DNA of 64,000 bases from Lentisphaerae bacterium WC36 (GTDB lineage Bacteria; Verrucomicrobiota; Lentisphaeria; Victivallales; SZUA-371): assembly GCA_020683205.1 (NCBI GenBank), contig CP085689.1, positions 3,404,230 to 3,468,229 on the forward strand. The letters are read 5' to 3'. The notes below the pieces were generated by a model. That model ran no database searches and had not been told where the DNA came from. It worked only from the letters and a program-made list of their open reading frames with translations. Numbering within the stretch: position 1 is the stretch's first letter; the number at the start of each line of letters is the position of its first letter. This document shows positions 1 through 64,000 of the stretch, one piece after another. The translations under genes and the position numbers were made by a program.

Positions 1-836
1 GTGCTGGAGACCAAGGTATGATGTTTGGTTTTGCATCGAATGAAACTAAAGAGTTAATGCCTGCTCCAGTTTTATTTTCACATAAAATTGTTCAACGCTT
101 AGCTGAATTACGTAAAGGACCAGATGCTGAGAAATATAGTTATTTACGTCCTGACTCAAAAAGTCAAGTTTCAGTACGTTACAAAAACGGTAAACCAGTT
201 GCGGTTGAAACAATTGTAGTTTCACATCAGCATACTGATGATATGGATATTAAAGATCTAGAAGTATTAGTAAAAGAAGTTTCTGAAGAAGTAATTCCTG
301 CTGAATTCATGAATGAAAACGTTGTTTATCACGTTAACCCAACAGGTAAATTTGTAATTGGTGGACCTCATGGAGACACTGGTTTAACAGGTCGTAAAAT
401 TATTGTTGACACATATGGTGGCGTTGGTTCACATGGTGGTGGTGCTTTCTCTGGTAAGGACTGCACAAAAGTTGACCGTAGTGCAGCATATATGAGTCGC
501 TACGTTGCAAAAAATATTGTGGCGGCTGAGTTGGCAGAAAAATGTGAAATTCAAGTAGCATATGCAATTGGTTACCCAGAGCCTTTAAGTGTAAATGTTG
601 ACACATACGGCACAGGTAAAATTGATGACGATGCAAAATTAGAAGCAGTTGTTCGTGAAGTATTTGACTTAACACCATACGGCATTGTAACAACTTTAGA
701 TTTACGTCACCCTGCGAAAAATGGATGGAGTTATCAGGATACAGCGGCTTATGGTCACTTTGGTCGTGGCCAATTCCCGTGGGAAAAAACTGATAAAGTT
801 GAAGTTTTACAAACAGCGGCGGCAAAATATCTTTAA
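1..836 (+). CDS. metK: S-adenosylmethionine synthetase, 5' end missing
   Basis: Makes S-adenosylmethionine from methionine and ATP in the cytoplasm. The reading frame is open to the left edge: the codons before the first ATG (position 18) read GDQG, so this is a 3' fragment of about 278 residues, against about 390 for the whole enzyme. Visible family motifs are GDQGMMFGF (ATP/metal site), [13 protein letters not shown], and GGGAFSGKD followed by KVDRSAAY. A hairpin terminator follows, and the next genes (adenosine kinase, ahcY) complete the SAM cycle. Identity is secure; only the start is unknown. Confidence 0.97.
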
Positions 837-854
837 GATCATTTGAGTAGTAAT

Positions 855-895
855 TTAGCAGTATTGTCTTCAAAGGATAGTACTGCTAATTTTTA
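855..895 (+). terminator. Terminator after metK
   Basis: Stem TTAGCAGTA / TACTGCTAA (855-863 with 881-889), loop of 17 nt, then a T-rich tract. It lies between the metK stop and the next gene. Confidence 0.65.
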
Positions 896-918
896 TAACA
901 TTATACAAAAGTTTTGAT

Positions 919-1923
919 ATGACATTAGAAAAAAAATATAAAATTATAGGCTTTGGTTCGCCAATCGTTGATTACTTGGCATATGTTTCGGAAGATTTTG
1001 TTGCCAGTCTTAATGGAGATAAGGGTGGCATGGTGCTAGTTGATAATGACGAACAAACTAAGTTGATTGATTCAATTGATGGCGAAATTGCTAAAGTTCC
1101 AGGCGGATCGGCTGCTAATACATTATTTGCATTGGCAAAATTAGGCGTAAATAGTGGGTTTTTAGGTCAAATTGGTGGTGATGAAACAGGTGAGTTTTAT
1201 AAAAATTGTTTCGCAGAGCTTGGTGGTGATACTAAAGGTTTTTTTACCGATGAGGATAATGCGACAGGTCGTTGTTTGAGTTTAGTTACTCCTGATAGTG
1301 AACGCACTATGCGTACATGTTTAGGCGCTGCCGCAACATTAGATGCTAATAAGGTTACTGCTGATTTGTTTGAAGATATTACTCATGTTCATATTGAAGG
1401 GTACATGGCATTTTGTGAAGGACTATTTTTAAAAGTTATTGAATTGGCAAAAGCTGCAAATTGCATTATTAGTTTGGACTTAGCATCGTTTGAAGTAGTT
1501 AATATTAAACGTGATTTGTTAGATAAAGTTTTAGCTGAATCCGTAGATATTGTCTTCTCTAATGAAGATGAGGCGGCAGCATTTTGTGGTACTGAAAATA
1601 GTGATGAACAAATTGTTAAATTAAGCGAAAATTGCGAAATTGCTGTTTTGAAACTAGGTAAAGACGGAGCAATGCTTAAAAAGCAAGGCGAAGATGTTGT
1701 TAAGGTTGGAGCAAATGTTGTTAAGGCTGTTGATACAACGGGTGCTGGTGATTTTTGGCAGTGTGGGTTTTTCTATGGCTTATTAAATGGTTTTAATTTA
1801 GAAAAGTGTGGCAAATTTGGATCAGTAATGGGATCTGAAGTTGTGCAAGTTATGGGCGTTGACCTAAGCGAAAAACGCTGGAATGCTGTTGACGAACAAT
1901 TTAAAGCAATTATTGCTGAATAA
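919..1923 (+). CDS. PfkB-family adenosine kinase-like sugar kinase
   Basis: Ribokinase/PfkB-fold kinase of 334 residues. Near the N-terminus is the substrate glycine motif GGSAANTLFALAKLG; near the C-terminus is the catalytic signature DTTGAGDFWQCGFF, whose Asp is the family's general base. Lying between metK and ahcY, it most likely phosphorylates the adenosine released when S-adenosylhomocysteine is cleaved, pulling that reaction forward. The family also includes ribokinase and fructokinase, so substrate choice rests on the neighbours. Length is normal and no defect is visible. Confidence 0.85.
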   Translation: MTLEKKYKIIGFGSPIVDYLAYVSEDFVASLNGDKGGMVLVDNDEQTKLIDSIDGEIAKVPGGSAANTLFALAKLGVNSGFLGQIGGDETGEFYKNCFAELGGDTKGFFTDEDNATGRCLSLVTPDSERTMRTCLGAAATLDANKVTADLFEDITHVHIEGYMAFCEGLFLKVIELAKAANCIISLDLASFEVVNIKRDLLDKVLAESVDIVFSNEDEAAAFCGTENSDEQIVKLSENCEIAVLKLGKDGAMLKKQGEDVVKVGANVVKAVDTTGAGDFWQCGFFYGLLNGFNLEKCGKFGSVMGSEVVQVMGVDLSEKRWNAVDEQFKAIIAE

Positions 1924-2070
1924 TTATTGGAATTATAATAAAGAATGAAATTTAATTATATTATTGTTCTTGAAGGAAAAATGCTTGAAAAAGCTGGTGG
2001 ATTTTAAACATTGTTTTTTTTGAGTGAATTAACAATTAATATATTAAATTAAATCATAAGGATAAATAAA

Positions 2071-3468
2071 ATGAATGATTATAAAGTAGCAGATATGAGT
2101 TTGGCTGATTTTGGTCGTAAAGAGATTCAAATCGCTGAACATGAAATGCCAGGATTAATGGCAACTCGTGAAAAATATGGTAAAGAAAAACCTTTAGCAG
2201 GTAAACGTATTATGGGTAGTTTACATATGACTATTCAGACTGCGGTTTTAATTGAAACTTTAGTTGAATTAGGAGCGGATGTGCGTTGGTGTTCATGCAA
2301 CATTTTCTCGACTCAAGATCACGCGGCGGCGGCAATTGCAGACGCTGGCGTACCTGTTTTCGCATGGAAAGGTGAAACTTTAGCAGAGTACTGGTGGTGT
2401 ACAAAACAAGCATTAACATTCCCTGATAACAAAGGTCCACACTTAATCGTTGACGATGGTGGCGATGCTACATTAATGATTCACCGTGGTGCAGACGCAG
2501 AAAAAGATGCGTCAGTTTTAGATAAAGAAGCACATGGGGAAGATGAAATTGAATTAAACAAAATTTTAAAAGATATTTTAGCAGAAAACAACCAATTCTG
2601 GGCTAATACAGTTAAAGAGTGGGAAGGTGTTTCAGAAGAAACAACTACTGGTGTTCACCGTTTATACCAAATGATGGAAGCTGGTGAATTATTAGTTCCT
2701 GCAATTAATGTAAATGACTCAGTAACAAAGTCTAAGTTTGATAACTTATATGGTTGTCGTGAATCCTTAGCAGATGGTATTAAGCGTGCAACAGACGTAA
2801 TGATTGCTGGTAAAGTTGCTGTTGTTTGTGGATATGGTGATGTTGGTAAAGGTTGTGCTCAATCCATGCGTGGATTCGGAGCTCGTGTTATTGTAACTGA
2901 AATTGATCCAATTTGTGCCTTGCAAGCGGCGATGGAAGGTTTTGAAGTAAAACCTGTTGAAGATACTTTAGGTGAGGGTGATGTTTATGTTACAACTACT
3001 GGTAACTTCAATGTTATCACTCTTGAACACATGATGAATATGAAAGATCAGGCGATAGTTTGTAATATTGGTCACTTTGATAATGAGATTCAAGTTGGTG
3101 CTTTAGATGCTCGTGAAGATGTTCAAAAAATTAATATTAAACCTCAAGTTGATAAATACGTTATGCCTAACGGGAATGAAATGTATATGTTAGCTGAAGG
3201 TCGTTTAGTTAACTTAGGTTGTGCGACTGGTCATCCAAGTTTTGTAATGAGTAACTCATTCACAAACCAAGTTTTAGCTCAAATTGATTTAGCCCAAAAT
3301 AAAAAGGCTCCAGGCGTTTATTTATTAAGTAAAGAGTTAGATGAAGAAGTTGCTCGTTTACACTTAGATAAAATTGGCGTCAAGCTAACAAAATTAACTC
3401 AAGAGCAAGCTGATTATATTGGCGTTAATGTTGATGGTCCTTACAAGCCAGAGCATTACCGTTACTAG
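2071..3468 (+). CDS. ahcY: Adenosylhomocysteinase
   Basis: Hydrolyses S-adenosylhomocysteine to homocysteine and adenosine, using bound NAD. The 465 residues show the NAD-binding motif [18 protein letters not shown], the following [15 protein letters not shown], the HFDNEI motif, and the typical C-terminus [10 protein letters not shown], which closes over the cofactor. The start is supported by AAGGA 8 nt upstream of the ATG. It forms a methyl cycle with metK and the kinase upstream. The last part of this gene and its terminator are repeated at 3782-3945. Confidence 0.97.
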
Positions 3469-3498
3469 AATTAACTAATACTAAAAGTTAAGATGAAA

Positions 3499-3527
3499 AG
3501 CCGTGGAAATAGTTTCACGGCTTTTTT
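3499..3527 (+). terminator. ahcY terminator
   Basis: Stem AGCCGTG / CACGGCT (3499-3505 with 3516-3522), extended by GAAA/TTTC with a bulge, followed by TTTTTT. A near copy follows at 3917. Confidence 0.85.
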
Positions 3528-3529
3528 AT

Positions 3530-3574
3530 TGCAACGTTTCGCCGTTGCATCACGTCTCCGTACGACGGAGACGT
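3530..3574. repeat. Two adjacent perfect inverted repeats
   Basis: TGCAACG-6 nt-CGTTGCA (3530-3549) is followed 2 nt later by ACGTCTCCGT-ACG-ACGGAGACGT (3552-3574). Both are perfect and much richer in GC than their surroundings. There is no T tract, so they are not ordinary terminators. They lie between the two copies of the ahcY tail. Confidence 0.7.
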
Positions 3575-3781
3575 TTGTACTGAGTTGGTAGTGATTTTGT
3601 GATAGAGTGAGTTTAGTTTGATATATTTTGTTATGAAAACTGGTTTAAAATTTTAGATGTTGATTTTCACAACGATAGCACACTAGCAAAGCACCGTTTT
3701 TAGCTTAAATTAGAACATTAATGCGTTATTGTATAACAGTGCAGTAAGCATCGCGAAACGTATGAGAGTGAACAATTTTTC

Positions 3782-3900
3782 ATTAGAAAAATTGGCGTTA
3801 AGCTAACAAAATTAACTCGAGAACAAGCTGATTATATTGGCGTTAATGTTGATGATCCTTACAAGCCAGAGCATTACCGCTACGATAATTAACTAATACT
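3782..3900 (+). pseudogene. Duplicated 3' tail of ahcY
   Basis: Repeats the last ~31 codons of ahcY in frame (KIGVKLTKL through PYKPEHYRY), then runs on as DN and a stop. Differences from the real gene include synonymous changes (GTC/GTT, GAG/GAA, CGT/CGC) as well as Q to R and G to D. This suggests that the copy came from a diverged allele and is not simply a fresh duplication. There is no start codon. The matching terminator is also copied. Confidence 0.85.
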
Positions 3901-3916
3901 AAAAGTTAATTTAAAA

Positions 3917-3945
3917 AGCCGTGAAATAATTTCCACGGCTTTTTT
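3917..3945 (+). terminator. Copied ahcY terminator
   Basis: Stem AGCCGTG / CACGGCT again, followed by TTTTTT. The bulged extra base is on the opposite arm from the first copy. Confidence 0.75.
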
Positions 3946-3982
3946 GTGTAGTTTAGAATTCAATTTCCTAATTCTGCTGAAA

Positions 3983-4567
3983 TCATCTTTGCTGGAAAAT
4001 TATTTTTTTATGAATTTTAATCTTTTGTTGAAAATTTTTGGTATTATTAAAAAACAAAGGTTGAATAACAAATAACATAAACAAAGTATAAAAAATAAGA
4101 ATTGTGAATATTAATGCAAATGCATTTTTATTTTTAATCTTTTCTTTATAATATTTTGAAATATTTTTACGGTAAATAAAATAAGTTGTGCCGATCAACA
4201 CTATTGGAGTCATGACAACAAAAAGTTGAGTCATTGCATTTCCATTATTTAAGGCAAATAAAACCCTTCCAAAATTTAAATAACTTAGGACTGTAATGAT
4301 TAGAAAAAATACAACAATAACCCTCAATGTTACTAACCAGCCATAACTTTTTCGTAATAATCCACGCCCAATTAAAATGAAAAGAAGTCCTAAGTCAATA
4401 TTTATTCCTCCATTAAGCCAAATTAATATCATTTTTAGGGTACTGTTAATTCCAGAATAAATTAAGAAAATGGCAATAATATGAATTAAAACATATTCAA
4501 ATTTTGAAATGCTTAATTTTTGAGGTTGTTCTTTAACTGTTTCACCAATTAAACTTCTTTCTTCCAC
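3983..4567 (-). CDS. Membrane protein of unknown function
   Basis: 194 residues with about five hydrophobic segments (starting near residues 25, 58, 80, 115 and 150) and a lysine-rich stretch KYYKEKIKNKNA before the last. No family recognised. The start is GTG with AGGAG 8 nt upstream, so the unusual codon is credible. It lies downstream of the pyruvyl transferase-like gene on the same strand, with a gap of about 55 nt, and may be co-transcribed with it. The location is the cytoplasmic membrane; nothing in the sequence indicates a reaction. Confidence 0.7.
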   Translation of the reverse strand: MEERSLIGETVKEQPQKLSISKFEYVLIHIIAIFLIYSGINSTLKMILIWLNGGINIDLGLLFILIGRGLLRKSYGWLVTLRVIVVFFLIITVLSYLNFGRVLFALNNGNAMTQLFVVMTPIVLIGTTYFIYRKNISKYYKEKIKNKNAFALIFTILIFYTLFMLFVIQPLFFNNTKNFQQKIKIHKKIIFQQR

Positions 4568-4623
4568 CTTAAGTCTCCTATATTATAAATTTAAAATTAA
4601 CTAGAATTTAATATATAGTAGAA

Positions 4624-5574
4624 TTAATCTCTTGCAACTTTATATTTGCTAATTTGTTCGCGGATTGAATCGATATCGTAGTCGCATTTTTCATTGATTG
4701 CCGTTTTTACGCTGTATTCGAGATTTTGTAATAATAAATCTTTTAAATCTTCAATATTGATTTCTTCAGGATTCCAATCTACACGTTTTTTCTTTAAATC
4801 TTTCTCGTCATAGCATTTTAGTAAATCGCTAGCAGCACTAAAACGGTGTTTGAAATCTTTTTTGTGAGTCTTTAAGTCCAGAAATATCACTGGAATCCCC
4901 ATCGCTAAGCATGGCAAAGCACAATGCATTGCGCCTGTGATTACTAATGTTGCATTTTGACGGTATTCTTCGAGTAATTTTTCCGCTTCTCCTTCAAAAT
5001 ATTTATGATGAAGATGTGAACCATAATTTTGTGCATAATTTTTTTGACTTAAAATTCGAGCCCTTTTACGAATCTTTTTAGGAATATATTTTTGATATTT
5101 TTCACGAACATCAACAATATAAACTTGTTTATTAATAGGCTGAAGCTCACGTTTGTCTAGAGTTAGAGATAAACATCTTGAAAGGTAAGTTTTTAGCCCT
5201 AATTTTGCTAATTTATCTCGAGTGTAAGTACCTCTGCAGCCTAAGGGTGTTGATTCTTTTAGTGCCAAAATCACCTCTTTATTGTGTAAATAGTGGTCAA
5301 TTGTACGGTTAAAATGAGTGCCAACATAAACTGGAGTTAAGTTTTCACTTGGTAGCCAATCGTATTCTAAAGAGAACCAGCCCTGCATAACGCAGATTGC
5401 TTTTTCTCCTTTATAATAGCGAAGTGAGTCACGATTAAAATCAATGAAATTAAGCTTTTCATCTTTAAATGTCTTTTTTAACGCTCCTTTTAGAGCAACA
5501 CTTTGAATATAATCGCCTAAGCTAATTTTATCATTTGCTACTGGGTAAATATAGTGAAAATTTATGAAATTCAT
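4624..5574 (-). CDS. Polysaccharide pyruvyl transferase-like protein
   Basis: 316 residues. The N-terminal GDYIQSVALKGALKK, the middle RGTYTRDKLAKLGL and the C-terminal GAMHCALPCLAMGIPVIFLD follow the pattern of the polysaccharide pyruvyl transferase family, whose members decorate surface sugars with pyruvate ketals or act on related glycans. Cytoplasmic, with no signal peptide. The start is supported by AGGAG 7 nt before ATG. Family membership is fairly clear from the GAMHCALP...GIPVIFL block; the actual acceptor is unknown. Divergent from the sulfatase gene at 5864. Confidence 0.75.
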   Translation of the reverse strand: MNFINFHYIYPVANDKISLGDYIQSVALKGALKKTFKDEKLNFIDFNRDSLRYYKGEKAICVMQGWFSLEYDWLPSENLTPVYVGTHFNRTIDHYLHNKEVILALKESTPLGCRGTYTRDKLAKLGLKTYLSRCLSLTLDKRELQPINKQVYIVDVREKYQKYIPKKIRKRARILSQKNYAQNYGSHLHHKYFEGEAEKLLEEYRQNATLVITGAMHCALPCLAMGIPVIFLDLKTHKKDFKHRFSAASDLLKCYDEKDLKKKRVDWNPEEINIEDLKDLLLQNLEYSVKTAINEKCDYDIDSIREQISKYKVARD

Positions 5575-5661
5575 AAATATCTCCTAGTTTTCTAAACGCT
5601 ATTAAAATAAATACTATTAAATATATTATAAATATAATATTGCAATGACTTTAATGCAAAA

Positions 5662-5754
5662 AAAATACTACTTAAATTTAATGAATTAAAATCTAAGTAG
5701 TATTTTGGAGGTAATTTAAAATTCAGTATAAGTATAACTTAGGCTGCCCTAAGT
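5662..5754. promoter_or_regulatory. Two hairpins in a divergent intergenic region
   Basis: AAAATACTACTTA / TAAGTAGTATTTT (5662-5674 with 5694-5706) and ACTTAGG-CTGC-CCTAAGT (5737-5754) lie between the pyruvyl transferase-like gene and the sulfatase gene. They could be operators or transcript-end structures; the sequence alone does not decide. Confidence 0.35.
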
Positions 5755-5863
5755 AAAAAGTCAAATTTATTTTTATAATTATTCAAAAAAAACAATATTT
5801 GCAATTATTTTTCGTTGAATGATATTAGAGATATACTTTATAAATAAAAAATAGGAAAGAGTA

Positions 5864-7369
5864 ATGAGTAAAATTTTTAATGCTACAATAACAACGGCAT
5901 CCATGTTCTTAACTTTTAATGCAACTTCTGCCGCTTCTAATCAAGAAAAACCTAATATCTTATGGATTGAGATTGAGGATACCAGTCCTTGGATGAGTAT
6001 TTATGGAGATAATACTGTAAAAACTCCTAATATTGAAAAATTTGCAAAAAAAGGAGTAGTTTTTACTCAGATGCATGTGACAGCTCCTGTGTGCAGTGCG
6101 TGTCGTTCAGCTTTGATGGTTGGAGCAATGCAAACTACTTTTGGAGTCCATCAACACCGTTCATCATATAAAGGAACCGAAATTTATTTACCTCAAAATG
6201 TAAAAACGTTACCAGAAATATTTAAGGAAAATGGTTATAAAACAGGATGTTTTGGAAAAAAAGATTATAATTTTGCTTATAAAATGGAAGATCTTTATGA
6301 TTATAGCGAATCAAAAATGTGGAGTCCAAAACGCAATATGACTAAAATTTTTGCGAATGAACAACCATGGTTTATTCAGTTGCAATTAAAGGGAGGAAAA
6401 TATTGGAATGCTCAAAAAGTGTTAGGGAAAAATAGCGTTGATCCAAGACGCATTACAGTTCCACCTCAGTATCCTGATATTCCAGAAATTAGAAAGGATA
6501 TTGCTCAACATTATGCTGCAATAAAAATGTTGGATAAAGAATTAGGTGAAATTATTGAGCAATTGAAAGATTCAGGTACATATGACAATACGGTAATTTT
6601 CTTTTTTTCCGATCATGGCTGTTTTTTACCGCGTTCAAAACAATTTGTTTATGACGAGGGCACAAGAGTGCCAATGATGGTTTTAACTCCTGCAAAATTA
6701 AATTTAACTAAAGCTGGGACTTTTAATAAAAATTTAGCCAGCAGTATTGATATAAGTGCTTCATCTCTTCATGCCGCTGGTATTGACATTCCAAATTATT
6801 TTGAAGGGAAAAGTATTTTTGCTAAAAATTATCAGAATGAATTTGTGGTCTCTGCTCGCGATCGTTGTGATTTTACAATAGAAAATATGCGAGCGCTTAA
6901 TGACGGCAAATATCTTTATATTCGAAATTTCATGCCTGAAAAGCCATATATGCAACCTCAGTATCGTGATACAAGGCCAACGTTTAAGAAGATTCATAAA
7001 CTTGCCGCACAAGGTCATATGACCGATGTGCAGTTAAAGTTTTTTAAATTACAACCAAAGCCAGTCGAAGAGCTTTATGTTATTTCTGAAGATAAAAATC
7101 AAATTAATAATGTAGCTAATGACTCTAAATATAAGGATGTAATGAAGTTAATGCGCAAGCGTTTAGCTGATTGGCAAAGAAGCACTGATGATAAGGGCCA
7201 GTACCCTGAATCATTGCGCTCCTTAACTCCAATTTATCAATTATGGATGGCAAGAAGGCATTTTAAAATTAAGTGGAGTAAAGAGTATGCTCCATTTATA
7301 AATAAAACACCTGAAGCTCAAAAATTGCTAAATGATAAATCAATTGATTATAGAGTACGTATTCATTGA
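5864..7369 (+). CDS. Exported sulfatase with CSACR active-site motif
   Basis: 501 residues with an N-terminal signal peptide (hydrophobic to about residue 22, then TSAAS). NILWIEIEDTSPW corresponds to the metal-binding N-terminal strand, and YGDNTVKTPNIEKFAKKG is typical of the alkaline phosphatase/sulfatase fold. The modification site reads VCSACRSALMVG: C-x-A-x-R instead of the common C-x-P-S-R. This still fits the wider [CS]-x-[PA]-x-R pattern known for sulfatase-maturing enzymes, so the Cys is probably converted to formylglycine. FFFSDHGCFLP supplies the second metal/active-site block. A likely role is removing sulfate from glycans outside the cytoplasm; the substrate is unknown. Confidence 0.92.
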   Translation: MSKIFNATITTASMFLTFNATSAASNQEKPNILWIEIEDTSPWMSIYGDNTVKTPNIEKFAKKGVVFTQMHVTAPVCSACRSALMVGAMQTTFGVHQHRSSYKGTEIYLPQNVKTLPEIFKENGYKTGCFGKKDYNFAYKMEDLYDYSESKMWSPKRNMTKIFANEQPWFIQLQLKGGKYWNAQKVLGKNSVDPRRITVPPQYPDIPEIRKDIAQHYAAIKMLDKELGEIIEQLKDSGTYDNTVIFFFSDHGCFLPRSKQFVYDEGTRVPMMVLTPAKLNLTKAGTFNKNLASSIDISASSLHAAGIDIPNYFEGKSIFAKNYQNEFVVSARDRCDFTIENMRALNDGKYLYIRNFMPEKPYMQPQYRDTRPTFKKIHKLAAQGHMTDVQLKFFKLQPKPVEELYVISEDKNQINNVANDSKYKDVMKLMRKRLADWQRSTDDKGQYPESLRSLTPIYQLWMARRHFKIKWSKEYAPFINKTPEAQKLLNDKSIDYRVRIH

Positions 7370-7385
7370 TTTGAATCTATTAATT

Positions 7386-7430
7386 ATTTGAACTAAGTAG
7401 TTAGTGGGAATTATTTAGTTCAAATTTTTA
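7386..7430 (+). terminator. Terminator after sulfatase
   Basis: Stem ATTTGAACTAA / TTAGTTCAAAT (7386-7396 with 7415-7425), followed by TTTT. It may serve both converging genes. Confidence 0.6.
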
Positions 7431-7432
7431 AA

Positions 7433-8431
7433 TTAACTTAGAGCTTTGTCTAGTTCACGTTCCTTTTGACGTTTCTTTTCTTTTTCGGCTTCTTCTGCAT
7501 CAGCAATCTTTTTTCCTTCCGCGAGAATAAAATCAAGGAAATTTAATGGTTTAGTTTTTTCATCAACCTCAAACTTATGATATTTAACTGCTCCTCGCAA
7601 AACTTGAAATGCTTGTTTGCGGCTTGGCTTAAGCATTGCCTCTACTTGAAAACTAAAGTCTAGCTGATAATAATTTTTGCTTAATTTTTCGGCTGATTTA
7701 GGTAAATCGTTAACCTTTGTTACTCGCAGAAAAAATGTTGAATATTTGTCTAATTTTTTTAAATCTTTAAAAAGGTTTGTAATATAATAACGTTGATTAA
7801 TTTTGTATAAATATTTTTTATCAACAATTACTAATCCATAACGTTCGACATAAAATTTATTATTGCGGTCTTTATGGATTTTTAAGCGTTTTTCCCCTTT
7901 GACTTTTATTTTAAAAAAATCATTAATTTGAGTTGCCAGCATAACATTTTTATCAAATTTAGGCATATTTTTTCCATGCATTAAATATAGTTTGCCACTG
8001 CTGTCTGTTCTAATTAAATCAACAATTTCATTGAGTTGGTATTTAGGTAATAATTTCAGATGGAGTCTTTTTGTTCCTCCAGTGTATATAAAATGTATAT
8101 ATGGAAATTTGAATTCAGTAATTGAAACCGCATCATACTGCGCTCTTCCGTGTGGGAAAACAATTTTTCTGAAATCAACTATTCGTTTTTCTTTACCAGT
8201 TCCCTGACAGTTTAAACATTTTATTAAATATTGTTGTGATTCTCCATTAAAATATCTTGTATTTGCGTGTTCTTTTTCGCCTTGACAAACACTGCAAATT
8301 TTTTCATTTCTCGTCGAATATAAAAAATAAATACCATTTTCATTGGTGATTAAAGTTGCTGATGTTATTAAGGCAAAGTTAAAAAATGATATAATTATAA
8401 CTATTGCTATTAAAATTTTATTGAAACTCAT
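7433..8431 (-). CDS. Exported protein with CxxC-x-G zinc-type motifs (paralog A)
   Basis: Unknown function. After a hydrophobic N-terminal segment come two Cys pairs, CSVCQGE and CLNCQGTGKEKRIVDF, spaced as in the zinc ribbon of DnaJ-like proteins, then a beta-rich region and a charged lysine/glutamate C-terminus. It is a paralog of the protein at 9176-10123, sharing the motif order, the FPYIHFIYTGG-type segment and the length. The start was chosen at 8431 because GGGAG sits 6 nt before this ATG; an ATG 18 nt upstream overlaps that site. It is the third gene of an operon with the SDR and paralog B. Confidence 0.7.
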   Translation of the reverse strand: MSFNKILIAIVIIISFFNFALITSATLITNENGIYFLYSTRNEKICSVCQGEKEHANTRYFNGESQQYLIKCLNCQGTGKEKRIVDFRKIVFPHGRAQYDAVSITEFKFPYIHFIYTGGTKRLHLKLLPKYQLNEIVDLIRTDSSGKLYLMHGKNMPKFDKNVMLATQINDFFKIKVKGEKRLKIHKDRNNKFYVERYGLVIVDKKYLYKINQRYYITNLFKDLKKLDKYSTFFLRVTKVNDLPKSAEKLSKNYYQLDFSFQVEAMLKPSRKQAFQVLRGAVKYHKFEVDEKTKPLNFLDFILAEGKKIADAEEAEKEKKRQKERELDKALS

Positions 8432-8468
8432 AACTACTCCCAATTTCAAAAAAAGTTATAATTTTTGT

Positions 8469-9179
8469 TTAACGGTGATTTAATCCATTATTGAGGTCAA
8501 TACAGCTACCATTTAGATATTCAGGACTTTCGCTCGCCAACCAAAAAATTGTTTGTGCAATTTCAGATGCTTTTGCGAAACGTTTGCTATAAACACTATC
8601 TTTGATCATTGCTTTACGAAATTCAGGAATGACTGCAAGCATATCAGTTTCAACAGGACCTGGAGCTACTGCATTAATAATAATATTGTCATTTTCAAAA
8701 AGGCGAGCAAATGTTTTGGTATAATTAACGACTCCAGCTTTGCTTATGCCATACCAAACGTCAGGATGACCAATTTGACCTGCCACCGATGCAACACTAA
8801 CGATACGACCAAATTTTTGCTCTTTCATTGTTTTTGATAGTTCTGTGATCATTTTTACTGGAGTATATAAATTTAATTGCATTAGCATAGCCATTTTATC
8901 TTCTGGATAATTATCATATGGCAATGAATTCATCACTCCTGCATTATTAATTAGGATATCAATTTTTGGCAAATTTTTAAGTAAGTTGTCAACTTCAATT
9001 ACATTTGCAAGGTTGCATTTTATAATTTCTAAGCAATCATTTTTTATTGAAAATTGAGAGAAATCTCGCCCAATAACAATAACTCTTTCACACTCTGTTG
9101 CTAAAAATAATTTAGTTACTTCTAAACCAATACCTTTGTTGCCTCCAGTAATTAATACTGTTTTATTTGATAATTTCAT
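8469..9179 (-). CDS. Short-chain dehydrogenase/reductase
   Basis: 236 residues, classical SDR. The nucleotide-binding TGGNKGIG is at residues 11-18, NNAGVM follows near residue 80, the catalytic Ser is in the SVASVAG region, and Y-x-x-x-K appears as YGISK. It resembles FabG-type ketoacyl reductases, but no fatty-acid genes are nearby, so the substrate is open. The ATG overlaps the stop of the upstream gene as ATGA, which indicates translational coupling in an operon bracketed by two paralogous Cys-motif proteins. Confidence 0.9.
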   Translation of the reverse strand: MKLSNKTVLITGGNKGIGLEVTKLFLATECERVIVIGRDFSQFSIKNDCLEIIKCNLANVIEVDNLLKNLPKIDILINNAGVMNSLPYDNYPEDKMAMLMQLNLYTPVKMITELSKTMKEQKFGRIVSVASVAGQIGHPDVWYGISKAGVVNYTKTFARLFENDNIIINAVAPGPVETDMLAVIPEFRKAMIKDSVYSKRFAKASEIAQTIFWLASESPEYLNGSCIDLNNGLNHR

Positions 9180-10123
9180 TCTTCGTCATCTTTTTTTGTT
9201 ACTTGAAAATTTATTTCTTTTTCCTTGCGATTTTTGACCGCAATTTTTCCTTTTAAAATTTGCTTAACAGTTTCTTTATCTGGGGCAAAGAGCATTTCTG
9301 CATCAACTTCTTCTTTTTTGGCAGCGTAGTAACCATTATTGGTTTTTTTCCATTGCATTGTTTTGAATTCTTCTTTTGAAATTTTCGATAGTTGCTTTGT
9401 TATACGCAAATATAAAAACTGTTGCTTTCTTACTTTAGGTGCAATATTTTTAAAGTCCAAAAAATTTGTCTTAATTAAGAAAAATTTGTTATTTTTATGA
9501 TTTTTGCCCCAATATTCACGGCAGTGACGTTGAAAAAAATAGTAACGCCCTTCTTCATCCTTTTTTATTGTAATACGTGAATACCCCTTCAATGGTACTC
9601 TGACGTATAACTTTGGAGCACTAACACCTATTAACCCCCCTGTGACAACTGGCAATTGTGAGCGATGTACAACATAGTAATCATTTTGGGCATCAACTTG
9701 GATCCATGACGCAATTTCTTTTAGTGCATCCTTTTTAAATTCATGAATATCAAATTTAACAGTCCCTTTTTGATGTTTTATAGTGATGGTTGGGAATTCG
9801 AATTTTGTAACCGTGCAAATATTGTAGGTGCGATTTGTTTTTTTGCTCATTAACGTTTTAAAATCGATGATTCGACGACGTTTTCCAGTTCCTCGGCAGG
9901 CTGAGCATTTACCCATTTTTTCTTTGACTTCTTTTAATTTATTGTCTTTGGTAACTCCATAAACTTTTTGCTTTGCCTCTTCACGTCCTTTGCAATAGCG
10001 ACACATCTTGTCGTTATCTTTGCTATAGTAGTAATCCATACCACGTTCTTTAGTTACCATTCCTGCAATTAAATTATTTATTATTGAAAAAAGAACTACC
10101 ACTGCAAAAAAGAAAGCTTTCAT
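9176..10123 (-). CDS. Exported protein with CxxC-x-G zinc-type motifs (paralog B)
   Basis: 315 residues, unknown function. N-terminal hydrophobic signal or anchor (residues 2-20), then CRYCKGRE and CSACRGTGKRRRIIDF, the same Cys-pair arrangement as in the gene at 7433-8431. Further shared segments confirm that they are paralogs. Lysine-rich C-terminus ending KKDDEE. First gene of the three-gene operon; its stop overlaps the SDR start by 4 nt. The CxxCxGxG pattern is known from DnaJ zinc domains, but no J domain is present. Confidence 0.7.
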   Translation of the reverse strand: MKAFFFAVVVLFSIINNLIAGMVTKERGMDYYYSKDNDKMCRYCKGREEAKQKVYGVTKDNKLKEVKEKMGKCSACRGTGKRRRIIDFKTLMSKKTNRTYNICTVTKFEFPTITIKHQKGTVKFDIHEFKKDALKEIASWIQVDAQNDYYVVHRSQLPVVTGGLIGVSAPKLYVRVPLKGYSRITIKKDEEGRYYFFQRHCREYWGKNHKNNKFFLIKTNFLDFKNIAPKVRKQQFLYLRITKQLSKISKEEFKTMQWKKTNNGYYAAKKEEVDAEMLFAPDKETVKQILKGKIAVKNRKEKEINFQVTKKDDEE

Positions 10124-10213
10124 AATATTTACCTAAATTTGAGAGTTCACATCTTTTTGATTATTAACTATTAAAATAATTTAAGTTATCATAAATGTTA
10201 GTGTATTGCAAAT

Positions 10214-10244
10214 AAAAAAACCGTTCATAATTTTATGAACGGTT
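10214..10244 (-). terminator. metY terminator
   Basis: 12-bp perfect stem (10219-10230 with 10233-10244), loop of 2 nt, and a T tract on the minus strand. Confidence 0.85.
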
Positions 10245-10264
10245 AAAATAGAAGTTAAAAAAAA

Positions 10265-11545
10265 TTATGATATTGCAAATGCTTGTTCGAAATCGGTAAT
10301 AATATCTATGATATCCTCAATTCCAACTGAAATTCGAATTAGATCCTCACTAATTTTTGCTTTTGCTAATTCTTCTGCTGATAACTGGCGATGACTTGTG
10401 CTTGCAGGATGCAGGACGCTACTTCTAACATCGGCAACGTGGGTAACAATTGCCGTTAATTTTAAATTATTCATCAATTGTTTACTTGCCTCAAAGCCTC
10501 CCTTAATGCCAACTGTAACAATGCCGCTGGCTCCTTTAGTTAAATATTTCTGACCTTCGCTAAGTTCGCTTTCAGCTTTTAAAAGAGGATAATTAACCCA
10601 AGCAACTTTAGGATGATTTTGTAAATATTCAGCCAAAGCTAAAGCATTTTGTGAATGTTTTTCCATCCTTAAATGCAAAGTTTCAAGTCCTAAATTAATT
10701 AAAAATGCATTCTGTGGCGATAATGCTGCACCTGTATCACGAAGCATCGCTGTTCGAGCTCTAACAATATATGCCATATTGCCGAATGCTTCAGAATAAA
10801 TTAGTCCGTGATAACTTTCATCAGGTGTCGTGAATTCGTTATATTTGCCATTTGTCCAATCAAACGAACCTCCATCAACAATTACTCCACCTAAGGCACA
10901 TGCATGACCATCAAAATACTTTGATGCAGAATAAACCACAATATCAGCGCCATGTTTTAATGGTTGGCATAAATAAGGTGTTAAAAACGTATTATCAACC
11001 ATTAATGGTACATTATTATTATGCGCTAAGGTTGCAAATTTTTTGATATCTAAAATGTTTAAACTTGGATTGCCTAAAGTTTCACCATAAACTAATTTTG
11101 TATTTGGTTTGATAAATTTTTGCAATTCATCAATGCTTAAATCTTGAGGGACAAAGGTGACTTCAATATTCATGCTTTTAAAACGATTTTTGAATAATGA
11201 AATTGTTCCGCCATATAAATCCTCAACACTAATAATATGATCACCACTACTTACAATATTCAATATTGCTAAAGTGATTGCTGCTGTTCCGCTTGATGTT
11301 GCCAATGCTCCAACACCGCCGTCAAGCATCGCAACTTTATTCTCTAATTCAGACACAGTGGGGTTGCTGATTCTACTATAAAGGTCACCAATTTGTTCTA
11401 AATTAAAACGCGTTGCCAACTCTTCAACTGAATCATAGCGGTAAGTGGTATTTTGATAAACTGGAAATACTCGAGCTTCACCATTTTTTGGGCGATATGA
11501 TCCTTGTACTAGATTTGTACTAATTTTGTAGTTGTTCTCATTCAT
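10265..11545 (-). CDS. metY: O-acetylhomoserine aminocarboxypropyltransferase
   Basis: PLP enzyme of the Cys/Met metabolism family, 426 residues, the usual size for the MetY branch. It makes homocysteine (or methionine) from O-acetylhomoserine and sulfide or methanethiol. Motifs: FPVYQNTTY near the N-terminus, YSRISNPTVSELENKVA, TSSGTAAITLA for the phosphate pocket, and YSASKYFDGHACALGG, whose Lys binds PLP. It supplies homocysteine/methionine to the metK-ahcY cycle at the left end of the window. Preceded by a consensus promoter and followed by a strong terminator, so it is a single-gene unit. Confidence 0.93.
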   Translation of the reverse strand: MNENNYKISTNLVQGSYRPKNGEARVFPVYQNTTYRYDSVEELATRFNLEQIGDLYSRISNPTVSELENKVAMLDGGVGALATSSGTAAITLAILNIVSSGDHIISVEDLYGGTISLFKNRFKSMNIEVTFVPQDLSIDELQKFIKPNTKLVYGETLGNPSLNILDIKKFATLAHNNNVPLMVDNTFLTPYLCQPLKHGADIVVYSASKYFDGHACALGGVIVDGGSFDWTNGKYNEFTTPDESYHGLIYSEAFGNMAYIVRARTAMLRDTGAALSPQNAFLINLGLETLHLRMEKHSQNALALAEYLQNHPKVAWVNYPLLKAESELSEGQKYLTKGASGIVTVGIKGGFEASKQLMNNLKLTAIVTHVADVRSSVLHPASTSHRQLSAEELAKAKISEDLIRISVGIEDIIDIITDFEQAFAIS

Positions 11546-11591
11546 ATATTTAATAAATCCTAAATTAATAATTTTAAGTTAAATTTAATTT

Positions 11592-11608
11592 CATACCATT
11601 ATAGTATG
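11592..11608. promoter_or_regulatory. Palindrome over the metY -10 box
   Basis: CATAC-7 nt-GTATG is centred on the TATAAT element. A repressor bound here would block the promoter; no regulator is identified, so this is a candidate only. Confidence 0.35.
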
Positions 11609-11626
11609 TTATTGAGTGTTTGTCAA
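11598..11626 (-). promoter_or_regulatory. Consensus sigma-70 promoter of metY
   Basis: On the minus strand TTGACA (11626-11621), a spacer of exactly 17 nt, then TATAAT (11603-11598): a perfect match at both elements. The leader to the metY ATG is about 45 nt, with AGGA near the start. Confidence 0.85.
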
Positions 11627-11676
11627 ATTATTTTTTTAATAAAATGTTGAATAGGGTTAATTTTATTGACGCATTA

Positions 11677-11705
11677 TTGACATTAAGTAATTTGTGAGCT
11701 ATTGT
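11677..11705 (+). promoter_or_regulatory. Probable promoter of the tetrapyrrole operon
   Basis: TTGACA (11677-11682), 17-nt spacer, TATTGT (11700-11705). It would give a leader of about 85 nt before the GTG start at 11797. No cobalamin or other riboswitch was recognised in that leader. Confidence 0.5.
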
Positions 11706-11796
11706 TACATGTTAGAGGTAGAAGATTAAGAGAGTTGCTCAAAAAATAATAAATAGTTTTTTTTGAATAACGTAGTTAAAAAAAAGGGTTAGAGAA

Positions 11797-13269
11797 GTGA
11801 AAACGTATCCAATAAATTTGTTACTAGAAGGCAAAAAGTGCATTGTTGTTGGTGGAGGTAAGGTTGCGACTAGAAAGTTACAGCGTTTGATGGAGGTCAA
11901 AGCAGTTGTGACTGTAATTTCACCAAAGCCTACTCAGGCAATCATTCAATATGCTTTAGAGGGAAAAATTACATTATTAGATCGCAGTTTTGATGAGGAA
12001 AAAGATTTCGAAAATGTCTATTTAGCATATTTTGCTACTGATGACCGTGCATTAAACAAAAAATTATTAAATATTGCGCAGAGTAAAAAAATTATTAGTT
12101 GCTGTGTCGATCGGAATTGGCATGATGCGGATTTTATTACGCCTGCTGCTGTCAGTAGCGATGATTTGACTATTGCGATTAGTAGTGAAGGAGTTGCGTG
12201 TCGTAAAACAAAATTAATTAAAGAAAATATTGGCCGCCACATTGAATCGATAGAGACTACAGAACTAGTGGTCATTGGAACAGATCATAATTATATGACA
12301 TTAAAAGAGCGTGAACAAATTCACCTCAATGGTGAAGTTATGAATGAAGTCGCTGAAAAATTAGGTTGTGTGTGGGGCGTGCATGGGTTTGCTTTGTTAA
12401 ATACTTGTAATCGTGTTGAATTTTTTGGAGCAGCTCAATGTTCAAAAACAGTGATTGAAATGATTAAATTGATTATGGGTTTTGACCATTTTTCTGAAGA
12501 TAAATATTATGTTAAAACTGGTTATGAAGCATTTGAACATATGTGTTTGACTGGTTCGGGAATGTATTCGCAAACACCAGGTGAGAACCATATTAGTGCA
12601 CAGATTAAAGAAGCATGCAATATCGCATTAGAGCATAATTGGGCTGGAACATTAATTCAATCATTAAGTGATAATATTATTCATGTTACTCGTCAGATTC
12701 GTGCGGCAGTTGCGCCTATTTTAAAAAGTTATGAGATTGAAGATTTAGCGCTTAAATATATTCTAGATACTAGTGGCACAAAATCATTTGAAAATAAAAC
12801 AATTTTGATTGCAGGCACTGGAATCATTGGTCAATCATTACGTGAAAAATTACAAGCTGTTAAGAATTGTGAATTGATTGTGGTATATTATTCTCAAAAA
12901 CCAAAAAGTGCTGACAATGTTACAGTGGTTCAGTTAGATGATATTGCTCAATGTTTGCCATTAGCAGATTATGTTATAACTGCGATGTCTAGCCCAAAAG
13001 CGATAATTAATGCAACTAATTCAGCAAACATTCGCAAAAATGCCATTGCTGTAGATTTGGGTTTACCACGTAATATTGATTTTGAGATTGATAATTGTGA
13101 AGCTAACAGTTTTGATTGCGCAGATATTGAAGATTTAAAACATTGGCACCGTAAATATAATTGCGATTTAAATGAAGTTAGAAAAATCGCTGATAATGTA
13201 ATTAATGAACACAAGGATATTTATGAAAGATTTAGAAAAAGTTTTATTGACGGGCGCCAGGGACAGTAA
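11797..13269 (+). CDS. hemA: Fusion: precorrin-2 dehydrogenase (SirC/CysG-N) + glutamyl-tRNA reductase
   Basis: 490 residues, GTG start. Residues 1 to about 150 are a siroheme-synthase N-domain (NAD motif VVGGGKVATRK, then FITPAAVSSDDLTIAIS), which oxidises precorrin-2 to sirohydrochlorin. Residues 155-490 are glutamyl-tRNA reductase: LNTCNRVEFFG with the catalytic Cys near residue 204, PGENHISAQIKEA for substrate binding, and NADPH motif ILIAGTGIIG. The reductase part is about 335 residues, so most of the usual C-terminal dimerisation domain seems absent. It heads the operon and overlaps the next gene by 47 nt. Such fusions are known in other bacteria. Confidence 0.9.
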   Translation: MKTYPINLLLEGKKCIVVGGGKVATRKLQRLMEVKAVVTVISPKPTQAIIQYALEGKITLLDRSFDEEKDFENVYLAYFATDDRALNKKLLNIAQSKKIISCCVDRNWHDADFITPAAVSSDDLTIAISSEGVACRKTKLIKENIGRHIESIETTELVVIGTDHNYMTLKEREQIHLNGEVMNEVAEKLGCVWGVHGFALLNTCNRVEFFGAAQCSKTVIEMIKLIMGFDHFSEDKYYVKTGYEAFEHMCLTGSGMYSQTPGENHISAQIKEACNIALEHNWAGTLIQSLSDNIIHVTRQIRAAVAPILKSYEIEDLALKYILDTSGTKSFENKTILIAGTGIIGQSLREKLQAVKNCELIVVYYSQKPKSADNVTVVQLDDIAQCLPLADYVITAMSSPKAIINATNSANIRKNAIAVDLGLPRNIDFEIDNCEANSFDCADIEDLKHWHRKYNCDLNEVRKIADNVINEHKDIYERFRKSFIDGRQGQ

Positions 13270-15445
13270 ATTATCGGTTGCACAGTCTTTAAATGCGATT
13301 GCAAAATTAGAAGAAATCTTGAATAAAGATTCATTTCAAAATAATAAAATTAAGTTTCAATTAATAGAATTTTCTTCACCTGGGGATCGTGATCAAAATA
13401 CTGATTTGCGAAACAGTGCGACTGATTTTTTTTCTAAAGATTTAGATGATGCGCTGGTTAATGGTGAAATTGACTGTGCAATTCATAGCGCAAAAGATTT
13501 ACCAAATATTATTGAAAACGTTAACGATAAAGTTGATTTAATGTGGTTACCGTGGAGCGAAGATGTTCGTGATGCAATAATTTTACCTATTGGTAAGACT
13601 ATGAAAGATTTACCATCAAATCCACGCATTGGTATTAGCAGTGAACGTCGCGAAAAATATTGTGCGAAGCGTTTCCCTAACGGCATTCAAATGAACATTC
13701 GTGGCAACATCAATCGCCGTTTGGAACAATTAGATAATGGTGATTACGATTTATTAATTATGGCTGTTGCTGCATTAAATCGTTTAGGTTTAGATGAACG
13801 CTTAAATGAAATTATTAGTGAAAAAGATTTACCACCGCCATTTGGACAAGGAACTTTGGCGATTACCTTCAGAAAAGGTGACCAGTTTTTTATGGATTTA
13901 AGAAAAGCATTCGCTAAGAGTGTTGTTTTTGCTGGGGCTGGAATTGGTACACATTTAAATACTACAAATGGTGTAATTAATGAATTAAAAAATTGTGATG
14001 TGTGCTTGTATGACGCATTATGTCCACAGGAATTAATTGATTATGTGCCGAAAAAAGCACAGAAAATTTTTGTAGGCAAACGCGTTGGTCAACATTCGCA
14101 TTCTCAGGATGAAATTAATCAATTAATTTTAGATTTTGCTCGTAAAGGCTGCAAAGTTGTACGTTTAAAAGGTGGTGACCCTGGAATTTTTGGGCGATTG
14201 GCCGAAGAAGTCGAGATGTTGAATAATTATCAATTACCATATAAAGTTTTGTCAGGAATTTCGAGTCTAAATTTAGCGACAACATGTACTGGATTATTAA
14301 CGACACGTCGTGATTTAAATCGCGGTTTTACAGTAGCGACACCTAGAAAATCAGGTTCAGGAAAATTGGAATGGTTCAACGAAAATGATCGCCAGAAATT
14401 TACCCAAATTTTATTTATGGGGGCAACTGAAGTTGTTAATATTGCTAAAAAGTTAATAAATGATGATAACTATGGTCCAATGACTCCAATTAGTATTGTT
14501 TTTTCAGCAGGATTGCCTGAACAAAAAATTGTGTGTGGGACATTAGAAAATATTGCTGAAAAAGTTGAACAATTCCCGAAAAAACAGCCAGGTTTAATTT
14601 TGATTGGCGAAGCTGCAAACGAAAAGTTTTTATATCAGAATAATGGAGCGTTAGCAGATAAAAGAGTGTTATTCACTGGAAGCAAGGCAATTAGTTTAAA
14701 AGCAATCAATGCTGTGACTGAGAGTGGTGGTGTTTGCGTTAATTTACCAATGATTGATTTACAGACGGTGCCATTAGCAGAAAATGATTTTAACGAAATT
14801 TGCAGTGCTGACATTGTAATTGTACCGTCGCCTTCAATTGCTGAATTATTAATTAATGAATTTATTGACAATGAAATCTCAATCACTAAATTACCAAAAA
14901 TTGCCGTTTGTGGAACGGGTACTGGTGAAATTTTTAAAAAATATGGTATTATTGTTGACATTGTTGCTGATTACAATTACGGAGCTGATGGTCTAGCATT
15001 TAAGTTAGAGCAAATTTTCGGTGATAATGATAAATTAAAATCTGAAACAAAAATTGTTCGTTTAAAAAGTAACATTGCTCCAGCTAAATTGGTTAATAAT
15101 TTAACTGAAAATGGTTTCAAAAATATTAATGAAATCACTGTAGTTAAGAACAAGGCACAGTGTTACAGTAGCGATGATTTAAATTGTTGTGGTGATATTA
15201 ATGCAGTGATGTTTTGCAGCCCATCAGCAGTTACGTCATTTGTAAAAAATTTTAGTGAAAAATCACTAATAAACAAAGATATTATTGTTATTGGCGAACC
15301 GACAAAAAATAAAGTTATTGAATTAGCAAATATTAAAGATAATAATTCAGAAATTAATTTAATTGTTGCCCATGAAGCAACTGTTAATGCGATGGTTGAA
15401 AGTTATATTTATGATTGCGTTGCTAAAAAAATATTTGGAGCATAA
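13223..15445 (+). CDS. Fusion: porphobilinogen deaminase (short) + uroporphyrinogen III methyltransferase + uroporphyrinogen III synthase
   Basis: About 740 residues in three parts. Residues 1-230 are HemC-like (ARDSKLSVAQS; catalytic Asp in AIHSAKDLP near residue 92; PPPFGQGTLAI at 204-213). Residues 232-463 are an SUMT/CobA methyltransferase (VVFAGAGIG, FVGKRVGQHSHSQDEIN, VVRLKGGDPGIFGR). Residues 480-740 are HemD (RVLFTGSKA onward). HemC domain 3, which normally carries the GGC cofactor-attachment cysteine, is missing. The start at 13223 has AAGGAT upstream; an ATG 18 nt earlier is less likely. With the preceding SirC-HemA fusion it covers five steps in two polypeptides. Confidence 0.88.
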   Translation: MKDLEKVLLTGARDSKLSVAQSLNAIAKLEEILNKDSFQNNKIKFQLIEFSSPGDRDQNTDLRNSATDFFSKDLDDALVNGEIDCAIHSAKDLPNIIENVNDKVDLMWLPWSEDVRDAIILPIGKTMKDLPSNPRIGISSERREKYCAKRFPNGIQMNIRGNINRRLEQLDNGDYDLLIMAVAALNRLGLDERLNEIISEKDLPPPFGQGTLAITFRKGDQFFMDLRKAFAKSVVFAGAGIGTHLNTTNGVINELKNCDVCLYDALCPQELIDYVPKKAQKIFVGKRVGQHSHSQDEINQLILDFARKGCKVVRLKGGDPGIFGRLAEEVEMLNNYQLPYKVLSGISSLNLATTCTGLLTTRRDLNRGFTVATPRKSGSGKLEWFNENDRQKFTQILFMGATEVVNIAKKLINDDNYGPMTPISIVFSAGLPEQKIVCGTLENIAEKVEQFPKKQPGLILIGEAANEKFLYQNNGALADKRVLFTGSKAISLKAINAVTESGGVCVNLPMIDLQTVPLAENDFNEICSADIVIVPSPSIAELLINEFIDNEISITKLPKIAVCGTGTGEIFKKYGIIVDIVADYNYGADGLAFKLEQIFGDNDKLKSETKIVRLKSNIAPAKLVNNLTENGFKNINEITVVKNKAQCYSSDDLNCCGDINAVMFCSPSAVTSFVKNFSEKSLINKDIIVIGEPTKNKVIELANIKDNNSEINLIVAHEATVNAMVESYIYDCVAKKIFGA

Positions 15446-15446
15446 A

Positions 15447-16457
15447 ATGCATATTAATGATAAAAATAATAATCAATTTTTCCCAAACGTTAGATTACGT
15501 CGTTTGCGTCAGAATCAGACGATTCGTGATATGGTTAGTGAACCGATGCCAGGCCCTGAAAAATTTATGTGGCCAGTATTTGTTGTTGAGGGTAGAGGTA
15601 TAAAAATCCCAATCAAATCAATGCCAGGACAATTTCGTTATTCGGTTGATGTGCTAATTGAAGATATGACCGAAGTTTACGACATGGGTGTGCGTTCAGT
15701 TATGGTTTTTGGTGTCATTGATGAAGAATTTAAAGATTTTACAGCGTCATATGCAATGCGTGAAGAAGGAGTGGTGCAACAAGCTGTTAGAGCATTAAAG
15801 GCAAATTTCCCAGATTTATTAGTGGCGACAGACGTCTGCGTTTGCGAATACACCAGTCATGGACATTGTGGCATTTTAACAGATTATGGCTGTGTCGATA
15901 ACGATAAAAGTTTAAATTTATTATCAAAAATGGCCGTTAGTCATGCGGCTGCTGGAGCTGATTGTGTTGCTCCGAGTGCTATGATGGATGGACAAATTTT
16001 AGCAATTAGAAATGCTTTAACTGAAAACAAATTTAATGATACGATTTTGATGGCATATTCAACGAAATTTGCTTCAGGTTGTTATGGACCATTCCGTGAA
16101 GCAGCCGACTCAACACCAAGTAGTGGTGACCGAAAAGCGTATCAAGCTGATTATCGTGACGCAAATAGTGCATTGCGTGAATCATATTTTGATGAAGTTG
16201 AAGGTGCTGATATTTTAATGGTTAAGCCTGCAATGTTTTATTTGGATTTGATTAGCAAAGTGAAAGAAAATTCACAGTTGCCAGTTGCTGCATACAACGT
16301 TAGTGGCGAATATTCAATGTTGATTGCTACTGCTCAAAATGGTTGGGGCGATTTAAAGCAATTAGTGCGTGAATCAACATTTGCATTAAAACGTAGTGGT
16401 ACAGATATTTTCATTTCATATTGGGCAAATCAGTACAGCACAATGTTTAGGGATTAA
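15447..16457 (+). CDS. hemB: Delta-aminolevulinic acid dehydratase
   Basis: Condenses two 5-aminolevulinate molecules to porphobilinogen. 336 residues. Zinc-type metal site CVCEYTSHGHCG, then DYGCVDND; Schiff-base lysines in MAYSTKFASGCYGPFREAADS and in LMVKPAMFYLD. The start at 15447 has TTGGAG 6 nt upstream; an upstream in-frame extension runs inside the previous gene and is rejected. The gene follows the HemC-CobA-HemD fusion with no gap to speak of, so co-expression is likely. Confidence 0.96.
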   Translation: MHINDKNNNQFFPNVRLRRLRQNQTIRDMVSEPMPGPEKFMWPVFVVEGRGIKIPIKSMPGQFRYSVDVLIEDMTEVYDMGVRSVMVFGVIDEEFKDFTASYAMREEGVVQQAVRALKANFPDLLVATDVCVCEYTSHGHCGILTDYGCVDNDKSLNLLSKMAVSHAAAGADCVAPSAMMDGQILAIRNALTENKFNDTILMAYSTKFASGCYGPFREAADSTPSSGDRKAYQADYRDANSALRESYFDEVEGADILMVKPAMFYLDLISKVKENSQLPVAAYNVSGEYSMLIATAQNGWGDLKQLVRESTFALKRSGTDIFISYWANQYSTMFRD

Positions 16458-16506
16458 CATTAATCAAGAAATTAAATTACCAAATAAAAAACAGACATCA
16501 AAAAAA

Positions 16507-17802
16507 ATGAAAAATATGAAAAAAGACAATTCAAAAAAATTATTCGTTGAAGCGTGTAAATATATCCCTGGAGGCGTTAACAGTCCCGTTCGTGCATTTA
16601 ACAGTGTTGAAACCGATCCAGTTTTTATAAAAAAAGGCAAAGGCGTAACAATTACTGATGTTGATGGAAATGAATACACAGATTTTTGTGGTTCATGGGG
16701 TCCATTAATTTTAGGACATGCAAACGATGAAGTTATTAGCGAAGTACAAAAAGTTGCGGCTGACGGGTTAAGTTTTGGGACTTGTAATCCGTTAGAAGTT
16801 GAAATGGCGGAATTGTTTTGTAGTTTAGTGCCACATGCTGATATGGTACGCATGGTTAGCAGCGGTACAGAAGCAGTTATGACTGCGTTGCGTTTAGCAC
16901 GTGGTGTAACAAACCGTCGTTATATTATCAAATTTAACGGAAATTATCATGGGCATAGTGACAGTTTGCTAGTTGCTGCTGGAAGTGGTTTATTAACTAA
17001 TAATGTATCGTCATCAAAAGGTGTTACAGAAAAAACAGTTTCAGAAATAATTGTTTTAGAGTACAATGATTTAGATGCTGTTGCAAAGGCATTTGATGAA
17101 TATAAAGACGAAATAGCGGCAGTTATTGTTGAGCCTGTTGCTGGAAATATGGGTTTAATCCAACCTCAAGATGGATTTTTAAAGGGGCTGCGTGAATTGT
17201 GTACAGAAAATGGTTCGTGCTTAATTTTTGATGAAGTTATTAATGGATTCAGATTCTATTGTGGCAGTTTTGCTTCAGTGTGTGGAATCACTCCAGATAT
17301 CTCGACGTTCGGAAAAATTATTGGTGGCGGAATGCCTGTTGGTGCAGTTTGTGCTTCAAAAGAAATTATGGAACATTTAGCTCCGATGGGTGAAGTTTAT
17401 CAAGCTGGAACACTAAGTGGAAATCCAGTTGCATTAGCGGCTGGCATTAAAACATTAGAAATTTTAAAACGTGAAAATCCATATCCTCAGATGGCAGAGT
17501 TAGCAGAAAAAGTAGCAACTGAAATTAACGATTACGCAAAAGAAAAAAATGTTGCGATTAATGTTAAACATTTTATGGGCGTGTTTACAATTTTCTTTAC
17601 TAATAAAGAACAATTAGTAAATTTAAATGACGTTAAAGAGTGTGACACTAAACGTTTTGCTGAATATTTCCGTTTTATGCTAGATAGTGGATTTTATGTT
17701 TCGCCATCGCAGTTTGAGTTGAATTTCGTTTCGGCAGTTCACTCAGAAGTTGAAATAGATAAATTTATCGCAACTGTAAAAGCGTTTATTGATACGTTAT
17801 AA
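16507..17802 (+). CDS. hemL: Glutamate-1-semialdehyde 2,1-aminomutase
   Basis: PLP enzyme converting glutamate-1-semialdehyde (the product of the HemA domain) to 5-aminolevulinate. About 432 residues, the family's normal length, beginning MKNMKKDNSKKLF. Motifs: YIPGGVNSPVRAF, SSGTEAVMTALRLARG, NGNYHGHSD, EPVAGNMG, and STFGKIIGGGMPVGA with the PLP lysine. The ATGs at 16507 and 16516 are both possible; no clear Shine-Dalgarno decides. Earlier in-frame codons overlap hemB and are unlikely to be used. Confidence 0.95.
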   Translation: MKNMKKDNSKKLFVEACKYIPGGVNSPVRAFNSVETDPVFIKKGKGVTITDVDGNEYTDFCGSWGPLILGHANDEVISEVQKVAADGLSFGTCNPLEVEMAELFCSLVPHADMVRMVSSGTEAVMTALRLARGVTNRRYIIKFNGNYHGHSDSLLVAAGSGLLTNNVSSSKGVTEKTVSEIIVLEYNDLDAVAKAFDEYKDEIAAVIVEPVAGNMGLIQPQDGFLKGLRELCTENGSCLIFDEVINGFRFYCGSFASVCGITPDISTFGKIIGGGMPVGAVCASKEIMEHLAPMGEVYQAGTLSGNPVALAAGIKTLEILKRENPYPQMAELAEKVATEINDYAKEKNVAINVKHFMGVFTIFFTNKEQLVNLNDVKECDTKRFAEYFRFMLDSGFYVSPSQFELNFVSAVHSEVEIDKFIATVKAFIDTL

Positions 17803-17853
17803 AGGGCACTTCTAAAAAATATAATTAATAAATATAAATAAAGATATAAATTA

Positions 17854-18465
17854 ATGGCAGAAATTTTTTTAATAACAGGTGGAGCTCGTAGCGGTAAAAG
17901 TTGTTTTGCTGAAGGTTTAGCTGATAAATTGTTTTGTGATTTTGAAAAAAATCATGATTCAATTAGCAGAAAAGCATACATTGCTACTGCGGTTGTTTTT
18001 GATGATGAAATGCGTGAACGCGTAAGAAAACATCAAGAACAGCGTGCTACACATAATTGGGTTACATTTGAGGAACAATTAAATTTAGCCAAAAAATTAG
18101 AAGAGTGTCAAAAAAATAATTTTAAGGTAATTTTAGTTGATTGCTTAACGTTGTGGATCAATAATTTGTTGTTTGATGCTGAACAAAAAAATCAAGTTTT
18201 TACTGAAGAGATGATGGTTGAAAATGTTCAAAATATTATCAAAGTATGTGAAAAAGCGCCAAAAGATTTTAAAATTATTTTTGTTATTAATGAAGTAGGT
18301 TTAGGGATTGTCCCTGAGAATAAATTAGCAAGAATTTTTAGAGATTTATCAGGACGCTGTTCGCAAACATTAGCAAAATATGCGGACAATGTTTATTTCG
18401 TGTCATGTGGAATTCCATTGCAATTAAAGGGAAGTTATAATGCAGCTTTTAGAGTCGACAATTAA
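17854..18465 (+). CDS. cobU: Adenosylcobinamide kinase / guanylyltransferase
   Basis: 203 residues. Phosphorylates adenosylcobinamide and transfers GMP from GTP, activating it for the lower-ligand step of B12 assembly. P-loop GGARSGKS at the N-terminus, then ATAVVFDDEMRERVRKHQEQR with the family's His and Arg, VDCLTLWINNLL, and NEVGLGIVPENKLARIFRDLSG. It overlaps cobT by 26 nt. Its position after hem genes and CobA/SirC domains suggests that this operon serves corrinoid as well as heme-type tetrapyrroles. Confidence 0.93.
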   Translation: MAEIFLITGGARSGKSCFAEGLADKLFCDFEKNHDSISRKAYIATAVVFDDEMRERVRKHQEQRATHNWVTFEEQLNLAKKLEECQKNNFKVILVDCLTLWINNLLFDAEQKNQVFTEEMMVENVQNIIKVCEKAPKDFKIIFVINEVGLGIVPENKLARIFRDLSGRCSQTLAKYADNVYFVSCGIPLQLKGSYNAAFRVDN

Positions 18466-19528
18466 AAAAATTACACCTCAATATTATGAAGTTAGAGAAC
18501 AGGCAAAACAACACATTAAAAATTTAACCATGCCAACGTGGGCCTTAGGAAAAATTTTGGATTTAGCAGTCGATTTAGCTGGTATTAGCGGTAAAATTAA
18601 GAATCAATATCAGCGCAAAAATATTATTTTGATGGCAGGGGATCATGGTGTTTATGAAGAAGGTGTTTCATTGCAACCTCAAGAAGTTACGGCGCAGATG
18701 GTTCAAAATTTTGTTGTTGGAGGAGCCGGCGTTAATGCCTTAGCAAATAATGCCAATTGTGATGTTACAGTGGTTGATGTTGGAGTTAAAACTAATATTG
18801 AACATCTTTATGGAACGACAAAGTTGCGTCAAAATAAGGTATTAAATTATAAAATTCAACAAGGGACGAATAATTTTACTAAAACAACCGCGATGACCCA
18901 AGAGGATGCAATTAAAGCCATTGAAGTTGGTATTGAAATTGTCGATAAATTGGCAGATAGCTACGATGTTTTTGGTACAGGGGAAATGGGCATTGGTAAT
19001 ACGACTCCTAGTTCGGCAATTATTGCTGCATTAAGTGAAGTAGATAATATTGCCGATGTTGTGGATCGTGGAGCTGGGTTGCCTATTGATAAGTTATATT
19101 TAAAGGTTTCGGCAATTGAGCGAGCACTGAAATTACATCAGCCAAATATTAAAGATCCGATTGATGTTTTAAGTAAAATTGGCGGGTTTGAAATTGGAGG
19201 CATTGCTGGAATTATTTTAGGTGCGGCGGCAAATCGCAAAGTTGTTGTGGTTGATGGCTTTATTTCTACTGCGGGGGCATTAATAGCTCAAGCTTTATGT
19301 CCAGAATGCGTTGAATATATGATTTTAGCACATGGAAGTGTTGAAAAAGGGCATAAGTACATGACTGAAAAATTAGGTAAAACACCATTGTTAGATCTAA
19401 ATTTACGTTTAGGAGAGGGTAGTGGTGCTGCCTTAGCAATGAATTTAATTGATGCTGCTGAAAGAATTATGAATGATATGGCGACATTTGATAGTGCAAA
19501 TGTCTGCGCTGATGGGATTGAAAAATAA
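18440..19528 (+). CDS. cobT: Nicotinate-nucleotide-dimethylbenzimidazole phosphoribosyltransferase
   Basis: 362 residues, normal length. Forms the alpha-ribazole phosphate used as the lower ligand of cobalamin. Motifs: MAGDHGVYEEGVS, GGAGVNALA, GEMGIGNTTPSSAI, VVVDGFISTAGALIA. The start lies inside cobU, with GGGAAG 5 nt before ATG, so translation is probably coupled. No cobS or cobC is visible in the window, so nucleotide-loop assembly must be completed elsewhere. Confidence 0.94.
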   Translation: MQLLESTIKKITPQYYEVREQAKQHIKNLTMPTWALGKILDLAVDLAGISGKIKNQYQRKNIILMAGDHGVYEEGVSLQPQEVTAQMVQNFVVGGAGVNALANNANCDVTVVDVGVKTNIEHLYGTTKLRQNKVLNYKIQQGTNNFTKTTAMTQEDAIKAIEVGIEIVDKLADSYDVFGTGEMGIGNTTPSSAIIAALSEVDNIADVVDRGAGLPIDKLYLKVSAIERALKLHQPNIKDPIDVLSKIGGFEIGGIAGIILGAAANRKVVVVDGFISTAGALIAQALCPECVEYMILAHGSVEKGHKYMTEKLGKTPLLDLNLRLGEGSGAALAMNLIDAAERIMNDMATFDSANVCADGIEK

Positions 19529-19545
19529 CATTTGAGGAATAATAA

Positions 19546-19974
19546 ATGAATATTTGCATGGTCACTTGTGAAAAAAATGTGAATTGGGATAGCTTAGTTG
19601 AACTTTTTCGTATTGCTCCCTTAGGCAAACGAATTGCAAATGATTTAAAAAAATCGTTTACCAATAGTATGTTCAAATGCTTTCTCTACGATGGTGAACA
19701 AATTATTGCAGCGGGTCGTGCTTTAGCTGATGGAGTTGACTGTTCGTATCTTTGCGATATTGTTGTTCATCCAGATTATCAAGGAATAGGATTGGGTAAA
19801 GTGGTGGTTGAATCATTAATTGCGCAGTCACAAGGACATAATAAAATTATTCTCTTTGCAAATGTTGGTAAAGAACCATTTTATGCCAAATTAGGATTTA
19901 AAAAAATGAATACGGCAATGGCAATTTTTAAAGATGAAAAAACTGCCATTGATAAAGGGGTGATTTCTCCTTAA
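19546..19974 (+). CDS. GNAT-family N-acetyltransferase
   Basis: 142 residues, single GNAT domain. CDIVVHPDYQGIGLGKVVVE is the acetyl-CoA pyrophosphate loop (Q-x-x-G-x-G), followed by FANVGKEPFYAKLGFKKM, the usual C-terminal block. TGAGGA precedes the ATG. It starts 17 nt after cobT and may be the last gene of that operon, although a role in B12 metabolism is not implied by the family. The substrate is unknown. Confidence 0.85.
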   Translation: MNICMVTCEKNVNWDSLVELFRIAPLGKRIANDLKKSFTNSMFKCFLYDGEQIIAAGRALADGVDCSYLCDIVVHPDYQGIGLGKVVVESLIAQSQGHNKIILFANVGKEPFYAKLGFKKMNTAMAIFKDEKTAIDKGVISP

Positions 19975-19980
19975 GAAAAC

Positions 19981-20949
19981 TTACTCATCGACAGGAAGAT
20001 AGAAAACTCCACGATTATAGGTACGAGTCGTTAATTTTTTTCCTTTAATTAAGCCGCAAAGAATTTCATCTAATTTAACATCAGTCACATCAATTGCAAA
20101 ACGAAAATCAGCAACTGTGTAAGGACGGCGGCTCGTCATAGTCAAAATTTCGTTGGCAATTTCAGAGTCAGAGCCAGAAAATTTTAATTTTTTGCTGCGA
20201 TATGAAAATTTACCAATAATTTCTACAGGAGCAACTTTTTCGATAACATTGATGAAACTTTTAATGGTTTCTTCGGATGCGGGACGAATCCAATCCACAC
20301 AACCAGGGCGATCTAAATTGTTAAGTTGAACTTTGTGTGGTTTAATTTCAGCTATGATTTGAGCAAATTTCTCTTGTGATTGGTTGCTATCATTAACACT
20401 TGGAACAATAAACAGCTCTAACCACATCTGTGCTTTGCTGACTATTCTAAAATCTTTTATATCTTCAACTAACTGTTTTAACGTTAAATCAGAATGAGGT
20501 CGATTAATTTTTTGAAATTCTTTTTCATTTGATGCATCAAGTGACGGAATAACCACATCACATTCACGCAATAAACTTAAATTTTCTACCACGTCTTCAA
20601 GACCTAGAAGTGTTCCATTAGTCAATAGACACATTTTGTATTGAGGATAATTATCAATCACAAATTTTACCACGTCACCAATGCGACTATTTAATGTTGG
20701 TTCGCCAGCACCTGAAAAGGTGATAAAATCTAATTCTGGCGAATATTTCAACGCTTCGTCGAGTTGACTTATAACTTCATCAATTGGAACATATTCCGTT
20801 CTTGATACGGTTAAATTATTGGTTGATTTTGCTTCGCAGTAAATACAGTCAATGCTACACGTCTTAAACGGTACCAAGTCGACTCCTAACGAACTTCCTA
20901 AGCGCCGTGACGGAACTGGTCCAAAAATATATTTTTTATGATTACTCAT
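19981..20949 (-). CDS. Radical SAM protein
   Basis: 322 residues from the chosen ATG. GPVPSRRLGSSLGVDLVPFK leads into the cluster motif CSIDCIYC (C-x3-C-x2-C, binding a [4Fe-4S] cluster and SAM), then FSGAGEPTLN, the typical GGEP-like SAM motif. The C-terminal 80 residues include a helix-turn-helix-like end (SRRPYTVADFRFAID). Members beginning GPVPSRRLG are common uncharacterised radical SAM proteins in anaerobes. The start at 20949 was chosen because homologous sequence begins there; an ATG 30 nt upstream is also in frame. Converges with the GNAT gene. Confidence 0.88.
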   Translation of the reverse strand: MSNHKKYIFGPVPSRRLGSSLGVDLVPFKTCSIDCIYCEAKSTNNLTVSRTEYVPIDEVISQLDEALKYSPELDFITFSGAGEPTLNSRIGDVVKFVIDNYPQYKMCLLTNGTLLGLEDVVENLSLLRECDVVIPSLDASNEKEFQKINRPHSDLTLKQLVEDIKDFRIVSKAQMWLELFIVPSVNDSNQSQEKFAQIIAEIKPHKVQLNNLDRPGCVDWIRPASEETIKSFINVIEKVAPVEIIGKFSYRSKKLKFSGSDSEIANEILTMTSRRPYTVADFRFAIDVTDVKLDEILCGLIKGKKLTTRTYNRGVFYLPVDE

Positions 20950-21301
20950 GGTTATATTAAAACTCCTATGTAATGGCACAATGCCGTCTCTAAAAAAGTG
21001 TTTGATGAAAATTTATTTTTTTTGTTTATTTCAATAATTTTGTAAAAACAACTCATGCCATAGTTACGCAAGTATTAAAACATAATTATTTAAAAACCAA
21101 AAAACGTTAAATTTTCTTCAAAATCAATTTTTAGAAATACCCATAAAGGAAATGCCTAAATTATCTTCTGCTAAAAATGTATAAGTTAGATACAAAAAAA
21201 GCAAGTTTTTTGTTTATGATTGCTACTAAGAAAATTGTAAACGTCGAATAATTGGAGTATTTTAAGAAATAATGTAAATCAAAACAAAAAAGATCTTTAT
21301 T
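20950..21301. other. Intergenic region, no gene seen
   Basis: About 350 bp of AT-rich DNA between two divergent genes. No reading frame, hairpin with T tract or RNA gene was recognised. TTGTAA-17 nt-TATTTT at 21235-21263 is a weak promoter candidate for the downstream transferase. Confidence 0.4.
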
Positions 21302-22402
21302 ATGACTATTAATTTAATTTTTATCTATATCGCAGCTTTTGTAAGTGCAACTGCTTTGAGTTTAATTTTAACTCCAGTAAGCATCAAAATTGCTTTAAAG
21401 ACAAATTTTTTTGATAAACCTCAAGAGGGAACTCATAATCTTCATTCGCAAGCGACGCCGTTTTTAGGTGGAGTGGCGATGTTTGTCAGTTGGTTACTGA
21501 CTATTTTAGTAGGATGGCTAACTTTTTGGTTGTTTAAAAATAAAATGTTTTCTGCCGAGATGTTAAAGGAATTGGTTGGCTTTAATAATCGTCATGGAGC
21601 ATTAATTGCAATAATTCTTGCAGTTGGACTTATTACAATTATAGGCTTGATTGATGATAAATATAAACTCAAGGCATCGACTAAATTATTTGGGCAAATT
21701 ATTGCATCTTTAATGGTGGTATTTCTTGGTGGTGTTAAGATGATTATTATTTTTAATAACCCAATTTGGGTTGGATTTACCTCAGTAATGTGGATTCTAG
21801 TGCTTATTAATGCGATAAATTTTCTCGATAACATGGATGGCCTTGCGGCTGGAATTAGTGCCATTGCATTTTTCTTTTTTGTGTTAATTAGTGCTATTAA
21901 CGGTCAATTTTTAATTGCAACTTTAGCTGCGATTTGTTGTGGAGCAACGGTTGGATTTTGGTTTTTTAATCACACACCAGCGCGAATCTTTATGGGGGAC
22001 AGCGGAAGTCATTTTCTTGGAATGCTTTTAGCTGTGATTAGTATGGCGACAACTTTTTACGATAGTAATTCTAATTTGCCAATTTACGTGCACTTTCTGG
22101 TGCCGTTATTTGTGTTGGGAGTGCCGTTATTTGATGCTGTTGCGGTGATGATAATTCGTTATAAATTGAAGACTCCATTTCATATTGGCGATCATAATCA
22201 TCTCTCACATCGTTTTGTTCGTATGGGATTGACACGTAAGAGTGCGGTGCTAATTATTCACTTACTTACTGTGCTGCTAGGCTTAAGTTCGTTACTTATT
22301 TTGTGTGGAAAAATTGATATTGCAATTATCGCCATTGCTCAAGGATTAATGTTGTTTGCCGTTATTAGTATTCTACAATATTGTGTAATTAAGAAAAAAT
22401 AA
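21302..22402 (+). CDS. MraY/WecA/TagO-family glycosyl-1-phosphate transferase
   Basis: 366 residues, about ten to eleven membrane segments. It transfers a sugar-1-phosphate (usually GlcNAc-1-P) from UDP-sugar to undecaprenyl phosphate at the inner membrane, the first step of O-antigen or other glycan assembly. Motifs: TPFLGGVAMF, LIDDKY (DDxxD-type), NFLDNMDGLAAG, FMGDSGSHFLG and the cytoplasmic HNHLSHRFVRMG. The WecA/TagO side of the family fits better than MraY because of the DNMDGLAAG and H-x-x-HR segments. No other glycan assembly gene is adjacent apart from waaF 3 kb away. Confidence 0.9.
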   Translation: MTINLIFIYIAAFVSATALSLILTPVSIKIALKTNFFDKPQEGTHNLHSQATPFLGGVAMFVSWLLTILVGWLTFWLFKNKMFSAEMLKELVGFNNRHGALIAIILAVGLITIIGLIDDKYKLKASTKLFGQIIASLMVVFLGGVKMIIIFNNPIWVGFTSVMWILVLINAINFLDNMDGLAAGISAIAFFFFVLISAINGQFLIATLAAICCGATVGFWFFNHTPARIFMGDSGSHFLGMLLAVISMATTFYDSNSNLPIYVHFLVPLFVLGVPLFDAVAVMIIRYKLKTPFHIGDHNHLSHRFVRMGLTRKSAVLIIHLLTVLLGLSSLLILCGKIDIAIIAIAQGLMLFAVISILQYCVIKKK

Positions 22403-22430
22403 AACGCTGTAAACGCCACGAATATGCAGC

Positions 22431-23046
22431 CTAAAAATTAAAATTATCTTTGTAGTGTTTCTTAAAATATTCATTCCACCGTCTTGAGGCACACTCTTTT
22501 GCATAGCGGTTAAATTCTTTAGAACCTTCTGTTAAAAAATTAAGTAGATATGTTTTGCGGTAATGAAAAAATTTGATTAATTCTTTTTTATTTAGAATAT
22601 CTTTCTTTGATATTAATATTCTCTATGTCATTAATGAATTTTTTATTTTTCAATTGAGATGCAATTTGTGCATAAAACTTTCATTGGAGATAAGATTTTT
22701 GGTGTTGTGATTGCTCTTACAATAATGTTACGAATCCGCTCTTCTTCATCTTTGCTAAGCGGACTGTTTTTTATTTTGCATAATAATTTCTTTTTAATAT
22801 AATAAGAACGAAAACACTGTGGATCTACTTATAAAAAGAAAATTGCATCTTCTAAATCATTTAACTTCCTCTGTTTTACATTTGCTAAAAAATTTTTATC
22901 TTCATAAGAAAAATAGCTCATGGTATAAAAAAATGGCTTTTTCTGTATTGTGTTTAATAATTTCTTCAATACCTGCATTTTCTTTGCACAGTTTTTGATA
23001 CTCAGATAGCATCTTTAAATTTATTTATATCATAATATGAGAGCAT
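22431..23046 (-). pseudogene. Decayed gene, copy 1 of a tandem paralogous pair
   Basis: No long frame remains, but conceptual translation with frame changes gives MLSYYDINKFKDAI, later VDPQCFRSYYIKKKLL, LSKDEEERIRNIIVRAITTPK, and a C-terminal part ending RRWNEYFKKHYKDNFNF and a stop at 22431. The order and residues match copy 2 at 23512-24137 (MLSHNDIRKL, VDPYYFCSGY, LTTQQERLRQIIIKAIITPN). A stop codon 14 codons from the start and several frameshifts make it non-functional. Original function unknown. Confidence 0.75.
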
Positions 23047-23511
23047 TATAACCTCGCTTTACTTGTAGTACTTTTCCATAATGAATGATTTGCATTTATC
23101 GTGCTTGCGAAGAAATTCTTTAATTTTGTCGATATTGTAAACTTTCTTGTTTCAGTAAATTTTCTGTGTTTTTTACTTTTTTGTTCTTATTCAAAATAAT
23201 ATAAAATATTTATGCTTTTATATAATTCAATTTTCTAGATGTTACTATGATTAATAATTGTATCTATAGGATGATGCTTATACGTTATAAGGAAATCAGC
23301 GATTGTAACAAAAAATTTTTAGTTAGTAAAATATACAATTGATACCAGTCTGGGCACTACTATAATTACTGCTATAAATATTACGACTAATGAATGAATC
23401 ATTTCTTTTTATCCCCAACCATGAAGATTAAAAGTAAATAAAAATAAACACAGTGATGTTTTTTCCTTCAGTTAAAAACCTTAAAAATTTATTTATATCT
23501 AAATAGTTTTG
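23047..23511. other. Spacer between two decayed paralogs
   Basis: About 465 bp, very AT-rich, no reading frame worth calling and no clear hairpin or RNA gene. Probably further decayed sequence. Confidence 0.35.
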
Positions 23512-24137
23512 CTATTTTAGTATAAGTTTAATTAGTCTTTGCTGTTCATCAATCTGTTTTTTTGTCGCTCCTCCAAATCTTTTTTTAATATGAGTATTAT
23601 TGTATAAAGAAATCAATTTGTCATTTTTTATAAGAGCTAATAGAATGAAAATTTTTCTATGAAGAAAAGTATTATAGTGATTAAAGCCCTTTTGAGTAGA
23701 CTTGTTAATAGAAGTTTTTTTAATCTTATCAAAGAACCCTTCATTGTTTACTTTTAAAGCTATTCTTGCATAATATTTTATTGGAGCGAGTCCATTCGGT
23801 GTTATTATTGCTTTAATTATAATTTGTCTTAACCTTTCTTGTTGTTGTGTTGTTAAGGCGTTATTTTTTAATCTATGGAGTAATTTTGATTCACATAACC
23901 ACTACAAAAATAGTATGGGTCAACTTCTAAATAACGAATGGCTTCTTCGATTTCTTTTTCTGAATTATTTTTTAATGCCTTTAAAAAAATTATACTCTCA
24001 AAGTGATAGTCACTAATGCCTTCACCAGAATTATTTAACCATTTTGACCTATAATTATAGCTCTGTGAAGTATTTGAGTGTTGACTATTAGATGACGATG
24101 GCTCTGCTAGCTTTCTTATATCATTATGAGATAGCAT
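23512..24137 (-). pseudogene. Decayed gene, copy 2 of a tandem paralogous pair
   Basis: The first 89 codons are open (MLSHNDIRKL through VDPYYFCSGYVNQN), then a single frameshift near 23880 breaks the frame. The other frame continues with LLHRLKNNALTTQQERLRQ, IIIKAIITPNGLAPIKYYA and so on to RLIKLILK and a stop at 23512. Restored length is about 208 residues. It is helical and charged, with no signal peptide and no family recognised. Paralog of 22431-23046. It is less damaged than copy 1 and may have been lost more recently. Confidence 0.75.
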
Positions 24138-24175
24138 TTTTTTTTAAATCCTTCCTTTTCTGCTATACTGAATTA

Positions 24176-24204
24176 ATAAAAAGGGCATTGTTGAAAATGC
24201 CCTT
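24176..24204 (-). terminator. galM terminator
   Basis: Stem AAGGGCATT / AATGCCCTT (24181-24189 with 24196-24204), loop of 6 nt, T tract on the minus strand. Confidence 0.75.
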
Positions 24205-24218
24205 GAGTATTAAATGAA

Positions 24219-25295
24219 TTATTTTACGCCGAAAACGTAATCAGTTCGTGAATAAAATTCCTCGTCAGCCTTTAAAATTGTGCTTGGGAAGTTTGGTTGA
24301 TTCACTGAATCTGGTGCGTGCTGAGTTTCTAAGCAGAATGCTTCGCGGCGTAAATGCGGTTGGCCATTTTTTCCAATTGCACCATCTAAGAAGTTTGCAC
24401 TGTAAAACTGCACTCCTGGTTCAGTTGTCCAAATTGACATCGTGCGGCCAGTTGTTGGTTCATAAACGTCAGCAGCTTGTTTTAAAGTTTTATCATCGCT
24501 ACCACAGTAATAGAACATATCGTAACCAGCACCAATTTCTAATTGCTCAAAATCATCCTCGATACGAGTCCCAATTTTTTCCATTGTTGTGAAATCATAA
24601 GGTGTATTTTCAACTGAATGAATTTCTCCAGTTGGAATTAATCCCGTATTTACTGGAGTATATTGGTCAAAATAAATTTGTAATTCATGATCATAAACAG
24701 AACCGGCACCTTCGCCTTTTAGGTTAAAATAACCATGATTTGTTAAATTAATTGGTGTGTCTTTATCACTTATTGCGTGATATTCGACTGTCAGCGTATT
24801 GTCATCAGTTAAAGTGTAGTGAATTAAAACTGTTAAATTGCCAGGGAATCCCTCTTCTCCATCTTCGCTTAAATAGCTTAATGTTAATGTTGGTTGACCA
24901 TCAATGATATGTGCTTCCGCTTCCCAAACCACCCAGTCAAAACCTTTAATTCCGCCATGTAAGCAGCATGGAATTCCTGCAGGATCATTGTTTTGTGGTA
25001 GTGTATATTCAACGCCGTTAAGAGTAAATTTGCCAAATGCAATACGATTGCCAACACGACCAACCACTGCTCCTTGACTTGAGCCGTCAGCTTCATACTC
25101 TGCAACAGTATTAAAGCCTAAAATTATATCATCAAAATTACCATCTTTGTCTGGAGTAGATACTCGTTGAATTGCCGCACCATAATTAATAATTGCAACT
25201 TCCATTTTATTACTATTTTTTAATGTAAATAATTCGATGTTTTCGCCATCTTTTGTGAAGCCAAATTCATTGATTGTAATATTAGCTTTAGACAT
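24219..25295 (-). CDS. galM: Aldose 1-epimerase
   Basis: 358 residues. Interconverts alpha and beta anomers of galactose and other aldoses, usually in the cytoplasm (no signal peptide here). Family blocks: NYGAAIQRVSTPDKDG, GRVGNRIAFGKF, the catalytic-His segment LTNHGYFNLKG, and PGVQFYSANFLDG before the C-terminal CLETQHAPDSVNQPNFPS carrying the catalytic Glu. A single-gene unit with its own terminator; no galactose operon surrounds it. Confidence 0.95.
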   Translation of the reverse strand: MSKANITINEFGFTKDGENIELFTLKNSNKMEVAIINYGAAIQRVSTPDKDGNFDDIILGFNTVAEYEADGSSQGAVVGRVGNRIAFGKFTLNGVEYTLPQNNDPAGIPCCLHGGIKGFDWVVWEAEAHIIDGQPTLTLSYLSEDGEEGFPGNLTVLIHYTLTDDNTLTVEYHAISDKDTPINLTNHGYFNLKGEGAGSVYDHELQIYFDQYTPVNTGLIPTGEIHSVENTPYDFTTMEKIGTRIEDDFEQLEIGAGYDMFYYCGSDDKTLKQAADVYEPTTGRTMSIWTTEPGVQFYSANFLDGAIGKNGQPHLRREAFCLETQHAPDSVNQPNFPSTILKADEEFYSRTDYVFGVK

Positions 25296-25481
25296 TGGTA
25301 TTATCTCCTGATTATTTTGTTAAATTTTACTCTTTTAGTTTATCATTTAAAAAGGTAAAAAACAATCAAAAAAAGGGTAGTTTTTATCTTTTTTTATAAC
25401 GGCTTTGTGTTATATTAATATATTAGAATATACAGTTTTTAACGTTTGAAAATAATTAGAGATTAATAATAGAAGAAAATT

Positions 25482-26582
25482 ATGCAATATAACTGGTTTC
25501 CTGTTCCTAAATTAGCAACAGCCCCACAACAAAAAAGAGTCAAGTTAAGCGCAGAGTGTTTAAAAAACGGTATTATTGTTCGTTCTCCAAATTGGCTAGG
25601 TGATGCCGTAATGACTTTGCCTGCACTAGTGCAATTAAGAAAGTTGCTTGGTGATAATGGTAAATTATATGTGGTTTGTCCACCCGGTCTTAAAAAATTT
25701 TATGAGATGACGAATGTTGTTAGCGAAGTTGTGCCTCTTCATAAAGCTCATAAACGTTGGAGTGAAGATGATATCTTGGCTGTACGTGATTTGAATTGTG
25801 ACATTGCTTTGATGTTTAATAATTCACTACGTGATGCAATTTATTTCTTTTTGAGCCATGTGAAGTATCGTTTTGGAGCAGCAGCACGGTTTCGTGGTTT
25901 TCTGTTGAAGCGTGCCTTTAAATATCCAAAGCGTGTTTCTGGGAATTTAAATAAACTTCACCATGCTGAAAAATACTTAACTATGGCGTATGCTCTTGGT
26001 GCAAAAAAATGGAAAGGAGATATGCCAATATTTACCGTTGCAAAAGAAGAATCAATTATGAGTAACGACGTAAAAAAATTATTAGCAAATAAGCCAATAA
26101 TGTTAATGGCAGCTGGAGCAGCTTATGGTGGTTCCAAACGCTGGAGTTCCAAGAAATTTAATGAAGTTGCTAAACGCTGGATTACAGAGAAAGGTGGTAT
26201 GGTTGGAGTGTTAGGCACTGCAGTTGAAAGTGATATTGCTCAAAAAGTGGTTGGTGATTTAGATGCTGAAAAATGTTTTAATTTAGCGGGTAAAACCGAT
26301 TTTGATGAATTAATTTATTTATTACAAAATTGTGAAATTTGTATTGCAAATGATAGCGGAATTATGCATTTAGCTGGAGCATTAGGGAAAAAAGGAGTGG
26401 CTATTTTTGGTCCCACTGACCCTAGTGCTACTAAACCAGTGTCAGTTTATTGGGACGTCATTATGAATAAAGAACGTTGTGCGCCATGCTTTAAGCGTGA
26501 GTGTCCAAAAAACAAAGCCGTTTGTATGGAAAATGTTTCTGTAGATGAAGTTTGGCATGCAGTAGAAAAATTAACGGATTAA
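25482..26582 (+). CDS. waaF: ADP-heptose:LPS heptosyltransferase (glycosyltransferase family 9)
   Basis: 366 residues. Adds heptose to the inner core of lipopolysaccharide. IIVRSPNWLGDAVMTLPAL is the family's N-terminal signature. The C-terminal half has AAGAAYGGSKRWSSKKF, LAGKTDFDELIYLL, and NDSGIMHLAGALGK with GVAIFGPTDP for nucleotide-sugar binding. Near the C-terminus is a Cys cluster, CAPCFKRECPKNKAVCM, often seen in WaaF. It shows that the cell makes a heptose-containing LPS core, hence an outer membrane. It overlaps nothing; the LD-carboxypeptidase follows 11 nt after its stop. Confidence 0.92.
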   Translation: MQYNWFPVPKLATAPQQKRVKLSAECLKNGIIVRSPNWLGDAVMTLPALVQLRKLLGDNGKLYVVCPPGLKKFYEMTNVVSEVVPLHKAHKRWSEDDILAVRDLNCDIALMFNNSLRDAIYFFLSHVKYRFGAAARFRGFLLKRAFKYPKRVSGNLNKLHHAEKYLTMAYALGAKKWKGDMPIFTVAKEESIMSNDVKKLLANKPIMLMAAGAAYGGSKRWSSKKFNEVAKRWITEKGGMVGVLGTAVESDIAQKVVGDLDAEKCFNLAGKTDFDELIYLLQNCEICIANDSGIMHLAGALGKKGVAIFGPTDPSATKPVSVYWDVIMNKERCAPCFKRECPKNKAVCMENVSVDEVWHAVEKLTD

Positions 26583-26593
26583 AAGTAAATAAA

Positions 26594-27592
26594 ATGTGGG
26601 ATGCAAATATGGAAAAATCTACTGATATTTTAAAACAAATAGTTGAAATTTTACCACAAAATTTGCGTCACATTGCAATAATTTCTCCTGCGGGAGGATG
26701 TTCTCAAGCAGAATTAAATGCTGGTATTGATTTTTTTAAAAAACTGAATTTACAAGTCTCATTGTTTGCTCCAAAAAATGGACAAAATAATGAACAATAT
26801 TCATATTTAGCAGATAGTATAGAGGAGCGAGTTAAGGCGTTTGAGCAGTGTTTTTCTGATGATTCAATAGACTTAATAATTTGTAGCCGAGGTGGCTATG
26901 GTTGTGTGCAGTTAATAGATAAAATCAATTGGAATTTAGTTAAAAAACGTCAAGAATACAAACCATTGCCAATTGTTGGTTATAGTGATATTACAGCATT
27001 GCATTTAGCAATGTTAAGTTATGTTGACTCTGATAATAGCAACATTGCAATTGCTGGAATTATGAGTAATAGATTACCCTTATTAGTTGAAGAGAGAGAT
27101 ATTTTTAGTTTAAATTCATGGGCAAATGTTATTAAAAATATTTTTAATAAAAATTACAATATTTTAGAAATAACGGATTGTGATTTGAACTTAAATTTAA
27201 CAAATAACGGTGCAATAACGGATGAAGTAAACCTTGTAATGCCGTTGAACTTAGCAGTTTTAGCGTCGTTATGCGGAACTGAATTTTTAACACCAAAATT
27301 GTTTGATAATAAGGTAATCATTCTCGAAGATATTAGCGAACCTTTGTATAAAATTGATCGCTATTTACAGCAGTTAAAACTCAGTGGTGTTTTTCAAAAT
27401 ATTAGAGGAGTGATTGTTGCCGACTTCAAGGATTGCGGTGAATATAGTGACGTTGTTAATTTAGTTTGCGATATTTTTAGTGATAAAGAATATTTTCTTC
27501 AGCTTAAATTCATTGCTAGTAATTTAAATTTTGGACATTCTTTTCCAAGCCGCAGTGTAATATTTAATGATAAAGTAAGTTTTAAATTTTAG
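26594..27592 (+). CDS. LD-carboxypeptidase (peptidase family S66)
   Basis: About 332 residues. Trims the terminal D-Ala from murein tetrapeptides during cell-wall recycling. IAIISPAGGCSQAELNAG starts the fold. ICSRGGYGCVQLI and VGYSDITALHLAM follow, with the nucleophile Ser in GYSD; the Glu is in ILEDISEPLYKIDR and the His in LNFGHSFPS. All three catalytic positions known for S66 are present. Start at 26594 (ATG GTG-rich region) or 26609: no clear ribosome binding site decides. The frame upstream overlaps waaF and is rejected. Confidence 0.88.
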   Translation: MWDANMEKSTDILKQIVEILPQNLRHIAIISPAGGCSQAELNAGIDFFKKLNLQVSLFAPKNGQNNEQYSYLADSIEERVKAFEQCFSDDSIDLIICSRGGYGCVQLIDKINWNLVKKRQEYKPLPIVGYSDITALHLAMLSYVDSDNSNIAIAGIMSNRLPLLVEERDIFSLNSWANVIKNIFNKNYNILEITDCDLNLNLTNNGAITDEVNLVMPLNLAVLASLCGTEFLTPKLFDNKVIILEDISEPLYKIDRYLQQLKLSGVFQNIRGVIVADFKDCGEYSDVVNLVCDIFSDKEYFLQLKFIASNLNFGHSFPSRSVIFNDKVSFKF

Positions 27593-27649
27593 TAGTACCC
27601 TCGTAGTTTTTTGATGATTAATTTAATAAAAATTTAAGGAGAGTTTAAA

Positions 27650-28501
27650 ATGCCGGAAAACTTCAATACTAATAATATAATACACCTTGATGCACAGGGG
27701 ATTAAAAAAAATATTAAACTGTATTTCTTAAAATTACTTTTTGAAAAAACATTCCTCGGCATTGCCGCAATAATTTTTGCAGCTTATTTTCCCGCGATTG
27801 TTTTTTATGTTTTAACAGTATTGTTTCGAGTTTTATCAGGTGTTCTTTTCGTTTTGGCTGGAGTGAGCCTAATTAAAATGTTTAAGTTCCTTTTTATTGT
27901 GATGTATTGTTCAAATTCTGTTGTAGCGATATATCGTCTTTTTAGGCTGTATCCGATTGATTTATTTTATATAGAGGGCGTTAGTAAAAAAGAATCGATG
28001 ACCTTAGATCGTAATATTTCTTCTATTCGAACTTTTATTTATAACTCTTTCGTGTTTATTTTGAGTTTTGCTGGGAAAATGGCTTCAAATGGAATTTATA
28101 TGATTCTTCAGGGTTGGATGTTATTTTTTAAACAAGCAAAATATTGGAATATTTTGGTGATTCTTACTCAGAGTGAATCAAGTATTCCTCTTGATATTAT
28201 TCATGCTTACACAAATATCGACAAAGTTAAACTTCGTAAGAGATTAGAGAGTTTAATTGATGGCTTGTGGGTGCTTGAGACGACTTCAGGGTTTGTCTTA
28301 ACTTCAGAGTTTCGTGAAAAATTTGACCCAACTACTAAGAATACTGTTTTTATTAAGAAAAAAAAGCCAGTTGAACATGGAGTTTCAACTCTAACCACAG
28401 CAAATGAAATTAATCACTTATACAAAAGTGAGGCGTTAAATAGTACAGCTGGCTTGCAGCAAAATGATGAAAATAATAGTGAACAGGAGAATGCTCAATG
28501 A
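27650..28501 (+). CDS. Membrane protein with C-terminal winged-helix-like region
   Basis: 283 residues, function unknown. Residues about 20-100 are strongly hydrophobic (three to four membrane spans), with another span near 130-160. A soluble part from about 165 to 230 (LDIIHAYTNIDKVKLRKRL, then ESLIDGLWVLETTSGFVLT) has the look of a winged-helix domain. This is followed by a lysine stretch and a polar tail rich in Asn and Gln. AAGGAG precedes the ATG. The stop overlaps the next start as ATGA, so the two proteins are probably made together. Confidence 0.6.
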   Translation: MPENFNTNNIIHLDAQGIKKNIKLYFLKLLFEKTFLGIAAIIFAAYFPAIVFYVLTVLFRVLSGVLFVLAGVSLIKMFKFLFIVMYCSNSVVAIYRLFRLYPIDLFYIEGVSKKESMTLDRNISSIRTFIYNSFVFILSFAGKMASNGIYMILQGWMLFFKQAKYWNILVILTQSESSIPLDIIHAYTNIDKVKLRKRLESLIDGLWVLETTSGFVLTSEFREKFDPTTKNTVFIKKKKPVEHGVSTLTTANEINHLYKSEALNSTAGLQQNDENNSEQENAQ

Positions 28502-29085
28502 GCAATTTTTTTACTAAAAGAAGAGGATTTTTTGCCGATACTCAAACAATAAATTATTCCCATGACATTTTACGAAGTGAGGAGTTTTTACAAAAAAAGC
28601 TCCAGCACTATGAGAAGTTCAAGAGGGCGATTAGTTGCTTTGATGTTATTTTTATACTTTATGTTATTGCTTGGATGATTTTTAAATTTGAAAATCATAG
28701 CATATTTTTGGGACTTTTATTTTATGGTGGTTTATTTTTAATATCTTACTTAGGAAAATTAGTTTTGTTAATTATGAAATTAGATGAAATTCCTATAAGT
28801 CAAAATCAAAAGAGAATAGTTATTGATAAGGAATTAGAGGCGCAAATTAAAAGTAAGAAAAAGATAAATATGCTACTACAAACTATTTTAGCTCCTAGTT
28901 TTGTTGGTGCAGTTTTTCTGCCTATAGCTGTTATCATTCAGTCAATGAATTTTGCATATGATGCATCAATTCTATTGTTTCCATGGGTTTTTATATTAAT
29001 TTTTGCAATTAGACCTATTTTTATTTTAGTGAAATTATGCAATATTTATTTCTTGAAAAAGTTAATTGCTCGCCAAAAAAGTTAA
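28498..29085 (+). CDS. Membrane protein of unknown function
   Basis: 195 residues with four hydrophobic segments arranged as two pairs (residues about 48-65 and 70-90; 125-145 and 155-180), separated by a charged helix EIPISQNQKRIVIDKELEA. No family recognised. Ribosome binding site AGGAG lies 8 nt upstream, inside the preceding gene, with which it overlaps by 4 nt. Converges with the decayed gene at 29082. Confidence 0.6.
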   Translation: MSNFFTKRRGFFADTQTINYSHDILRSEEFLQKKLQHYEKFKRAISCFDVIFILYVIAWMIFKFENHSIFLGLLFYGGLFLISYLGKLVLLIMKLDEIPISQNQKRIVIDKELEAQIKSKKKINMLLQTILAPSFVGAVFLPIAVIIQSMNFAYDASILLFPWVFILIFAIRPIFILVKLCNIYFLKKLIARQKS

Positions 29086-30201
29086 TTCTCTTGTTTAATA
29101 ATCTTTAAAATATCTTTAGCCAATTCTTTACGAGTTGTTTTTGAGTTGTCGTGGTATCCAAATAGGTAATGTGATGATTTATTAAATGATACTGGAATTC
29201 TACTTGGGTACTGGTTTACTTTAATTTTTGCAGCTAAAAAATTCTCACAAAGTTTTTTTGTTAATTTTTTATTACGCTTTTTCAATGCAATTAATGCGCC
29301 GTAAAAACTCCTTTGTTACTATCGCTTAATGCTGAAATTAGTACTTTATAGGCTTTTGTTTTGGGGAATACAAATAATAAAGACATTAGGTAACTACGAT
29401 TTTCAAAAAATATATTTTTATAAGCTGTTGAAGCCGCAAGTCCTAGAAATTTTTCAAAATATAATGAGTTTTTTTCTTCAAGTAATTTATTATTGCTCAT
29501 TATAAAATTAATTGCAACTTTGCGAACATTATTATCTGAAGATTTCAAAGCTAATTTCATTAATTTTTTTTGATTGATTCTTTTTGAAAACCAAGAGTAG
29601 GCTTTTACCATTTTGTTGGGATACATCCTAAAAGTGCAAAATTTTTGACGTGTTTAATATTTTTGTACCGTACTGTTGTGTAATCTTGTGCAGATACACA
29701 ACTTTTTGACACGTGCGAATTAAATTGGCTTTATATTTACTAGTCCCAAAATCTTGTTTTGGGGATGTTATTCCACGCTTAGCCAAAAAATCAATTAAAA
29801 ATTTTTGAGATTTGTTAGTCAAATGCATGGGAGTTTTATCTTCTGTAAACCACAATTCTGAGCCATGTTTTATTACAGATATCGCCACGTGTTTTTCCTT
29901 TTCATACTAATCCATTGTAGGTGGTCCCACAACATCTGCAATTTGAAATAGTTATTTTTGAAAATTTAATATTTTTCTTTAAATCTGTTATTTCATTGGG
30001 GTTAGTAATTGCAATATAAACATCTTGATTGTCTAAATTATGGCAGGTCATTCCTTCTGAAAGAACGAATATCTTATCAGCATTTTTTGTTGCTTTGAAA
30101 AAAACTCTTGAGGAATCAGCATTATATAAATAGAGTGAATATAAGATAAAAAATATTATAATAAAGCTTGCAGTAAGCAATATTATCTTTTTCAAATTCA
30201 T
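29082..30201 (-). pseudogene. Exported HEAT-like repeat protein gene broken into four frames
   Basis: Four short frames in a row belong to one ancestral gene. The first (29902-30201) has an N-terminal membrane anchor and ends ISNCRCCGTTYNGLV. Shifted by one base, the same DNA reads CRCCGPPTMD-stop-YEKEKHVAISVIKHG and runs directly into the frame at 29628-29888. A further shift leads into 29291-29626 (ALKSSDNNVRKVAINFIMSN, HEAT-like), and a last shift joins GALIALKKRNKKL to 29082-29285. At least three frameshifts and one nonsense codon are visible. Original role unknown. Confidence 0.8.
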
Positions 30202-30225
30202 TATTTGCTACCTATGAAGTTAAAT

Positions 30226-30981
30226 TTATTCTTTGGCAATTTTTCTTTTGATAATTGTACCTTTACCGTTGTCGCTGACTGAAAACATCACAATTTCGCT
30301 AGCATCTTTGCTAATGAAAAGATTGCCTGTTTTCAAGGCATTATTTGAAATAGTGCTTGGATCGGAGTAGGCAATGTAGCCAGCGCTATTTAATTTACTA
30401 CTTAAGCTATTGATCATAGCGTTTTTATTACCAACAAAGCTAAATCGTGCCATGCTATTATTGCGATTGGGCAACTTGATAGTTTGAGTCGCTTTCATAC
30501 CATTTGTTTGAGGTAAATCACTCGGCCATAATTTTGGTTCTTTTGGAGCATTTTTCGGAATTGTCATATAAAATGCATTGGTCAACTTTTTGGGATCGTC
30601 TTGGAAAAAATAAAAGCGCTCAAGTTCTCCTTTATCGTTTAAGAATGAAACAATAAATGTGTTATTATTAACTTTTATTTTAAGGTCTTTATATTTGTTT
30701 TTGAAATAATTAAAGCAATCGAGCAGGCTCATTTTAGTCATTGCCATTCCTAAATCAATATTTAAACCGTTGATAACCATTGGTTCACTTGGCATTAGTT
30801 GTAGCTGTAAATCATTTTGAATATAACTTTTTATAGCTTTAATTTTTCCTTCATTGTTTGATTTTGTCGAATTGGATTTTGACAACTCGCGTAGTAGGTA
30901 AACTTCAGCATAAGAATTCGAAAATGTAATGCTTAGCAACAACATAACTATGGCTGTTAAAAATATCTTATTATTTTTCAT
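30226..30981 (-). CDS. Exported protein of unknown function
   Basis: 251 residues with a clear signal peptide (MKNNKIFLTAIVMLLLSI, likely cut after NSYA). The mature part is mixed alpha/beta with no Cys and no recognised domain. Segments such as FNYFKNKYKDLKIKVNNNTFI and LSSKLNSAGYIAYSDPS could be small alpha/beta modules. It stands between a broken gene and the DUF2079-like gene on the same strand; whether they form an operon is unclear. Confidence 0.6.
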   Translation of the reverse strand: MKNNKIFLTAIVMLLLSITFSNSYAEVYLLRELSKSNSTKSNNEGKIKAIKSYIQNDLQLQLMPSEPMVINGLNIDLGMAMTKMSLLDCFNYFKNKYKDLKIKVNNNTFIVSFLNDKGELERFYFFQDDPKKLTNAFYMTIPKNAPKEPKLWPSDLPQTNGMKATQTIKLPNRNNSMARFSFVGNKNAMINSLSSKLNSAGYIAYSDPSTISNNALKTGNLFISKDASEIVMFSVSDNGKGTIIKRKIAKE

Positions 30982-31051
30982 TTTTTTATCCTCCCAAATA
31001 GTAATTCTAATTATGACCTTTAATTAACAATAAAGCTATCATGTATAAAAA

Positions 31052-33307
31052 TCAAGGCTGAGTGCTTAAAGGTAATGCAAAAATCTCAATATTAGTAATT
31101 TTAGATTCTTTTATTCCATTATTTAAAATTTTATTAAAAGATTCATCTTTAATTGTAGAAAATGCATTATTTTTCACTAAATAAAATGGCAACGCTCCAT
31201 CATTGAACATTGTAATGTATTCATATATTTGTGTGTCCTTAAAAGAAATTTTTACTATAAACGCATAGTCCGTACTGCTTTGAGTATTTTTTCGTAACAA
31301 AAGATTAAAATTATTGCTTTTTGATAGCAAAGCAACTTTTGCATTAGCTGAATTTAAAGGTTGTTTAGTTTTAACATCAATAATTCTTAAAAGCCCGCCA
31401 GATGCAGACCAACTTTTATTTGAAATCACTTTTTGATTGTTAATATCACTATCATTTTTGGCTACTTTTTGGAATAATAACATCGTGTTTGTTAATTTTC
31501 CTTTTTGATCAAAAATTTTATGGTTTGTTAGTAATTTATAGTTTTGTTCAGTTGCTAATTTAAAACGATTTTTTGCCACATCTTCTGGCGTCATTACATT
31601 ACTGTTAAATTGTAAAATGACGTAGTTTTGTGGTTTTTTAAAGTTTAGGTAAGTATCGTTTCTTAATACTAATGGAGCCGCAATTTTTTCATCAGCAGTG
31701 ATTTTTTCTCCAATAGGAATATGTTGTTTTATAATTTTAATTGTTGAGGCGAAGTTTTTTATATCGTGCTCATTGCGTTGTAATGATTGACGCGCTGTAA
31801 AAGGGTAGGGGGATAAGTAATAATTAAGCAGAAAAGTACTAACAAAACAAGCAATAATGCTAGCTTTCAATGTTTTATGGTTATTTTTTAGTTTAACCAA
31901 TCCATAAATGAATGCCAAAAAAATAAATGGTAGGATACATGACTGATATTGTAGCTCAATATTAATGCGAGCTCGCACATCCATTAACAACGTGAAAATT
32001 AAAATTATTAATCCGCCAAACAACAAAGTTGGTTTGCGCCAAATTAAATAACTAAATGGTAAAAGCAGAGTTAGGGTGTAATTAATTGAATTAATGTGAA
32101 AAATTCGTCCCCAGAAAATTTTAGCACGAGTGATTGGAGATAGGAGAATTTCTCCATAGCTATTTCCTAACGACTTATAATAGCTAAAAAATCCATATTT
32201 ATTTAGTGATTCTGGGAGTAAATTTGGCATGATGAATTTGGTCACAACAATAAAATAAATGGTGCTAATAGTAAATAATAATAGCGCCGTTTTAAACTTT
32301 TTTTGGCATAAAAAATATAGTCCAACTCCGAAAAACATTGGAGCCGTAGTTTCTTTGGTTAATAATATTAAGATAAATAAAATCATTGACCAAATGTAAT
32401 GTTTTTTTTCAAAAAGGATCCACAACGTCAATACGAAAGGAATAATGATATATACTCCATGGAAACCATAAAACATTGCTAAATTTAAATTTAACAACGA
32501 AGGCGTAAACAAAATTATTAATGCTGCAATCAATGCTGTCATTTTTGATAATTTTTTAGCACGACAGAAATAGTACACAATCAAACAATTTGCGAATAGA
32601 ATAACTGAATTTAAGACAAAAATTGTATTTAAAAATCTAAATAATGCGACAAAAGGCAGCAAAAAGCCAATCAAAACAGGCATAAAATGCTGCCCCATAA
32701 AATTGTAGTTTAACTGATTAGAAAAAAATAATTTTCCTTTCAAGGTGTTATCAGTAACATTGAGAAATATTCCCCAATCAGAATAGTGTAATTGTCCAGA
32801 ATTTAGGTGCAAATTCTGTAGATAAATTCCATAACCGCACATAATCAAAAATGCGGAAATTAGAATAGTTAAAACGCTTTTGTTGTTTAAATTTAATGCA
32901 ATTTTTATCCGTTTTAAAAAATAATAACTCAAATTGTAACTAATTAGACCACTACTGAAAACAAAAATTAGCATCATTAAATAATTGTCATATGGGAAAA
33001 GCATCAGCAATGCTGGAAGTAGTGAAATAGTAAATTTACCTACTAAACAGCGATTTTTCTTGAAAGAAAAAATGGTTAACATTATTACTGAACTAATGAG
33101 CACACAAGTTATAATTTGGTAGGCATTAATTTTTTCATTATACACAATTTTTTTGACAAAAAACGCACTAGGGAAAACTTTGTCTACTCTAATAATAAAA
33201 CGGTAAATTGCCAATAAAAATATACTTAAGCAACTTAATGATAAAAAATAACAAAAATGCTTATTCTTCAAAAGTAACTTAGTAAAATGTATGAGCAATT
33301 TATTCAT
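31052..33307 (-). CDS. Large DUF2079-like polytopic membrane protein
   Basis: 751 residues, about 12 membrane segments in the first 510 residues and then a soluble C-terminal region. The segment DWGIFLNVTDNTLKGKLFF followed by NYNFMGQHFMPVLIGFLLP matches the pattern I recall for DUF2079 proteins, which resemble glycosyltransferases of the GT-C fold in topology. The Asp of the DWG loop would then be the equivalent catalytic position; that is inference. The start is supported by AAGGA upstream. The gene lies next to an SDR gene in the same direction, 22 nt away. Confidence 0.72.
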   Translation of the reverse strand: MNKLLIHFTKLLLKNKHFCYFLSLSCLSIFLLAIYRFIIRVDKVFPSAFFVKKIVYNEKINAYQIITCVLISSVIMLTIFSFKKNRCLVGKFTISLLPALLMLFPYDNYLMMLIFVFSSGLISYNLSYYFLKRIKIALNLNNKSVLTILISAFLIMCGYGIYLQNLHLNSGQLHYSDWGIFLNVTDNTLKGKLFFSNQLNYNFMGQHFMPVLIGFLLPFVALFRFLNTIFVLNSVILFANCLIVYYFCRAKKLSKMTALIAALIILFTPSLLNLNLAMFYGFHGVYIIIPFVLTLWILFEKKHYIWSMILFILILLTKETTAPMFFGVGLYFLCQKKFKTALLLFTISTIYFIVVTKFIMPNLLPESLNKYGFFSYYKSLGNSYGEILLSPITRAKIFWGRIFHINSINYTLTLLLPFSYLIWRKPTLLFGGLIILIFTLLMDVRARINIELQYQSCILPFIFLAFIYGLVKLKNNHKTLKASIIACFVSTFLLNYYLSPYPFTARQSLQRNEHDIKNFASTIKIIKQHIPIGEKITADEKIAAPLVLRNDTYLNFKKPQNYVILQFNSNVMTPEDVAKNRFKLATEQNYKLLTNHKIFDQKGKLTNTMLLFQKVAKNDSDINNQKVISNKSWSASGGLLRIIDVKTKQPLNSANAKVALLSKSNNFNLLLRKNTQSSTDYAFIVKISFKDTQIYEYITMFNDGALPFYLVKNNAFSTIKDESFNKILNNGIKESKITNIEIFALPLSTQP

Positions 33308-33329
33308 AGTTGTCCTTAAAATTATAGTT

Positions 33330-34106
33330 TTAATCCAATTGCCATTTTTGGCGATTTTTTCGATTATAGTATTTAGGAAATAACTTTGGAACTAGTGGTG
33401 CAATGCGATACCACGCAGGGTAATATATCTCACGTTTTCTTTTTAAATATGCCTTGAAAACACAGTTCGCAAAATCAGCTGGGTTTGTGCTACTGCCTCC
33501 TGGTGAACTAGGAACTGAGCGTTTTGCCAAGGCACGACTTGAAAAGCCAGTATTCACTCTTCCTGTGATAATATTGAGAACTTTTACTCCTTTTTGTTCG
33601 ACTTCAGCTCGTAATGAATCACTAAATGCGTTGAGAGCATATTTTGAAGCGCAGTAGTTTCCCATACATGTTACATGAAGTTTTCCAGCAATTGATGAAG
33701 TATTAATAATGGTACCTTGAGTTTTTTCAATTAAAGAATAGAAAACTTTGGTGACTTCAATTACTGCAAAATAATTTAACTCAAAAAGCTGTTTTAATTC
33801 ATCCTCAGACGTTTCCAACCATGTGGCATATTCACCAAGCCCAGCGTTATTTATTAATACATCGCAACGACCAAATTTTTCTGTAACAATTTTAGCTGCA
33901 TTTTCACGGTTATCGGCTTTGGTTATATCCGTTTTTATCCATAAATCATAATTGATTTCTTCATGATTTGGTTCACTGCGGCATAGAGCAACTACAGTAA
34001 AATTATTGTCGTAAAATTTATTTGCTAAAGCAGCCCCAAGCCCACTTGACGCTCCAGTTATTACAGCAACTTTTTTTCCCATTAGTTTTTTTTTCCATTT
34101 TTCCAT
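33330..34106 (-). CDS. Short-chain dehydrogenase/reductase
   Basis: 258 residues, classical SDR: VITGASSGLGAALANKF (NADP-type glycine motif), NNAGLGEYA, STSS region INTSSIAGKLH with the catalytic Ser, and YCASKYALNAFSDSLRAEV with Tyr and Lys. The C-terminal KAYLKRKREIYYPAWYRIAPL is typical of DltE/YqjQ-like membrane-peripheral SDRs. Two starts are possible (34106, or the MGKK ATG 24 nt on). It differs from the SDR at 8469 in sequence and context. Confidence 0.88.
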   Translation of the reverse strand: MEKWKKKLMGKKVAVITGASSGLGAALANKFYDNNFTVVALCRSEPNHEEINYDLWIKTDITKADNRENAAKIVTEKFGRCDVLINNAGLGEYATWLETSEDELKQLFELNYFAVIEVTKVFYSLIEKTQGTIINTSSIAGKLHVTCMGNYCASKYALNAFSDSLRAEVEQKGVKVLNIITGRVNTGFSSRALAKRSVPSSPGGSSTNPADFANCVFKAYLKRKREIYYPAWYRIAPLVPKLFPKYYNRKNRQKWQLD

Positions 34107-34231
34107 GATATATTAAAAATAAATTCAATTCTAATTCGTTATATAATTTTAATGTTACTATAACTCAATAAATATGTAGTTACAAAAGTAAAATTAGAGA
34201 TTAAATCAAAAAATATTAGTAAGGAAAAACC

Positions 34232-35656
34232 ATGAAGAAGGGAAAAATTAACACTGTAAGTTTAACTATGATAGCTTCTGTTGCATCTTTAGCTGCTAAT
34301 AGTGCTGGAGCACAAGAGCAATGTAACAAAAAAAAGCCGAATGTGATTTATGTACTTTTAGATGACGCAGGGTATGGTGATTTTAGTTTTCAAGGACAGA
34401 AAAAGTTTAAAACGCCAAACATTGACAAGATGGCTGAAGAGGGTGTTCAATTTAGCCGTCACTACAGTGGCTCAACGGTTTGTGCGCCATCTAGATGTGT
34501 TCTATTAACTGGACTTCATACAGGTCATGCGCAAGTTCGAGGAAATAAGTCAATGAAATCAGGAGGGCAGCTTCCTTTAACTAATGATACAATCACTGTA
34601 GCAAAGAAAGCGAAAGAGGCTGGTTATGTAACTGGTATGTTTGGTAAGTGGGGTTTAGGTTCATATAATAATTCAGGAAGTCCTAATAAGCAAGGATTTG
34701 ATAAATTTTACGGCTATACTTGTCAAGCGAAAGCTCATAACTATTACCCAGAATATTTATGGGATAATGGTAAAAAAATCATGTTAAATAAAAAAGTTTA
34801 CACACATGACTTAATTGTTGATGAAGCATTTAAATTTATTAAAGAAAATAAAGATAAACCATTTTTTGTTTATTTTCCAATAACAATTCCACATGCAGCG
34901 CTGCAAGTCCCAGAAAAGTATGTTAAACCATTTAGAGCTCAATTCCCTGAAACTGAAAATAAGATGGGTTATTATGATGGGACAAAAATACGTAATCCTC
35001 GCGCTTGTTTTGCTGGAATGATGTATAAGCTTGACCTTGATATGGGACGCATGGTGCAATTATTGAAGGATTTAAAAATAGATGAGAACACTATTATTAT
35101 GTTTGCAAGTGATAATGGACCGCATAAAGAGGGTGGACATGATCCTAAATATTTTAATTCAAATGGTGGATTAAGAGGTGTTAAACGAGACCTATATGAA
35201 GGAGGAATTCGTACTGCATTTTTCGTACGTTATCCTAATAAGGTTAAAGGCGGGCGTAAGTCAGCGTTAAAAAGTAGTTTTCAAGATTTTATGCCGACAT
35301 TTTGCGATTTTGCAGGAGTTAAAGCGCCTGAAAATTGTGATGGAATTTCGTTTAAGAATGAAATTTTAGGAGATAGTGTAAACCAAAAGAAACACGACAA
35401 CATGTATTGGGAATTTATACATAATAGTGTTGGATCTTTGCAAGCAGTGATTTTTGCTGATGATTGGAAATTAGTAAAAATTTCCAATAAAAAGACCAAA
35501 AAAGATAAAATTGAGCTTTATAATTTAAATAATGATATGAAAGAAACTAAAAATTTAGCAAAACAATACCCAGAAAAAGTTGCTGAAGGTTTAGAAATTA
35601 TGAAACAATCACATACTGGAAATAAGTATTTCAAACTTGTTTCAGAAAGAAAATAG
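34232..35656 (+). CDS. Exported arylsulfatase (CAPSR type)
   Basis: 474 residues with a signal peptide ending near NSAGAQ. NVIYVLLDDAGYGDFSFQG provides the two metal-binding Asp, TVCAPSRCVLLTGLHTGH the formylglycine site (C-x-P-S-R) and following Arg/Lys, FGKWGLGSY the next substrate/sulfate contacts, and ASDNGPHKEGGH the second metal block. It hydrolyses sulfate esters outside the cytoplasm; the substrate is unknown. Subfamily differs clearly from the CSACR sulfatase at 5864. AAGGA lies just before the ATG. A strong terminator follows. No maturase (anSME/FGE) is visible in the window. Confidence 0.95.
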   Translation: MKKGKINTVSLTMIASVASLAANSAGAQEQCNKKKPNVIYVLLDDAGYGDFSFQGQKKFKTPNIDKMAEEGVQFSRHYSGSTVCAPSRCVLLTGLHTGHAQVRGNKSMKSGGQLPLTNDTITVAKKAKEAGYVTGMFGKWGLGSYNNSGSPNKQGFDKFYGYTCQAKAHNYYPEYLWDNGKKIMLNKKVYTHDLIVDEAFKFIKENKDKPFFVYFPITIPHAALQVPEKYVKPFRAQFPETENKMGYYDGTKIRNPRACFAGMMYKLDLDMGRMVQLLKDLKIDENTIIMFASDNGPHKEGGHDPKYFNSNGGLRGVKRDLYEGGIRTAFFVRYPNKVKGGRKSALKSSFQDFMPTFCDFAGVKAPENCDGISFKNEILGDSVNQKKHDNMYWEFIHNSVGSLQAVIFADDWKLVKISNKKTKKDKIELYNLNNDMKETKNLAKQYPEKVAEGLEIMKQSHTGNKYFKLVSERK

Positions 35657-35678
35657 ATCTCATATTTTATATATACCT

Positions 35679-35710
35679 AAAGAGCAGAGCATAAAACTCT
35701 GCTCTTTTTT
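35679..35710 (+). terminator. Terminator after arylsulfatase
   Basis: 11-bp stem AAAGAGCAGAG / CTCTGCTCTTT (35679-35689 with 35697-35707), loop of 7 nt, then Ts. Confidence 0.9.
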
Positions 35711-35788
35711 ATGGTGCTTGAAAGATGCTTTAAGATTATAATCAAAACTTTTTTGATTCATCGTTTCTAAAAATTGCGTTTTCATACA

Positions 35789-36340
35789 TTATTTAGAATT
35801 TACAGGGTTATAATAATTTCTATTCATGTGTTTCCTTTCATAAGTAGCCCAACCATCGAATTCGGCAGGAAGATTATTAGGATTTATATCATGAGCTTTA
35901 TCCTCGCCAAAAACATATTTGCAAAAAACATAACCTTCTATGCCACTGCCAAAGTTATAAGTATAAAATAGTGTATTTTTGTTGTTGTAATATTTTATCA
36001 TAAAGTTATTTGTTGTTCCGACTAAAGAAAAATAATATAAAAGAATGAGTTTGTTTTTGTAAATTAGAAAGGATCCATCTTTGTCCCCTATCTCGAAATC
36101 AAAAACTTGATAAGGGATATTTATATTTTTTTTTTCTTCAATACATTGTTTATTAAAATTCTTTACTTTTGGAAAATATTCTTTTAATGCTCCTTGCTGA
36201 AGTGCTTTTCTGACATCTGCAATTGAGTAAGTTCGTTTTTCGTCGCTGAATTTTTGCAATAAGTTATTTTCGCTACTGCATGAAAAAGTTAGTAGTGAGA
36301 ATTTCATGATTAGTGTCAAAATAATTAATTTCTTGAACAT
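35789..36340 (-). CDS. Lipoprotein of unknown function
   Basis: 183 residues. The N-terminal hydrophobic stretch ends in LLTFSC, a lipobox, so the protein is probably lipid-anchored. The rest is a small alpha/beta protein with a glycine-rich FGSGIEGYVF segment near residue 135 and no recognised family. Start supported by AAGGAGA upstream. Single gene on this strand between two plus-strand genes. Confidence 0.6.
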   Translation of the reverse strand: MFKKLIILTLIMKFSLLTFSCSSENNLLQKFSDEKRTYSIADVRKALQQGALKEYFPKVKNFNKQCIEEKKNINIPYQVFDFEIGDKDGSFLIYKNKLILLYYFSLVGTTNNFMIKYYNNKNTLFYTYNFGSGIEGYVFCKYVFGEDKAHDINPNNLPAEFDGWATYERKHMNRNYYNPVNSK

Positions 36341-36552
36341 TATATTTTCTCCTTAAGTTTGTTTAAAATAGAATTTAATAAAAAAACATTAAATTTCAAC
36401 TAAGATATATGCTATTTTTAAGTTTTTTCTTGAATTAAGTTGTTGATAGTAATAATATAAAATAATAAAGATAGTATTTAGAAGTAATCATATATTAAAA
36501 TTATCTAATTAAAATGTAAATTGTTTTTAAGTAGAAGGATAGGGTGTATAAT

Positions 36553-38139
36553 ATGAGAAGTATTTTTCAAAAAATCTTAACAGGAATGTTTTTTGTAGCT
36601 TTATTATCCTCAAATGCAAATAATTTGGAAAAACAAAATCAAGAAAATTTATATATTTATCCAAATATAGATATTTTAGAAGGAACTGATCAAGTTGCCA
36701 TAAATTGTAAAAATAAAATGCTTAGTAATAATTTAAAAAGCGGTAATGATTTTTTTATTCCAAAGATCAATTGTTATAATGTTAATATATTGCAAAACAT
36801 TAATTTTTTTGATATTAACCGCTTCTTTCAAGGCAGAGTAGGGTCTATATATAAAAATCAAATAAATTTAAATGAACTAAAAAATAAAATGAACTTATGT
36901 TTAAGTAGTTATGATTTTTTGAAGAATAATATTGACTTAAATTCAGTAGAATCTAAAAATTTGATTATTTATCATTCAATCTTAAAATCATTAAATTTTT
37001 TGGAAAATAAAAAAAATATTGAAAATTTATATTTAATTGATAATATCATAGTAAAAGACAAAAAATCGTACCCCAAATCGCAAGTGACTGCAATTAATGA
37101 CATAGTTGATAATTATAAATTAGATGAGAATCATTTTTCATTGCCTAAAGGCTTAATAGCGACTAAAAAACTATTTGTCAGCGAGAGTTCTGATTTTGAT
37201 TTTAGCACATTTTCACATTGTCCAAATGTTGAGGAATTTACTTTGTCTGGATCTAAAATGGGTAATTTAAACGCTTTGAAAAGAATGCCATTGAGAGTAT
37301 TAAGTATTGACAATACTTTGCTAAAAAATATTGCTGGAATAGAAAAGTTCCAATTGCAAGAGCTAAGCTTAGTTAATACTAGAGTAAGTGATTTTTCTTC
37401 ATTAACAAACCTAAATAAAATCAAAAAGTTGCGTTTGTCGTTGCATGCTAATAACACATTTTCCATAAATTTTTTAAAAGATATGCCGCTTGAAACCTTA
37501 ATAATTAAAATTTCTCAGAAAAAGATATTACCTCCAAAGGAATTATTTGACAAATCGTTATCAAAAGAGGAAAGACAAAGAATACATAAAGAATACTCAA
37601 AAAAATTACACAATCAGCCTAAGAAAAATATTTCCTTAGCTGGACTAAAAGGTAAGCCAATCAAAAAGTTATATTTAAGCAATTCAGCTGGAGATATTGA
37701 AAATTTGGAAATATTGAAGACTTTGCCATTGCAAGAGTTATATATCTCAGAAAAAAGTCTTACACAGTCTGACATTGAAGTAATTGCTAGTATCCCTACT
37801 TTAAAAAAACTTGCTATTGTTAAGTGTAATTTGACAAATAAGGATTTACTCAAAATATTAAAAGGAGGGAATCTAACTTCTTTGAATGTTTATGGTAATA
37901 AGAAACTTAATAATTTATTGATAATAACGTTGACTTGCAGTAGACTTGAATATCTTTATATTGGTAAAACAAATATAAATCACATTAGTAATATTACAAA
38001 ACTTAATCAATTAAAGGTTATCGAAGTGAGCAATTTACAGCTATCAAATTTGAGTAAAAAAATGATTGACTACAAGATGAAAAAAAAGCCATTTGTGATA
38101 TTAAATGATGTTGATAATATTGAATTATTATATTTTTGA
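36553..38139 (+). CDS. Exported leucine-rich-repeat protein
   Basis: 528 residues from the ATG at 36553, with AGGG 8 nt upstream (a GTG 9 nt earlier is less likely). N-terminal signal peptide MRSIFQKILTGMFFVALLSS. From about residue 200 onward there are irregular leucine-rich repeats of about 22-25 residues, for example MPLRVLSIDNTLLKNIAGIE, LQELSLVNTRVSDFSSLT and LPLQELYISEKSL. These resemble the open LRR solenoids of bacterial surface proteins. No anchor or sorting motif at the C-terminus. Ligand and role unknown; probably binds a protein or glycan outside the cytoplasmic membrane. Confidence 0.68.
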   Translation: MRSIFQKILTGMFFVALLSSNANNLEKQNQENLYIYPNIDILEGTDQVAINCKNKMLSNNLKSGNDFFIPKINCYNVNILQNINFFDINRFFQGRVGSIYKNQINLNELKNKMNLCLSSYDFLKNNIDLNSVESKNLIIYHSILKSLNFLENKKNIENLYLIDNIIVKDKKSYPKSQVTAINDIVDNYKLDENHFSLPKGLIATKKLFVSESSDFDFSTFSHCPNVEEFTLSGSKMGNLNALKRMPLRVLSIDNTLLKNIAGIEKFQLQELSLVNTRVSDFSSLTNLNKIKKLRLSLHANNTFSINFLKDMPLETLIIKISQKKILPPKELFDKSLSKEERQRIHKEYSKKLHNQPKKNISLAGLKGKPIKKLYLSNSAGDIENLEILKTLPLQELYISEKSLTQSDIEVIASIPTLKKLAIVKCNLTNKDLLKILKGGNLTSLNVYGNKKLNNLLIITLTCSRLEYLYIGKTNINHISNITKLNQLKVIEVSNLQLSNLSKKMIDYKMKKKPFVILNDVDNIELLYF

Positions 38140-38317
38140 TACATTAAAAATGTGTAAGGTAATAACTCTGAAATGAATAATTAATTTTTTTAGGAATGCT
38201 ATAATAAATATGTGAAAACGATATTAAAATATTTGAACTAAATACTTTAATAGTAGAGCTTTACTTTATGAATACAAATAATTTATTTACTAAAAAAATC
38301 TTTTAGAATAGTTTTTT

Positions 38318-38736
38318 ACTCTGCAACTTCTAGTTAGTAATCGTTTACCAAAAGATAAAATAAAAAAACTTTTTGGAATAAATTTTGTGGAGATAGTAAA
38401 CTTATCTAGGGGTAGACTCACTTTAATTTCTAGTAACTCTAAAAAGAATTCGCTTGATTCCAGGTTTGGGAGTCTTTTGAATTATTTGTAACTGAGGATA
38501 TGGTAGATCGTTTATCTTAAAAAAATTTTATGGAGCAAATAAAGGTAATGATACGCCATATAATAAATCTGTAATGAGTTTTAGTATGAGCTCACCAGCA
38601 GGAGGTATATCAAAGTATAAAGGAATTGATTTTTCATATAATATAATCGATTTCAGAAATTGAACTTAAAAATAATGAAAAGTTTTACTTGGTTCATTCT
38701 TATAGCCATCTTTTAAAAGATAGTGCTATAAAATAA
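38318..38736 (+). pseudogene. Decayed coding sequence of unknown origin
   Basis: Three consecutive frame pieces read as protein-like sequence. They are LVSNRLPKDKIKKLFGINFV to a stop near 38490, NDTPYNKSVMSFSMSSPAGG to RN-stop near 38664, and ISEIELKNNEKFYLVHSYSH to DSAIK-stop near 38736. No single frame spans them and no start is evident. The original product cannot be named. Confidence 0.45.
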
Positions 38737-38740
38737 TGTA

Positions 38741-38784
38741 AAAAAACTTCAAATTAACACTTTATTTGTTAACTTGAAGTTTCT
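38741..38784 (-). terminator. Terminator of the infA operon
   Basis: Long imperfect stem AAACTTCAAATTAACA / TGTTAACTTGAAGTTT with a T tract on the minus strand, about 45 nt after the infA stop. Confidence 0.8.
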
Positions 38785-38827
38785 TATCGAAAATTTATTT
38801 AAATACTTAAACAATATTTTTAATAAA

Positions 38828-39043
38828 TTATTTCTTACGGAATACAATACGACCTTTGCTTAAATCGTATGTAGACATTTCTAAAGTTACTACATCACCA
38901 GGTAAAATTCTAATAAAATTCAAACGCATTTTACCACTGATATGAGCTAAAACTTCATGCCCATTTTCTAATTCTACCTTAAACATTGTGTTTGGTAGCA
39001 ATTCTTTTACTACTCCATCTACTTTTATTACATCTTTAGCCAC
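38828..39043 (-). CDS. infA: Translation initiation factor IF-1
   Basis: 71 residues, the standard size. Single OB fold: [58 protein letters not shown]. It binds the ribosomal A site during initiation. Its start overlaps the end of map by 16 nt. Last gene of hisS-adk-map-infA; the adk-map-infA order is the end of the ribosomal protein spc operon in many bacteria, here separated from the ribosomal genes. Confidence 0.97.
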
Positions 39044-39801
39044 GTTAAAATCTCCGGTTCATTTTCTGTAATTAATACCATATGTTCAAAATGTGCTGAC
39101 CACTTACCATCTTTTGTTTTTACAGTCCAGCCGTCTGGTTCGGTATAAACTTTCTCCGTACCAAGGTTGAACATTGGTTCAACCGCTAGTACCATTCCTG
39201 GGCGTAATTTTGCCCCCTTAAATCCTGTTGTGTAGTTTGGTACTTCTGGCGGTTCATGTAATGCTGCTCCACAGCCATGACCAACATATTCACGAACTAC
39301 TCCTAATTTAGCACTAATAGCGCACTTTTCAATTGCCCTTGAAACATCGCTAATATGCTTGTTCGCATAAGCAGCTTGGCAACCAATGACGGTTGCTTCC
39401 TCTGTAACGCGTAATAATTCGTGAACGCGTTTGCTTGCTGAATTTGGATTGCCAACAATAAATGTCTTAGCATTATCGCCAATATAGCCGCCTAAATTCA
39501 CACCTACGTCAATACTAACAATGTCTCCTTCATTAACAAATTTTGTAACGCAACCAATACCATGAACAACTTCTTCATTTACAGAAATACAAATCTGTCC
39601 AGGGTAACCATGGTAACCAAGGAAGGCACTTTTGCCTCCAGTTTCAGCAATTAATCTCGCTGCAAAATCATCAATATGTTTAGTGCTCATTCCAGGCATA
39701 ACCAATTGTGGTAATTGTTCACGGACAAATGCCGCCGCTTGAGCTGCTTTTCTAATGCCAGAAATCGCTTTTTCACTATGAATTATGCCTTGTTTCGCCA
39801 T
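39028..39801 (-). CDS. map: Methionine aminopeptidase
   Basis: Removes the initiator methionine. About 257 residues, beginning [13 protein letters not shown]. Metal ligands as in type I enzymes: first Asp in [10 protein letters not shown], second Asp in [10 protein letters not shown], His in [17 protein letters not shown], Glu in AVEPMFNLG and in [10 protein letters not shown]. The ATG at 39801 lies just past the adk stop, with AAGGTG about 10 nt upstream inside adk. A TTG three codons earlier is in frame but unlikely. Confidence 0.96.
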
Positions 39802-39802
39802 T

Positions 39803-40456
39803 TTATGCAATCACCTTTAATAAATCAGCTAAAACATCAGCCTTATCTTGTACTGAATTAATATCAAACAATAAATCTTGTTTTTTGTAATATTCAATTA
39901 ATGGGGATGTTTGCTCATGGTAAACTTTCAAACGATCTTTAGCTGTGTCCAATGAATCGTCACTACGTTGGTAAATTTCACCATTACAGTCATCACATAC
40001 TTCAGCATTTTTAGGAGGCATGAAAATTTTGTTATAAACTTTTCCGCATTTTTTACATAGAACACGCGCAGTTAAACGTTCTAACAATACTTCGTCAGCT
40101 GCAGCAAAATAGATTACGCCATCTAAAGAACGACCACATTTTTCTAACTCAGCACTTAACATTTCTGCTTGAGGTAATGTTCTAGGGAATCCGTCTAAGA
40201 TAAAACCTTTATCACAATCATCTTGAGCTAAACGGCTACCAACCATCCCTGCAACAACTTCATCTGGAACTAATTGACCTTTGTCAATATAATCTTTTGC
40301 CATTTTACCTAATTCACTTTGAGCCTTGATTTCAGCACGGAAAATATCACCAGTAGAAATGTGTGTAATATCTTCTTTAGCTAAAAGAGCTTCAGAAATT
40401 GTACCTTTCCCTGCGCCTGGAGGGCCTAAAAATACTAAGTTTTTCTTTTTAATCAT
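39803..40456 (-). CDS. adk: Adenylate kinase, zinc-lid type
   Basis: 217 residues. Interconverts ATP + AMP and 2 ADP. P-loop FLGPPGAGKGT, STGDIFRAEIK for AMP binding, GFPRTLPQAE, and a long LID with four cysteines (CKKCGKVYN ... CDDC), which normally hold a structural zinc. DRLKVYHEQTSPLIEYY is the typical C-terminal block. Between hisS and map in the same direction. Confidence 0.96.
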   Translation of the reverse strand: MIKKKNLVFLGPPGAGKGTISEALLAKEDITHISTGDIFRAEIKAQSELGKMAKDYIDKGQLVPDEVVAGMVGSRLAQDDCDKGFILDGFPRTLPQAEMLSAELEKCGRSLDGVIYFAAADEVLLERLTARVLCKKCGKVYNKIFMPPKNAEVCDDCNGEIYQRSDDSLDTAKDRLKVYHEQTSPLIEYYKKQDLLFDINSVQDKADVLADLLKVIA

Positions 40457-40516
40457 ATTATAACTTTAAAACTCCAATTTTTATATGATATATTTATTTT
40501 TTTTAAATTTTTATCT

Positions 40517-41776
40517 TTATGCAAAATATTTAGTAATTTCGTTAATGTCTGTGTCAAATGATATCGTTTCTTGTGTGCCTTCTGACATATTTTTAACTAC
40601 AAATACGTTATCTTCAAGTTCAGATTCACCAATAATAACAACATGTTTTGCATTTAAACGATTTGCGCTACGCATTTGCGCTTTCATGCTTTTGCTTTCA
40701 ACTTCAGCAATAACTGCGATATTAGCTTTGCGTAATTTGCCAGATAATTCTAAAGCCTTAGCTCGGGCCGCATCACCCATGCTCACAATATAGCAATCAA
40801 GAGCTAATCGTTCATCGTTAATTACTCTTAAAGCTTCTTGAGCCATAATTAAACGCTCTAATCCCGCAGCAAAACCAACTCCAATCAATGGTTTCTTTTG
40901 TTGTGGTAAATGCACTTCGTAACGACCTCCGCCAGCGATAGCATTTTGTGCTCCTAGCCCTGGATGAGTTAATTCGAAGACTGTGTGTACATAATAATCA
41001 AGACCACGCACTAATCGTTTATCAACGGTATATTTAACACCTAAAGAATCAAGGATTTCGCAAACTCTTTTGAAGTATTCTTTTGTTTCTTCAGTAAAGC
41101 ATTCTACAACGTCAGGAGCGCTTTCAATAAATTCTTGGCATGCTGTTTGTTTACAGTCTAAAATACGCCAAACATTATTTTCTAGGCGAACTTTACAGTC
41201 ATCACACATTGTGTCAATTGATGCTCCAAAGTACTCTTTAAGCATTTTTGCTGCTGGAATGCGGTCTTTTTCAACCCCACGAGTATTAATTAATAGCTCA
41301 GCGCCAGTAATCTTCAATTCTTCAAGGTAATGCATTAGCATAGCGATGTTTTCAGCATCAAGTTCTGGTGCAACACGACCAACATTTTCAACACCAATTT
41401 GATGGAATTGACGACGACGACCCGCAGCAGGGCGTTCGCCACGAAACATTGGTCCAATATAATAAACACGTTTTTCATTACCATTCAATACATCTGTATT
41501 AAGTAACGCACGCATCACGCTTGCAGTTCCTTCTGGACGCAATGTCATGCTACGACCACCACGGTCTTCAAACGTGTACATCTCTTTTTGAACAACTTCT
41601 GTTGCGTCACCTAACCCACGTTTAAAAACTTCTGTATATTCAAAGATAGGCGTACGAAGTTCACCAAAGCCATAGAGACTGAAAACTTTACGCGCAGTAT
41701 CTTCTAAATTGTACCATCTACTAATCTCTTCAGGAAAAATATCTGCAGTCCCTGGAGGAGGTGTTGATTTAGCCAT
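40517..41776 (-). CDS. hisS: Histidyl-tRNA synthetase
   Basis: 419 residues, class II synthetase. Begins PPGTADIFPEEISRWYNLED. Motif 2 region LRPEGTASVMRALL and MFRGERPAAGRRRQFHQIGVE, histidine-specific LVRGLDYYVHTVFE, motif 3 GVGFAAGLERLIMA, and a C-terminal anticodon-binding domain from about residue 325. An insert has four cysteines (CDDCKVRLEN ... CKQTACQEF), seen in many bacterial HisRS. AGGA precedes the ATG. First gene of the hisS-adk-map-infA unit. Confidence 0.97.
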   Translation of the reverse strand: MAKSTPPPGTADIFPEEISRWYNLEDTARKVFSLYGFGELRTPIFEYTEVFKRGLGDATEVVQKEMYTFEDRGGRSMTLRPEGTASVMRALLNTDVLNGNEKRVYYIGPMFRGERPAAGRRRQFHQIGVENVGRVAPELDAENIAMLMHYLEELKITGAELLINTRGVEKDRIPAAKMLKEYFGASIDTMCDDCKVRLENNVWRILDCKQTACQEFIESAPDVVECFTEETKEYFKRVCEILDSLGVKYTVDKRLVRGLDYYVHTVFELTHPGLGAQNAIAGGGRYEVHLPQQKKPLIGVGFAAGLERLIMAQEALRVINDERLALDCYIVSMGDAARAKALELSGKLRKANIAVIAEVESKSMKAQMRSANRLNAKHVVIIGESELEDNVFVVKNMSEGTQETISFDTDINEITKYFA

Positions 41777-41830
41777 TACTCATTATCCTAAATGTTATAT
41801 TATCTATCTTATGCTTTTCTTAAAACAAAA

Positions 41831-41860
41831 TGCACCTTGAAAATATACTTCTAAGGTGCA
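41831..41860 (-). terminator. Hairpin after the HU gene
   Basis: TGCACCTT / AAGGTGCA stem (41831-41838 with 41853-41860), loop of 14 nt. The minus-strand side continues into TTTTGTTTT. Between the HU gene and hisS. Confidence 0.6.
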
Positions 41861-41903
41861 CTTTTACAAATATTTACAAAATATTAATCCATTTTTTAGT
41901 AGC

Positions 41904-42200
41904 TTAAACTGCTTTAGGATCAATTTTGTCAACGCGAGCTTTTAACTCTTTTCCTGCGCGGAATTTTACAACAACGCGTTCAGGGATAATAACTTCGTTG
42001 CCTGGATCATTTGGATTACGACCTTTACGGCTTTTACGAACTTTTACTTCGAATACACCAAAATTACGTAATTCGATGTTTTTGCCTTCTGCTAATTCAT
42101 CAGCCATATAATCAAGAGTTTTTTGTACAACTGAAGCCACATCATTTTGCGTTAAATTTGTTTCTGATGCAATTTTTACAACCAAATCTCTTTTTGTCAT
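41904..42200 (-). CDS. HU/IHF-family DNA-binding protein
   Basis: 98 residues, normal for the family. MTKRDLVVKIASETNLTQNDV forms the dimer helices. ELRNFGVFEVKVRKSRKGRNPN is the beta-arm region with the RNP tip replaced by RNPNDPG, followed by VVVKFRAGKELK. It bends and packs DNA. HU and IHF subunits cannot be told apart with certainty here. AAGGAAA sits before the ATG, behind a small hairpin in the leader. Confidence 0.93.
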   Translation of the reverse strand: MTKRDLVVKIASETNLTQNDVASVVQKTLDYMADELAEGKNIELRNFGVFEVKVRKSRKGRNPNDPGNEVIIPERVVVKFRAGKELKARVDKIDPKAV

Positions 42201-42223
42201 TTTAAATTTTCCTTATATGTTCT

Positions 42224-42244
42224 TTTTGGTGAAATGCACCAAAA
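42224..42244 (-). promoter_or_regulatory. Leader hairpin before HU ribosome binding site
   Basis: TTTTGGTG / CACCAAAA (42224-42231 with 42237-42244), loop of 5 nt, just upstream of the AAGGAA site. May influence translation or act as an operator; function not shown. Confidence 0.35.
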
Positions 42245-42527
42245 TTTTTGTTATAAAATAGTGAAATTATTATCTCGCTAAATTGGTTAATATGTAGTGA
42301 TTTAACTAACCAACTTTGAGATGTCTTGATTCCGTTTCTCGAAATCGAAATGATAAAGTATACTAAAATTACCATCTTGCAAAAAAAAAGTGCAAAAAAA
42401 TCGTTTTTTTTTACTCAAACTTGCTGAAATAGAACAATTTCAGTAATAGTTTTATAAAAAATAGTGAAATCACCACTCTTTGTAATTGAGAGTTTGGTTA
42501 AAAAAACAATTAAAATAAGGTGTTTTT
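42245..42527. other. Intergenic region between mfd and HU gene
   Basis: About 280 bp, no reading frame. A short hairpin, CTGAAAT/ATTTCAG, is near 42423-42442. The promoter of the HU gene must lie here on the minus strand, but no good -35/-10 pair stands out. Confidence 0.35.
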
Positions 42528-45500
42528 TTAGATTTCATCAATTAATTTACACATAAATTGTAATAGTTTTTGTGGTGGTTGTCCTGTTATTATACGTGGT
42601 ATTTTACCATTTTGTTTATAAAATCCCGTTAATGTTTTAATTAAAACTTTTTCATCATTAATTTTTATATTAATAATATTTTTATTGCCAGCGGTGATTT
42701 GTAATTTCATAACTGTTAACAAATTTTTAGCACTTTGCGGCATTTTCCCAAAACGATCTGTTAACTCTCTTGTTAAAGAATCAACATCTGCAATCGTACA
42801 GCAGTTTGATAAGCGACGATAAAATTCGATGCGTAATCGTTCACTAATAATGTATTCTTTGGGAAACGCTGCTGTTAGCTTATTTTGGCTATGGGTGACA
42901 TTAGCAAATGCAATGAAATTTAAATTCATATCAACTTGTGGAGGTAAAATTACGGTTTTCCCTTGAAGTTGCTGAATCATATTTTTTAATAGTTGGCAAT
43001 ATAAATCAAAACCAATCATATTAATATAACCACTTTGTTCAGCACCTAAAAGATTTCCAGCGCCACGGATTTCTAGGTCACGAAGCGCTAATTTAAATCC
43101 TGCGCCTAGATGGGTGTAACGACGTATCGCTGATAAGCGTTCTCGAGCTAGCGAGGTAATGGTGTTATCTCGAGGCATTAGTAAATAAGCATATGATTGG
43201 CGAGTCCAGCGCCCAACTCGTCCTCTTAATTGATATAGTTCAGCAAGGCCAAAGCGATCAGCTCGTTCAATGATGATGGTGTTTGCATTAGGAATATCAA
43301 GACCTGATTCAATAATTGTAGTTGTTATTAATACATCTGCTTGTTGTTCCATGAATGTTTGCATAACATCTTCTAGATTATTTTCGTGCATTTGTCCATG
43401 GGCAACGATAAAACGAATATGTGGGTTGCGTTTTTGCAAGTTTGCACAAACCTTATCGATGGTTTTTACTCTGTTATGGAGGTAAAAAACTTGACCACCA
43501 CGTTTTACTTCATTATTGATTGCTTCATCCACAATCTCATTATTATATTGAGTGATAATTGTTTTAACGGGTAACCTTTTCCCTGGTGCTGTCACTATGG
43601 TACTTAAATCGCGCGCTCCTGATAGCGACATATATAAAGTTCGTGGAATTGGGGTTGCTGTCATAGTTAAAACATCAACGTTAGCACGTAATTTCTTCAA
43701 GTTTTCTTTAGCTTTAACTCCAAAGCGTTGTTCCTCATCAATAATTACTAAGCCTAAATCTTTAAAGAAAACATCTTTTTGCACCAATCTGTGCGTGCCA
43801 ATAATAATGTCAACTTTATGCTCACGAATGTCGTGAATAATTTGTTTTTGTTCAGCTTTTGAACGAAATCTATTTAATAAGTCAATTAATACTCCATGCT
43901 CGGCAAAACGCTCTTTAAACGATAAAAAATGTTGTTGTGCTAATACCGTTGTTGGAACTAAAACTGCCACTTGTTTTCCATTCATTACAGCTGTAAACGC
44001 GGCACGGATTGCAACTTCAGTTTTGCCGTACCCGACATCGCCACAGATTAATCTATCCATTGGCGTAGTTTTTGTCATATCCTCAAGAACTTCAAATGTT
44101 GCTTTAGTTTGGTCTGGGGTGTCATTATAAGGAAATGAATCAATAAAAATTTGCCGTTCTAATTCATGATCTTCAAAAGCAAAACCCTCATGTGATTCTC
44201 GCGTCGCCTGTGTTTTTAACATGTCAATTGCAAAGGATTTAATGTTGTTAACAACGCTAACTTTATCTTTATTCCATTTACTGCCGCCTAGAGTATGAAG
44301 TTTTACCGAGCCTTTTGCTGACGGAATATAGCGGCTGACAACCCCGGCTTGAATAATTGGGACGTAAAGCATTTTTTCGTCAGCAAATTCTAGTACTAAA
44401 ACTTCACGTACATAATCATCTGTTTTTAATTCATTAATGCCATGGTACTTGCATAGTCCGTGTTCAAGGTGGATAGCGTAATCTCCTGCATCTAAATCCG
44501 CATAGACTGTTGAATCAATAGTATTTTCTGGATATGTTTGATTTTGCTCTGTGATTTTTTTAGTTTCAAAATTATACGTGTCCTGTTGTTCGGTGTGTTC
44601 TTCTGTCATCAATAGGTGATGGTTGCTTTTTTGTCCAGTGAAAATTTCTTTTTCAGTTAAAATTACGGTATTAATACTAGGGATAACAAAGCCATGTACA
44701 ATATTGCTGTCAATAAAAAATACTTTATTTAAAGGCAAGTTTCTTTGTTTAAACCACTCTTTAATAATATGATGATTTTCATGTTTCTGAGAATTGCTAA
44801 CAATGAAAATTTGATAATTAATGCGTAACCATTGTTCAATTTGCTGCCCTGTAATATTTTGTAATTGGTTTGAATTTAGCTTTTTTATTTCAGAAAGAGC
44901 GTCTTGATTTTTTTTTAGCCCTAAAATTTGTTTAGAAGTTAAACTAAATTGATTAGCAGTAGAATAGATTCCACAAAATGGAATGTTTTTGAAGGTGTCG
45001 GCCTCAATATCATCGCATAATAAAATTTTTTGAATATTATTATTTTCTAAAATATTTTTGTAACGATTCGCTTTTTGTTCTGACAAAAAGTTTGCGACTG
45101 TGGCAGTGCAACGTTCAGGATGAAAAATAGTTATGGCAGTATTTTCTAGGTTTAATAGCTCAAGGAAATCTTGAGTATTGAGATTTTTTTGCGCATTATT
45201 TTCTAATGTAATTTCATTATCAAAAATATTGCGTCGAATGATTTTGTAATTTTCAAGTGATCCTGTTGAAAATTGTGTTTTGGCATCAAAAGAGCGTATT
45301 GATTCAAGTTCTTCATCAAAAAATTCTAAACGAACTGGGTGTTCTTCACATACTGAAAAAATGTCAATGATGCCGCCTCGACGAGAAAATTCACCAGTTG
45401 TTTTTACTTCAAATTCATCATCGTAATCAAAATCGACTAGTTTATCAATAATATAGCTATAAGTCAGTTGCAAATTATTTAAATTAATCTCTAATTCATT

Positions 45501-45893
45501 GTCGCTAATTTTTTCTAAAGCAATTGATGGATCTAAAAAAGCACTGCAACTGCCAATAATTAAATCATAGTTGCCATTTTTTGCGTAATCAACTGCATTA
45601 ATATAATTATCTAGAAATTGAGGTATTTTATTATTGCCATTGCTAATTTCTGGAAGTAGTATGATTTTATAGTCAAATTGAAATTCATCTAGAAAAAGTT
45701 TGCATAATACAAAGAGTTCATCGGCAATACTAGAATTTTCGGTTATTAAAATGCTGTTCTTTTTGATTTTTTTCTCAATCAGATTTATAATTAGCAGAGC
45801 CGCAAAATCTATGTCAACGTTACTTAGCTTGAAGTTATCGCAAATTAGCTTATAACCTGAAATAAAATTTGTTATTAAATTTTTGAAATTCAT
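42528..45893 (-). CDS. mfd: Transcription-repair coupling factor
   Basis: 1121 residues. Removes stalled RNA polymerase and recruits UvrA. The N-terminal UvrB-like part has TTGEFSRRGGIIDIFS; the RNA polymerase interacting domain has DAGDYAIHLEHGLCKYHGI. The RecG-like helicase has Walker A GDVGYGKTEVAIRAA, VLVPTTVLAQQHF, box DEEQRFGVKAKE, TATPIPRTLYMSL, and GRVGRWTRQSYAYLL. The C-terminal domain ends with KLIDEI. Full family length, no visible defect. Divergent from the sigma factor gene. Confidence 0.96.
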   Translation of the reverse strand: MNFKNLITNFISGYKLICDNFKLSNVDIDFAALLIINLIEKKIKKNSILITENSSIADELFVLCKLFLDEFQFDYKIILLPEISNGNNKIPQFLDNYINAVDYAKNGNYDLIIGSCSAFLDPSIALEKISDNELEINLNNLQLTYSYIIDKLVDFDYDDEFEVKTTGEFSRRGGIIDIFSVCEEHPVRLEFFDEELESIRSFDAKTQFSTGSLENYKIIRRNIFDNEITLENNAQKNLNTQDFLELLNLENTAITIFHPERCTATVANFLSEQKANRYKNILENNNIQKILLCDDIEADTFKNIPFCGIYSTANQFSLTSKQILGLKKNQDALSEIKKLNSNQLQNITGQQIEQWLRINYQIFIVSNSQKHENHHIIKEWFKQRNLPLNKVFFIDSNIVHGFVIPSINTVILTEKEIFTGQKSNHHLLMTEEHTEQQDTYNFETKKITEQNQTYPENTIDSTVYADLDAGDYAIHLEHGLCKYHGINELKTDDYVREVLVLEFADEKMLYVPIIQAGVVSRYIPSAKGSVKLHTLGGSKWNKDKVSVVNNIKSFAIDMLKTQATRESHEGFAFEDHELERQIFIDSFPYNDTPDQTKATFEVLEDMTKTTPMDRLICGDVGYGKTEVAIRAAFTAVMNGKQVAVLVPTTVLAQQHFLSFKERFAEHGVLIDLLNRFRSKAEQKQIIHDIREHKVDIIIGTHRLVQKDVFFKDLGLVIIDEEQRFGVKAKENLKKLRANVDVLTMTATPIPRTLYMSLSGARDLSTIVTAPGKRLPVKTIITQYNNEIVDEAINNEVKRGGQVFYLHNRVKTIDKVCANLQKRNPHIRFIVAHGQMHENNLEDVMQTFMEQQADVLITTTIIESGLDIPNANTIIIERADRFGLAELYQLRGRVGRWTRQSYAYLLMPRDNTITSLARERLSAIRRYTHLGAGFKLALRDLEIRGAGNLLGAEQSGYINMIGFDLYCQLLKNMIQQLQGKTVILPPQVDMNLNFIAFANVTHSQNKLTAAFPKEYIISERLRIEFYRRLSNCCTIADVDSLTRELTDRFGKMPQSAKNLLTVMKLQITAGNKNIINIKINDEKVLIKTLTGFYKQNGKIPRIITGQPPQKLLQFMCKLIDEI

Positions 45894-45927
45894 ATTTACT
45901 TTATTGTGAAAAATTAGTTAAATTATC

Positions 45928-45956
45928 TTGACTTTTACTGTTTTACGCATTAGATT
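45928..45956 (+). promoter_or_regulatory. Candidate promoter of the sigma factor gene
   Basis: TTGACT, 17-nt spacer, TAGATT. It would give a leader of about 150 nt. Confidence 0.35.
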
Positions 45957-46112
45957 TATTTTCCTGTATGCAAGTTTTATCGTGGTTTTTTTAAAAATAA
46001 AACTTAACATAAGTTTAATATATCTTTTAAACCGTATTATAAAACTTTTTTGAATAAATTAATAGGTGCTTTTTTTTTATAAAGACCATACTTAGGAATT
46101 AAAAAAACAGCA

Positions 46113-47384
46113 ATGAGCGAAAAGAATAAAGAAGATAATAATAAAGCAGTAGAGCAAGAAAACGTAAAGTTAAATGCCGAATTAAATAACGATGTTGAAG
46201 TCGATAATGGTATTTTTGACGAAGAGATCGATTTTTCTGATGATATGGACGAAGAAAGTGCCTCATTTTTTTCAGATGATTCAGATAACGCATTGTTGAG
46301 TTTTCTAGATGCTGATGCTGATATAGATGATTTTATTGGTGGTTTGGATAAAGATTTCTCAAAATCAGAAGATAACAATAATACTTCTGCTGATAATAGC
46401 AATAACAATGATGCTGATGAGGAAAAAATCAATGAGCCAACAGCTGAGCAATTAGAGAAAGAAGAAAAAGCTCTAGCAAACAAACAGCAGCAGCAACAAT
46501 TAAAGAAGAAGCGTGCTACTAAAGAAGAAGATATCCGTGCATTGGGCGTAAAAAATGACACAATGAAAGTCTACATGCAAGATATTGGACAAATTTCTTT
46601 GGTTAGTAAAGATGAAGAAGTTGAATTAGCTGCTGCTATTCATGGTGATGATTTAGAAAAACATGAAGATGCACGTGCGACTTTAATTAAAGCGAATTTG
46701 CGTTTGGTTGTAAAAATTGCCCATGACTTCAAAGGATTAGGTTTACCATTGTTGGACTTAATTTCTGAAGGAAATATTGGCTTGATGCGTGCGGTTGAAA
46801 AATTCGACCCTGAGAAAGGAGCGAAATTCAGTTCATATGCAGCATGGTGGATTAAGCAATCAATGCGTCGTGCATTAGCAAATCAAAGCCGTACAATTCG
46901 TATTCCAGTACAAAGTGCAGGTAAAATTAATAAAATTAAATCTGTGCGTATGAAATTAGCGGAAGAGTTAGGACGTGAGCCAACGGATGCAGAAATTGCA
47001 GAACATTTAGACTTTAGCGAAAGAACTGTCGCTGGTTTACGTTTGGCAGATTTGAGAACGTTCTCGCTACATGATCCAATTCAGCAAGGCGAAGATGGTG
47101 AATTCCAAGATATTATTCCAGATAGAGGAGCAATGACTCCAGATCGTATTCTTGGTGATGTTGAGTCGGTTGACCGTTTATTAAGTTTGTTAAAAGATCT
47201 TGAAGAACGTGAGCGTTTAATTTTGAAAATGCGTTTTGGTTTAGAAGGACATCGTCCGAAAACTTTAGAAGAGGTTTCTCAAGAGATTGGTCGGACACGT
47301 GAACGTGTTCGTCAGATTCAGAATCAAGCATTAAGTAAATTGCGCTCGATGCTTGCAGATGAAGCTGGTTTTGCGACAGATTAA
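46113..47384 (+). CDS. rpoD: Sigma-70 family RNA polymerase sigma factor
   Basis: 423 residues. The first 130 residues are very acidic (many Asp/Glu/Asn, ending in a QQQQQ stretch). Region 1.2 is at [18 protein letters not shown]. Region 2 follows with [20 protein letters not shown] and [20 protein letters not shown] for -10 recognition, then region 3, and region 4 with [20 protein letters not shown] as the -35 helix-turn-helix. The acidic N-terminus fits a primary (group 1) factor with region 1.1-like charge. It is shorter than E. coli RpoD because the non-conserved insert is missing. A group 2 factor cannot be fully excluded. No good Shine-Dalgarno. Confidence 0.85.
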
Positions 47385-47535
47385 GTAAAATTATTGAGAA
47401 AAAGTTTGCAATAGAGTAGAGTTATGATAAATTCTAACTTGTGAATGAATAATGAGTTAATAATTAGTGGTAAGTTCACTGCTATAAATTATAAAAGATT
47501 TTAACACCTAACTGATTGAAGGGGGTGAAATAGAT

Positions 47536-47700
47536 ATGACAGAGGTTCGCGTAAAGAAAGGTGAAGTTGTTGACCGTGCATTACGTCGTCTAAAGAAAAA
47601 ATTAGACAAAGAAGGTACTCTAAAAGACCTACGTAATCGTCGTCACTACGAAAAACCAAGTGAAAAGAAACGTCGTACACGTAAACAAAGAAGACGCTAA
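47536..47700 (+). CDS. rpsU: 30S ribosomal protein S21
   Basis: 54 residues, too short for most open-frame lists. [20 protein letters not shown] is the family start, and the protein ends in a very basic [11 protein letters not shown]. Ribosome binding site GGGGGTGA lies 8 nt upstream of the ATG. The sigma factor gene lies 150 nt upstream in the same direction, an association known from the rpsU-dnaG-rpoD operon of other bacteria, here in a different order and without dnaG. Confidence 0.95.
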
Positions 47701-47722
47701 TAGCATCTTTAATTGTTTTAAG

Positions 47723-47765
47723 AAAAAGAGTTTGATTTAATTTCTAAATCAAACTCTTTTTTATT
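47723..47765 (+). terminator. rpsU terminator
   Basis: Perfect stem AAAGAGTTTGATTTA / TAAATCAAACTCTTT with a 5-nt loop, followed by a T tract. Confidence 0.92.
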
Positions 47766-47790
47766 TTTATTTTTATTTTTATTTTTATTT
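47755..47790. repeat. Short tandem repeat TTTTTA
   Basis: Five near-perfect TTTTTA units directly after the rpsU terminator stem. Low-complexity tract, no function inferred. Confidence 0.7.
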
Positions 47791-47903
47791 AGGAAAAGGA
47801 ATTTGTTAAAAATTTACTGTATGATTAACATTTTTCAATAGTAATATTTTCACAGATTCCTACTATAGTACCATGCTTTCCTTTAAATGAGAATTTTATC
47901 AAA

Positions 47904-48623
47904 TTATTCTTCAATTTTTTTTAAATTGACCTCTACTCTAATTCCTGCCTGATACCAGTTTTTATAAGTTATTTGAAGTTCAGTAATGCTTTCAATATTC
48001 ACTATTGCTTCAATATCACCATCTTCAATAATATTGTAAGCAGATTCGATAAAAATTGATATTGGGATTCTCAAAGTTTTTGCATTTAAGTCATATTTAT
48101 AAGCCTTTAATCTATTAATATTTGATTTTGAGAAAAAATTATAAATATCAACTTTGTGGTTAGATTTTACATCGTTGTTGATTATTGCCTTTTTTATAGC
48201 TTCAATGTGACCCAAAGTAAGCAACTGGCATTTGAACTTTATTAAAAAACTCTCAGTTTTTATTATTCCTTGATATTTGTCGCGCTCTTTTATGTTATTT
48301 ATTTCATCTTCTTTATAAAGGTTATAAGGGATATCTAGTATCCTAATTTTTTCAAATTCAATGCTAGGTTTATCATATTTTTCTTTTTGATGACTCCAGT
48401 TGAAGTCAATTATATGATTTAATATAAAACCAGCTTTATAAAAAGTTGCATCTTCTTCCCACTTTGAACATGGATTATCTAGAAATCTTGGGAAAATAAA
48501 TTCTAATTTAAGCTCACCCATTAAATAATTAAAGTTAATATTTAATACTTTAATATCAATCAATTCAGGGATATTTTCATATAATGATTTCAAAATGTGA
48601 TTTTCAAATTTTTTAGATAACAT
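47904..48623 (-). CDS. Hypothetical protein, cytoplasmic
   Basis: 239 residues, no signal peptide and no membrane segment. A lysine/isoleucine-rich alpha/beta protein with an aromatic CSKWEEDATFYKAGFILNH region and a C-terminal ITELQITYKNWYQAGIRVE strand pair. Not recognised. GAGG lies 9 nt before ATG. It follows the frameshifted gene at 48644 by 20 nt, probably as one transcription unit. Its AT-rich composition and position left of the RHS array suggest accessory DNA; an immunity-type role is possible but unsupported. Confidence 0.55.
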   Translation of the reverse strand: MLSKKFENHILKSLYENIPELIDIKVLNINFNYLMGELKLEFIFPRFLDNPCSKWEEDATFYKAGFILNHIIDFNWSHQKEKYDKPSIEFEKIRILDIPYNLYKEDEINNIKERDKYQGIIKTESFLIKFKCQLLTLGHIEAIKKAIINNDVKSNHKVDIYNFFSKSNINRLKAYKYDLNAKTLRIPISIFIESAYNIIEDGDIEAIVNIESITELQITYKNWYQAGIRVEVNLKKIEE

Positions 48624-48643
48624 ATAAAAAGCCTCGATTTGTT

Positions 48644-49122
48644 TTAAATTGAAAGATCTACTCGAAAAGATTCAAAATAATCATCCTCTGTTTCTAGCAT
48701 TATACCAAGTAACAATTCTTTTTTTAAATCATAAAAAACGATAGGTTCAAGGTTAAATTGAAGCCATATATTCACTAAGTTATTAGCATTATTATTGGCA
48801 GAAACCTTAATCCACTTTTCGATATCTTTATAGCTATCTGTGGATATGAAAATGTGTTTATCCAATGCTAAATGAGAAAGTTGAGAATTAGCCCATTTAG
48901 TCAATTCTCCTAGTGAAACTTTACTGCTTATTGAACAAAAAGTTTTAGTAAGATATGTATAGAAATATTGCCAGGCAATTTTGCTTGGTAATAATTCTTT
49001 TTTATTTTCAACAATGCCAAAGCACGTGAATTCGAAATTATTTTTTAAGTAGTTAAATTTATCTTCTAATTCTTTACGTTGTTTTTCTCGCGATATATCT
49101 TTAATTTTTCTTGTAGCGTCAT
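48644..49122 (-). pseudogene. Hypothetical gene with a single frameshift in an A tract
   Basis: ATG at 49122 with AAGG 7 nt upstream opens MTLQEKLKIYRE and then hits a stop. Shifted by one base within the AAAAA of that region (near 49086), the frame continues with KQRKELEDKFNYLKNNF, CFGIVENKKELLPSKIAWQY, down to RVDLSI at 48644. Restored length is about 158 residues. This is either a recent inactivation or a slip-prone tract; the sequence cannot distinguish them. No family recognised. Confidence 0.7.
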
Positions 49123-49223
49123 AATTTACCTTAATTTGTTACGTTTTGAAAAATAGCCCTTTTTTAAAAAAACTCGTTAGTAGTCATTATCTTTTTTATT
49201 TTCTATAACAAATTTCAAAAAAA

Positions 49224-50312
49224 TTATATCTCATACAATTTTGATGTCATGAATCCAGTTTCATAAAAAATAAAATCCCTCTTAGAAAAATTTTCTTGTG
49301 ATTCAGTGCTGTATACACTAGCTTCAATAATATAGTCTTTTAATTTTTGATTGACATTGAAGTAGTTTTTAGGAATAATAAAATAGTTTTTTTTATTGGG
49401 TTTTAACGTGAAACTAGGACCTCCTTTTACTCCTTTTTCCCTAAAAGATAAGTCAATTTTGTACTTATTGTATTTTTCAATATTTTTTATACTCCATGTA
49501 ATTATATGTTTATTATTTTCCCATTTATATTTCAGGTCTAAAATAGGAATTGATATTTTCATTTTTTGCTTGTGATTACCTTTAGAAAAATGAAATTCTT
49601 TATTTAAGAATAAAACGACCCCGCTTTTCAGTTCTACCTGTATGATAAAATTATATTTCCTTGCTTGAAGATTAGAAAAAATAATTGATTTATTGTTTTT
49701 AACTATTTTAATCATTGGATCATTATGACCAATTCCGATAAATTTATAGCTTTTAAAATCTTTAAATGTCCCATTTTTAATTTCAAAAACAAATTTATTT
49801 TTATGTATCTTAGGAGTTCCATTTCTAATAATTTTAAATTTATTTTCATCCAAGGTTTCACTCATTTTAAGTAATAACGTGTAATAATAATTTAATTCAC
49901 TGTTGCTAAGTGTCGCTTTATTAACTAATAAATCTACACATTTCATCAAATGTAAGTCTATTTCATTTTGATTTTTAGCTTCAAGAGCATTAATGCAGAC
50001 TCCTTTTTCAAAGTGAGCAAAAGCTAATGTTACATTGTTTTTATTTTTATCTAAAATTTTATCAATGGATTTTTCATAAACACGTAATTTTTCTTTATTT
50101 AAAGTTTTCAAAATATAATGCATTTGAACAAATGAATTATAAAGATCATCATTCTTATTTGCTGTTACATTATTTTTTAATTTATCAATGATTTTGTCAC
50201 TGACCTGTGACAGTTGTTTATTTTGCTTAACATTTAAAAAACAAAGGGACGATAGCAATATTATTGCAATAATTAATAATTTTTTCATTATATTTCTCAT
50301 TTTTAGGTTCAT
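49224..50312 (-). CDS. Exported protein of unknown function
   Basis: 362 residues; the start could also be the ATGs at 50300 or 50288, since none has a good ribosome binding site. Hydrophobic N-terminus (MKKLLIIAIILLSSLCF) acts as signal or anchor. Residues 40-170 look helical (TPR-like spacing, for example LAFAHFEKGVCINALEAKN). Residues 170-360 look like beta-sandwich repeats (KYKWENNKHIITWSIKN, fibronectin-like). Not recognised. It lies directly downstream of the most decayed RHS relic and could be a surviving cassette gene; that is inference. Confidence 0.55.
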   Translation of the reverse strand: MNLKMRNIMKKLLIIAIILLSSLCFLNVKQNKQLSQVSDKIIDKLKNNVTANKNDDLYNSFVQMHYILKTLNKEKLRVYEKSIDKILDKNKNNVTLAFAHFEKGVCINALEAKNQNEIDLHLMKCVDLLVNKATLSNSELNYYYTLLLKMSETLDENKFKIIRNGTPKIHKNKFVFEIKNGTFKDFKSYKFIGIGHNDPMIKIVKNNKSIIFSNLQARKYNFIIQVELKSGVVLFLNKEFHFSKGNHKQKMKISIPILDLKYKWENNKHIITWSIKNIEKYNKYKIDLSFREKGVKGGPSFTLKPNKKNYFIIPKNYFNVNQKLKDYIIEASVYSTESQENFSKRDFIFYETGFMTSKLYEI

Positions 50313-50825
50313 TTTTTATAACTTGTTTGTATATTAAAATTTATAATTCATTAATAATCAAAATTTTTCATTTTGGATTAATTGAAATTAATCTTTAAAA
50401 ATTCATTGTTTTTTTTACTTCATAAAATGGGTTGTTATATTTGGGTAAACTAATATTACTAAGAGTTTTTTTGAGAAAAATTAATATAATTGTTAAAATA
50501 GAATTTGCACCGCGTAGATGCTAGAAATTAATCAAAAATATGTTTTCTATTAATAATAATCTCTTGTAGACCTTAGACTTAAAAAAGTCAAAAATTAAAT
50601 TTGTCCTAATAATGACTGCTTGACAAACAAATTTTTTTTCTTACAAAAATTATAAAGCCAGCCATTATTACTCTCCCCTTGGCCAATTACCAAAAAAGAA
50701 AAATATGTATTTTATAAATTTATAGTATATCCTTATATGAATAGCAATATAATATTGTTTTATTTAGTCCGTTCATCTAGCTATACTTAGAGCAATCGTT
50801 TCATGAATGTTGATAGTATCTTTAG
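50313..50825. other. Non-coding stretch left of the RHS relic
   Basis: About 510 bp of very AT-rich DNA with no open frame. Its position, between a relic RHS core piece and the gene at 49224, is where a toxin tip would be in an intact cassette. Nothing protein-like was recognised, so the tip is lost or unreadable. Confidence 0.4.
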
Positions 50826-50983
50826 TCACTAGACATTGTAATAACGGTAAATTAGACCTGTTTCGCTTTTGGTATATGCCACGGTTTCATTATCTAGCAA
50901 TAAATGATTGAATGGCGAATAAGCATAATGATTCGCTATTGAACCCGAAGCCATATCAATAAAAAGACTAGCTTCATTTTTTA
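50826..50983 (-). pseudogene. RHS core relic (cassette 10)
   Basis: Conceptual translation gives FIDMASGSIANHYAYSPFNH, then LLLDNETVAYTKSETGLIYR and YYNV-stop. It is recognisable as the core end with an internal deletion of about 12 residues and several substitutions. No tip follows. The most decayed member of the array and the leftmost. Confidence 0.85.
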
Positions 50984-51036
50984 ATTCATTTATTACTGTC
51001 AAATAAAGAAATATTTGCTAATAATTTCAAAGTTTG

Positions 51037-51588
51037 TCACTTTTTTGACTTTCGTGGATAACCCATAAAATTACAGTAAGGTAACGAATCAAAAAAAACT
51101 TTTGTAAAAATAATTAATTTTTTATCATCAGCAAAAAGAGTAAGTTCATAATCTTTTTTATCAAAAGAAAGAATTGCAAAAATATACCCCGATTTATATA
51201 TAGTAGTAACTTTCTTTTCAGGTATGAATAGATAAAAAACATCTATTTTTTCGCAAAAGGCATTAGTATAAGTTAAACTACTTTTAACTACATATACTAT
51301 GATTGTATCAGATATTTTAATCTCATTGACTATTCTTGTTTCATCTTTAGATTTAGGGTAATTTTTGTTAAAAAAATTATCCCAAATATCTTTGTGATTA
51401 ATATTTTTTAAATTCATCTCAAATTTTTTCTTTAAAATACGACTTTCTTCTTTTACTTTTTTATATTCTATTGTATCTTCATATTGTAAATCTTTTATAT
51501 ATAATTTATTCTCATTAATATGAGAACTCCATTGACAAAAAACTATTGTTAATGCGGTTGCAATATTATTTGATGATGATATAAACAC
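51037..51588 (-). CDS. Putative immunity protein of cassette 9
   Basis: 183 residues, GTG start with GGAGA 7 nt upstream. No homology recognised. Mixed alpha/beta with a charged helix YKKVKEESRILKKKFEMNLK and a hydrophobic strand region SGYIFAILSF. A hydrophobic stretch of about 13 residues at the N-terminus could be a weak signal peptide. It follows the broken tip of cassette 9 in the slot occupied by immunity genes in other cassettes; the role is inferred from position only. Confidence 0.5.
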   Translation of the reverse strand: MFISSSNNIATALTIVFCQWSSHINENKLYIKDLQYEDTIEYKKVKEESRILKKKFEMNLKNINHKDIWDNFFNKNYPKSKDETRIVNEIKISDTIIVYVVKSSLTYTNAFCEKIDVFYLFIPEKKVTTIYKSGYIFAILSFDKKDYELTLFADDKKLIIFTKVFFDSLPYCNFMGYPRKSKK

Positions 51589-51619
51589 TTAAAATCTCCA
51601 AATTTATTTGTTTGTTTTC

Positions 51620-52380
51620 TCACACATAGCCACATAATACATTGTAAATTCCTCTATCAGCTGTTTCTTGATCTAATACTAAGTTTTAATCAGTACCATC
51701 AGTATCTTTAGCCTTAGTAGCAAACTGGTTTATGAGGCCAAAGTGCATTAGAATTTTGCCTATACCAATGATAACCAATAGATTTCCCCCTATGATGTTC
51801 AATAAAAAGTACTACCTTATGGTAACATTTATCACAATTCTTACCTTGAGTACTATATTTCACATTATCTTTGCTATAATCTCTCCTAGCTGAAGCCATT
51901 ATTTGAGCACAGTACTGAAGACGATCATCACTTTTCTTATATCTACACACGCTAGCATCTCTGGGCTGAGGGTTATGTTCTCTTACTGGTCCATAATAGA
52001 TATCTCCATGGGTAGGACCATGCATGTCATTTAAAGCATAACTATAACAATTGTTATATCCTTGGGTTCCCTCTTCATTCCATTTATCAGTATCTGCTTT
52101 TACTAATCTTAGGAGATCAATATAAAAAAGAGGGTTGTTTTTTACAAAACCATAAAGCAAATTAAATTCATTATATTTGGTAAATTCACCAATAGGATCG
52201 TGTTTTGTCCATTTGCTATTGGTTGGGTTGTAATAACGGTAATTATAATAGCATAAATTTGTTTCATTGTCAAAATATTCACTTGAAAACTTAAATAGGT
52301 TGTTCACGCTTTCGGTATCGCTTTTCAGCTAACCGAAAGGTGAATATTTGTATTTACTTGAAATACTTCCATCAGTTAAA
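51620..52380 (-). pseudogene. Broken RHS tip, cassette 9 (NCYSYA/HWYRQ family)
   Basis: The core piece is more diverged than in the others and has a nonsense codon in place of the Gln of SPFGQL. From 52307 the frame is open: FKFSSEYFDNETNLCYYNYR, then a tip with GYNNCYSYALND, IGYHWYRQNSNALWPHKP. At HKP a one-base loss shifts the frame; the other frame continues TKAKDTDGTD-stop-NLVLDQETADRGIYNVLCGYV. The NC-Y-YA ... HWYRQ ... HKP ... ADRG-Y--xCGY pattern resembles a tip family I recall from other bacteria. Cys and His suggest a peptidase-like or transferase fold, unproven. Confidence 0.75.
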
Positions 52381-52396
52381 TTTTTAGTTTATAAAT

Positions 52397-52594
52397 TTAT
52401 TTTTGTTTTTTAATTAAAAGTAAAAAAACACAAACCGTATAGAAGAAAAAAATAAGCTCCATTATTAGAGGCATATTTGATGGTTTTGTTTTATCAAAAA
52501 ATACTCTACCGATAAGAGAAGTCATATAAAAACTTCCCAAAAAACTGGTATAAAAAAACATAAATGTATATAATTTTCTTTCATGTTTCCTCAT
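52397..52594 (-). CDS. Small two-span membrane immunity protein of cassette 8
   Basis: 65 residues from the ATG at 52594, which has AAGGTGATC upstream; an in-frame extension to 52735 only overlaps the tip gene and is rejected. Two hydrophobic segments (FMFFYTSFLGSFYMTSL; LIMELIFFFYTVCVFLLL) with a short loop. Clearly homologous to the gene at 55092-55304 (shared pattern FMxxYTxxxGSFxMTSLxxRVF), and both follow the same tip type. Probably protects the inner membrane from that tip. Confidence 0.65.
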   Translation of the reverse strand: MRKHERKLYTFMFFYTSFLGSFYMTSLIGRVFFDKTKPSNMPLIMELIFFFYTVCVFLLLIKKQK

Positions 52595-52607
52595 TTGATC
52601 ACCTTTC

Positions 52608-53435
52608 TCATATTTTATTTTTCCAACCCAATGGCCCTTTTTTAGGAATATTTTCATCTTTCTTTTTCTTTGGATTACCAGCATAAGGGTCTTTTTTAGA
52701 ACATTTTGCAACACATTCTGATGGAGTTGATACAAATTTTTGAGGAGCTTCTTTGTCTTGATATACTTTCACCTTAGGCTCTGCATCAACCCATTTTCCG
52801 TTCTTACAATGCTGCCATATCAATACATGTCTAGTTCCTACAATATACCACTTATTTCCGCATTTATCTTCACACTGTTTAGAACAAAGCTCCTTTTCAG
52901 GATTGTAACGTGTAGCTCCCTCTTCTTCGCAGTCATCTTTAATTTTGTCTATTACAAAATAAGCACCCACCCCAGACAATATACCACTTAAGATAGCTAT
53001 TAGTTGCTGTATTATAGCAGGGTTAATATATGCAGTAGTTGACTTATTTCCTATCAAATCAATCAAATTGATCACATTATTATTAACAAAACCGTATAAA
53101 TTAAATCCACCGTATTCTTGGATTGGGTCTCTGCTGAGCCATTTGCCTATTGTTGGGTTGTAATAACGGTAATTGTAATAAATTAAGCCTGTTTCTTTTT
53201 CAGCATATTCAGAACTGAATTTGAATACGTTTTCAACATTCTCATCTGTTTTTGCTAATTGTCCAAATGGGCTATAATCGTATTTATTAGCGATTTCTCC
53301 TGTTGTTAAATTAATTAACTGCGTAATATTTTTATTGCCATCGGCGATGTAATTAAATACCACACCATTTTTTTCTAATGCCAATAAATTATCACCTAAC
53401 CAAACAAATCTATCACTTATTGACCCACTATTCAA
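52608..53435 (-). CDS. Orphan RHS tip, cassette 8 (membrane-segment tip)
   Basis: 275 residues from a TTG that is merely an internal core codon; no ATG or ribosome binding site is present. Core residues 1-118 are subtype LAKTDENVENVFKFSSEY. The tip begins after NLIDLIGNK with a hydrophobic span (IIQQLIAILSGILSGVGAYF), followed by a Cys-containing region with CEDKCGNKWYI, RHVLIWQHCKNGKWVDAEPK and ending GPLGWKNKI. The last ~115 residues are nearly identical to cassette 6, while the hydrophobic part differs. Likely a membrane-acting toxin, by inference from the small membrane immunity protein that follows 13 nt later. Confidence 0.75.
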   Translation of the reverse strand: MNSGSISDRFVWLGDNLLALEKNGVVFNYIADGNKNITQLINLTTGEIANKYDYSPFGQLAKTDENVENVFKFSSEYAEKETGLIYYNYRYYNPTIGKWLSRDPIQEYGGFNLYGFVNNNVINLIDLIGNKSTTAYINPAIIQQLIAILSGILSGVGAYFVIDKIKDDCEEEGATRYNPEKELCSKQCEDKCGNKWYIVGTRHVLIWQHCKNGKWVDAEPKVKVYQDKEAPQKFVSTPSECVAKCSKKDPYAGNPKKKKDENIPKKGPLGWKNKI

Positions 53436-53498
53436 CTCATCAACGGTTATATTATAAATAAAACACCATAATTCTTTAACTATGGTGTTGAATAAAGC

Positions 53499-54056
53499 CT
53501 AATTTTTATCCTTAAATTTTGTATGAGGTTCCATCCATACAAAAGCATTGAAAATATAATACCCCCTCATAGAGAGAGATTCAACGTTTTCTTCAACCAC
53601 ATTCCATGGATATCCGCCAACCTCTATGGTTTCATAACCAATTAAAGTAACTTTTTTACCATCTTCATCTAAAAACTTATAGTAATAACGCATAGGTAGT
53701 TTGATGATTTTTTTTAGTTTTGTATCATCAATTTCCTCTATATTAATATATATTACTTTTGAACGACCTTTGCAGTTTGTATTAACAACAGATATAATTC
53801 CAGATACCTTTATTACCTCACCAAAATTGTGAGGTAATTTTGCATTAACTTGGGATACTCCATCCCTTGTTTTATTTAATTTTATGATGCATGGCTTCTT
53901 TTTGTAACCTATAGGGTTATATGTTGAAGTTGTCTTTGTAGTATTTTGCTTTGCATCATTTGATTTTTTTAACCCTAAAAACAATATAGAGCCCAAGAAC
54001 AACATCGTAAGTAAAAATAATAAGTAGCTCTTGTTAGTTAGATATTCTTTTTTCAC
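53499..54056 (-). CDS. Membrane-anchored putative immunity protein of cassette 7
   Basis: 185 residues. N-terminal hydrophobic anchor YLLFLLTMLFLGSILFLGL, then a soluble beta-rich domain with a GKVTLIGYETIEVGG-type segment. ATG start 11 nt after the tip stop. Not recognised as a known immunity family. Anchored outside the cytoplasmic face or in the periplasm, which would fit a tip that acts there; inferred from position. Confidence 0.6.
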   Translation of the reverse strand: MKKEYLTNKSYLLFLLTMLFLGSILFLGLKKSNDAKQNTTKTTSTYNPIGYKKKPCIIKLNKTRDGVSQVNAKLPHNFGEVIKVSGIISVVNTNCKGRSKVIYINIEEIDDTKLKKIIKLPMRYYYKFLDEDGKKVTLIGYETIEVGGYPWNVVEENVESLSMRGYYIFNAFVWMEPHTKFKDKN

Positions 54057-54067
54057 TTTTTAATTCC

Positions 54068-55048
54068 TTATTTTTTTTTAGGTTTTGAATCTTTTTCAGG
54101 TTCAAAATTTTTATCACCGCAAACTAAACACCATGCCTGACCATTAAAATTAGTATTCCCGTAATAGACAGAGCCATCTTTTCCTTTATGCTCTCCCCAT
54201 TCGTCTTCAGTCCAAATATATATACGTCCTTCTTCTGTGATGTCTTCTTTTGGGTAATTATCTCCTACACCATCACCATTTTTATCAGGATTATTATAGT
54301 GATTTCCAGAAGTAATAGTTCCATCTGGATTTACATAACCATAATCAAACTTAATACTATCTTCATCCATACCTTCCTTATCCCAATTACTAAAATCAGC
54401 TTTGCCTGTTTTAGGGTCAAACGTTACATCAGGATTTATACCATCTTTGCCTTTATCATTCCAAAAGTGAACTGAAAACATTTTTGGACAAACCTTGTCT
54501 TTGCATTTATTTTTCATTTCTCCCTGAGCATCTGTTGCTTGTTGTTTTGTTTTATAGCAATTATCATGATTTTCAATAACTCCAGTATTAGCACAAACAA
54601 CTCCGACACATCCCCTATTTATTTGTTTTCTCACCCAAGGTGCATATATAATATTCCCAGGATTTTCTTTAAATTTAGGGTGTGCATCAAAATATTTTTT
54701 TAAATAATCTTCCAACGACATTTCTGTTCTTAATCCTAAAATATCATAGAAAACAATTGGATTATTGTACGAATTCCCATAAATGTTTTCTCCACCTTTT
54801 TCTTGGATTGGGTCACGTTTTAACCATTTTCCTGTGCTTGGGTTGTAATAACGGTAATTGTAATAGATTAAGCCCGTTTCTTTTTCAGCGTATTCACTAC
54901 TGAATTTGAATGGATTTTCAACCGTTTCTACGTCCGCAATTAGCTGACCGAATGGCGAATAATCATAACGATTCGCTATTGAACCCGAACTCATATCAAT
55001 CAACTGTGTGATATTTTTATTGCCATCTGCGATGTAATTAAATACCAC
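54068..55048 (-). CDS. Orphan RHS tip, cassette 7 (RGCVGV family)
   Basis: 326 residues from a GTG inside the core; no own ribosome binding site. Core subtype LIADVETVENPFKF. The tip follows VFYDILGLRTE: WVRKQINRGCVGVVCAN, NCYKTKQQATDA, MFSVHFWNDKGKDG, SIKFDYGYVNPDG, and a C-terminal WCLVCGDKNFEP. The RGC-G, FDYG and C-x-x-C blocks are reminiscent of a polymorphic-toxin tip family with a catalytic Cys that I recall, but I cannot name an enzymatic activity with confidence. Confidence 0.72.
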   Translation of the reverse strand: MVFNYIADGNKNITQLIDMSSGSIANRYDYSPFGQLIADVETVENPFKFSSEYAEKETGLIYYNYRYYNPSTGKWLKRDPIQEKGGENIYGNSYNNPIVFYDILGLRTEMSLEDYLKKYFDAHPKFKENPGNIIYAPWVRKQINRGCVGVVCANTGVIENHDNCYKTKQQATDAQGEMKNKCKDKVCPKMFSVHFWNDKGKDGINPDVTFDPKTGKADFSNWDKEGMDEDSIKFDYGYVNPDGTITSGNHYNNPDKNGDGVGDNYPKEDITEEGRIYIWTEDEWGEHKGKDGSVYYGNTNFNGQAWCLVCGDKNFEPEKDSKPKKK

Positions 55049-55091
55049 ACCATTTTTTTTGGCATTTTCGACATCATTAATGATTTTTCTT

Positions 55092-55304
55092 TTACTTTAT
55101 AAGTCTATCTTTATTTTTAATTAATAAAATCAAAACGCAGACAGCATAAAGGAGAAAAATAAAATCCAAGGCTATTTTCGGAATGGTAGACCTCTTTATA
55201 ACCTCAACAAATACTCTGTTAAAAAGAGATGTCATATGAAAACTTCCTATATAAATAGTGTATATTGACATAAATCTATATATATTTTTTTTACTGTTAA
55301 ACAT
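55092..55304 (-). CDS. Small two-span membrane immunity protein of cassette 6
   Basis: 70 residues. Two hydrophobic spans (FMSIYTIYIGSFHMTSL; ALDFIFLLYAVCVLILL) and a basic C-terminus. Homologous to 52397-52594, the partner of the same tip type. Starts 12 nt after the tip stop. Confidence 0.65.
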   Translation of the reverse strand: MFNSKKNIYRFMSIYTIYIGSFHMTSLFNRVFVEVIKRSTIPKIALDFIFLLYAVCVLILLIKNKDRLIK

Positions 55305-55316
55305 AAAAACTCTCCT

Positions 55317-56099
55317 TTATATTTTATTTTTCCAACCCAATGGCCCTTTTTTAGGAATATTTTCATCTTTCTTTTTCTTTGGATTACCAGCATAAGGATC
55401 TTTTTTAGAACATTTTGCAATACATTCTGATGGAGTGGATACTAATTTATCAGGAGCTTCTTTGTCCAGATATGCTTTCACCTTAGGCTCTGCATCAACC
55501 CATTTTCCGTTCTTACAATGCTGCCATATCAATACATGTCTAACTCCTAAAATATACCACTTATTTCCGCATTTATCTTCACATTTTTTACCACAAAGTT
55601 CTTTTTCAGGATTGTAACGAGTAGCTCCCTCTTCGTCACATTTTTCGTTTTTAAACATCTTGTCATATGCAATACTAGAAATAATTCCTGCAATAATTGC
55701 TCCTATATATTCAGCGATCTTCCATATAACAACAGGATTAACAGCAGCATTAGATGGTTTACCTCCTAATAAATCAATCAAATTGATCACATTATTATTA
55801 ACAAAACCGTAAACATTCATTCCGCCGTCTTCTTGGATTGGGTCACGCTTTGTCCATTTGCTATTGGTTGGGTTGTAATAACGATAATTGTAATAGATTA
55901 GACCTGTTTCTTTTTCAGCGTATTCGCTTGAAAATTTGAATGGATTTTCAACCGTTTCTACGTCCGCAATTAGCTGACCGAATGGCGAATAATCATAACG
56001 ATTCGCAACCGAACCCGAACTCATATCAATCAACTGCGTGATATTTTTATTGCCATCTGCGATGTAATTAAATGCCACGCCATCTTTTTCTAATGCCAA
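55317..56099 (-). CDS. Orphan RHS tip, cassette 6 (membrane-segment tip)
   Basis: 260 residues from a TTG in the core. Core subtype LIADVETVENPFKF, unlike cassette 8, although both carry the same tip. The tip has a hydrophobic span (IAEYIGAIIAGIISSIAY) after NLIDLLGGKPS, then EEGATRYNPEKELC, CEDKCGNKWYI, RHVLIWQHCKNGKWVDAEPK and ends GPLGWKNKI. Cysteines are paired. No enzymatic motif recognised. The neighbour is a two-span membrane protein. Function of the tip: probably membrane-directed, inferred. Confidence 0.75.
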   Translation of the reverse strand: MALEKDGVAFNYIADGNKNITQLIDMSSGSVANRYDYSPFGQLIADVETVENPFKFSSEYAEKETGLIYYNYRYYNPTNSKWTKRDPIQEDGGMNVYGFVNNNVINLIDLLGGKPSNAAVNPVVIWKIAEYIGAIIAGIISSIAYDKMFKNEKCDEEGATRYNPEKELCGKKCEDKCGNKWYILGVRHVLIWQHCKNGKWVDAEPKVKAYLDKEAPDKLVSTPSECIAKCSKKDPYAGNPKKKKDENIPKKGPLGWKNKI

Positions 56100-56175
56100 T
56101 AAATTATCACCTAACCATACAAATATCTACTATTTATTAATATACATACTTAAAAAATACTAATAAAAAGTAAAG

Positions 56176-56622
56176 TTATTTTTTAGGACTATTTGTATTC
56201 ATTGTTAAAACCTTTTCAATATTTACAAAATTAACATTTTTAGTATTATATTTTCTCTTAACCTTTGGTTTTACGGCATCATCATACCAGTTATAGTACC
56301 AAAACATAGTATAAACTTTATATTTATTTTCAGGTTCATTTTCTTTTTTTATCATAACTAGATAAAGAACATCCTGAGAATTTTTAAATTTTATAACTAA
56401 AACATTTTCTTGATAATCTTCTGGAGTGTTAAACTCACAAGCGTCATTGCCATCCCCTAATGATATATCATTAGGGTAAGACTCCAAAATTTTCTTAATA
56501 TTTTGATATTCAGTGCCAATTTTTATTATAGAATAAAATTTGTCTTCATCAATAGAACACCCAATAATCGTAAAAATAGTAATAATAATCACGTAAAATG
56601 AATAAAATTTTTTAATAATCAT
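56176..56622 (-). CDS. Lipoprotein, putative immunity protein of cassette 5
   Basis: 148 residues. Signal ending in IFTIIGC (lipobox), so lipid-anchored, then a soluble domain rich in Tyr, Asn and Lys (YQNIKKILESYPNDISLGDG, WYYNWYDDA-type). Starts 20 nt after the tip stop, in the immunity slot. No family recognised. A periplasmic lipoprotein would fit protection against a tip entering the periplasm, by inference. Confidence 0.6.
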   Translation of the reverse strand: MIIKKFYSFYVIIITIFTIIGCSIDEDKFYSIIKIGTEYQNIKKILESYPNDISLGDGNDACEFNTPEDYQENVLVIKFKNSQDVLYLVMIKKENEPENKYKVYTMFWYYNWYDDAVKPKVKRKYNTKNVNFVNIEKVLTMNTNSPKK

Positions 56623-56642
56623 GATAAATCCTTTTTTTAAAG

Positions 56643-57368
56643 TTACATATATCTTGTAATAGGTTGTATTGGCTTTTTAGGAGGCACTCTTTGGCTATTT
56701 TTATCATACTCCCATTCGGGATCATTCTTATACCAATCTTGAGGCTTGTGAAGAAAGTCACCATTAAACCAACCATCATCAATATCAATACAACATTTTT
56801 TCTTTTTACAGTCACAGGCACAGAATCGTGCAAAGAAGTGAATTGAAACTCCTCCTCCTTCACGAGGAGTTTTACTTATGATTCTCATTCTGCGAACTTT
56901 CCATATACCTAAACCTTCATTACTCCCTATTTCAAAGAAAAGTTGAGCCCAATCCCAGCACAAAAATCCTCCAACGTTATCTTTTCCTTTATTCTTACCT
57001 TTTCCCCAATTTTTTATCCAACTATTATAAATACTCCTCCCTATTTTATGTGCACTCCACTTACAATATATTGTTTTTCCAATTCCTTTACAGCAACTTT
57101 TTGTGCATAATGAATCTAGTTTTTTCCCTAAATTTTTAAAAGCTACATCTCCAGCAGCTTTATCTTCCAAAGTCGCTCCATTATTTAACCCTAATTTATC
57201 AACTGCGTTTATAGAGTCACCATTACTCAAACAATATAAATTATACCCACCGTATTCTTGGATTGGGTCTCTGCTGATCCATTTGCCTGTTGTTGGGTTA
57301 TAATAACGGTAATTGTAATAGATTAGACCTGTTTCTTTTTCGGCGTATTCGCTACTGAATTTGAACAC
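56643..57368 (-). CDS. Orphan RHS tip, cassette 5 (Cys-His-Asp protease-like)
   Basis: 241 residues from a GTG in the core. The core homology (subtype LAKTDENVENVFKF) begins later than in other cassettes, near 57421. After NAVDKLGLNNG the tip has CTKSCCKGIGKTIYCKW, then GGFLCWDWAQLFFEIGS, SIHFFARFCACDC and IDIDDGWFNGDFLHKPQDW. The order Cys-x-x-WA ... His ... Asp-x-W is the layout of papain- or transglutaminase-like folds, so a cysteine protease or similar activity is a reasonable guess. Catalysis is not shown. Confidence 0.72.
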   Translation of the reverse strand: MFKFSSEYAEKETGLIYYNYRYYNPTTGKWISRDPIQEYGGYNLYCLSNGDSINAVDKLGLNNGATLEDKAAGDVAFKNLGKKLDSLCTKSCCKGIGKTIYCKWSAHKIGRSIYNSWIKNWGKGKNKGKDNVGGFLCWDWAQLFFEIGSNEGLGIWKVRRMRIISKTPREGGGVSIHFFARFCACDCKKKKCCIDIDDGWFNGDFLHKPQDWYKNDPEWEYDKNSQRVPPKKPIQPITRYM

Positions 57369-57452
57369 GTTTTCAACATTCTCATCTGTTTTTGCTAATT
57401 GTCCAAATGGGCTATAATTTTATAACACCATTTGGTACATTCGATTTATAAA

Positions 57453-57965
57453 TTATTTTTCAGGGTTGCGTTCGTATATGACTTTACTTTTGCCATTTAC
57501 AACTTTTATTTTTTTAATTAAGAAACCCGTCTCATTGTAACACCTACTCTCTCCAGTATAAGGCTCCATAGTCTTACATGGCTTTTCTAATATTAAAATA
57601 TCAGAAAAATAATTATTGGTAAATCCGAATCTATATTTTGTATCAGGATATACAACTTGTTCAAAAAGGTGACGTCCATTTTCTGAATAAAACGATTCTC
57701 TATGAGATCCATCTTTATAAAAGATAGTTTTTTTTTCAAGCATTCCACTCAAATAATAATATTCATGTGTTCCAACAGGTTGTCCATCTTTAAATTCACC
57801 TTTATAAGCCAATTTCCCATCTGGGTAATAACAAATATTAACTCCTTCTGGAGTTATAAGGAGTCTAGGATTTAATTCACTTAATTGTTGGATATGGACT
57901 TCAGGTGATTTACAGCCCAATAAACAAACTATTGAAAAAATAAACAAAAATAAACAAGTTTTCAT
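57453..57965 (-). CDS. YwqK-like lipoprotein, putative immunity protein of cassette 4
   Basis: 170 residues from the ATG at 57965; an in-frame extension to 58052 only overlaps the tip. Signal peptide with lipobox LLGC. The body has repeating Y-x-x-G-x-L units (YYPDGKLAYKGEFKDGQPVG, YYLSGMLEKKTIFYKDG), the MORN-like pattern of YwqK-family antitoxins. It therefore probably neutralises the Cys-rich tip just upstream. Related in pattern to the gene at 58874. Confidence 0.72.
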   Translation of the reverse strand: MKTCLFLFIFSIVCLLGCKSPEVHIQQLSELNPRLLITPEGVNICYYPDGKLAYKGEFKDGQPVGTHEYYYLSGMLEKKTIFYKDGSHRESFYSENGRHLFEQVVYPDTKYRFGFTNNYFSDILILEKPCKTMEPYTGESRCYNETGFLIKKIKVVNGKSKVIYERNPEK

Positions 57966-57984
57966 AATTATATAACTCCTATTT

Positions 57985-58800
57985 TTAAGGTTTTTTACAT
58001 GCATTGCATAAATCGACAGCTGCAGCTTTATAGGCCTTAACGGCAGCTTCACACGCTTTTTGGTTAACAGATCCTTTTACTAGTTTATCACAAGCTAAGC
58101 TCATAAATTTTGCACTGTTCTCAACTTTTTTATGACATGCTTTTTTACTGCATTTTGAGAATATAGGTATTTCTACATCTGAATCTATTTTCATTAAATG
58201 AGGAATAAATTTGGGACATGATCCAGCTTTTTTCCCAAATGCACCTCCTGAACAATGACATAAAAAACTTCCTCTAACAATTTTAGTATGAATATAAGTA
58301 AGAGGTGTAGGAGGCAATTCCCATGAACGCTTACTTGAGTCAAATGCGATATCTGGTCTATTATTCACATCTTTTTCAATGCACGCATATTCGCAACTTC
58401 TATCACAATCATTTACCATATAGGAACTTTTAAGGACGCATCTAAAGTAGATTTTAACTCCATGACCCAAATGGTCTGTGTTTGATATAGGTTGATTATT
58501 AACAAAACCATAAATGTTTTCTCCGCCTTTTTCTTGGATTGGGTCACGCTTTAGCCATTTGCCGTTTACAGGATTATAATATCTATAATTGTAATAAATT
58601 AAGCCTGTTTCTTTTTCGGCATATTCGCTTGAAAACCTAAACGGATTCGCCACGGTTTCGTTATTTTTTGATAACTGACCGAATGGCGAATAATCATAAC
58701 GATTCGCTATTGAACCCGAACTCATATCAATCAACTGCGTGATATTTTTATTACCATCGGCGATGTAATTAAATACCACACCATCTTTTTCTAATGCCAA
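57985..58800 (-). CDS. Orphan RHS tip, cassette 4 (cysteine-rich)
   Basis: 271 residues from a TTG in the core. Core subtype LSKNNETVANPFRF. The tip after SNTDHLGHG is unusual: 13 cysteines in about 160 residues (DCDRSCEYACIEKD, FLCHCSGG, CSKKACHKKVEN, ACDKLVKG, CNACKKP), suggesting disulfides or metal clusters. No family recognised. It is followed 19 nt later by a YwqK-like lipoprotein, a type of immunity partner seen with other polymorphic toxins. Confidence 0.72.
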   Translation of the reverse strand: MALEKDGVVFNYIADGNKNITQLIDMSSGSIANRYDYSPFGQLSKNNETVANPFRFSSEYAEKETGLIYYNYRYYNPVNGKWLKRDPIQEKGGENIYGFVNNQPISNTDHLGHGVKIYFRCVLKSSYMVNDCDRSCEYACIEKDVNNRPDIAFDSSKRSWELPPTPLTYIHTKIVRGSFLCHCSGGAFGKKAGSCPKFIPHLMKIDSDVEIPIFSKCSKKACHKKVENSAKFMSLACDKLVKGSVNQKACEAAVKAYKAAAVDLCNACKKP

Positions 58801-58873
58801 TAAATTATCACCTAACCATACTATTTGAAATTAGGTTTTTAATTGTGTTAAATAATTTTTACAATTACTAATA

Positions 58874-59404
58874 TTAATAGTAAGCATCTTTAGGGTATCT
58901 ATACTCTTCAACTGTTTTTCCTTTTTTATAGACTTGCATCCAATATGTCACTCCTTTTGCTGTTGCTTCAAAACTCAAAATATCCCCATTATAGGGTAGT
59001 CCATTCTTAAAATCACATTTACTAACAAGTTTTCCTGCTTTATTAAATGTTCTCCATATTAACATTTTTCCGTTTTCATAAATTTGAAGAAATTTTAAAT
59101 TATTAGCTAAAATTATCCATTGACCATCTTTTTTCCCATGTATATAGCCTCCAAACTCACTATAACCAAGTAATTGTAGTTTATTGTGTTTACGAGGAAA
59201 GTTTACTTTGCTATAATAGCCATGTTTTATTTTTTTTCCATATTTAATATAATATTGAAATTCTATTATTTGATTATAATTTTGTCTTTTTACATATTCA
59301 GTTTCTGAGAAAATTTTTTTCTCAAAATTAAGTTTAATAAGAAATAATAAACCAATTAGTAAAAAACAAAAGGTCACTAATAAAAAATTCAAATGTTTTT
59401 TCAT
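58874..59404 (-). CDS. YwqK/MORN-like putative immunity protein of cassette 3
   Basis: 176 residues. N-terminal membrane span NFLLVTFCFLLIGLLFLI, then repeats of the MORN-like pattern (YSEFGGYIHGKKDGQWIILA, YENGKMLIWRTFNKAGKLV). The ATG overlaps the tip stop as ATGA, so toxin and immunity translation would be coupled. Same repeat type as the lipoprotein at 57453 but anchored by a span instead of a lipid. Confidence 0.7.
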   Translation of the reverse strand: MKKHLNFLLVTFCFLLIGLLFLIKLNFEKKIFSETEYVKRQNYNQIIEFQYYIKYGKKIKHGYYSKVNFPRKHNKLQLLGYSEFGGYIHGKKDGQWIILANNLKFLQIYENGKMLIWRTFNKAGKLVSKCDFKNGLPYNGDILSFEATAKGVTYWMQVYKKGKTVEEYRYPKDAYY

Positions 59405-60339
59405 TTATGATTACCCCACTTTTCTAAGGCCTTATCAATTCTTTTATCTGTATCTTCATTTCCTCTTTCTCCTCTCTTTTTACCACCCTTCATATATCCT
59501 CCTTCATATGGCTCACTCTCTCCTTTTCTTCTTATCTCTTTTTCTCGTTTTTTGCCTCCTTCTGCTTTTACCTTTCTTTCTGAGGTAAAAGTAAATGACA
59601 TTGTGTCAATAATTTCCCATTTTGTGGAATCTTTTTTATTAACGCAGATTGCTAATACCGTAATATGATGAGTTTTTGCACCAGAGTTATAGGGGCTATC
59701 CACGTAATAATATGATTTTATACTTTTCCCAGAGCGCGACATTGGGGCTGGATTTCCCTTGCCTTTTGTTTTCTTTTGAGTTTTTATTTCCGCTTTTGTT
59801 GCATCAACATGAGGGCTGCGTCCATTTATCCCTCCCGAAGAAGATATAACTTGGCTTAAAATAATTTTACCTCCACATTTTTTACAATCGTTCTTTTGTT
59901 TTTCTGTTGGGATATATCTAACTTTAAAACCTGCTTCCTCATCACTAGGTCTATTATCATTAATTTTTATATCATCTTTCTCGGTTATAATAAATACACC
60001 TAATCCTAAAACGTCAATAAAGCTTATAACATCATTACCAATAAAGCCATATAAATTATACCCACCAAATTCTTCGATTGGGTCGCGGGATAGCCATTTG
60101 CCGTTTACAGGATTATAATATCTATAATTGTAATAAATTAAGCCTGTTTCTTTTTCGGCGTATTCACTACTAAATTTGAAAACATTCGCCACAGTTTCGT
60201 TATCTAACGATAACTGACCGAATGGCGAATAATCATAACGATTCGCAACCGAACCCGAACTCATATCAATTAACTGCGTGATATTTTTATTACCATCGGC
60301 GATGTAATTAAATACCACACCATCTTTTTCTAATGCCAA
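59401..60339 (-). CDS. Orphan RHS tip, cassette 3
   Basis: 312 residues from a TTG in the core. Core subtype LSLDNETVANVFKF. The tip after FIDVLGLGV: KKCGGKIILSQVISSSGGIN, GRSPHVDATKAEI, SPYNSGAKTHHITVLAICV, and a long basic tail rich in Lys, Arg, Glu and Gly (GGKKREKEIRRKGESEPY onward). His and Cys residues occur but no activity can be named. Partner is the MORN-like protein that overlaps its stop. Confidence 0.7.
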   Translation of the reverse strand: MALEKDGVVFNYIADGNKNITQLIDMSSGSVANRYDYSPFGQLSLDNETVANVFKFSSEYAEKETGLIYYNYRYYNPVNGKWLSRDPIEEFGGYNLYGFIGNDVISFIDVLGLGVFIITEKDDIKINDNRPSDEEAGFKVRYIPTEKQKNDCKKCGGKIILSQVISSSGGINGRSPHVDATKAEIKTQKKTKGKGNPAPMSRSGKSIKSYYYVDSPYNSGAKTHHITVLAICVNKKDSTKWEIIDTMSFTFTSERKVKAEGGKKREKEIRRKGESEPYEGGYMKGGKKRGERGNEDTDKRIDKALEKWGNHK

Positions 60340-60378
60340 TAAATTATCACCTAACCAAACAAATTTTAAAAATAATTT

Positions 60379-61197
60379 TTACTTTATATATTTTTTTCTT
60401 AAAAATGTGAAATATTCTTTAAGTTTTAAAAAATCATCTTTATTTAGCGGGGAATTGAGTAATTCAGCTTTTAAAGGAACATTTAAAAAAATTTTATTAT
60501 ATACGACGTCTAAGGTAAAGATTATTTTTTTATCATTAATATTTTTAGTTTCAGAATATTTTCTTTTGAGTGAAGATTTATCATTTAGGTCATAAAAATA
60601 TGTTGTCTCTGAAATACAATTCTTTCCTTTGATATTAAATGGAACAATTGATTTCTGTAATAAAAAAGTTCTTTTTGCAAAGAAAAAAACAAGTTGTCTA
60701 GGACTTTTCTCATTTTTCGTCATACATACTAATTTATAACAATCTAAATCATTTACCTTTGATATTTTGTTATCAATTGTAATTGTTTTAAAAAATGTTC
60801 TAAAATCTTTAAATTTTTTAAAAAATACAACATCTGGGTAGTTTATAGTTTTAGCAATATTTAAATCTTGCTTTAATATTTTAGAAGCTAGTAAACTCCA
60901 TTTTTGAATGCCATTATTGCCTTTATATAAATTTTTTTTACCAGTTGTCGATAAACAAAGTAAAGATTTTTCAGAAGTGAAAATATAACAACAAGAACTT
61001 TCTACTTTTTTTATTCCTTTTCCATAAATAATACCTTTTAAAGTACTAAATGTTAAAAAAGAGAATATTTGTTTATTTTTGTATTTATTTATTGCTGACT
61101 GAAAAAATTCTTCAACACCAATTGCTTTTTCTTCATGCTTACTTATTAAATTATTACACATTAACAACATTATTATAAAATATAAAAATAATTTCAT
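60379..61197 (-). CDS. Exported putative immunity protein of cassette 2
   Basis: 272 residues. Signal peptide MKLFLYFIIMLLMCNNLISK, then a lysine-rich alpha/beta domain with segments CCYIFTSEKSLLCLSTTGKK and LDCYKLVCMTKNEKSPRQLV. The overall look, a beta-rich exported protein with a DVVFFKKFKDFRTFFKT helix, is reminiscent of outer-membrane lipoprotein sorting (LolA-like) folds, but I do not claim homology. The start lies 2 nt after the tip stop, with GGGG upstream. Role inferred from position. Confidence 0.6.
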   Translation of the reverse strand: MKLFLYFIIMLLMCNNLISKHEEKAIGVEEFFQSAINKYKNKQIFSFLTFSTLKGIIYGKGIKKVESSCCYIFTSEKSLLCLSTTGKKNLYKGNNGIQKWSLLASKILKQDLNIAKTINYPDVVFFKKFKDFRTFFKTITIDNKISKVNDLDCYKLVCMTKNEKSPRQLVFFFAKRTFLLQKSIVPFNIKGKNCISETTYFYDLNDKSSLKRKYSETKNINDKKIIFTLDVVYNKIFLNVPLKAELLNSPLNKDDFLKLKEYFTFLRKKYIK

Positions 61198-61199
61198 TA

Positions 61200-62108
61200 T
61201 TAACTTGCCCCTTCAATTGTATCTTTAAATTTATTTCCCTTTTCACAAGGACAACCACTTTTGTCTTTATCATTCAAATTAGAGCAAGAAAGCCTAATGC
61301 TTATTGATAGGGGAGAAATAGTATTTTCTGACAATCCTATCGTTGTTGTTACAGATCCTCTACCGCTTATGCTTTGCCCCACTCCCATAGCGCCTATTCC
61401 AATAGAACATGGAGATGGGGTAGAATTTCTATGATTAGCAGTTATTGATCCTTCAATTCCAAAAGGCATAGGAGTCCATGACAAACAAAAATATTCACAG
61501 CCGTTATCTTTCACAAAATACTCAAAGGCTGTAAATAAATATATGACTGCGGCTCCATATGCAACTTCACTTATTTCATTTGCATCAGAATATGGAATTT
61601 CTCCACGACCTTGATCTCTCAACATCTCTTCCGTTTGGTCGCTAACTTCACCTAAAAAATTCTGTTCACAAAAAGCCATTTCTTCAGTTCCATTTTCAAA
61701 TCCTCCATTACTAGCCCATGCTCCCAAGTTATCATAATAAATTATAGGCCTATTATTAACAAATCCATAAAGGTTTTGTCCGCCTTTTTCTTGGATTGGG
61801 TCGCGTTTTGTCCATTTTCCGACGGTTGGGTTGTAATAACGGTAATTGTAATAGATTAGACCTGTTTCTTTTTCGGCATATTCGCTTGAAAACCTAAACG
61901 GATTCGCCACGGTTTCGTTATCTAACGATAACTGACCGAATGGCGAATAATCATAAAGATTCGCAACCGAACCCGAACTCATATCAATCAACTGCGTGAT
62001 ATTTTTGTTACCATCGGCGATGTAATTAAATACCACGCCATCTTTTTCTAATGCCAATAAATTATCACCTAACCAAACAAATCTATCACTTATTGAGCCA
62101 TTATTCAA
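61200..62108 (-). CDS. Orphan RHS tip, cassette 2
   Basis: 302 residues. The core piece is the longest here, reaching ISDRFVWLGDNLLALEKDGV, and the homology continues to about 62113. Core subtype LSLDNETVANPFRF. The tip after YYDNLGAWA begins with an acidic helical part (GTEEMAFCEQNF, ANEISEVAYGAAVIYLFTAF). It then becomes a Gly/Ser/Thr-rich beta region (GIGAMGVGQSISGRGSVTTT) and ends with a Cys pair, CPCEKG. No family recognised. Still no start codon beyond an internal one. Confidence 0.7.
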   Translation of the reverse strand: MNNGSISDRFVWLGDNLLALEKDGVVFNYIADGNKNITQLIDMSSGSVANLYDYSPFGQLSLDNETVANPFRFSSEYAEKETGLIYYNYRYYNPTVGKWTKRDPIQEKGGQNLYGFVNNRPIIYYDNLGAWASNGGFENGTEEMAFCEQNFLGEVSDQTEEMLRDQGRGEIPYSDANEISEVAYGAAVIYLFTAFEYFVKDNGCEYFCLSWTPMPFGIEGSITANHRNSTPSPCSIGIGAMGVGQSISGRGSVTTTIGLSENTISPLSISIRLSCSNLNDKDKSGCPCEKGNKFKDTIEGAS

Positions 62109-62160
62109 CTCATCAACGGTTTTTATTAGCTTATATGCTAATGACTTAGAAATTTACTAC

Positions 62161-62775
62161 TCATAACAAGTTATCTTCAAACGGTAATTCTAAACAAGTC
62201 TCCTCTTTACAAGGCTCATTCTTATTTTTTCTAAGATGCAATTTTCTATATTTATTTAACCATAACGCCATAAAAAAAACATGATTAAGCTTATGAGTTA
62301 AGATTTCATCCATTCCTCCATAAATCATTTTACTATTTCTAGGAAAAGTGTAAATATCATACCCAACAACATTTGGAATAATAGCCAGCATAGGGGTGTT
62401 TTGATATGAAAGTTCAAAAGCATAGTAAAGAAATAAGGCATCAATTCCCCCACCATAAGTACGACCTCCACTATTCATTGTTTCCAAAAATAGTTTACGA
62501 ATACCTTTTTCACAAACAATTTTCTTTCGGATAAACTCATCTTTTATTCTACAATTTTTAACTATACTTTGTGGCAAATTTCGAATATACTTTTTGTAGA
62601 GCTCTTCTTCTTTTAGCACAACCACTGTAAGTTGATCACAATTATTTATCACATAATTAATATCGCCATTTTTACAAGATTTTTCTAAAATTCTTTTTAC
62701 AGGCTTAGTTTGAATTTGATTAAGCTCAATGGCTATCGAAAAAACAATGGGAATTGTTAGTACTGTATTAATCAT
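62161..62775 (-). CDS. Putative immunity protein of cassette 1
   Basis: 204 residues. Hydrophobic N-terminus (MINTVLTIPIVFSIAIEL) acts as a signal or weak anchor. The rest is helical and basic with NSGGRTYGGGIDALFLYYAF in the middle and KLNHVFFMALWLNKYRKLHL near the end. ATG with AGAGA 8 nt upstream, 18 nt after the tip stop. No family recognised; role inferred from the conserved cassette order. Confidence 0.6.
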   Translation of the reverse strand: MINTVLTIPIVFSIAIELNQIQTKPVKRILEKSCKNGDINYVINNCDQLTVVVLKEEELYKKYIRNLPQSIVKNCRIKDEFIRKKIVCEKGIRKLFLETMNSGGRTYGGGIDALFLYYAFELSYQNTPMLAIIPNVVGYDIYTFPRNSKMIYGGMDEILTHKLNHVFFMALWLNKYRKLHLRKNKNEPCKEETCLELPFEDNLL

Positions 62776-62793
62776 ATTACGAATCTCTTTTAA

Positions 62794-63828
62794 TTACTTA
62801 TTTTTACATGGAAAACTAAATTTATCATTATTTAAAGGCAATATTTTAGGATATTTATTCTTTTGTTGCCCTTTCTTATCATAATAAGGCGATGGAAATG
62901 AAGGCTTGTGTTTACCACATGGCGTTTTCCCATCCCACTCCGCACGCTTACCTTCTTCATTATAATAATATTGTTTATACCTGTTCTGCCCTTGATACTC
63001 ATACTCTCCTTCAACAATTTTACCATTTTTGTCAGATTTTGGTCTATCACCCCTGTATCTATAATCTAATGCTACGCCCTTATATTTTGATGAAACCCTA
63101 AATTCCACGCTTATATTTTTACAATCACAATCACAGTTTTGGGACATTTTATAAGCTTTATTTAATGTAGCAAACCACGCCTGCATCATTAAGCGAGTAA
63201 AAGAGCTATGTAACGCTTTAACTTCACTATCATTAGGGTATTGTTTTTTGTATTTTTCATAATAACCTCCATTTGAACAACCAGGATCAGTTCCTACAAG
63301 TCCTCCAGCACAATTAGGCATACCTTTTATACCATTTCTACCATCAGTATAACAAGCCACACCTCCAACGCAACTACACTTATCTTTATTTTTATCAAAT
63401 TTTTCAATTCCATCCTGAACATCACCATTATGCCCCCATAATAGAACGACTTTACACTTTTCTTTATTTTTTTCTTCTGAAACTTCTTTCAATCCGTATA
63501 AATCGGAATAATTAAGTGGATCTGCTCCAAGTATTACATAAAGATTTACCCCACCGTCTTCTTCGATTGGGTCACGCTTTATCCATTTGCCATTGCTTGG
63601 GTTATAATAACGGTAATTGTAATAAATCAAGCCTGTTTCTTTTTCAGCATATTCACTACTGAATTTGAATACGTTTTCAACATTCTCATCTGTTTTTGCT
63701 AATTGTCCAAATGGGCTATAATCGTATTTATTAGCGATTTCTCCTGTTGTTAAATTAACTAACTGTGTGATGTTTTTATTGCCGTCAGCGATATAATTAA
63801 ATGCTACGCCATCTTTTTCTAATGCCAA
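62794..63828 (-). CDS. Orphan RHS tip, cassette 1
   Basis: 344 residues from a TTG in the core. Core subtype LAKTDENVENVFKF. The tip after NYSDLYGLKE starts with a compact alpha/beta segment CKVVLLWGHNGDVQDGIEKF, then CSCVGGVACYTDGRNGIKGM, a helical QAWFATLNKAYKMSQNCDCD, a strand ISVEFRVSSKY, and a long polar tail ending FPCKNK. The GH-G-x-V/DxI, CSCVG, N-x-G and CxC order is one I recall from RHS-like proteins of other environmental bacteria, with no known activity. It is the most intact cassette and the one nearest the presumed main gene. Confidence 0.72.
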   Translation of the reverse strand: MALEKDGVAFNYIADGNKNITQLVNLTTGEIANKYDYSPFGQLAKTDENVENVFKFSSEYAEKETGLIYYNYRYYNPSNGKWIKRDPIEEDGGVNLYVILGADPLNYSDLYGLKEVSEEKNKEKCKVVLLWGHNGDVQDGIEKFDKNKDKCSCVGGVACYTDGRNGIKGMPNCAGGLVGTDPGCSNGGYYEKYKKQYPNDSEVKALHSSFTRLMMQAWFATLNKAYKMSQNCDCDCKNISVEFRVSSKYKGVALDYRYRGDRPKSDKNGKIVEGEYEYQGQNRYKQYYYNEEGKRAEWDGKTPCGKHKPSFPSPYYDKKGQQKNKYPKILPLNNDKFSFPCKNK

Positions 63829-63832
63829 TAAA

Positions 63833-64000
63833 TTATCTTAAACTCAAATATTCCATATGCAACATGAATAATGGCATCAACATAGATATAAGAAATAAAA
63901 CAGATATATGCATTGAAATTAAAAATACATTTTTCTGAGAATAGATTTTTACAATAATATTATAGACTTGCAACACCATAAAGAAAACAATAACTATAAT
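63833..64000 (-). CDS. C-terminal part of a membrane protein, probably the next immunity gene
   Basis: Open to the right edge, 55 residues plus stop visible. Three hydrophobic patches (VIVFFMVLQVYNIIV, VFLISMHISVLFLISML, PLFMLHMEYL). The stop codon lies inside the first bases of the core repeat of cassette 1, so the protein ends at the cassette junction. It fits the immunity slot of another cassette upstream. Confidence 0.6.
   Translation of the reverse strand: MIVIVFFMVLQVYNIIVKIYSQKNVFLISMHISVLFLISMLMPLFMLHMEYLSLR

What the first reader, a model, noticed from the sequence alone, without database searches (positions are those of the whole stretch)
13223..15445. HemC part without its third domain in a HemC-CobA-HemD fusion
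After PPPFGQGTLAI and a short helix the sequence goes straight into the methyltransferase (VVFAGAGIG). The ~90-residue domain that carries the dipyrromethane cofactor on a Cys in a GGC motif is absent, and no GGC occurs elsewhere. Known porphobilinogen deaminases need that cofactor, so either the cofactor is held differently or another protein supplies the domain.
Basis: partly seen in the sequence, partly recalled or inferred. Interest (0 to 1): 0.65.

Follow-up and report, generated by a model that had tools for sequence, protein, structure and literature searches.

The report
Pyrrole-chain enzyme missing its cofactor domain
A gene in this bacterium, and its relatives throughout the Chlamydiae and several neighbouring phyla, encodes the enzyme that builds the four-ring backbone of heme and vitamin B12 without the domain that every textbook version uses to hold its essential cofactor, so these bacteria probably build the chain in a different way.

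Summary
Window 13205-15445 encodes HemC domains 1-2 joined directly to CobA and HemD; HemC domain 3 (D3), with its cofactor Cys, is absent. The genome has one HemC and no D3, even with a profile tuned to its own phylum. It is not a local oddity. D3-less HemC occurs through the window's order, in 36 of 88 hemC-bearing genomes of its phylum, in all 46 hemC-bearing Chlamydiota genomes of 50 sampled (none has D3), in 13 of 32 Omnitrophota, and sporadically elsewhere. On D1-D2 trees it forms one clade (bootstrap 100). Many are free-standing 205-250 aa proteins in complete HemA-HemC-CobA/HemD-HemB-HemL operons, so fusion is not what replaces D3. All catalytic cleft residues are kept, purifying selection is strong, and no cysteine column is conserved. 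Arg116 (human numbering), which salt-bridges to D3, is 95/95 in D3-bearing HemC and 22/95 in D3-less ones. Best reading: an ancient HemC subfamily that makes the bilane with the primer or growing chain held non-covalently in the D1-D2 cleft. The mechanism is inferred, not shown. Chlamydial HemC is already annotated and NCBIfam has a 241-position short model, but I found no paper discussing the missing cofactor domain.

The parts
13205..15445 (+). HemC(D1-D2)-CobA-HemD fusion ORF, 746 aa
13250..13888 (+). HemC domains 1-2 (aa 16-228; PF01379, E 1.4e-48)
   Evidence: free-standing homologue L118 models as the D1-D2 part of human/E. coli PBGD, TM 0.84-0.89
13385..13447 (+). Active-site loop with subfamily signature (G60 D61 x D63 ... 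D74 F75 F76 T/S77 x D/E79 x D81), replacing canonical GGKGLFxKELE
13484..13498 (+). HSAKD motif with catalytic Asp98 (aligned with B. megaterium Asp82) and Lys97; 95/95 conserved in D3-less HemC
13556..13558 (+). Ser118, at the position of human Arg116 (salt bridge to Glu250 of domain 3); Arg in 95/95 D3-bearing HemC, 22/95 D3-less
13889..13921 (+). Junction (aa 229-239) where domain 3 would begin; HemC passes directly into CobA
13922..14620 (+). CobA (uroporphyrinogen-III C-methyltransferase), aa 240-472
   Evidence: PF00590, TIGR01469 above cut-off
14003..14005 (+). Cys267 in CobA strand 2; invariant in the order's 14 fusions but not in other D3-less fusions
14660..15442 (+). HemD (uroporphyrinogen-III synthase), aa 486-746
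   Evidence: PF02602, NF004593
11797..13269 (+). Operon gene: precorrin-2 dehydrogenase-like domain fused to glutamyl-tRNA reductase (SirC-HemA)
15447..16457 (+). Operon gene: HemB (start inferred at Met 15447)
   Evidence: sequence; homologues next to HemC
16396..17802 (+). Operon gene: HemL (true start probably about 16507)
   Evidence: sequence
17854..18465 (+). CobU
   Evidence: PF02283
18440..19528 (+). CobT-type phosphoribosyltransferase
   Evidence: PF02277

Best explanation
The HemC part belongs to an ancient porphobilinogen (PBG) deaminase subfamily that lost domain 3 and with it the cysteine that carries the dipyrromethane cofactor. It still makes the linear tetrapyrrole. D1 and D2 form the catalytic cleft; Asp98 drives deamination of PBG; the conserved Arg/Lys/Ser residues grip the acid side chains of the terminal rings. 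Shown here: absence of D3, single clade, retained cleft residues, purifying selection, pathway context, no conserved Cys. Inferred: the primer (a first PBG, or a free di- or oligopyrrole) and the growing chain are held non-covalently in the cleft, as the last two rings already are in canonical structures, and the bilane leaves directly, in many lineages straight to a fused HemD. If PBG is the primer, the first product would be aminomethylbilane, which must then be deaminated or hydrolysed.
For: D3 is absent from the genome, from 60 relatives, from 50 Chlamydiota and from 16 of 17 further genomes reached through loci, the 17th being a broken canonical gene. D3-less HemC is one side of a single branch: 190 rows, SH-aLRT 95; 90 rows without the junction columns, bootstrap 100 / SH-aLRT 99. 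H94, S95, K97, D98, R149, R193, Q215 and G216 are 95/95; R19, R166 and R172 are 94-95/95. dN/dS is mostly 0.06-0.2. Free-standing forms sit in full operons and model with pLDDT 93.6. No Cys column exceeds 24/95, and four rows have no Cys at all in D1-D2. The D3-partner Arg116 is relaxed. In human ES2, S1 and S2 occupy the C1/C2 sites with nearly identical interactions (PMC7907807).
Against: No biochemistry is available. In canonical enzymes the cofactor is covalent and the Cys is intolerant to mutation (PMC10577081), so a tether-free version must stop premature chain release by unknown means. Attachment to a non-Cys residue cannot be excluded by sequence. From memory, aminomethylbilane is a poor HemD substrate.
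Confidence: 0.66

Rival explanations
1. The dipyrromethane cofactor is still covalent but attached to another residue: in this order perhaps Cys267 of the CobA domain, elsewhere other residues.
For: Cys267 is invariant in the order's 14 fusions. Ser145 is 95/95 in D3-less against 46/95 in D3-bearing HemC.
Against: Cys267 is missing in other D3-less fusions (L075, L081, L083, L084, L086, L091), and many D3-less HemC have no CobA or are free-standing. No Cys column exceeds about 25%, and four rows have no Cys in D1-D2. Cys267 lies in a predicted CobA core strand.
Confidence: 0.13
2. A separate or unrecognisable protein supplies the cofactor-bearing domain in trans.
For: A domain too divergent for any profile cannot be formally excluded.
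Against: A phylum-tuned D3 profile finds nothing in 22 D3-less genomes at E<=0.1, while it recovers six degenerate D3s at 1.4e-14 or better. No extra conserved ORF lies in the operons. The D3-contact Arg is relaxed.
Confidence: 0.07
3. The fused CobA or HemD domain takes over the role of domain 3.
For: In the window's phylum every D3-less HemC found is in a fusion; D3 loss and fusion coincide there.
Against: Free-standing D3-less HemC is common in Chlamydiota and Omnitrophota and also occurs in WS1. HemC-HemD fusions lack CobA altogether.
Confidence: 0.09
4. The HemC part is a degenerate or repurposed module and the pathway is fed otherwise.
For: A defining domain is missing, and many relatives in the order have no hemC at all.
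Against: Catalytic residues are invariant and dN/dS is low; it is the only HemC in the genome and sits among HemA, HemB, HemL, CobA and HemD; it is kept in 46/50 Chlamydiota and listed among Chlamydiales families in PMC3899948.
Confidence: 0.05

Closest known systems
Canonical HemC / hydroxymethylbilane synthase (E. coli 1PDA, human 7AAJ/7CCY, B. megaterium 4MLV)
   Same: D1-D2 fold (TM 0.79-0.89 by query length, about 35% identity over 215-226 columns), catalytic Asp and cleft Arg/Lys/Ser, position in the pathway
   Different: No domain 3, no cofactor Cys, altered active-site loop (canonical Lys replaced), loss of the Arg that salt-bridges to D3
Chlamydial HemC / NCBIfam NF002202 (PRK01066, 241 positions)
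   Same: Short two-domain HemC; all four D3-less HemC tested match it, and chlamydial HemC falls in the same clade
   Different: The window protein is fused to CobA-HemD; its score on NF002202 is below the curated cut-off. I found no description of the missing cofactor domain
Short-D3 HemC of other Verrucomicrobiota (L021, L030, L032, L036)
   Same: Reduced C-terminal domain in the same phylum
   Different: They keep the Glu and Cys of D3 and group with canonical HemC
HemC-HemD and CobA-HemD fusions
   Same: Channelled uroporphyrinogen III / precorrin-2 branch
   Different: HemC has no D3 here; in L164 a CobA remnant separates HemC and HemD
Periplasmic-binding-protein-like (venus-flytrap) domains
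   Same: Next-best structural matches after PBGD; they bind ligands non-covalently in a two-domain cleft
   Different: No enzymatic relation implied

Membership tests
Hydroxymethylbilane synthase (HemC, EC 2.5.1.61) | Homologous D1-D2 module with transferrin/PBP-like fold | tested here: met
   PF01379 E 1.4e-48; TIGR00212 165 vs cut-off 164 over positions 3-214 of 293; Foldseek TM 0.89 for a free-standing homologue
Hydroxymethylbilane synthase (HemC, EC 2.5.1.61) | Catalytic Asp in HSxKD and Arg/Lys-lined cleft | tested here: met
   95/95 for K97, D98, R149, R193; R19, R166, R172 94-95/95
Hydroxymethylbilane synthase (HemC, EC 2.5.1.61) | Domain 3 (PF03900) | tested here: not met
Hydroxymethylbilane synthase (HemC, EC 2.5.1.61) | Cofactor-binding Cys in the GGC-type loop | tested here: not met
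   No GGC in the protein; no conserved Cys column in the subfamily, whereas the Cys is invariant in 25 aligned D3 domains
Hydroxymethylbilane synthase (HemC, EC 2.5.1.61) | Covalent dipyrromethane cofactor | not testable with these tools
   Needs mass spectrometry
Hydroxymethylbilane synthase (HemC, EC 2.5.1.61) | PBG to hydroxymethylbilane activity | not testable with these tools
   Genomic context fits; no assay
Short (D3-less, chlamydial-type) HemC clade | Groups with D3-less HemC on D1-D2 trees | tested here: met
   (bootstrap 100 / SH-aLRT 99)
Short (D3-less, chlamydial-type) HemC clade | Signature D63, D74-F75, D81; relaxed Arg116 position | tested here: met
   window has D63, D74, F75, D81 and Ser118
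CobA (SUMT) | TIGR01469 domain | tested here: met
   193.8 vs cut-off 185
HemD | PF02602 domain | tested here: met
   E 2.5e-19

The most novel reading that the evidence does not exclude
A whole bacterial clade, including all sampled hemC-bearing Chlamydiota, makes bilane with a cofactor-free PBG deaminase in which PBG itself primes a non-covalently held chain, so that the dipyrromethane cofactor long held essential is dispensable.
Probability: 0.4. Interest if true: 0.88.

Novelty: new variant of a known kind. Interest (0 to 1): 0.72.

Why it matters
PBG deaminase is the textbook enzyme that builds its own covalent cofactor from its substrate. A naturally two-domain version, kept by selection across several phyla, would show which part of that mechanism is indispensable, provides a natural deletion mutant for testing why the tether exists, and changes what annotation should say about heme and B12 synthesis in Chlamydiota and related phyla.

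Tried and rejected
1) Hidden D3 inside the fusion: rejected by domain boundaries and AlphaFold. 2) Second hemC or free D3: none. 3) CobA Cys267 as the new anchor: attractive in the order but absent elsewhere (CobA itself missing). 4) Fusion replaces D3: rejected as general by free-standing forms. 5) Assembly artefact: rejected by recurrence in many independent assemblies. One apparent D3-less case, L174, was a broken canonical gene whose D3 lies in another frame. 6) Repeated independent loss: not supported, one change on the trees. 8) Literature searches found no discussion of D3-less HemC; the library lacks most subscription journals. 9) No plasmid match.

Full report
What is there. The ORF at 13205-15445 (+) is a 746-aa protein with Pfam domains Porphobil_deam (aa 16-228), TP_methylase/CobA (240-450) and HEM4/HemD (504-707) and no Porphobil_deamC. 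It lies between a SirC-HemA fusion (11797-13269) and HemB, HemL, CobU and CobT, i.e. in a uroporphyrinogen III/precorrin-2/cobalamin operon. AlphaFold on the full protein (20 rows; pLDDT 86.9, pTM 0.84) passes from the last HemC helix (227-233) straight to the first CobA strand (240-244). There is no room for a ~90-residue domain.

Nothing else supplies it. The genome (one contig, 3.66 Mb) has one PF01379 hit and no PF03900 hit. PF03900 is not sensitive enough for all members of this phylum, so I built a D3 profile from 25 D3 domains, including shrunken ones. It finds D3 in all six genomes that PF03900 had missed (E 1.4e-14 to 1.8e-20) and nothing at E<=0.1 in the window's genome, in 21 other D3-less genomes, or in one hemC-less relative.

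It is a subfamily, not an oddity. In the order, 14 of 60 genomes have HemC D1-D2, all D3-less fusions, and none has PF03900. In the phylum, 88 of 145 have PF01379: 46 also have PF03900, six more have a D3 found by my profile, and the remaining 36 all have the hit in a long frame (498-1080 aa) without a D3 match. In Chlamydiota 46 of 50 genomes have PF01379 and none has PF03900. In Omnitrophota 32 of 58 have PF01379, 19 with and 13 without D3. Named loci add Spirochaetota, Bacteroidota (Paludibacteraceae), candidate division WS1 and an uncultured 'proteobacterium'; their genomes also lack PF03900. Architectures among the D3-less loci are HemC-CobA-HemD, HemC-HemD and free HemC with a tail of 40 aa or less. 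Free ones end at the D1/D3 boundary and in Omnitrophota sit in tightly packed HemA-HemC-CobA/HemD-HemB-HemL operons with no additional conserved gene.

One origin. On D1-D2 trees the label D3/no-D3 needs exactly one change: 190 sequences, SH-aLRT 95; 90 sequences under LG+C20 with the junction columns left out, ultrafast bootstrap 100 / SH-aLRT 99, in all 200 bootstrap trees (the bootstrap had not fully settled). The root is not determined; because D3-bearing HemC is near-universal (general knowledge), a single loss followed by vertical and some lateral spread is the simpler reading.

Still an enzyme. Across 95 D3-less sequences the HSxKD Lys and Asp, Arg149, Arg193, Gln215 and Gly216 are invariant, and Arg19, Arg166 and Arg172 are 94-95/95. 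Asp98 aligns with B. megaterium Asp82, the residue mutated in 5OV4-5OV6. dN/dS of the HemC part is mostly 0.06-0.2, like the fused CobA-HemD part. A free-standing member models at pLDDT 93.6 and superposes on D1-D2 of human, E. coli and plant PBGD at TM 0.84-0.89, rmsd 1.4-1.7.

Signs that D3 is truly gone and the cofactor site has changed. Human Arg116 makes a salt bridge to Glu250 in D3, and both positions carry pathogenic variants (PMC10577081). The equivalent Arg is 95/95 in D3-bearing HemC and 22/95 in D3-less HemC, while the Glu250 and Cys261 equivalents are the only invariant residues of D3 itself. The correspondence of window Ser118 to human Arg116 is read through the B. megaterium alignment and my knowledge of the human sequence. 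The active-site-loop Lys (human K74, which H-bonds the C2 acetate; PMC7907807) is largely replaced by T/P/A/D, and new acids appear at D63 and D74. Residues that hold the inner ring positions (human S96, K98, R150, R195, G218; window S95, K97, R149, R193, G216, mapping partly from memory) are kept at 95/95. No Cys column in D1-D2 exceeds 24/95, and four sequences have no Cys there.

How it probably works. In canonical PBGD the incoming rings S1 and S2 take exactly the places of cofactor rings C1 and C2 with nearly identical interactions (PMC7907807). The cleft therefore recognises any terminal pair of rings. A two-domain enzyme could hold a first PBG or short oligopyrrole there non-covalently, add PBG units with the same Asp-driven chemistry, and release the tetrapyrrole without hydrolysis from a tethered hexapyrrole. 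If PBG is the primer, the chemistry predicts aminomethylbilane first (inference from the direction of chain growth described in PMC7242693). A speculative role of the new acids D63/D74 would be to hold the primer's ammonium group. These steps are inferred.

Comparison with the known. NCBIfam already has a 241-position model for a short HemC (NF002202/PRK01066), and a chlamydial 'porphobilinogen deaminase' is listed among Chlamydiales families next to RadA and RNase III (PMC3899948); L126 has the same radA-hemC order. The sequences are thus known and annotated as ordinary HemC; I found no paper in the library that notes the missing cofactor domain. By the membership test the protein fails two defining features of HMBS (D3, cofactor Cys) while meeting fold, catalytic residues and context: it is a sister subfamily that works, most likely, like HMBS but not by the same priming mechanism.

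Limits. There is no biochemistry; most genomes are drafts or MAGs (mitigated by complete ones and by recurrence); the genome-contig search used D3-less motifs, so named loci over-represent that clade, but the phylum-wide PF01379 searches do not. The window's taxon is not told; the order-level relative G018 (locus L007) and the named locus L096, labelled Victivallis vadensis, come from contigs of the same length (77009), so a lentisphaerian is likely.

Noticed in passing
L021, L024, L030, L032, L036, L039, L040, L044: Other Verrucomicrobiota have a strongly shortened HemC domain 3 (about 55-75 aa) that keeps only the Glu and Cys landmarks; PF03900 misses six such genomes.
   Followed up: partly
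L164:4962-6485: Paludibacteraceae HemC-HemD fusion (D3-less) with a ~100-aa C-terminal remnant of CobA between the two, suggesting that HemC-HemD arose from HemC-CobA-HemD by deletion.
   Followed up: partly
L224 (Omnitrophota G269): D3-less HemC whose frame continues into what looks like an HD-type domain (ends ...ILHDIGI in the stretch shown) rather than HemD.
   Followed up: no
L168:4158-5687; L078:416-3082: Omnitrophota HemA fused directly to D3-less HemC; L078 has a SirC-like domain fused ahead of HemC-CobA-HemD.
   Followed up: no
order of the window: 46 of 60 relatives in the order show no hemC at all, including genomes 95-99% complete, so tetrapyrrole synthesis is patchy in the group.
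   Followed up: no
L011, L014, L007, L009: HemC D2-region insertions, and in L011 a HemD stretch made of repeated AQASCLREV-like peptides, in related genomes.
   Followed up: no
window 31052-33307 (-): DUF2079 membrane protein; glycosyltransferases at 21302-22402 and 25482-26582; LD-carboxypeptidase at 26552-27592.
   Followed up: no

Follow-up and report, generated by a model that had tools for sequence, protein, structure and literature searches.

The array of RHS cassettes at positions 50,826-64,000 of the window most probably represents displaced rhs-CT/rhsI modules kept in store behind a full-length RHS toxin gene; this store would act both as an exchangeable bank and as a shield. The window is the whole 64,000-nt stretch of Lentisphaerae bacterium WC36 that was analyzed (CP085689.1, 3,404,230-3,468,229 of the forward strand). 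The principle is that of the known orphan rhs-CT/rhsI modules, here in an unusually large, actively recombining, and main-gene-free form. Judging from the sequence, this Victivallales bacterium appears to keep dozens of spare tips with presumed antidote genes, both behind and far from its full-length RHS genes.

The original prediction called for a full-length RHS gene with a matching core end beyond position 64000, and we found one directly upstream of the array. It is an ORF of 1925 aa with a signal peptide (C1:3468613-3474390, minus strand; window coordinates 64384-70161), so the displacement reading does not fail for want of a full-length gene upstream. Its own partner, a putative immunity gene for a multi-TM protein of 182 aa, lies behind it at 63833-64381 (minus strand) and runs across the window end. 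The main gene would encode an RHS polymorphic toxin that is probably Sec-exported; a search of genome contigs with its N-terminus found no relative. The core ends of the window show 76-90% nt identity to the main gene over 157-387 nt, and a chance match is excluded because the E values range from 1e-37 to 1e-131. In nearly all cassettes, the break between core and tip lies at RDPI (main nt ~5372).

Nine intact orphan cassettes, each consisting of an RHS core end, a tip, and a partner gene, and one degenerate remnant are present in the window, all on the minus strand. Ten core-end copies on one strand had been noted. The strand is correct and nine copies are intact; the tenth is an 86-nt remnant at 50878-50963 with 78% identity to main nt 5176-5261, in which the motif is absent. 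The intact core ends span 51714-63837 and carry a different C-terminal tip each. As noted before, one small partner gene follows every tip, at a spacing of -50 to +125 nt. The stretches between the window cassettes contain no ORF for a recombinase, IS, or transposase, also as noted. Both motifs named beforehand, FSSEYAEKETGLIYYNYRYY and RDPIxExGG, occur in eight of the nine; the most distal core end, orphan 9, has FSSEYFDNETNLCYYNYRYY...HDPIGEFTK instead.

Core end and tip of orphan 1 (62794-63828) are followed by a partner of 204 aa with an N-terminal hydrophobic segment (62161-62775). This tip is common to cassette 14 of a second array of 33 cassettes (99% aa identity), which also holds an identical copy of the partner. 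Orphan 2 (61200-62108) combines the core end of cassette 15 with the tip of cassette 17 of that array, and its partner of 272 aa with a signal-like N-terminus (60379-61197) has an identical copy there. Orphan 3 (59401-60339) precedes a partner of 176 aa with an N-terminal TM segment (58874-59404). The partners of orphan 4 (57985-58800) and orphan 5 (56643-57368), located at 57453-58004 and 56176-56622 (148 aa), respectively, both have lipobox-like N-termini. Orphan 6 (55317-56099) is paired with a membrane protein of 70 aa (55092-55304), and orphan 7 (54068-55048) with a protein of 185 aa with an N-terminal TM segment (53499-54056). Between orphans 7 and 8 lies a terminator-like hairpin (53462-53489, minus strand), an element that also occurs between cassettes of the 33-cassette array. 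The partner of orphan 8 (52608-53435) is a membrane protein of 86 aa as called (52397-52657). Orphan 9 (51714-52307), with its divergent core end, carries an NCYSYA...YHWYR motif, also found in two tips of the 33-cassette array, and has a partner of 183 aa (51037-51588).

Tips and partners are mostly unrelated to each other, as had been proposed. The nine window tips include one homologous pair, those of orphans 6 and 8 (73% aa identity), and the partners of these two are homologous as well. A hydrophobic segment within the first 60 residues is found in 54 of 58 partners genome-wide versus 8 of 21 window ORFs used as a control, in line with the signal, lipid, or membrane features noted earlier; nearly all partners are predicted to be secreted, lipid-anchored, or membrane proteins. 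Going by these signals for export and membrane insertion, the toxins may act in the envelope or be blocked there. At E<0.01, Pfam matches were obtained for a handful of 56 tips (DUF4329 twice, Peptidase_M10 twice, Prok-JAB, and two doubtful others), and therefore the term toxin rests on position and pairing. The tips of the genome form nearly 40 families, of which almost none has a Pfam match. In further PVC genomes, relatives of the tips are joined to different RHS core ends. PDB profile searches with two tip families gave no match, and an AlphaFold2 model of the tip at 62797-63504 from the single sequence reached a pLDDT of only 38.8, too low for use.

Core-tip fragments and partner genes differ in their translation signals. 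A Shine-Dalgarno (SD) motif precedes the first in-frame start in 4 of 52 core-tip fragments and in 34 of 58 partner genes, against a background of 11.8%. The first in-frame starts of the fragments are mostly TTG or GTG. The alternative named beforehand, that the tips are ordinary genes with their own starts, is thus mostly not borne out, with the caveat that TTAGGTGATAATTTATTG, an SD-like motif followed by TTG, is conserved inside many of the fragments and could allow weak translation. One may go further and regard the orphan fragments as short, signal-less, expressed genes of a toxin-antitoxin-like kind with own or internal starts. The in-frame AGGTGA-TAATTTA-TTG is nearly invariant wherever a fragment includes that region, a few cassettes (among them 12 and 21) have a leader carrying a good SD motif and ATG, and a Salmonella orphan rhs reportedly acts as a TA module (PMC7043789). 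However, AGGTGA also forms part of the main gene's coding sequence, many family-1 fragments start only after this motif, and the first in-frame starts, mostly TTG/GTG, rarely have an SD motif. We consider expression of this kind unlikely.

The stock of cassettes is much larger than the window, and its main part lies elsewhere. At 482-532 kb, 33 cassettes with the same core as the window array are free-standing; a full-length rhs gene upstream on the same strand is found for the window array and not for this one. With ~14 further orphans of a second core type, the genome holds about 56 orphan cassettes. The downstream surroundings of the 33-cassette array include group II introns at a distance of 8 kb. 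A mobile island was considered for this array and rejected, as no tRNA, integrase, or recombinase is present there. For the window array, a phage or plasmid origin was likewise dismissed, as there was no nucleotide match; a distant core end occurs on only two IMG/VR contigs. The main locus itself is duplicated. A 22-kb duplication with 97.7-99.8% identity has produced two main rhs loci. Along their first ~4500 nt the two RHS genes have 100% identity, which drops to only ~74% in the last ~270 nt, and their tips differ.

The window array and the 33-cassette array have two cassettes in common at 97-99% identity, and all their breakpoints lie inside core ends. The common block shows 98.6% identity over 1769 nt and 97.4% over 1718 nt, with exactly one cassette missing from the window block. 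The hybrid orphan 2 passes from core end 15 into tip 17 inside an 8-nt stretch, GACCCAAT. At least two cassettes have been copied between the two arrays recently. Within core ends, linkage (r2) falls from 0.31 at 1-6 nt to 0.02 at >100 nt, a decay as steep as in none of 1000 permutations, which recurrent mutation at ~20% divergence can make look sharper; 90% of site pairs fail the four-gamete test. Tips and partners are inherited together, with eight of nine homologous partner pairs sitting behind homologous tips. In tips, partners, and core ends, pN/pS is below 1.

Core divergence does not track position (Spearman rho 0.01 in the big array, irregular in the window array); hence, the array order holds no chronology, and a chronological, CRISPR-like record was rejected. 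The earlier view of a stock of alternative toxins with inherited immunity to past tips is therefore upheld as regards displaced cassettes, but not as an ordered history of the cell's own gene, since core divergence is independent of position and cassettes were copied between arrays. The same evidence weighs against a strict C-terminal displacement in which former tips of the main gene were serially pushed downstream and decay as ordered, functionless fossils. Such a passive graveyard would fit an array beside the main gene on one strand, core-tip fragments without start signals, the remnant at the far end, and the two frameshifted cores of the big array. Yet 40 of 42 reading frames are open (9/9 in the window and 31/33 in the big array), the arrays share cassettes at 97-99% identity, and the largest array has no main gene that could displace anything. 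Hence, this explanation appears improbable.

For the preferred reading of an exchangeable store, we propose the following mechanism. A module would comprise the last 130-360 nt of the core, the tip as toxin domain, the partner as immunity gene, and sometimes a terminator. Core ends would recombine, by homology or microhomology, or undergo gene conversion, and modules would be gained, lost, or relocated. A crossover between a module and the main gene would reload the latter by replacing its core end, tip, and immunity gene, and recombination between modules would delete or insert whole cassettes or copy blocks between arrays. The stored tip fragment would remain mostly untranslated and the partner would retain its ribosome-binding site; hence, the array would serve as a bank of alternative toxins and as a shield against relatives using them. 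Toxicity, immunity, expression, delivery, and benefit of this bank are what we infer from the sequence. That the 33-cassette array is a dedicated reservoir, with silent tips kept by selection, expressed immunity genes, cassette trade, and re-arming of both main genes at a meaningful rate, is a tentative and rather doubtful extension. That cassettes are moved by an integron-like, dedicated machinery, site-specific for a DNA sequence where core and tip join, is very improbable. In its favor, GACCCAATC occupies the joint in 41 of 59 cassettes despite GAC and ATC being minority codons here, this preference is not seen in other genomes, and the crossover of orphan 2 lies inside GACCCAAT. These suggestive counts are offset by the unusual codon choice of the whole core end, where many other codons show an equal bias toward C-ending or fixed forms. 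Moreover, other breakpoints are located elsewhere, the arrays and their flanks have neither a recombinase nor a tRNA, and meningococcal tpsA/tpsC are a documented case of gene conversion over 5-23 bp (PMC3848433).

For enterobacterial Rhs, Jackson et al. (2009, PMC2935791) saw no within-genome source of new tips and put forward a pool on episomes. Here, the pool of tips is large and chromosomal, and breakpoints give a direct reading of recent cassette traffic among the arrays within a single genome. The duplicated main loci, which differ in core end and tip, look like a product of the duplicate-then-swap route proposed by Koskiniemi et al. (2014, PMC3967940). The nearly 40 tip families with their partners are a source of unknown toxin-immunity pairs. 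In a 2012 survey, immunity proteins were mostly cytoplasmic, whereas the partners here are predicted to be envelope-targeted.

Among known systems, the enterobacterial orphan rhs-CT/rhsI modules (Jackson 2009; Poole 2011, PMC3150448; Koskiniemi 2014) share with the window array a full-length rhs gene with polymorphic tip and immunity gene, followed by same-strand fragments without start signals in which the same core 3' end leads into a non-homologous tip with its co-inherited cognate gene. Core-mediated recombination and duplication followed by a swap are further likenesses. In contrast, WC36 has an array of 33 cassettes without a main gene, cassettes were moved between arrays of one chromosome, and the partners are envelope-targeted. 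The cores are mosaic here (75-95%) and identical within one locus there (Jackson 2009), which is not part of the definition; as the window cores reach only 59-88% identity with the main core in the last 270 nt, the array is a variant of C-terminal displacement modules. A T6SS Rhs effector is not indicated, as no Hcp match was found in the genome, the main gene has a signal peptide, and neither of the two Phage_base_V matches in the genome lies at the rhs arrays. The CdiA-CT/CdiI array of E. coli EC869, with eleven pairs (PMC3150448), likewise has its orphan toxin/immunity pairs lined up after a main toxin gene, but it consists of CdiA/TPS proteins, is smaller, and is attached to its main gene. 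Meningococcal tpsA/tpsC and mafB-CT cassettes (PMC3848433, PMC4287609), for which collection of immunity genes was proposed as the aim, are also silent 3' cassettes with immunity ORFs, recombining in short stretches; they belong to other protein families, and many tpsC cassettes have stops or frameshifts, whereas nearly all frames are open here. Snodgrassella alvi from the bee gut community (PMC5727410, PMC8125069) resembles WC36 in that each genome has a very large number of Rhs tips and orphan arrays are long, and differs in that its Rhs proteins are T6SS effectors, many orphans are transcribed, and the repertoire is spread over several loci.

The window occupies positions 3404230-3468229 of the single contig of a 3.66-Mb genome. 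The host is a member of the order Victivallales, with an SZUA-371 MAG in the same family and Victivallis vadensis DSM 14823 in the same order. Ten RHS core ends had been claimed; nine are intact (51714-63837, minus strand), and the tenth is an 86-nt remnant (50878-50963). A tip, the presumed toxin domain, and one small partner gene, the presumed immunity gene, follow each of the nine on the minus strand, as proposed. Both of the motifs quoted as shared by the core ends are present in eight intact copies, but not both in the ninth. The full-length RHS gene suspected past the window end was found on the minus strand at 64384-70161 (window numbering extended past 64000). It encodes 1925 aa with an N-terminal signal-like stretch, and its partner gene (63833-64381, extended, minus strand) lies between it and the orphan modules, running across the window end. 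Hence, the minus-strand order is main rhs, partner, nine orphan modules (orphan 1 nearest to main rhs), and remnant. In agreement with the original prediction, the orphan core ends match the main gene; the match starts at a variable point (nt ~5017 to 5240) and stops at nt 5372, at the RDPI codons.

Elsewhere in the chromosome, 33 cassettes of the same core family form an array without a main gene (33-array; 482.2-531.9 kb, plus strand). It opens with a truncated core of 681 nt that shares 95% identity with the main gene. A third set of about 14 cassettes (624-627 kb, 1031-1035 kb, and behind a main gene at 576.8-581.8 kb) has a second core family, partly chimeric with the first. The main locus is present twice (2232678-2254334 and 3469019-3491035; 97.7-99.8% identical over the aligned parts). 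The two main RHS genes are identical over the first ~4500 nt and about 74% identical over the last ~270 nt, and their tips are unrelated. The main rhs genes are preceded by a conserved set encoding a FlgD-Ig protein, TSP3-repeat proteins, a HEAT-repeat protein, and a 437-aa unknown protein (70180-76981, extended; 572.9-576.9 kb; 2238-2243.5 kb; 89-99% identical between loci), which are possibly surface display or export partners. At 425998-443000, a third RHS family comprises a 3006-aa main gene, then orphan core ends beginning MLGGNHDITNTAATDLLYSGEQ, with partner genes present and a 2.9-kb direct duplication (93% identity). Two RT/HNH genes of the group II intron type lie at 540250-546090, downstream of the 33-array; additional copies at other sites in the genome have equal RT scores.

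The segment from the orphan 1 joint to the orphan 2 joint is 98.6% identical to the cassette 14-15 segment of the 33-array, and the next window segment is 97.4% identical to the cassette 17-18 segment. Tips and partners of the common blocks share 99-100% protein identity. Compared with the 33-array, exactly one cassette is missing from the window: orphan 2 carries the cassette 15 core end, which contains an internal patch from another allele and runs into the cassette 17 tip within GACCCAAT. The outer ends of the common block likewise lie inside core ends. In 42 core ends, linkage between variable sites (r2) is 0.31 at a spacing of 1-6 nt and 0.02 beyond 100 nt. This decay is steeper than in 1000 of 1000 permutations, and the four-gamete test fails for 90% of site pairs. 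How far a core end has diverged from the main gene shows no trend along the array (rho 0.01, p 0.94). The simplest account is that core ends recombine with and convert one another over short stretches of identity; in meningococcal tpsA/tpsC, stretches of 5-23 bp are sufficient for recombination (PMC3848433). In the final 100 nt of every core end, C-ending codons (TAC, TTC, AAC, ATC, GAC) are far commoner than elsewhere in the system, which may reflect past gene conversion.

By BLAST, 58 tips fall into 37 families. Pfam matches are few (DUF4329 twice, Peptidase_M10 twice, Prok-JAB once, and two doubtful), and in NCBIfam one weak match is to an M6 metalloprotease. The family that includes the tip at 51714 has an invariant NNCYxYA...CxxCxH...YHWYR pattern, reminiscent of a cysteine peptidase. 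Of nine pairs of homologous partners, eight lie behind homologous tips, in support of a one-to-one pairing of tip and partner. The membrane or signal features noted for the partners hold up: a hydrophobic segment lies within the first 60 residues in 54 of 58 partners, compared with 8 of 21 control ORFs. In the survey of Zhang et al. 2012 (PMC3482391), all but a few immunity proteins are cytoplasmic; against that background, the putative toxin-immunity repertoire looks envelope-aimed.

SD motifs occur at the called starts of 34 of 58 partner genes, but at the first in-frame starts of only 4 of 52 core-tip fragments, under the random rate of 0.118. Judged from these signals, the stored tips are probably silent and the partners expressible. 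Counter to silent tips, a nearly invariant TTAGGTGATAATTTATTG within many core-tip fragments would constitute a fair SD plus TTG start. At main rhs nt 5095-5120 and in about 25 orphan cassettes, TTAGGTGATAATTTATTGGCATTA resembles an SD plus TTG start and marks a local diversity minimum (1.2% vs 5-15% nearby); several cassettes start just upstream of it. A terminator-like hairpin (AACACCATAGTT...GTGGTGTTTTTT) is repeated between unrelated cassettes (window 53462-53489; 7873-7904 and 10686-10721 of the compared sequence L025), so intergenic elements move along with the cassettes.

A survey of 387 phylum genomes with the Rhs core model gave 74 first-look candidates in the host, 55 in the second genome, and at most 27 in every other genome listed, a rough ranking in which 14 candidates per genome were scored and fragmented MAG assemblies under-count repeats. 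The host species is represented by one genome. SZUA-371 has two cassettes of like build with a membrane partner. Among the searched genomes, only G012 (same order, 5 contigs) approaches the host's number: it has 46 or more core ends, which form many short arrays, most of them following a full-length RHS gene of their own. In another Lentisphaerae MAG (L040:3-659), a tip 26 homologue lies behind an apparent transposase/integrase fragment, not an RHS core.

Displaced rhs tips with immunity genes, and reloading of the main gene through the core, are an established principle. S. alvi genomes with many Rhs tips are known (PMC5727410, PMC8125069). Among the papers compared here, the largest single attached array quoted has eleven cdiA-CT/cdiI pairs (PMC3150448); as the comparison covers these papers, 33 cassettes may not be a record. 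T6SS Hcp was sought in the host genome and not found. Compared with known displaced rhs tip systems, the host differs in this respect and in its 33-cassette array without a main gene, its mosaic core ends, the traffic of cassettes between arrays of one chromosome, and its predicted envelope-targeted partners.
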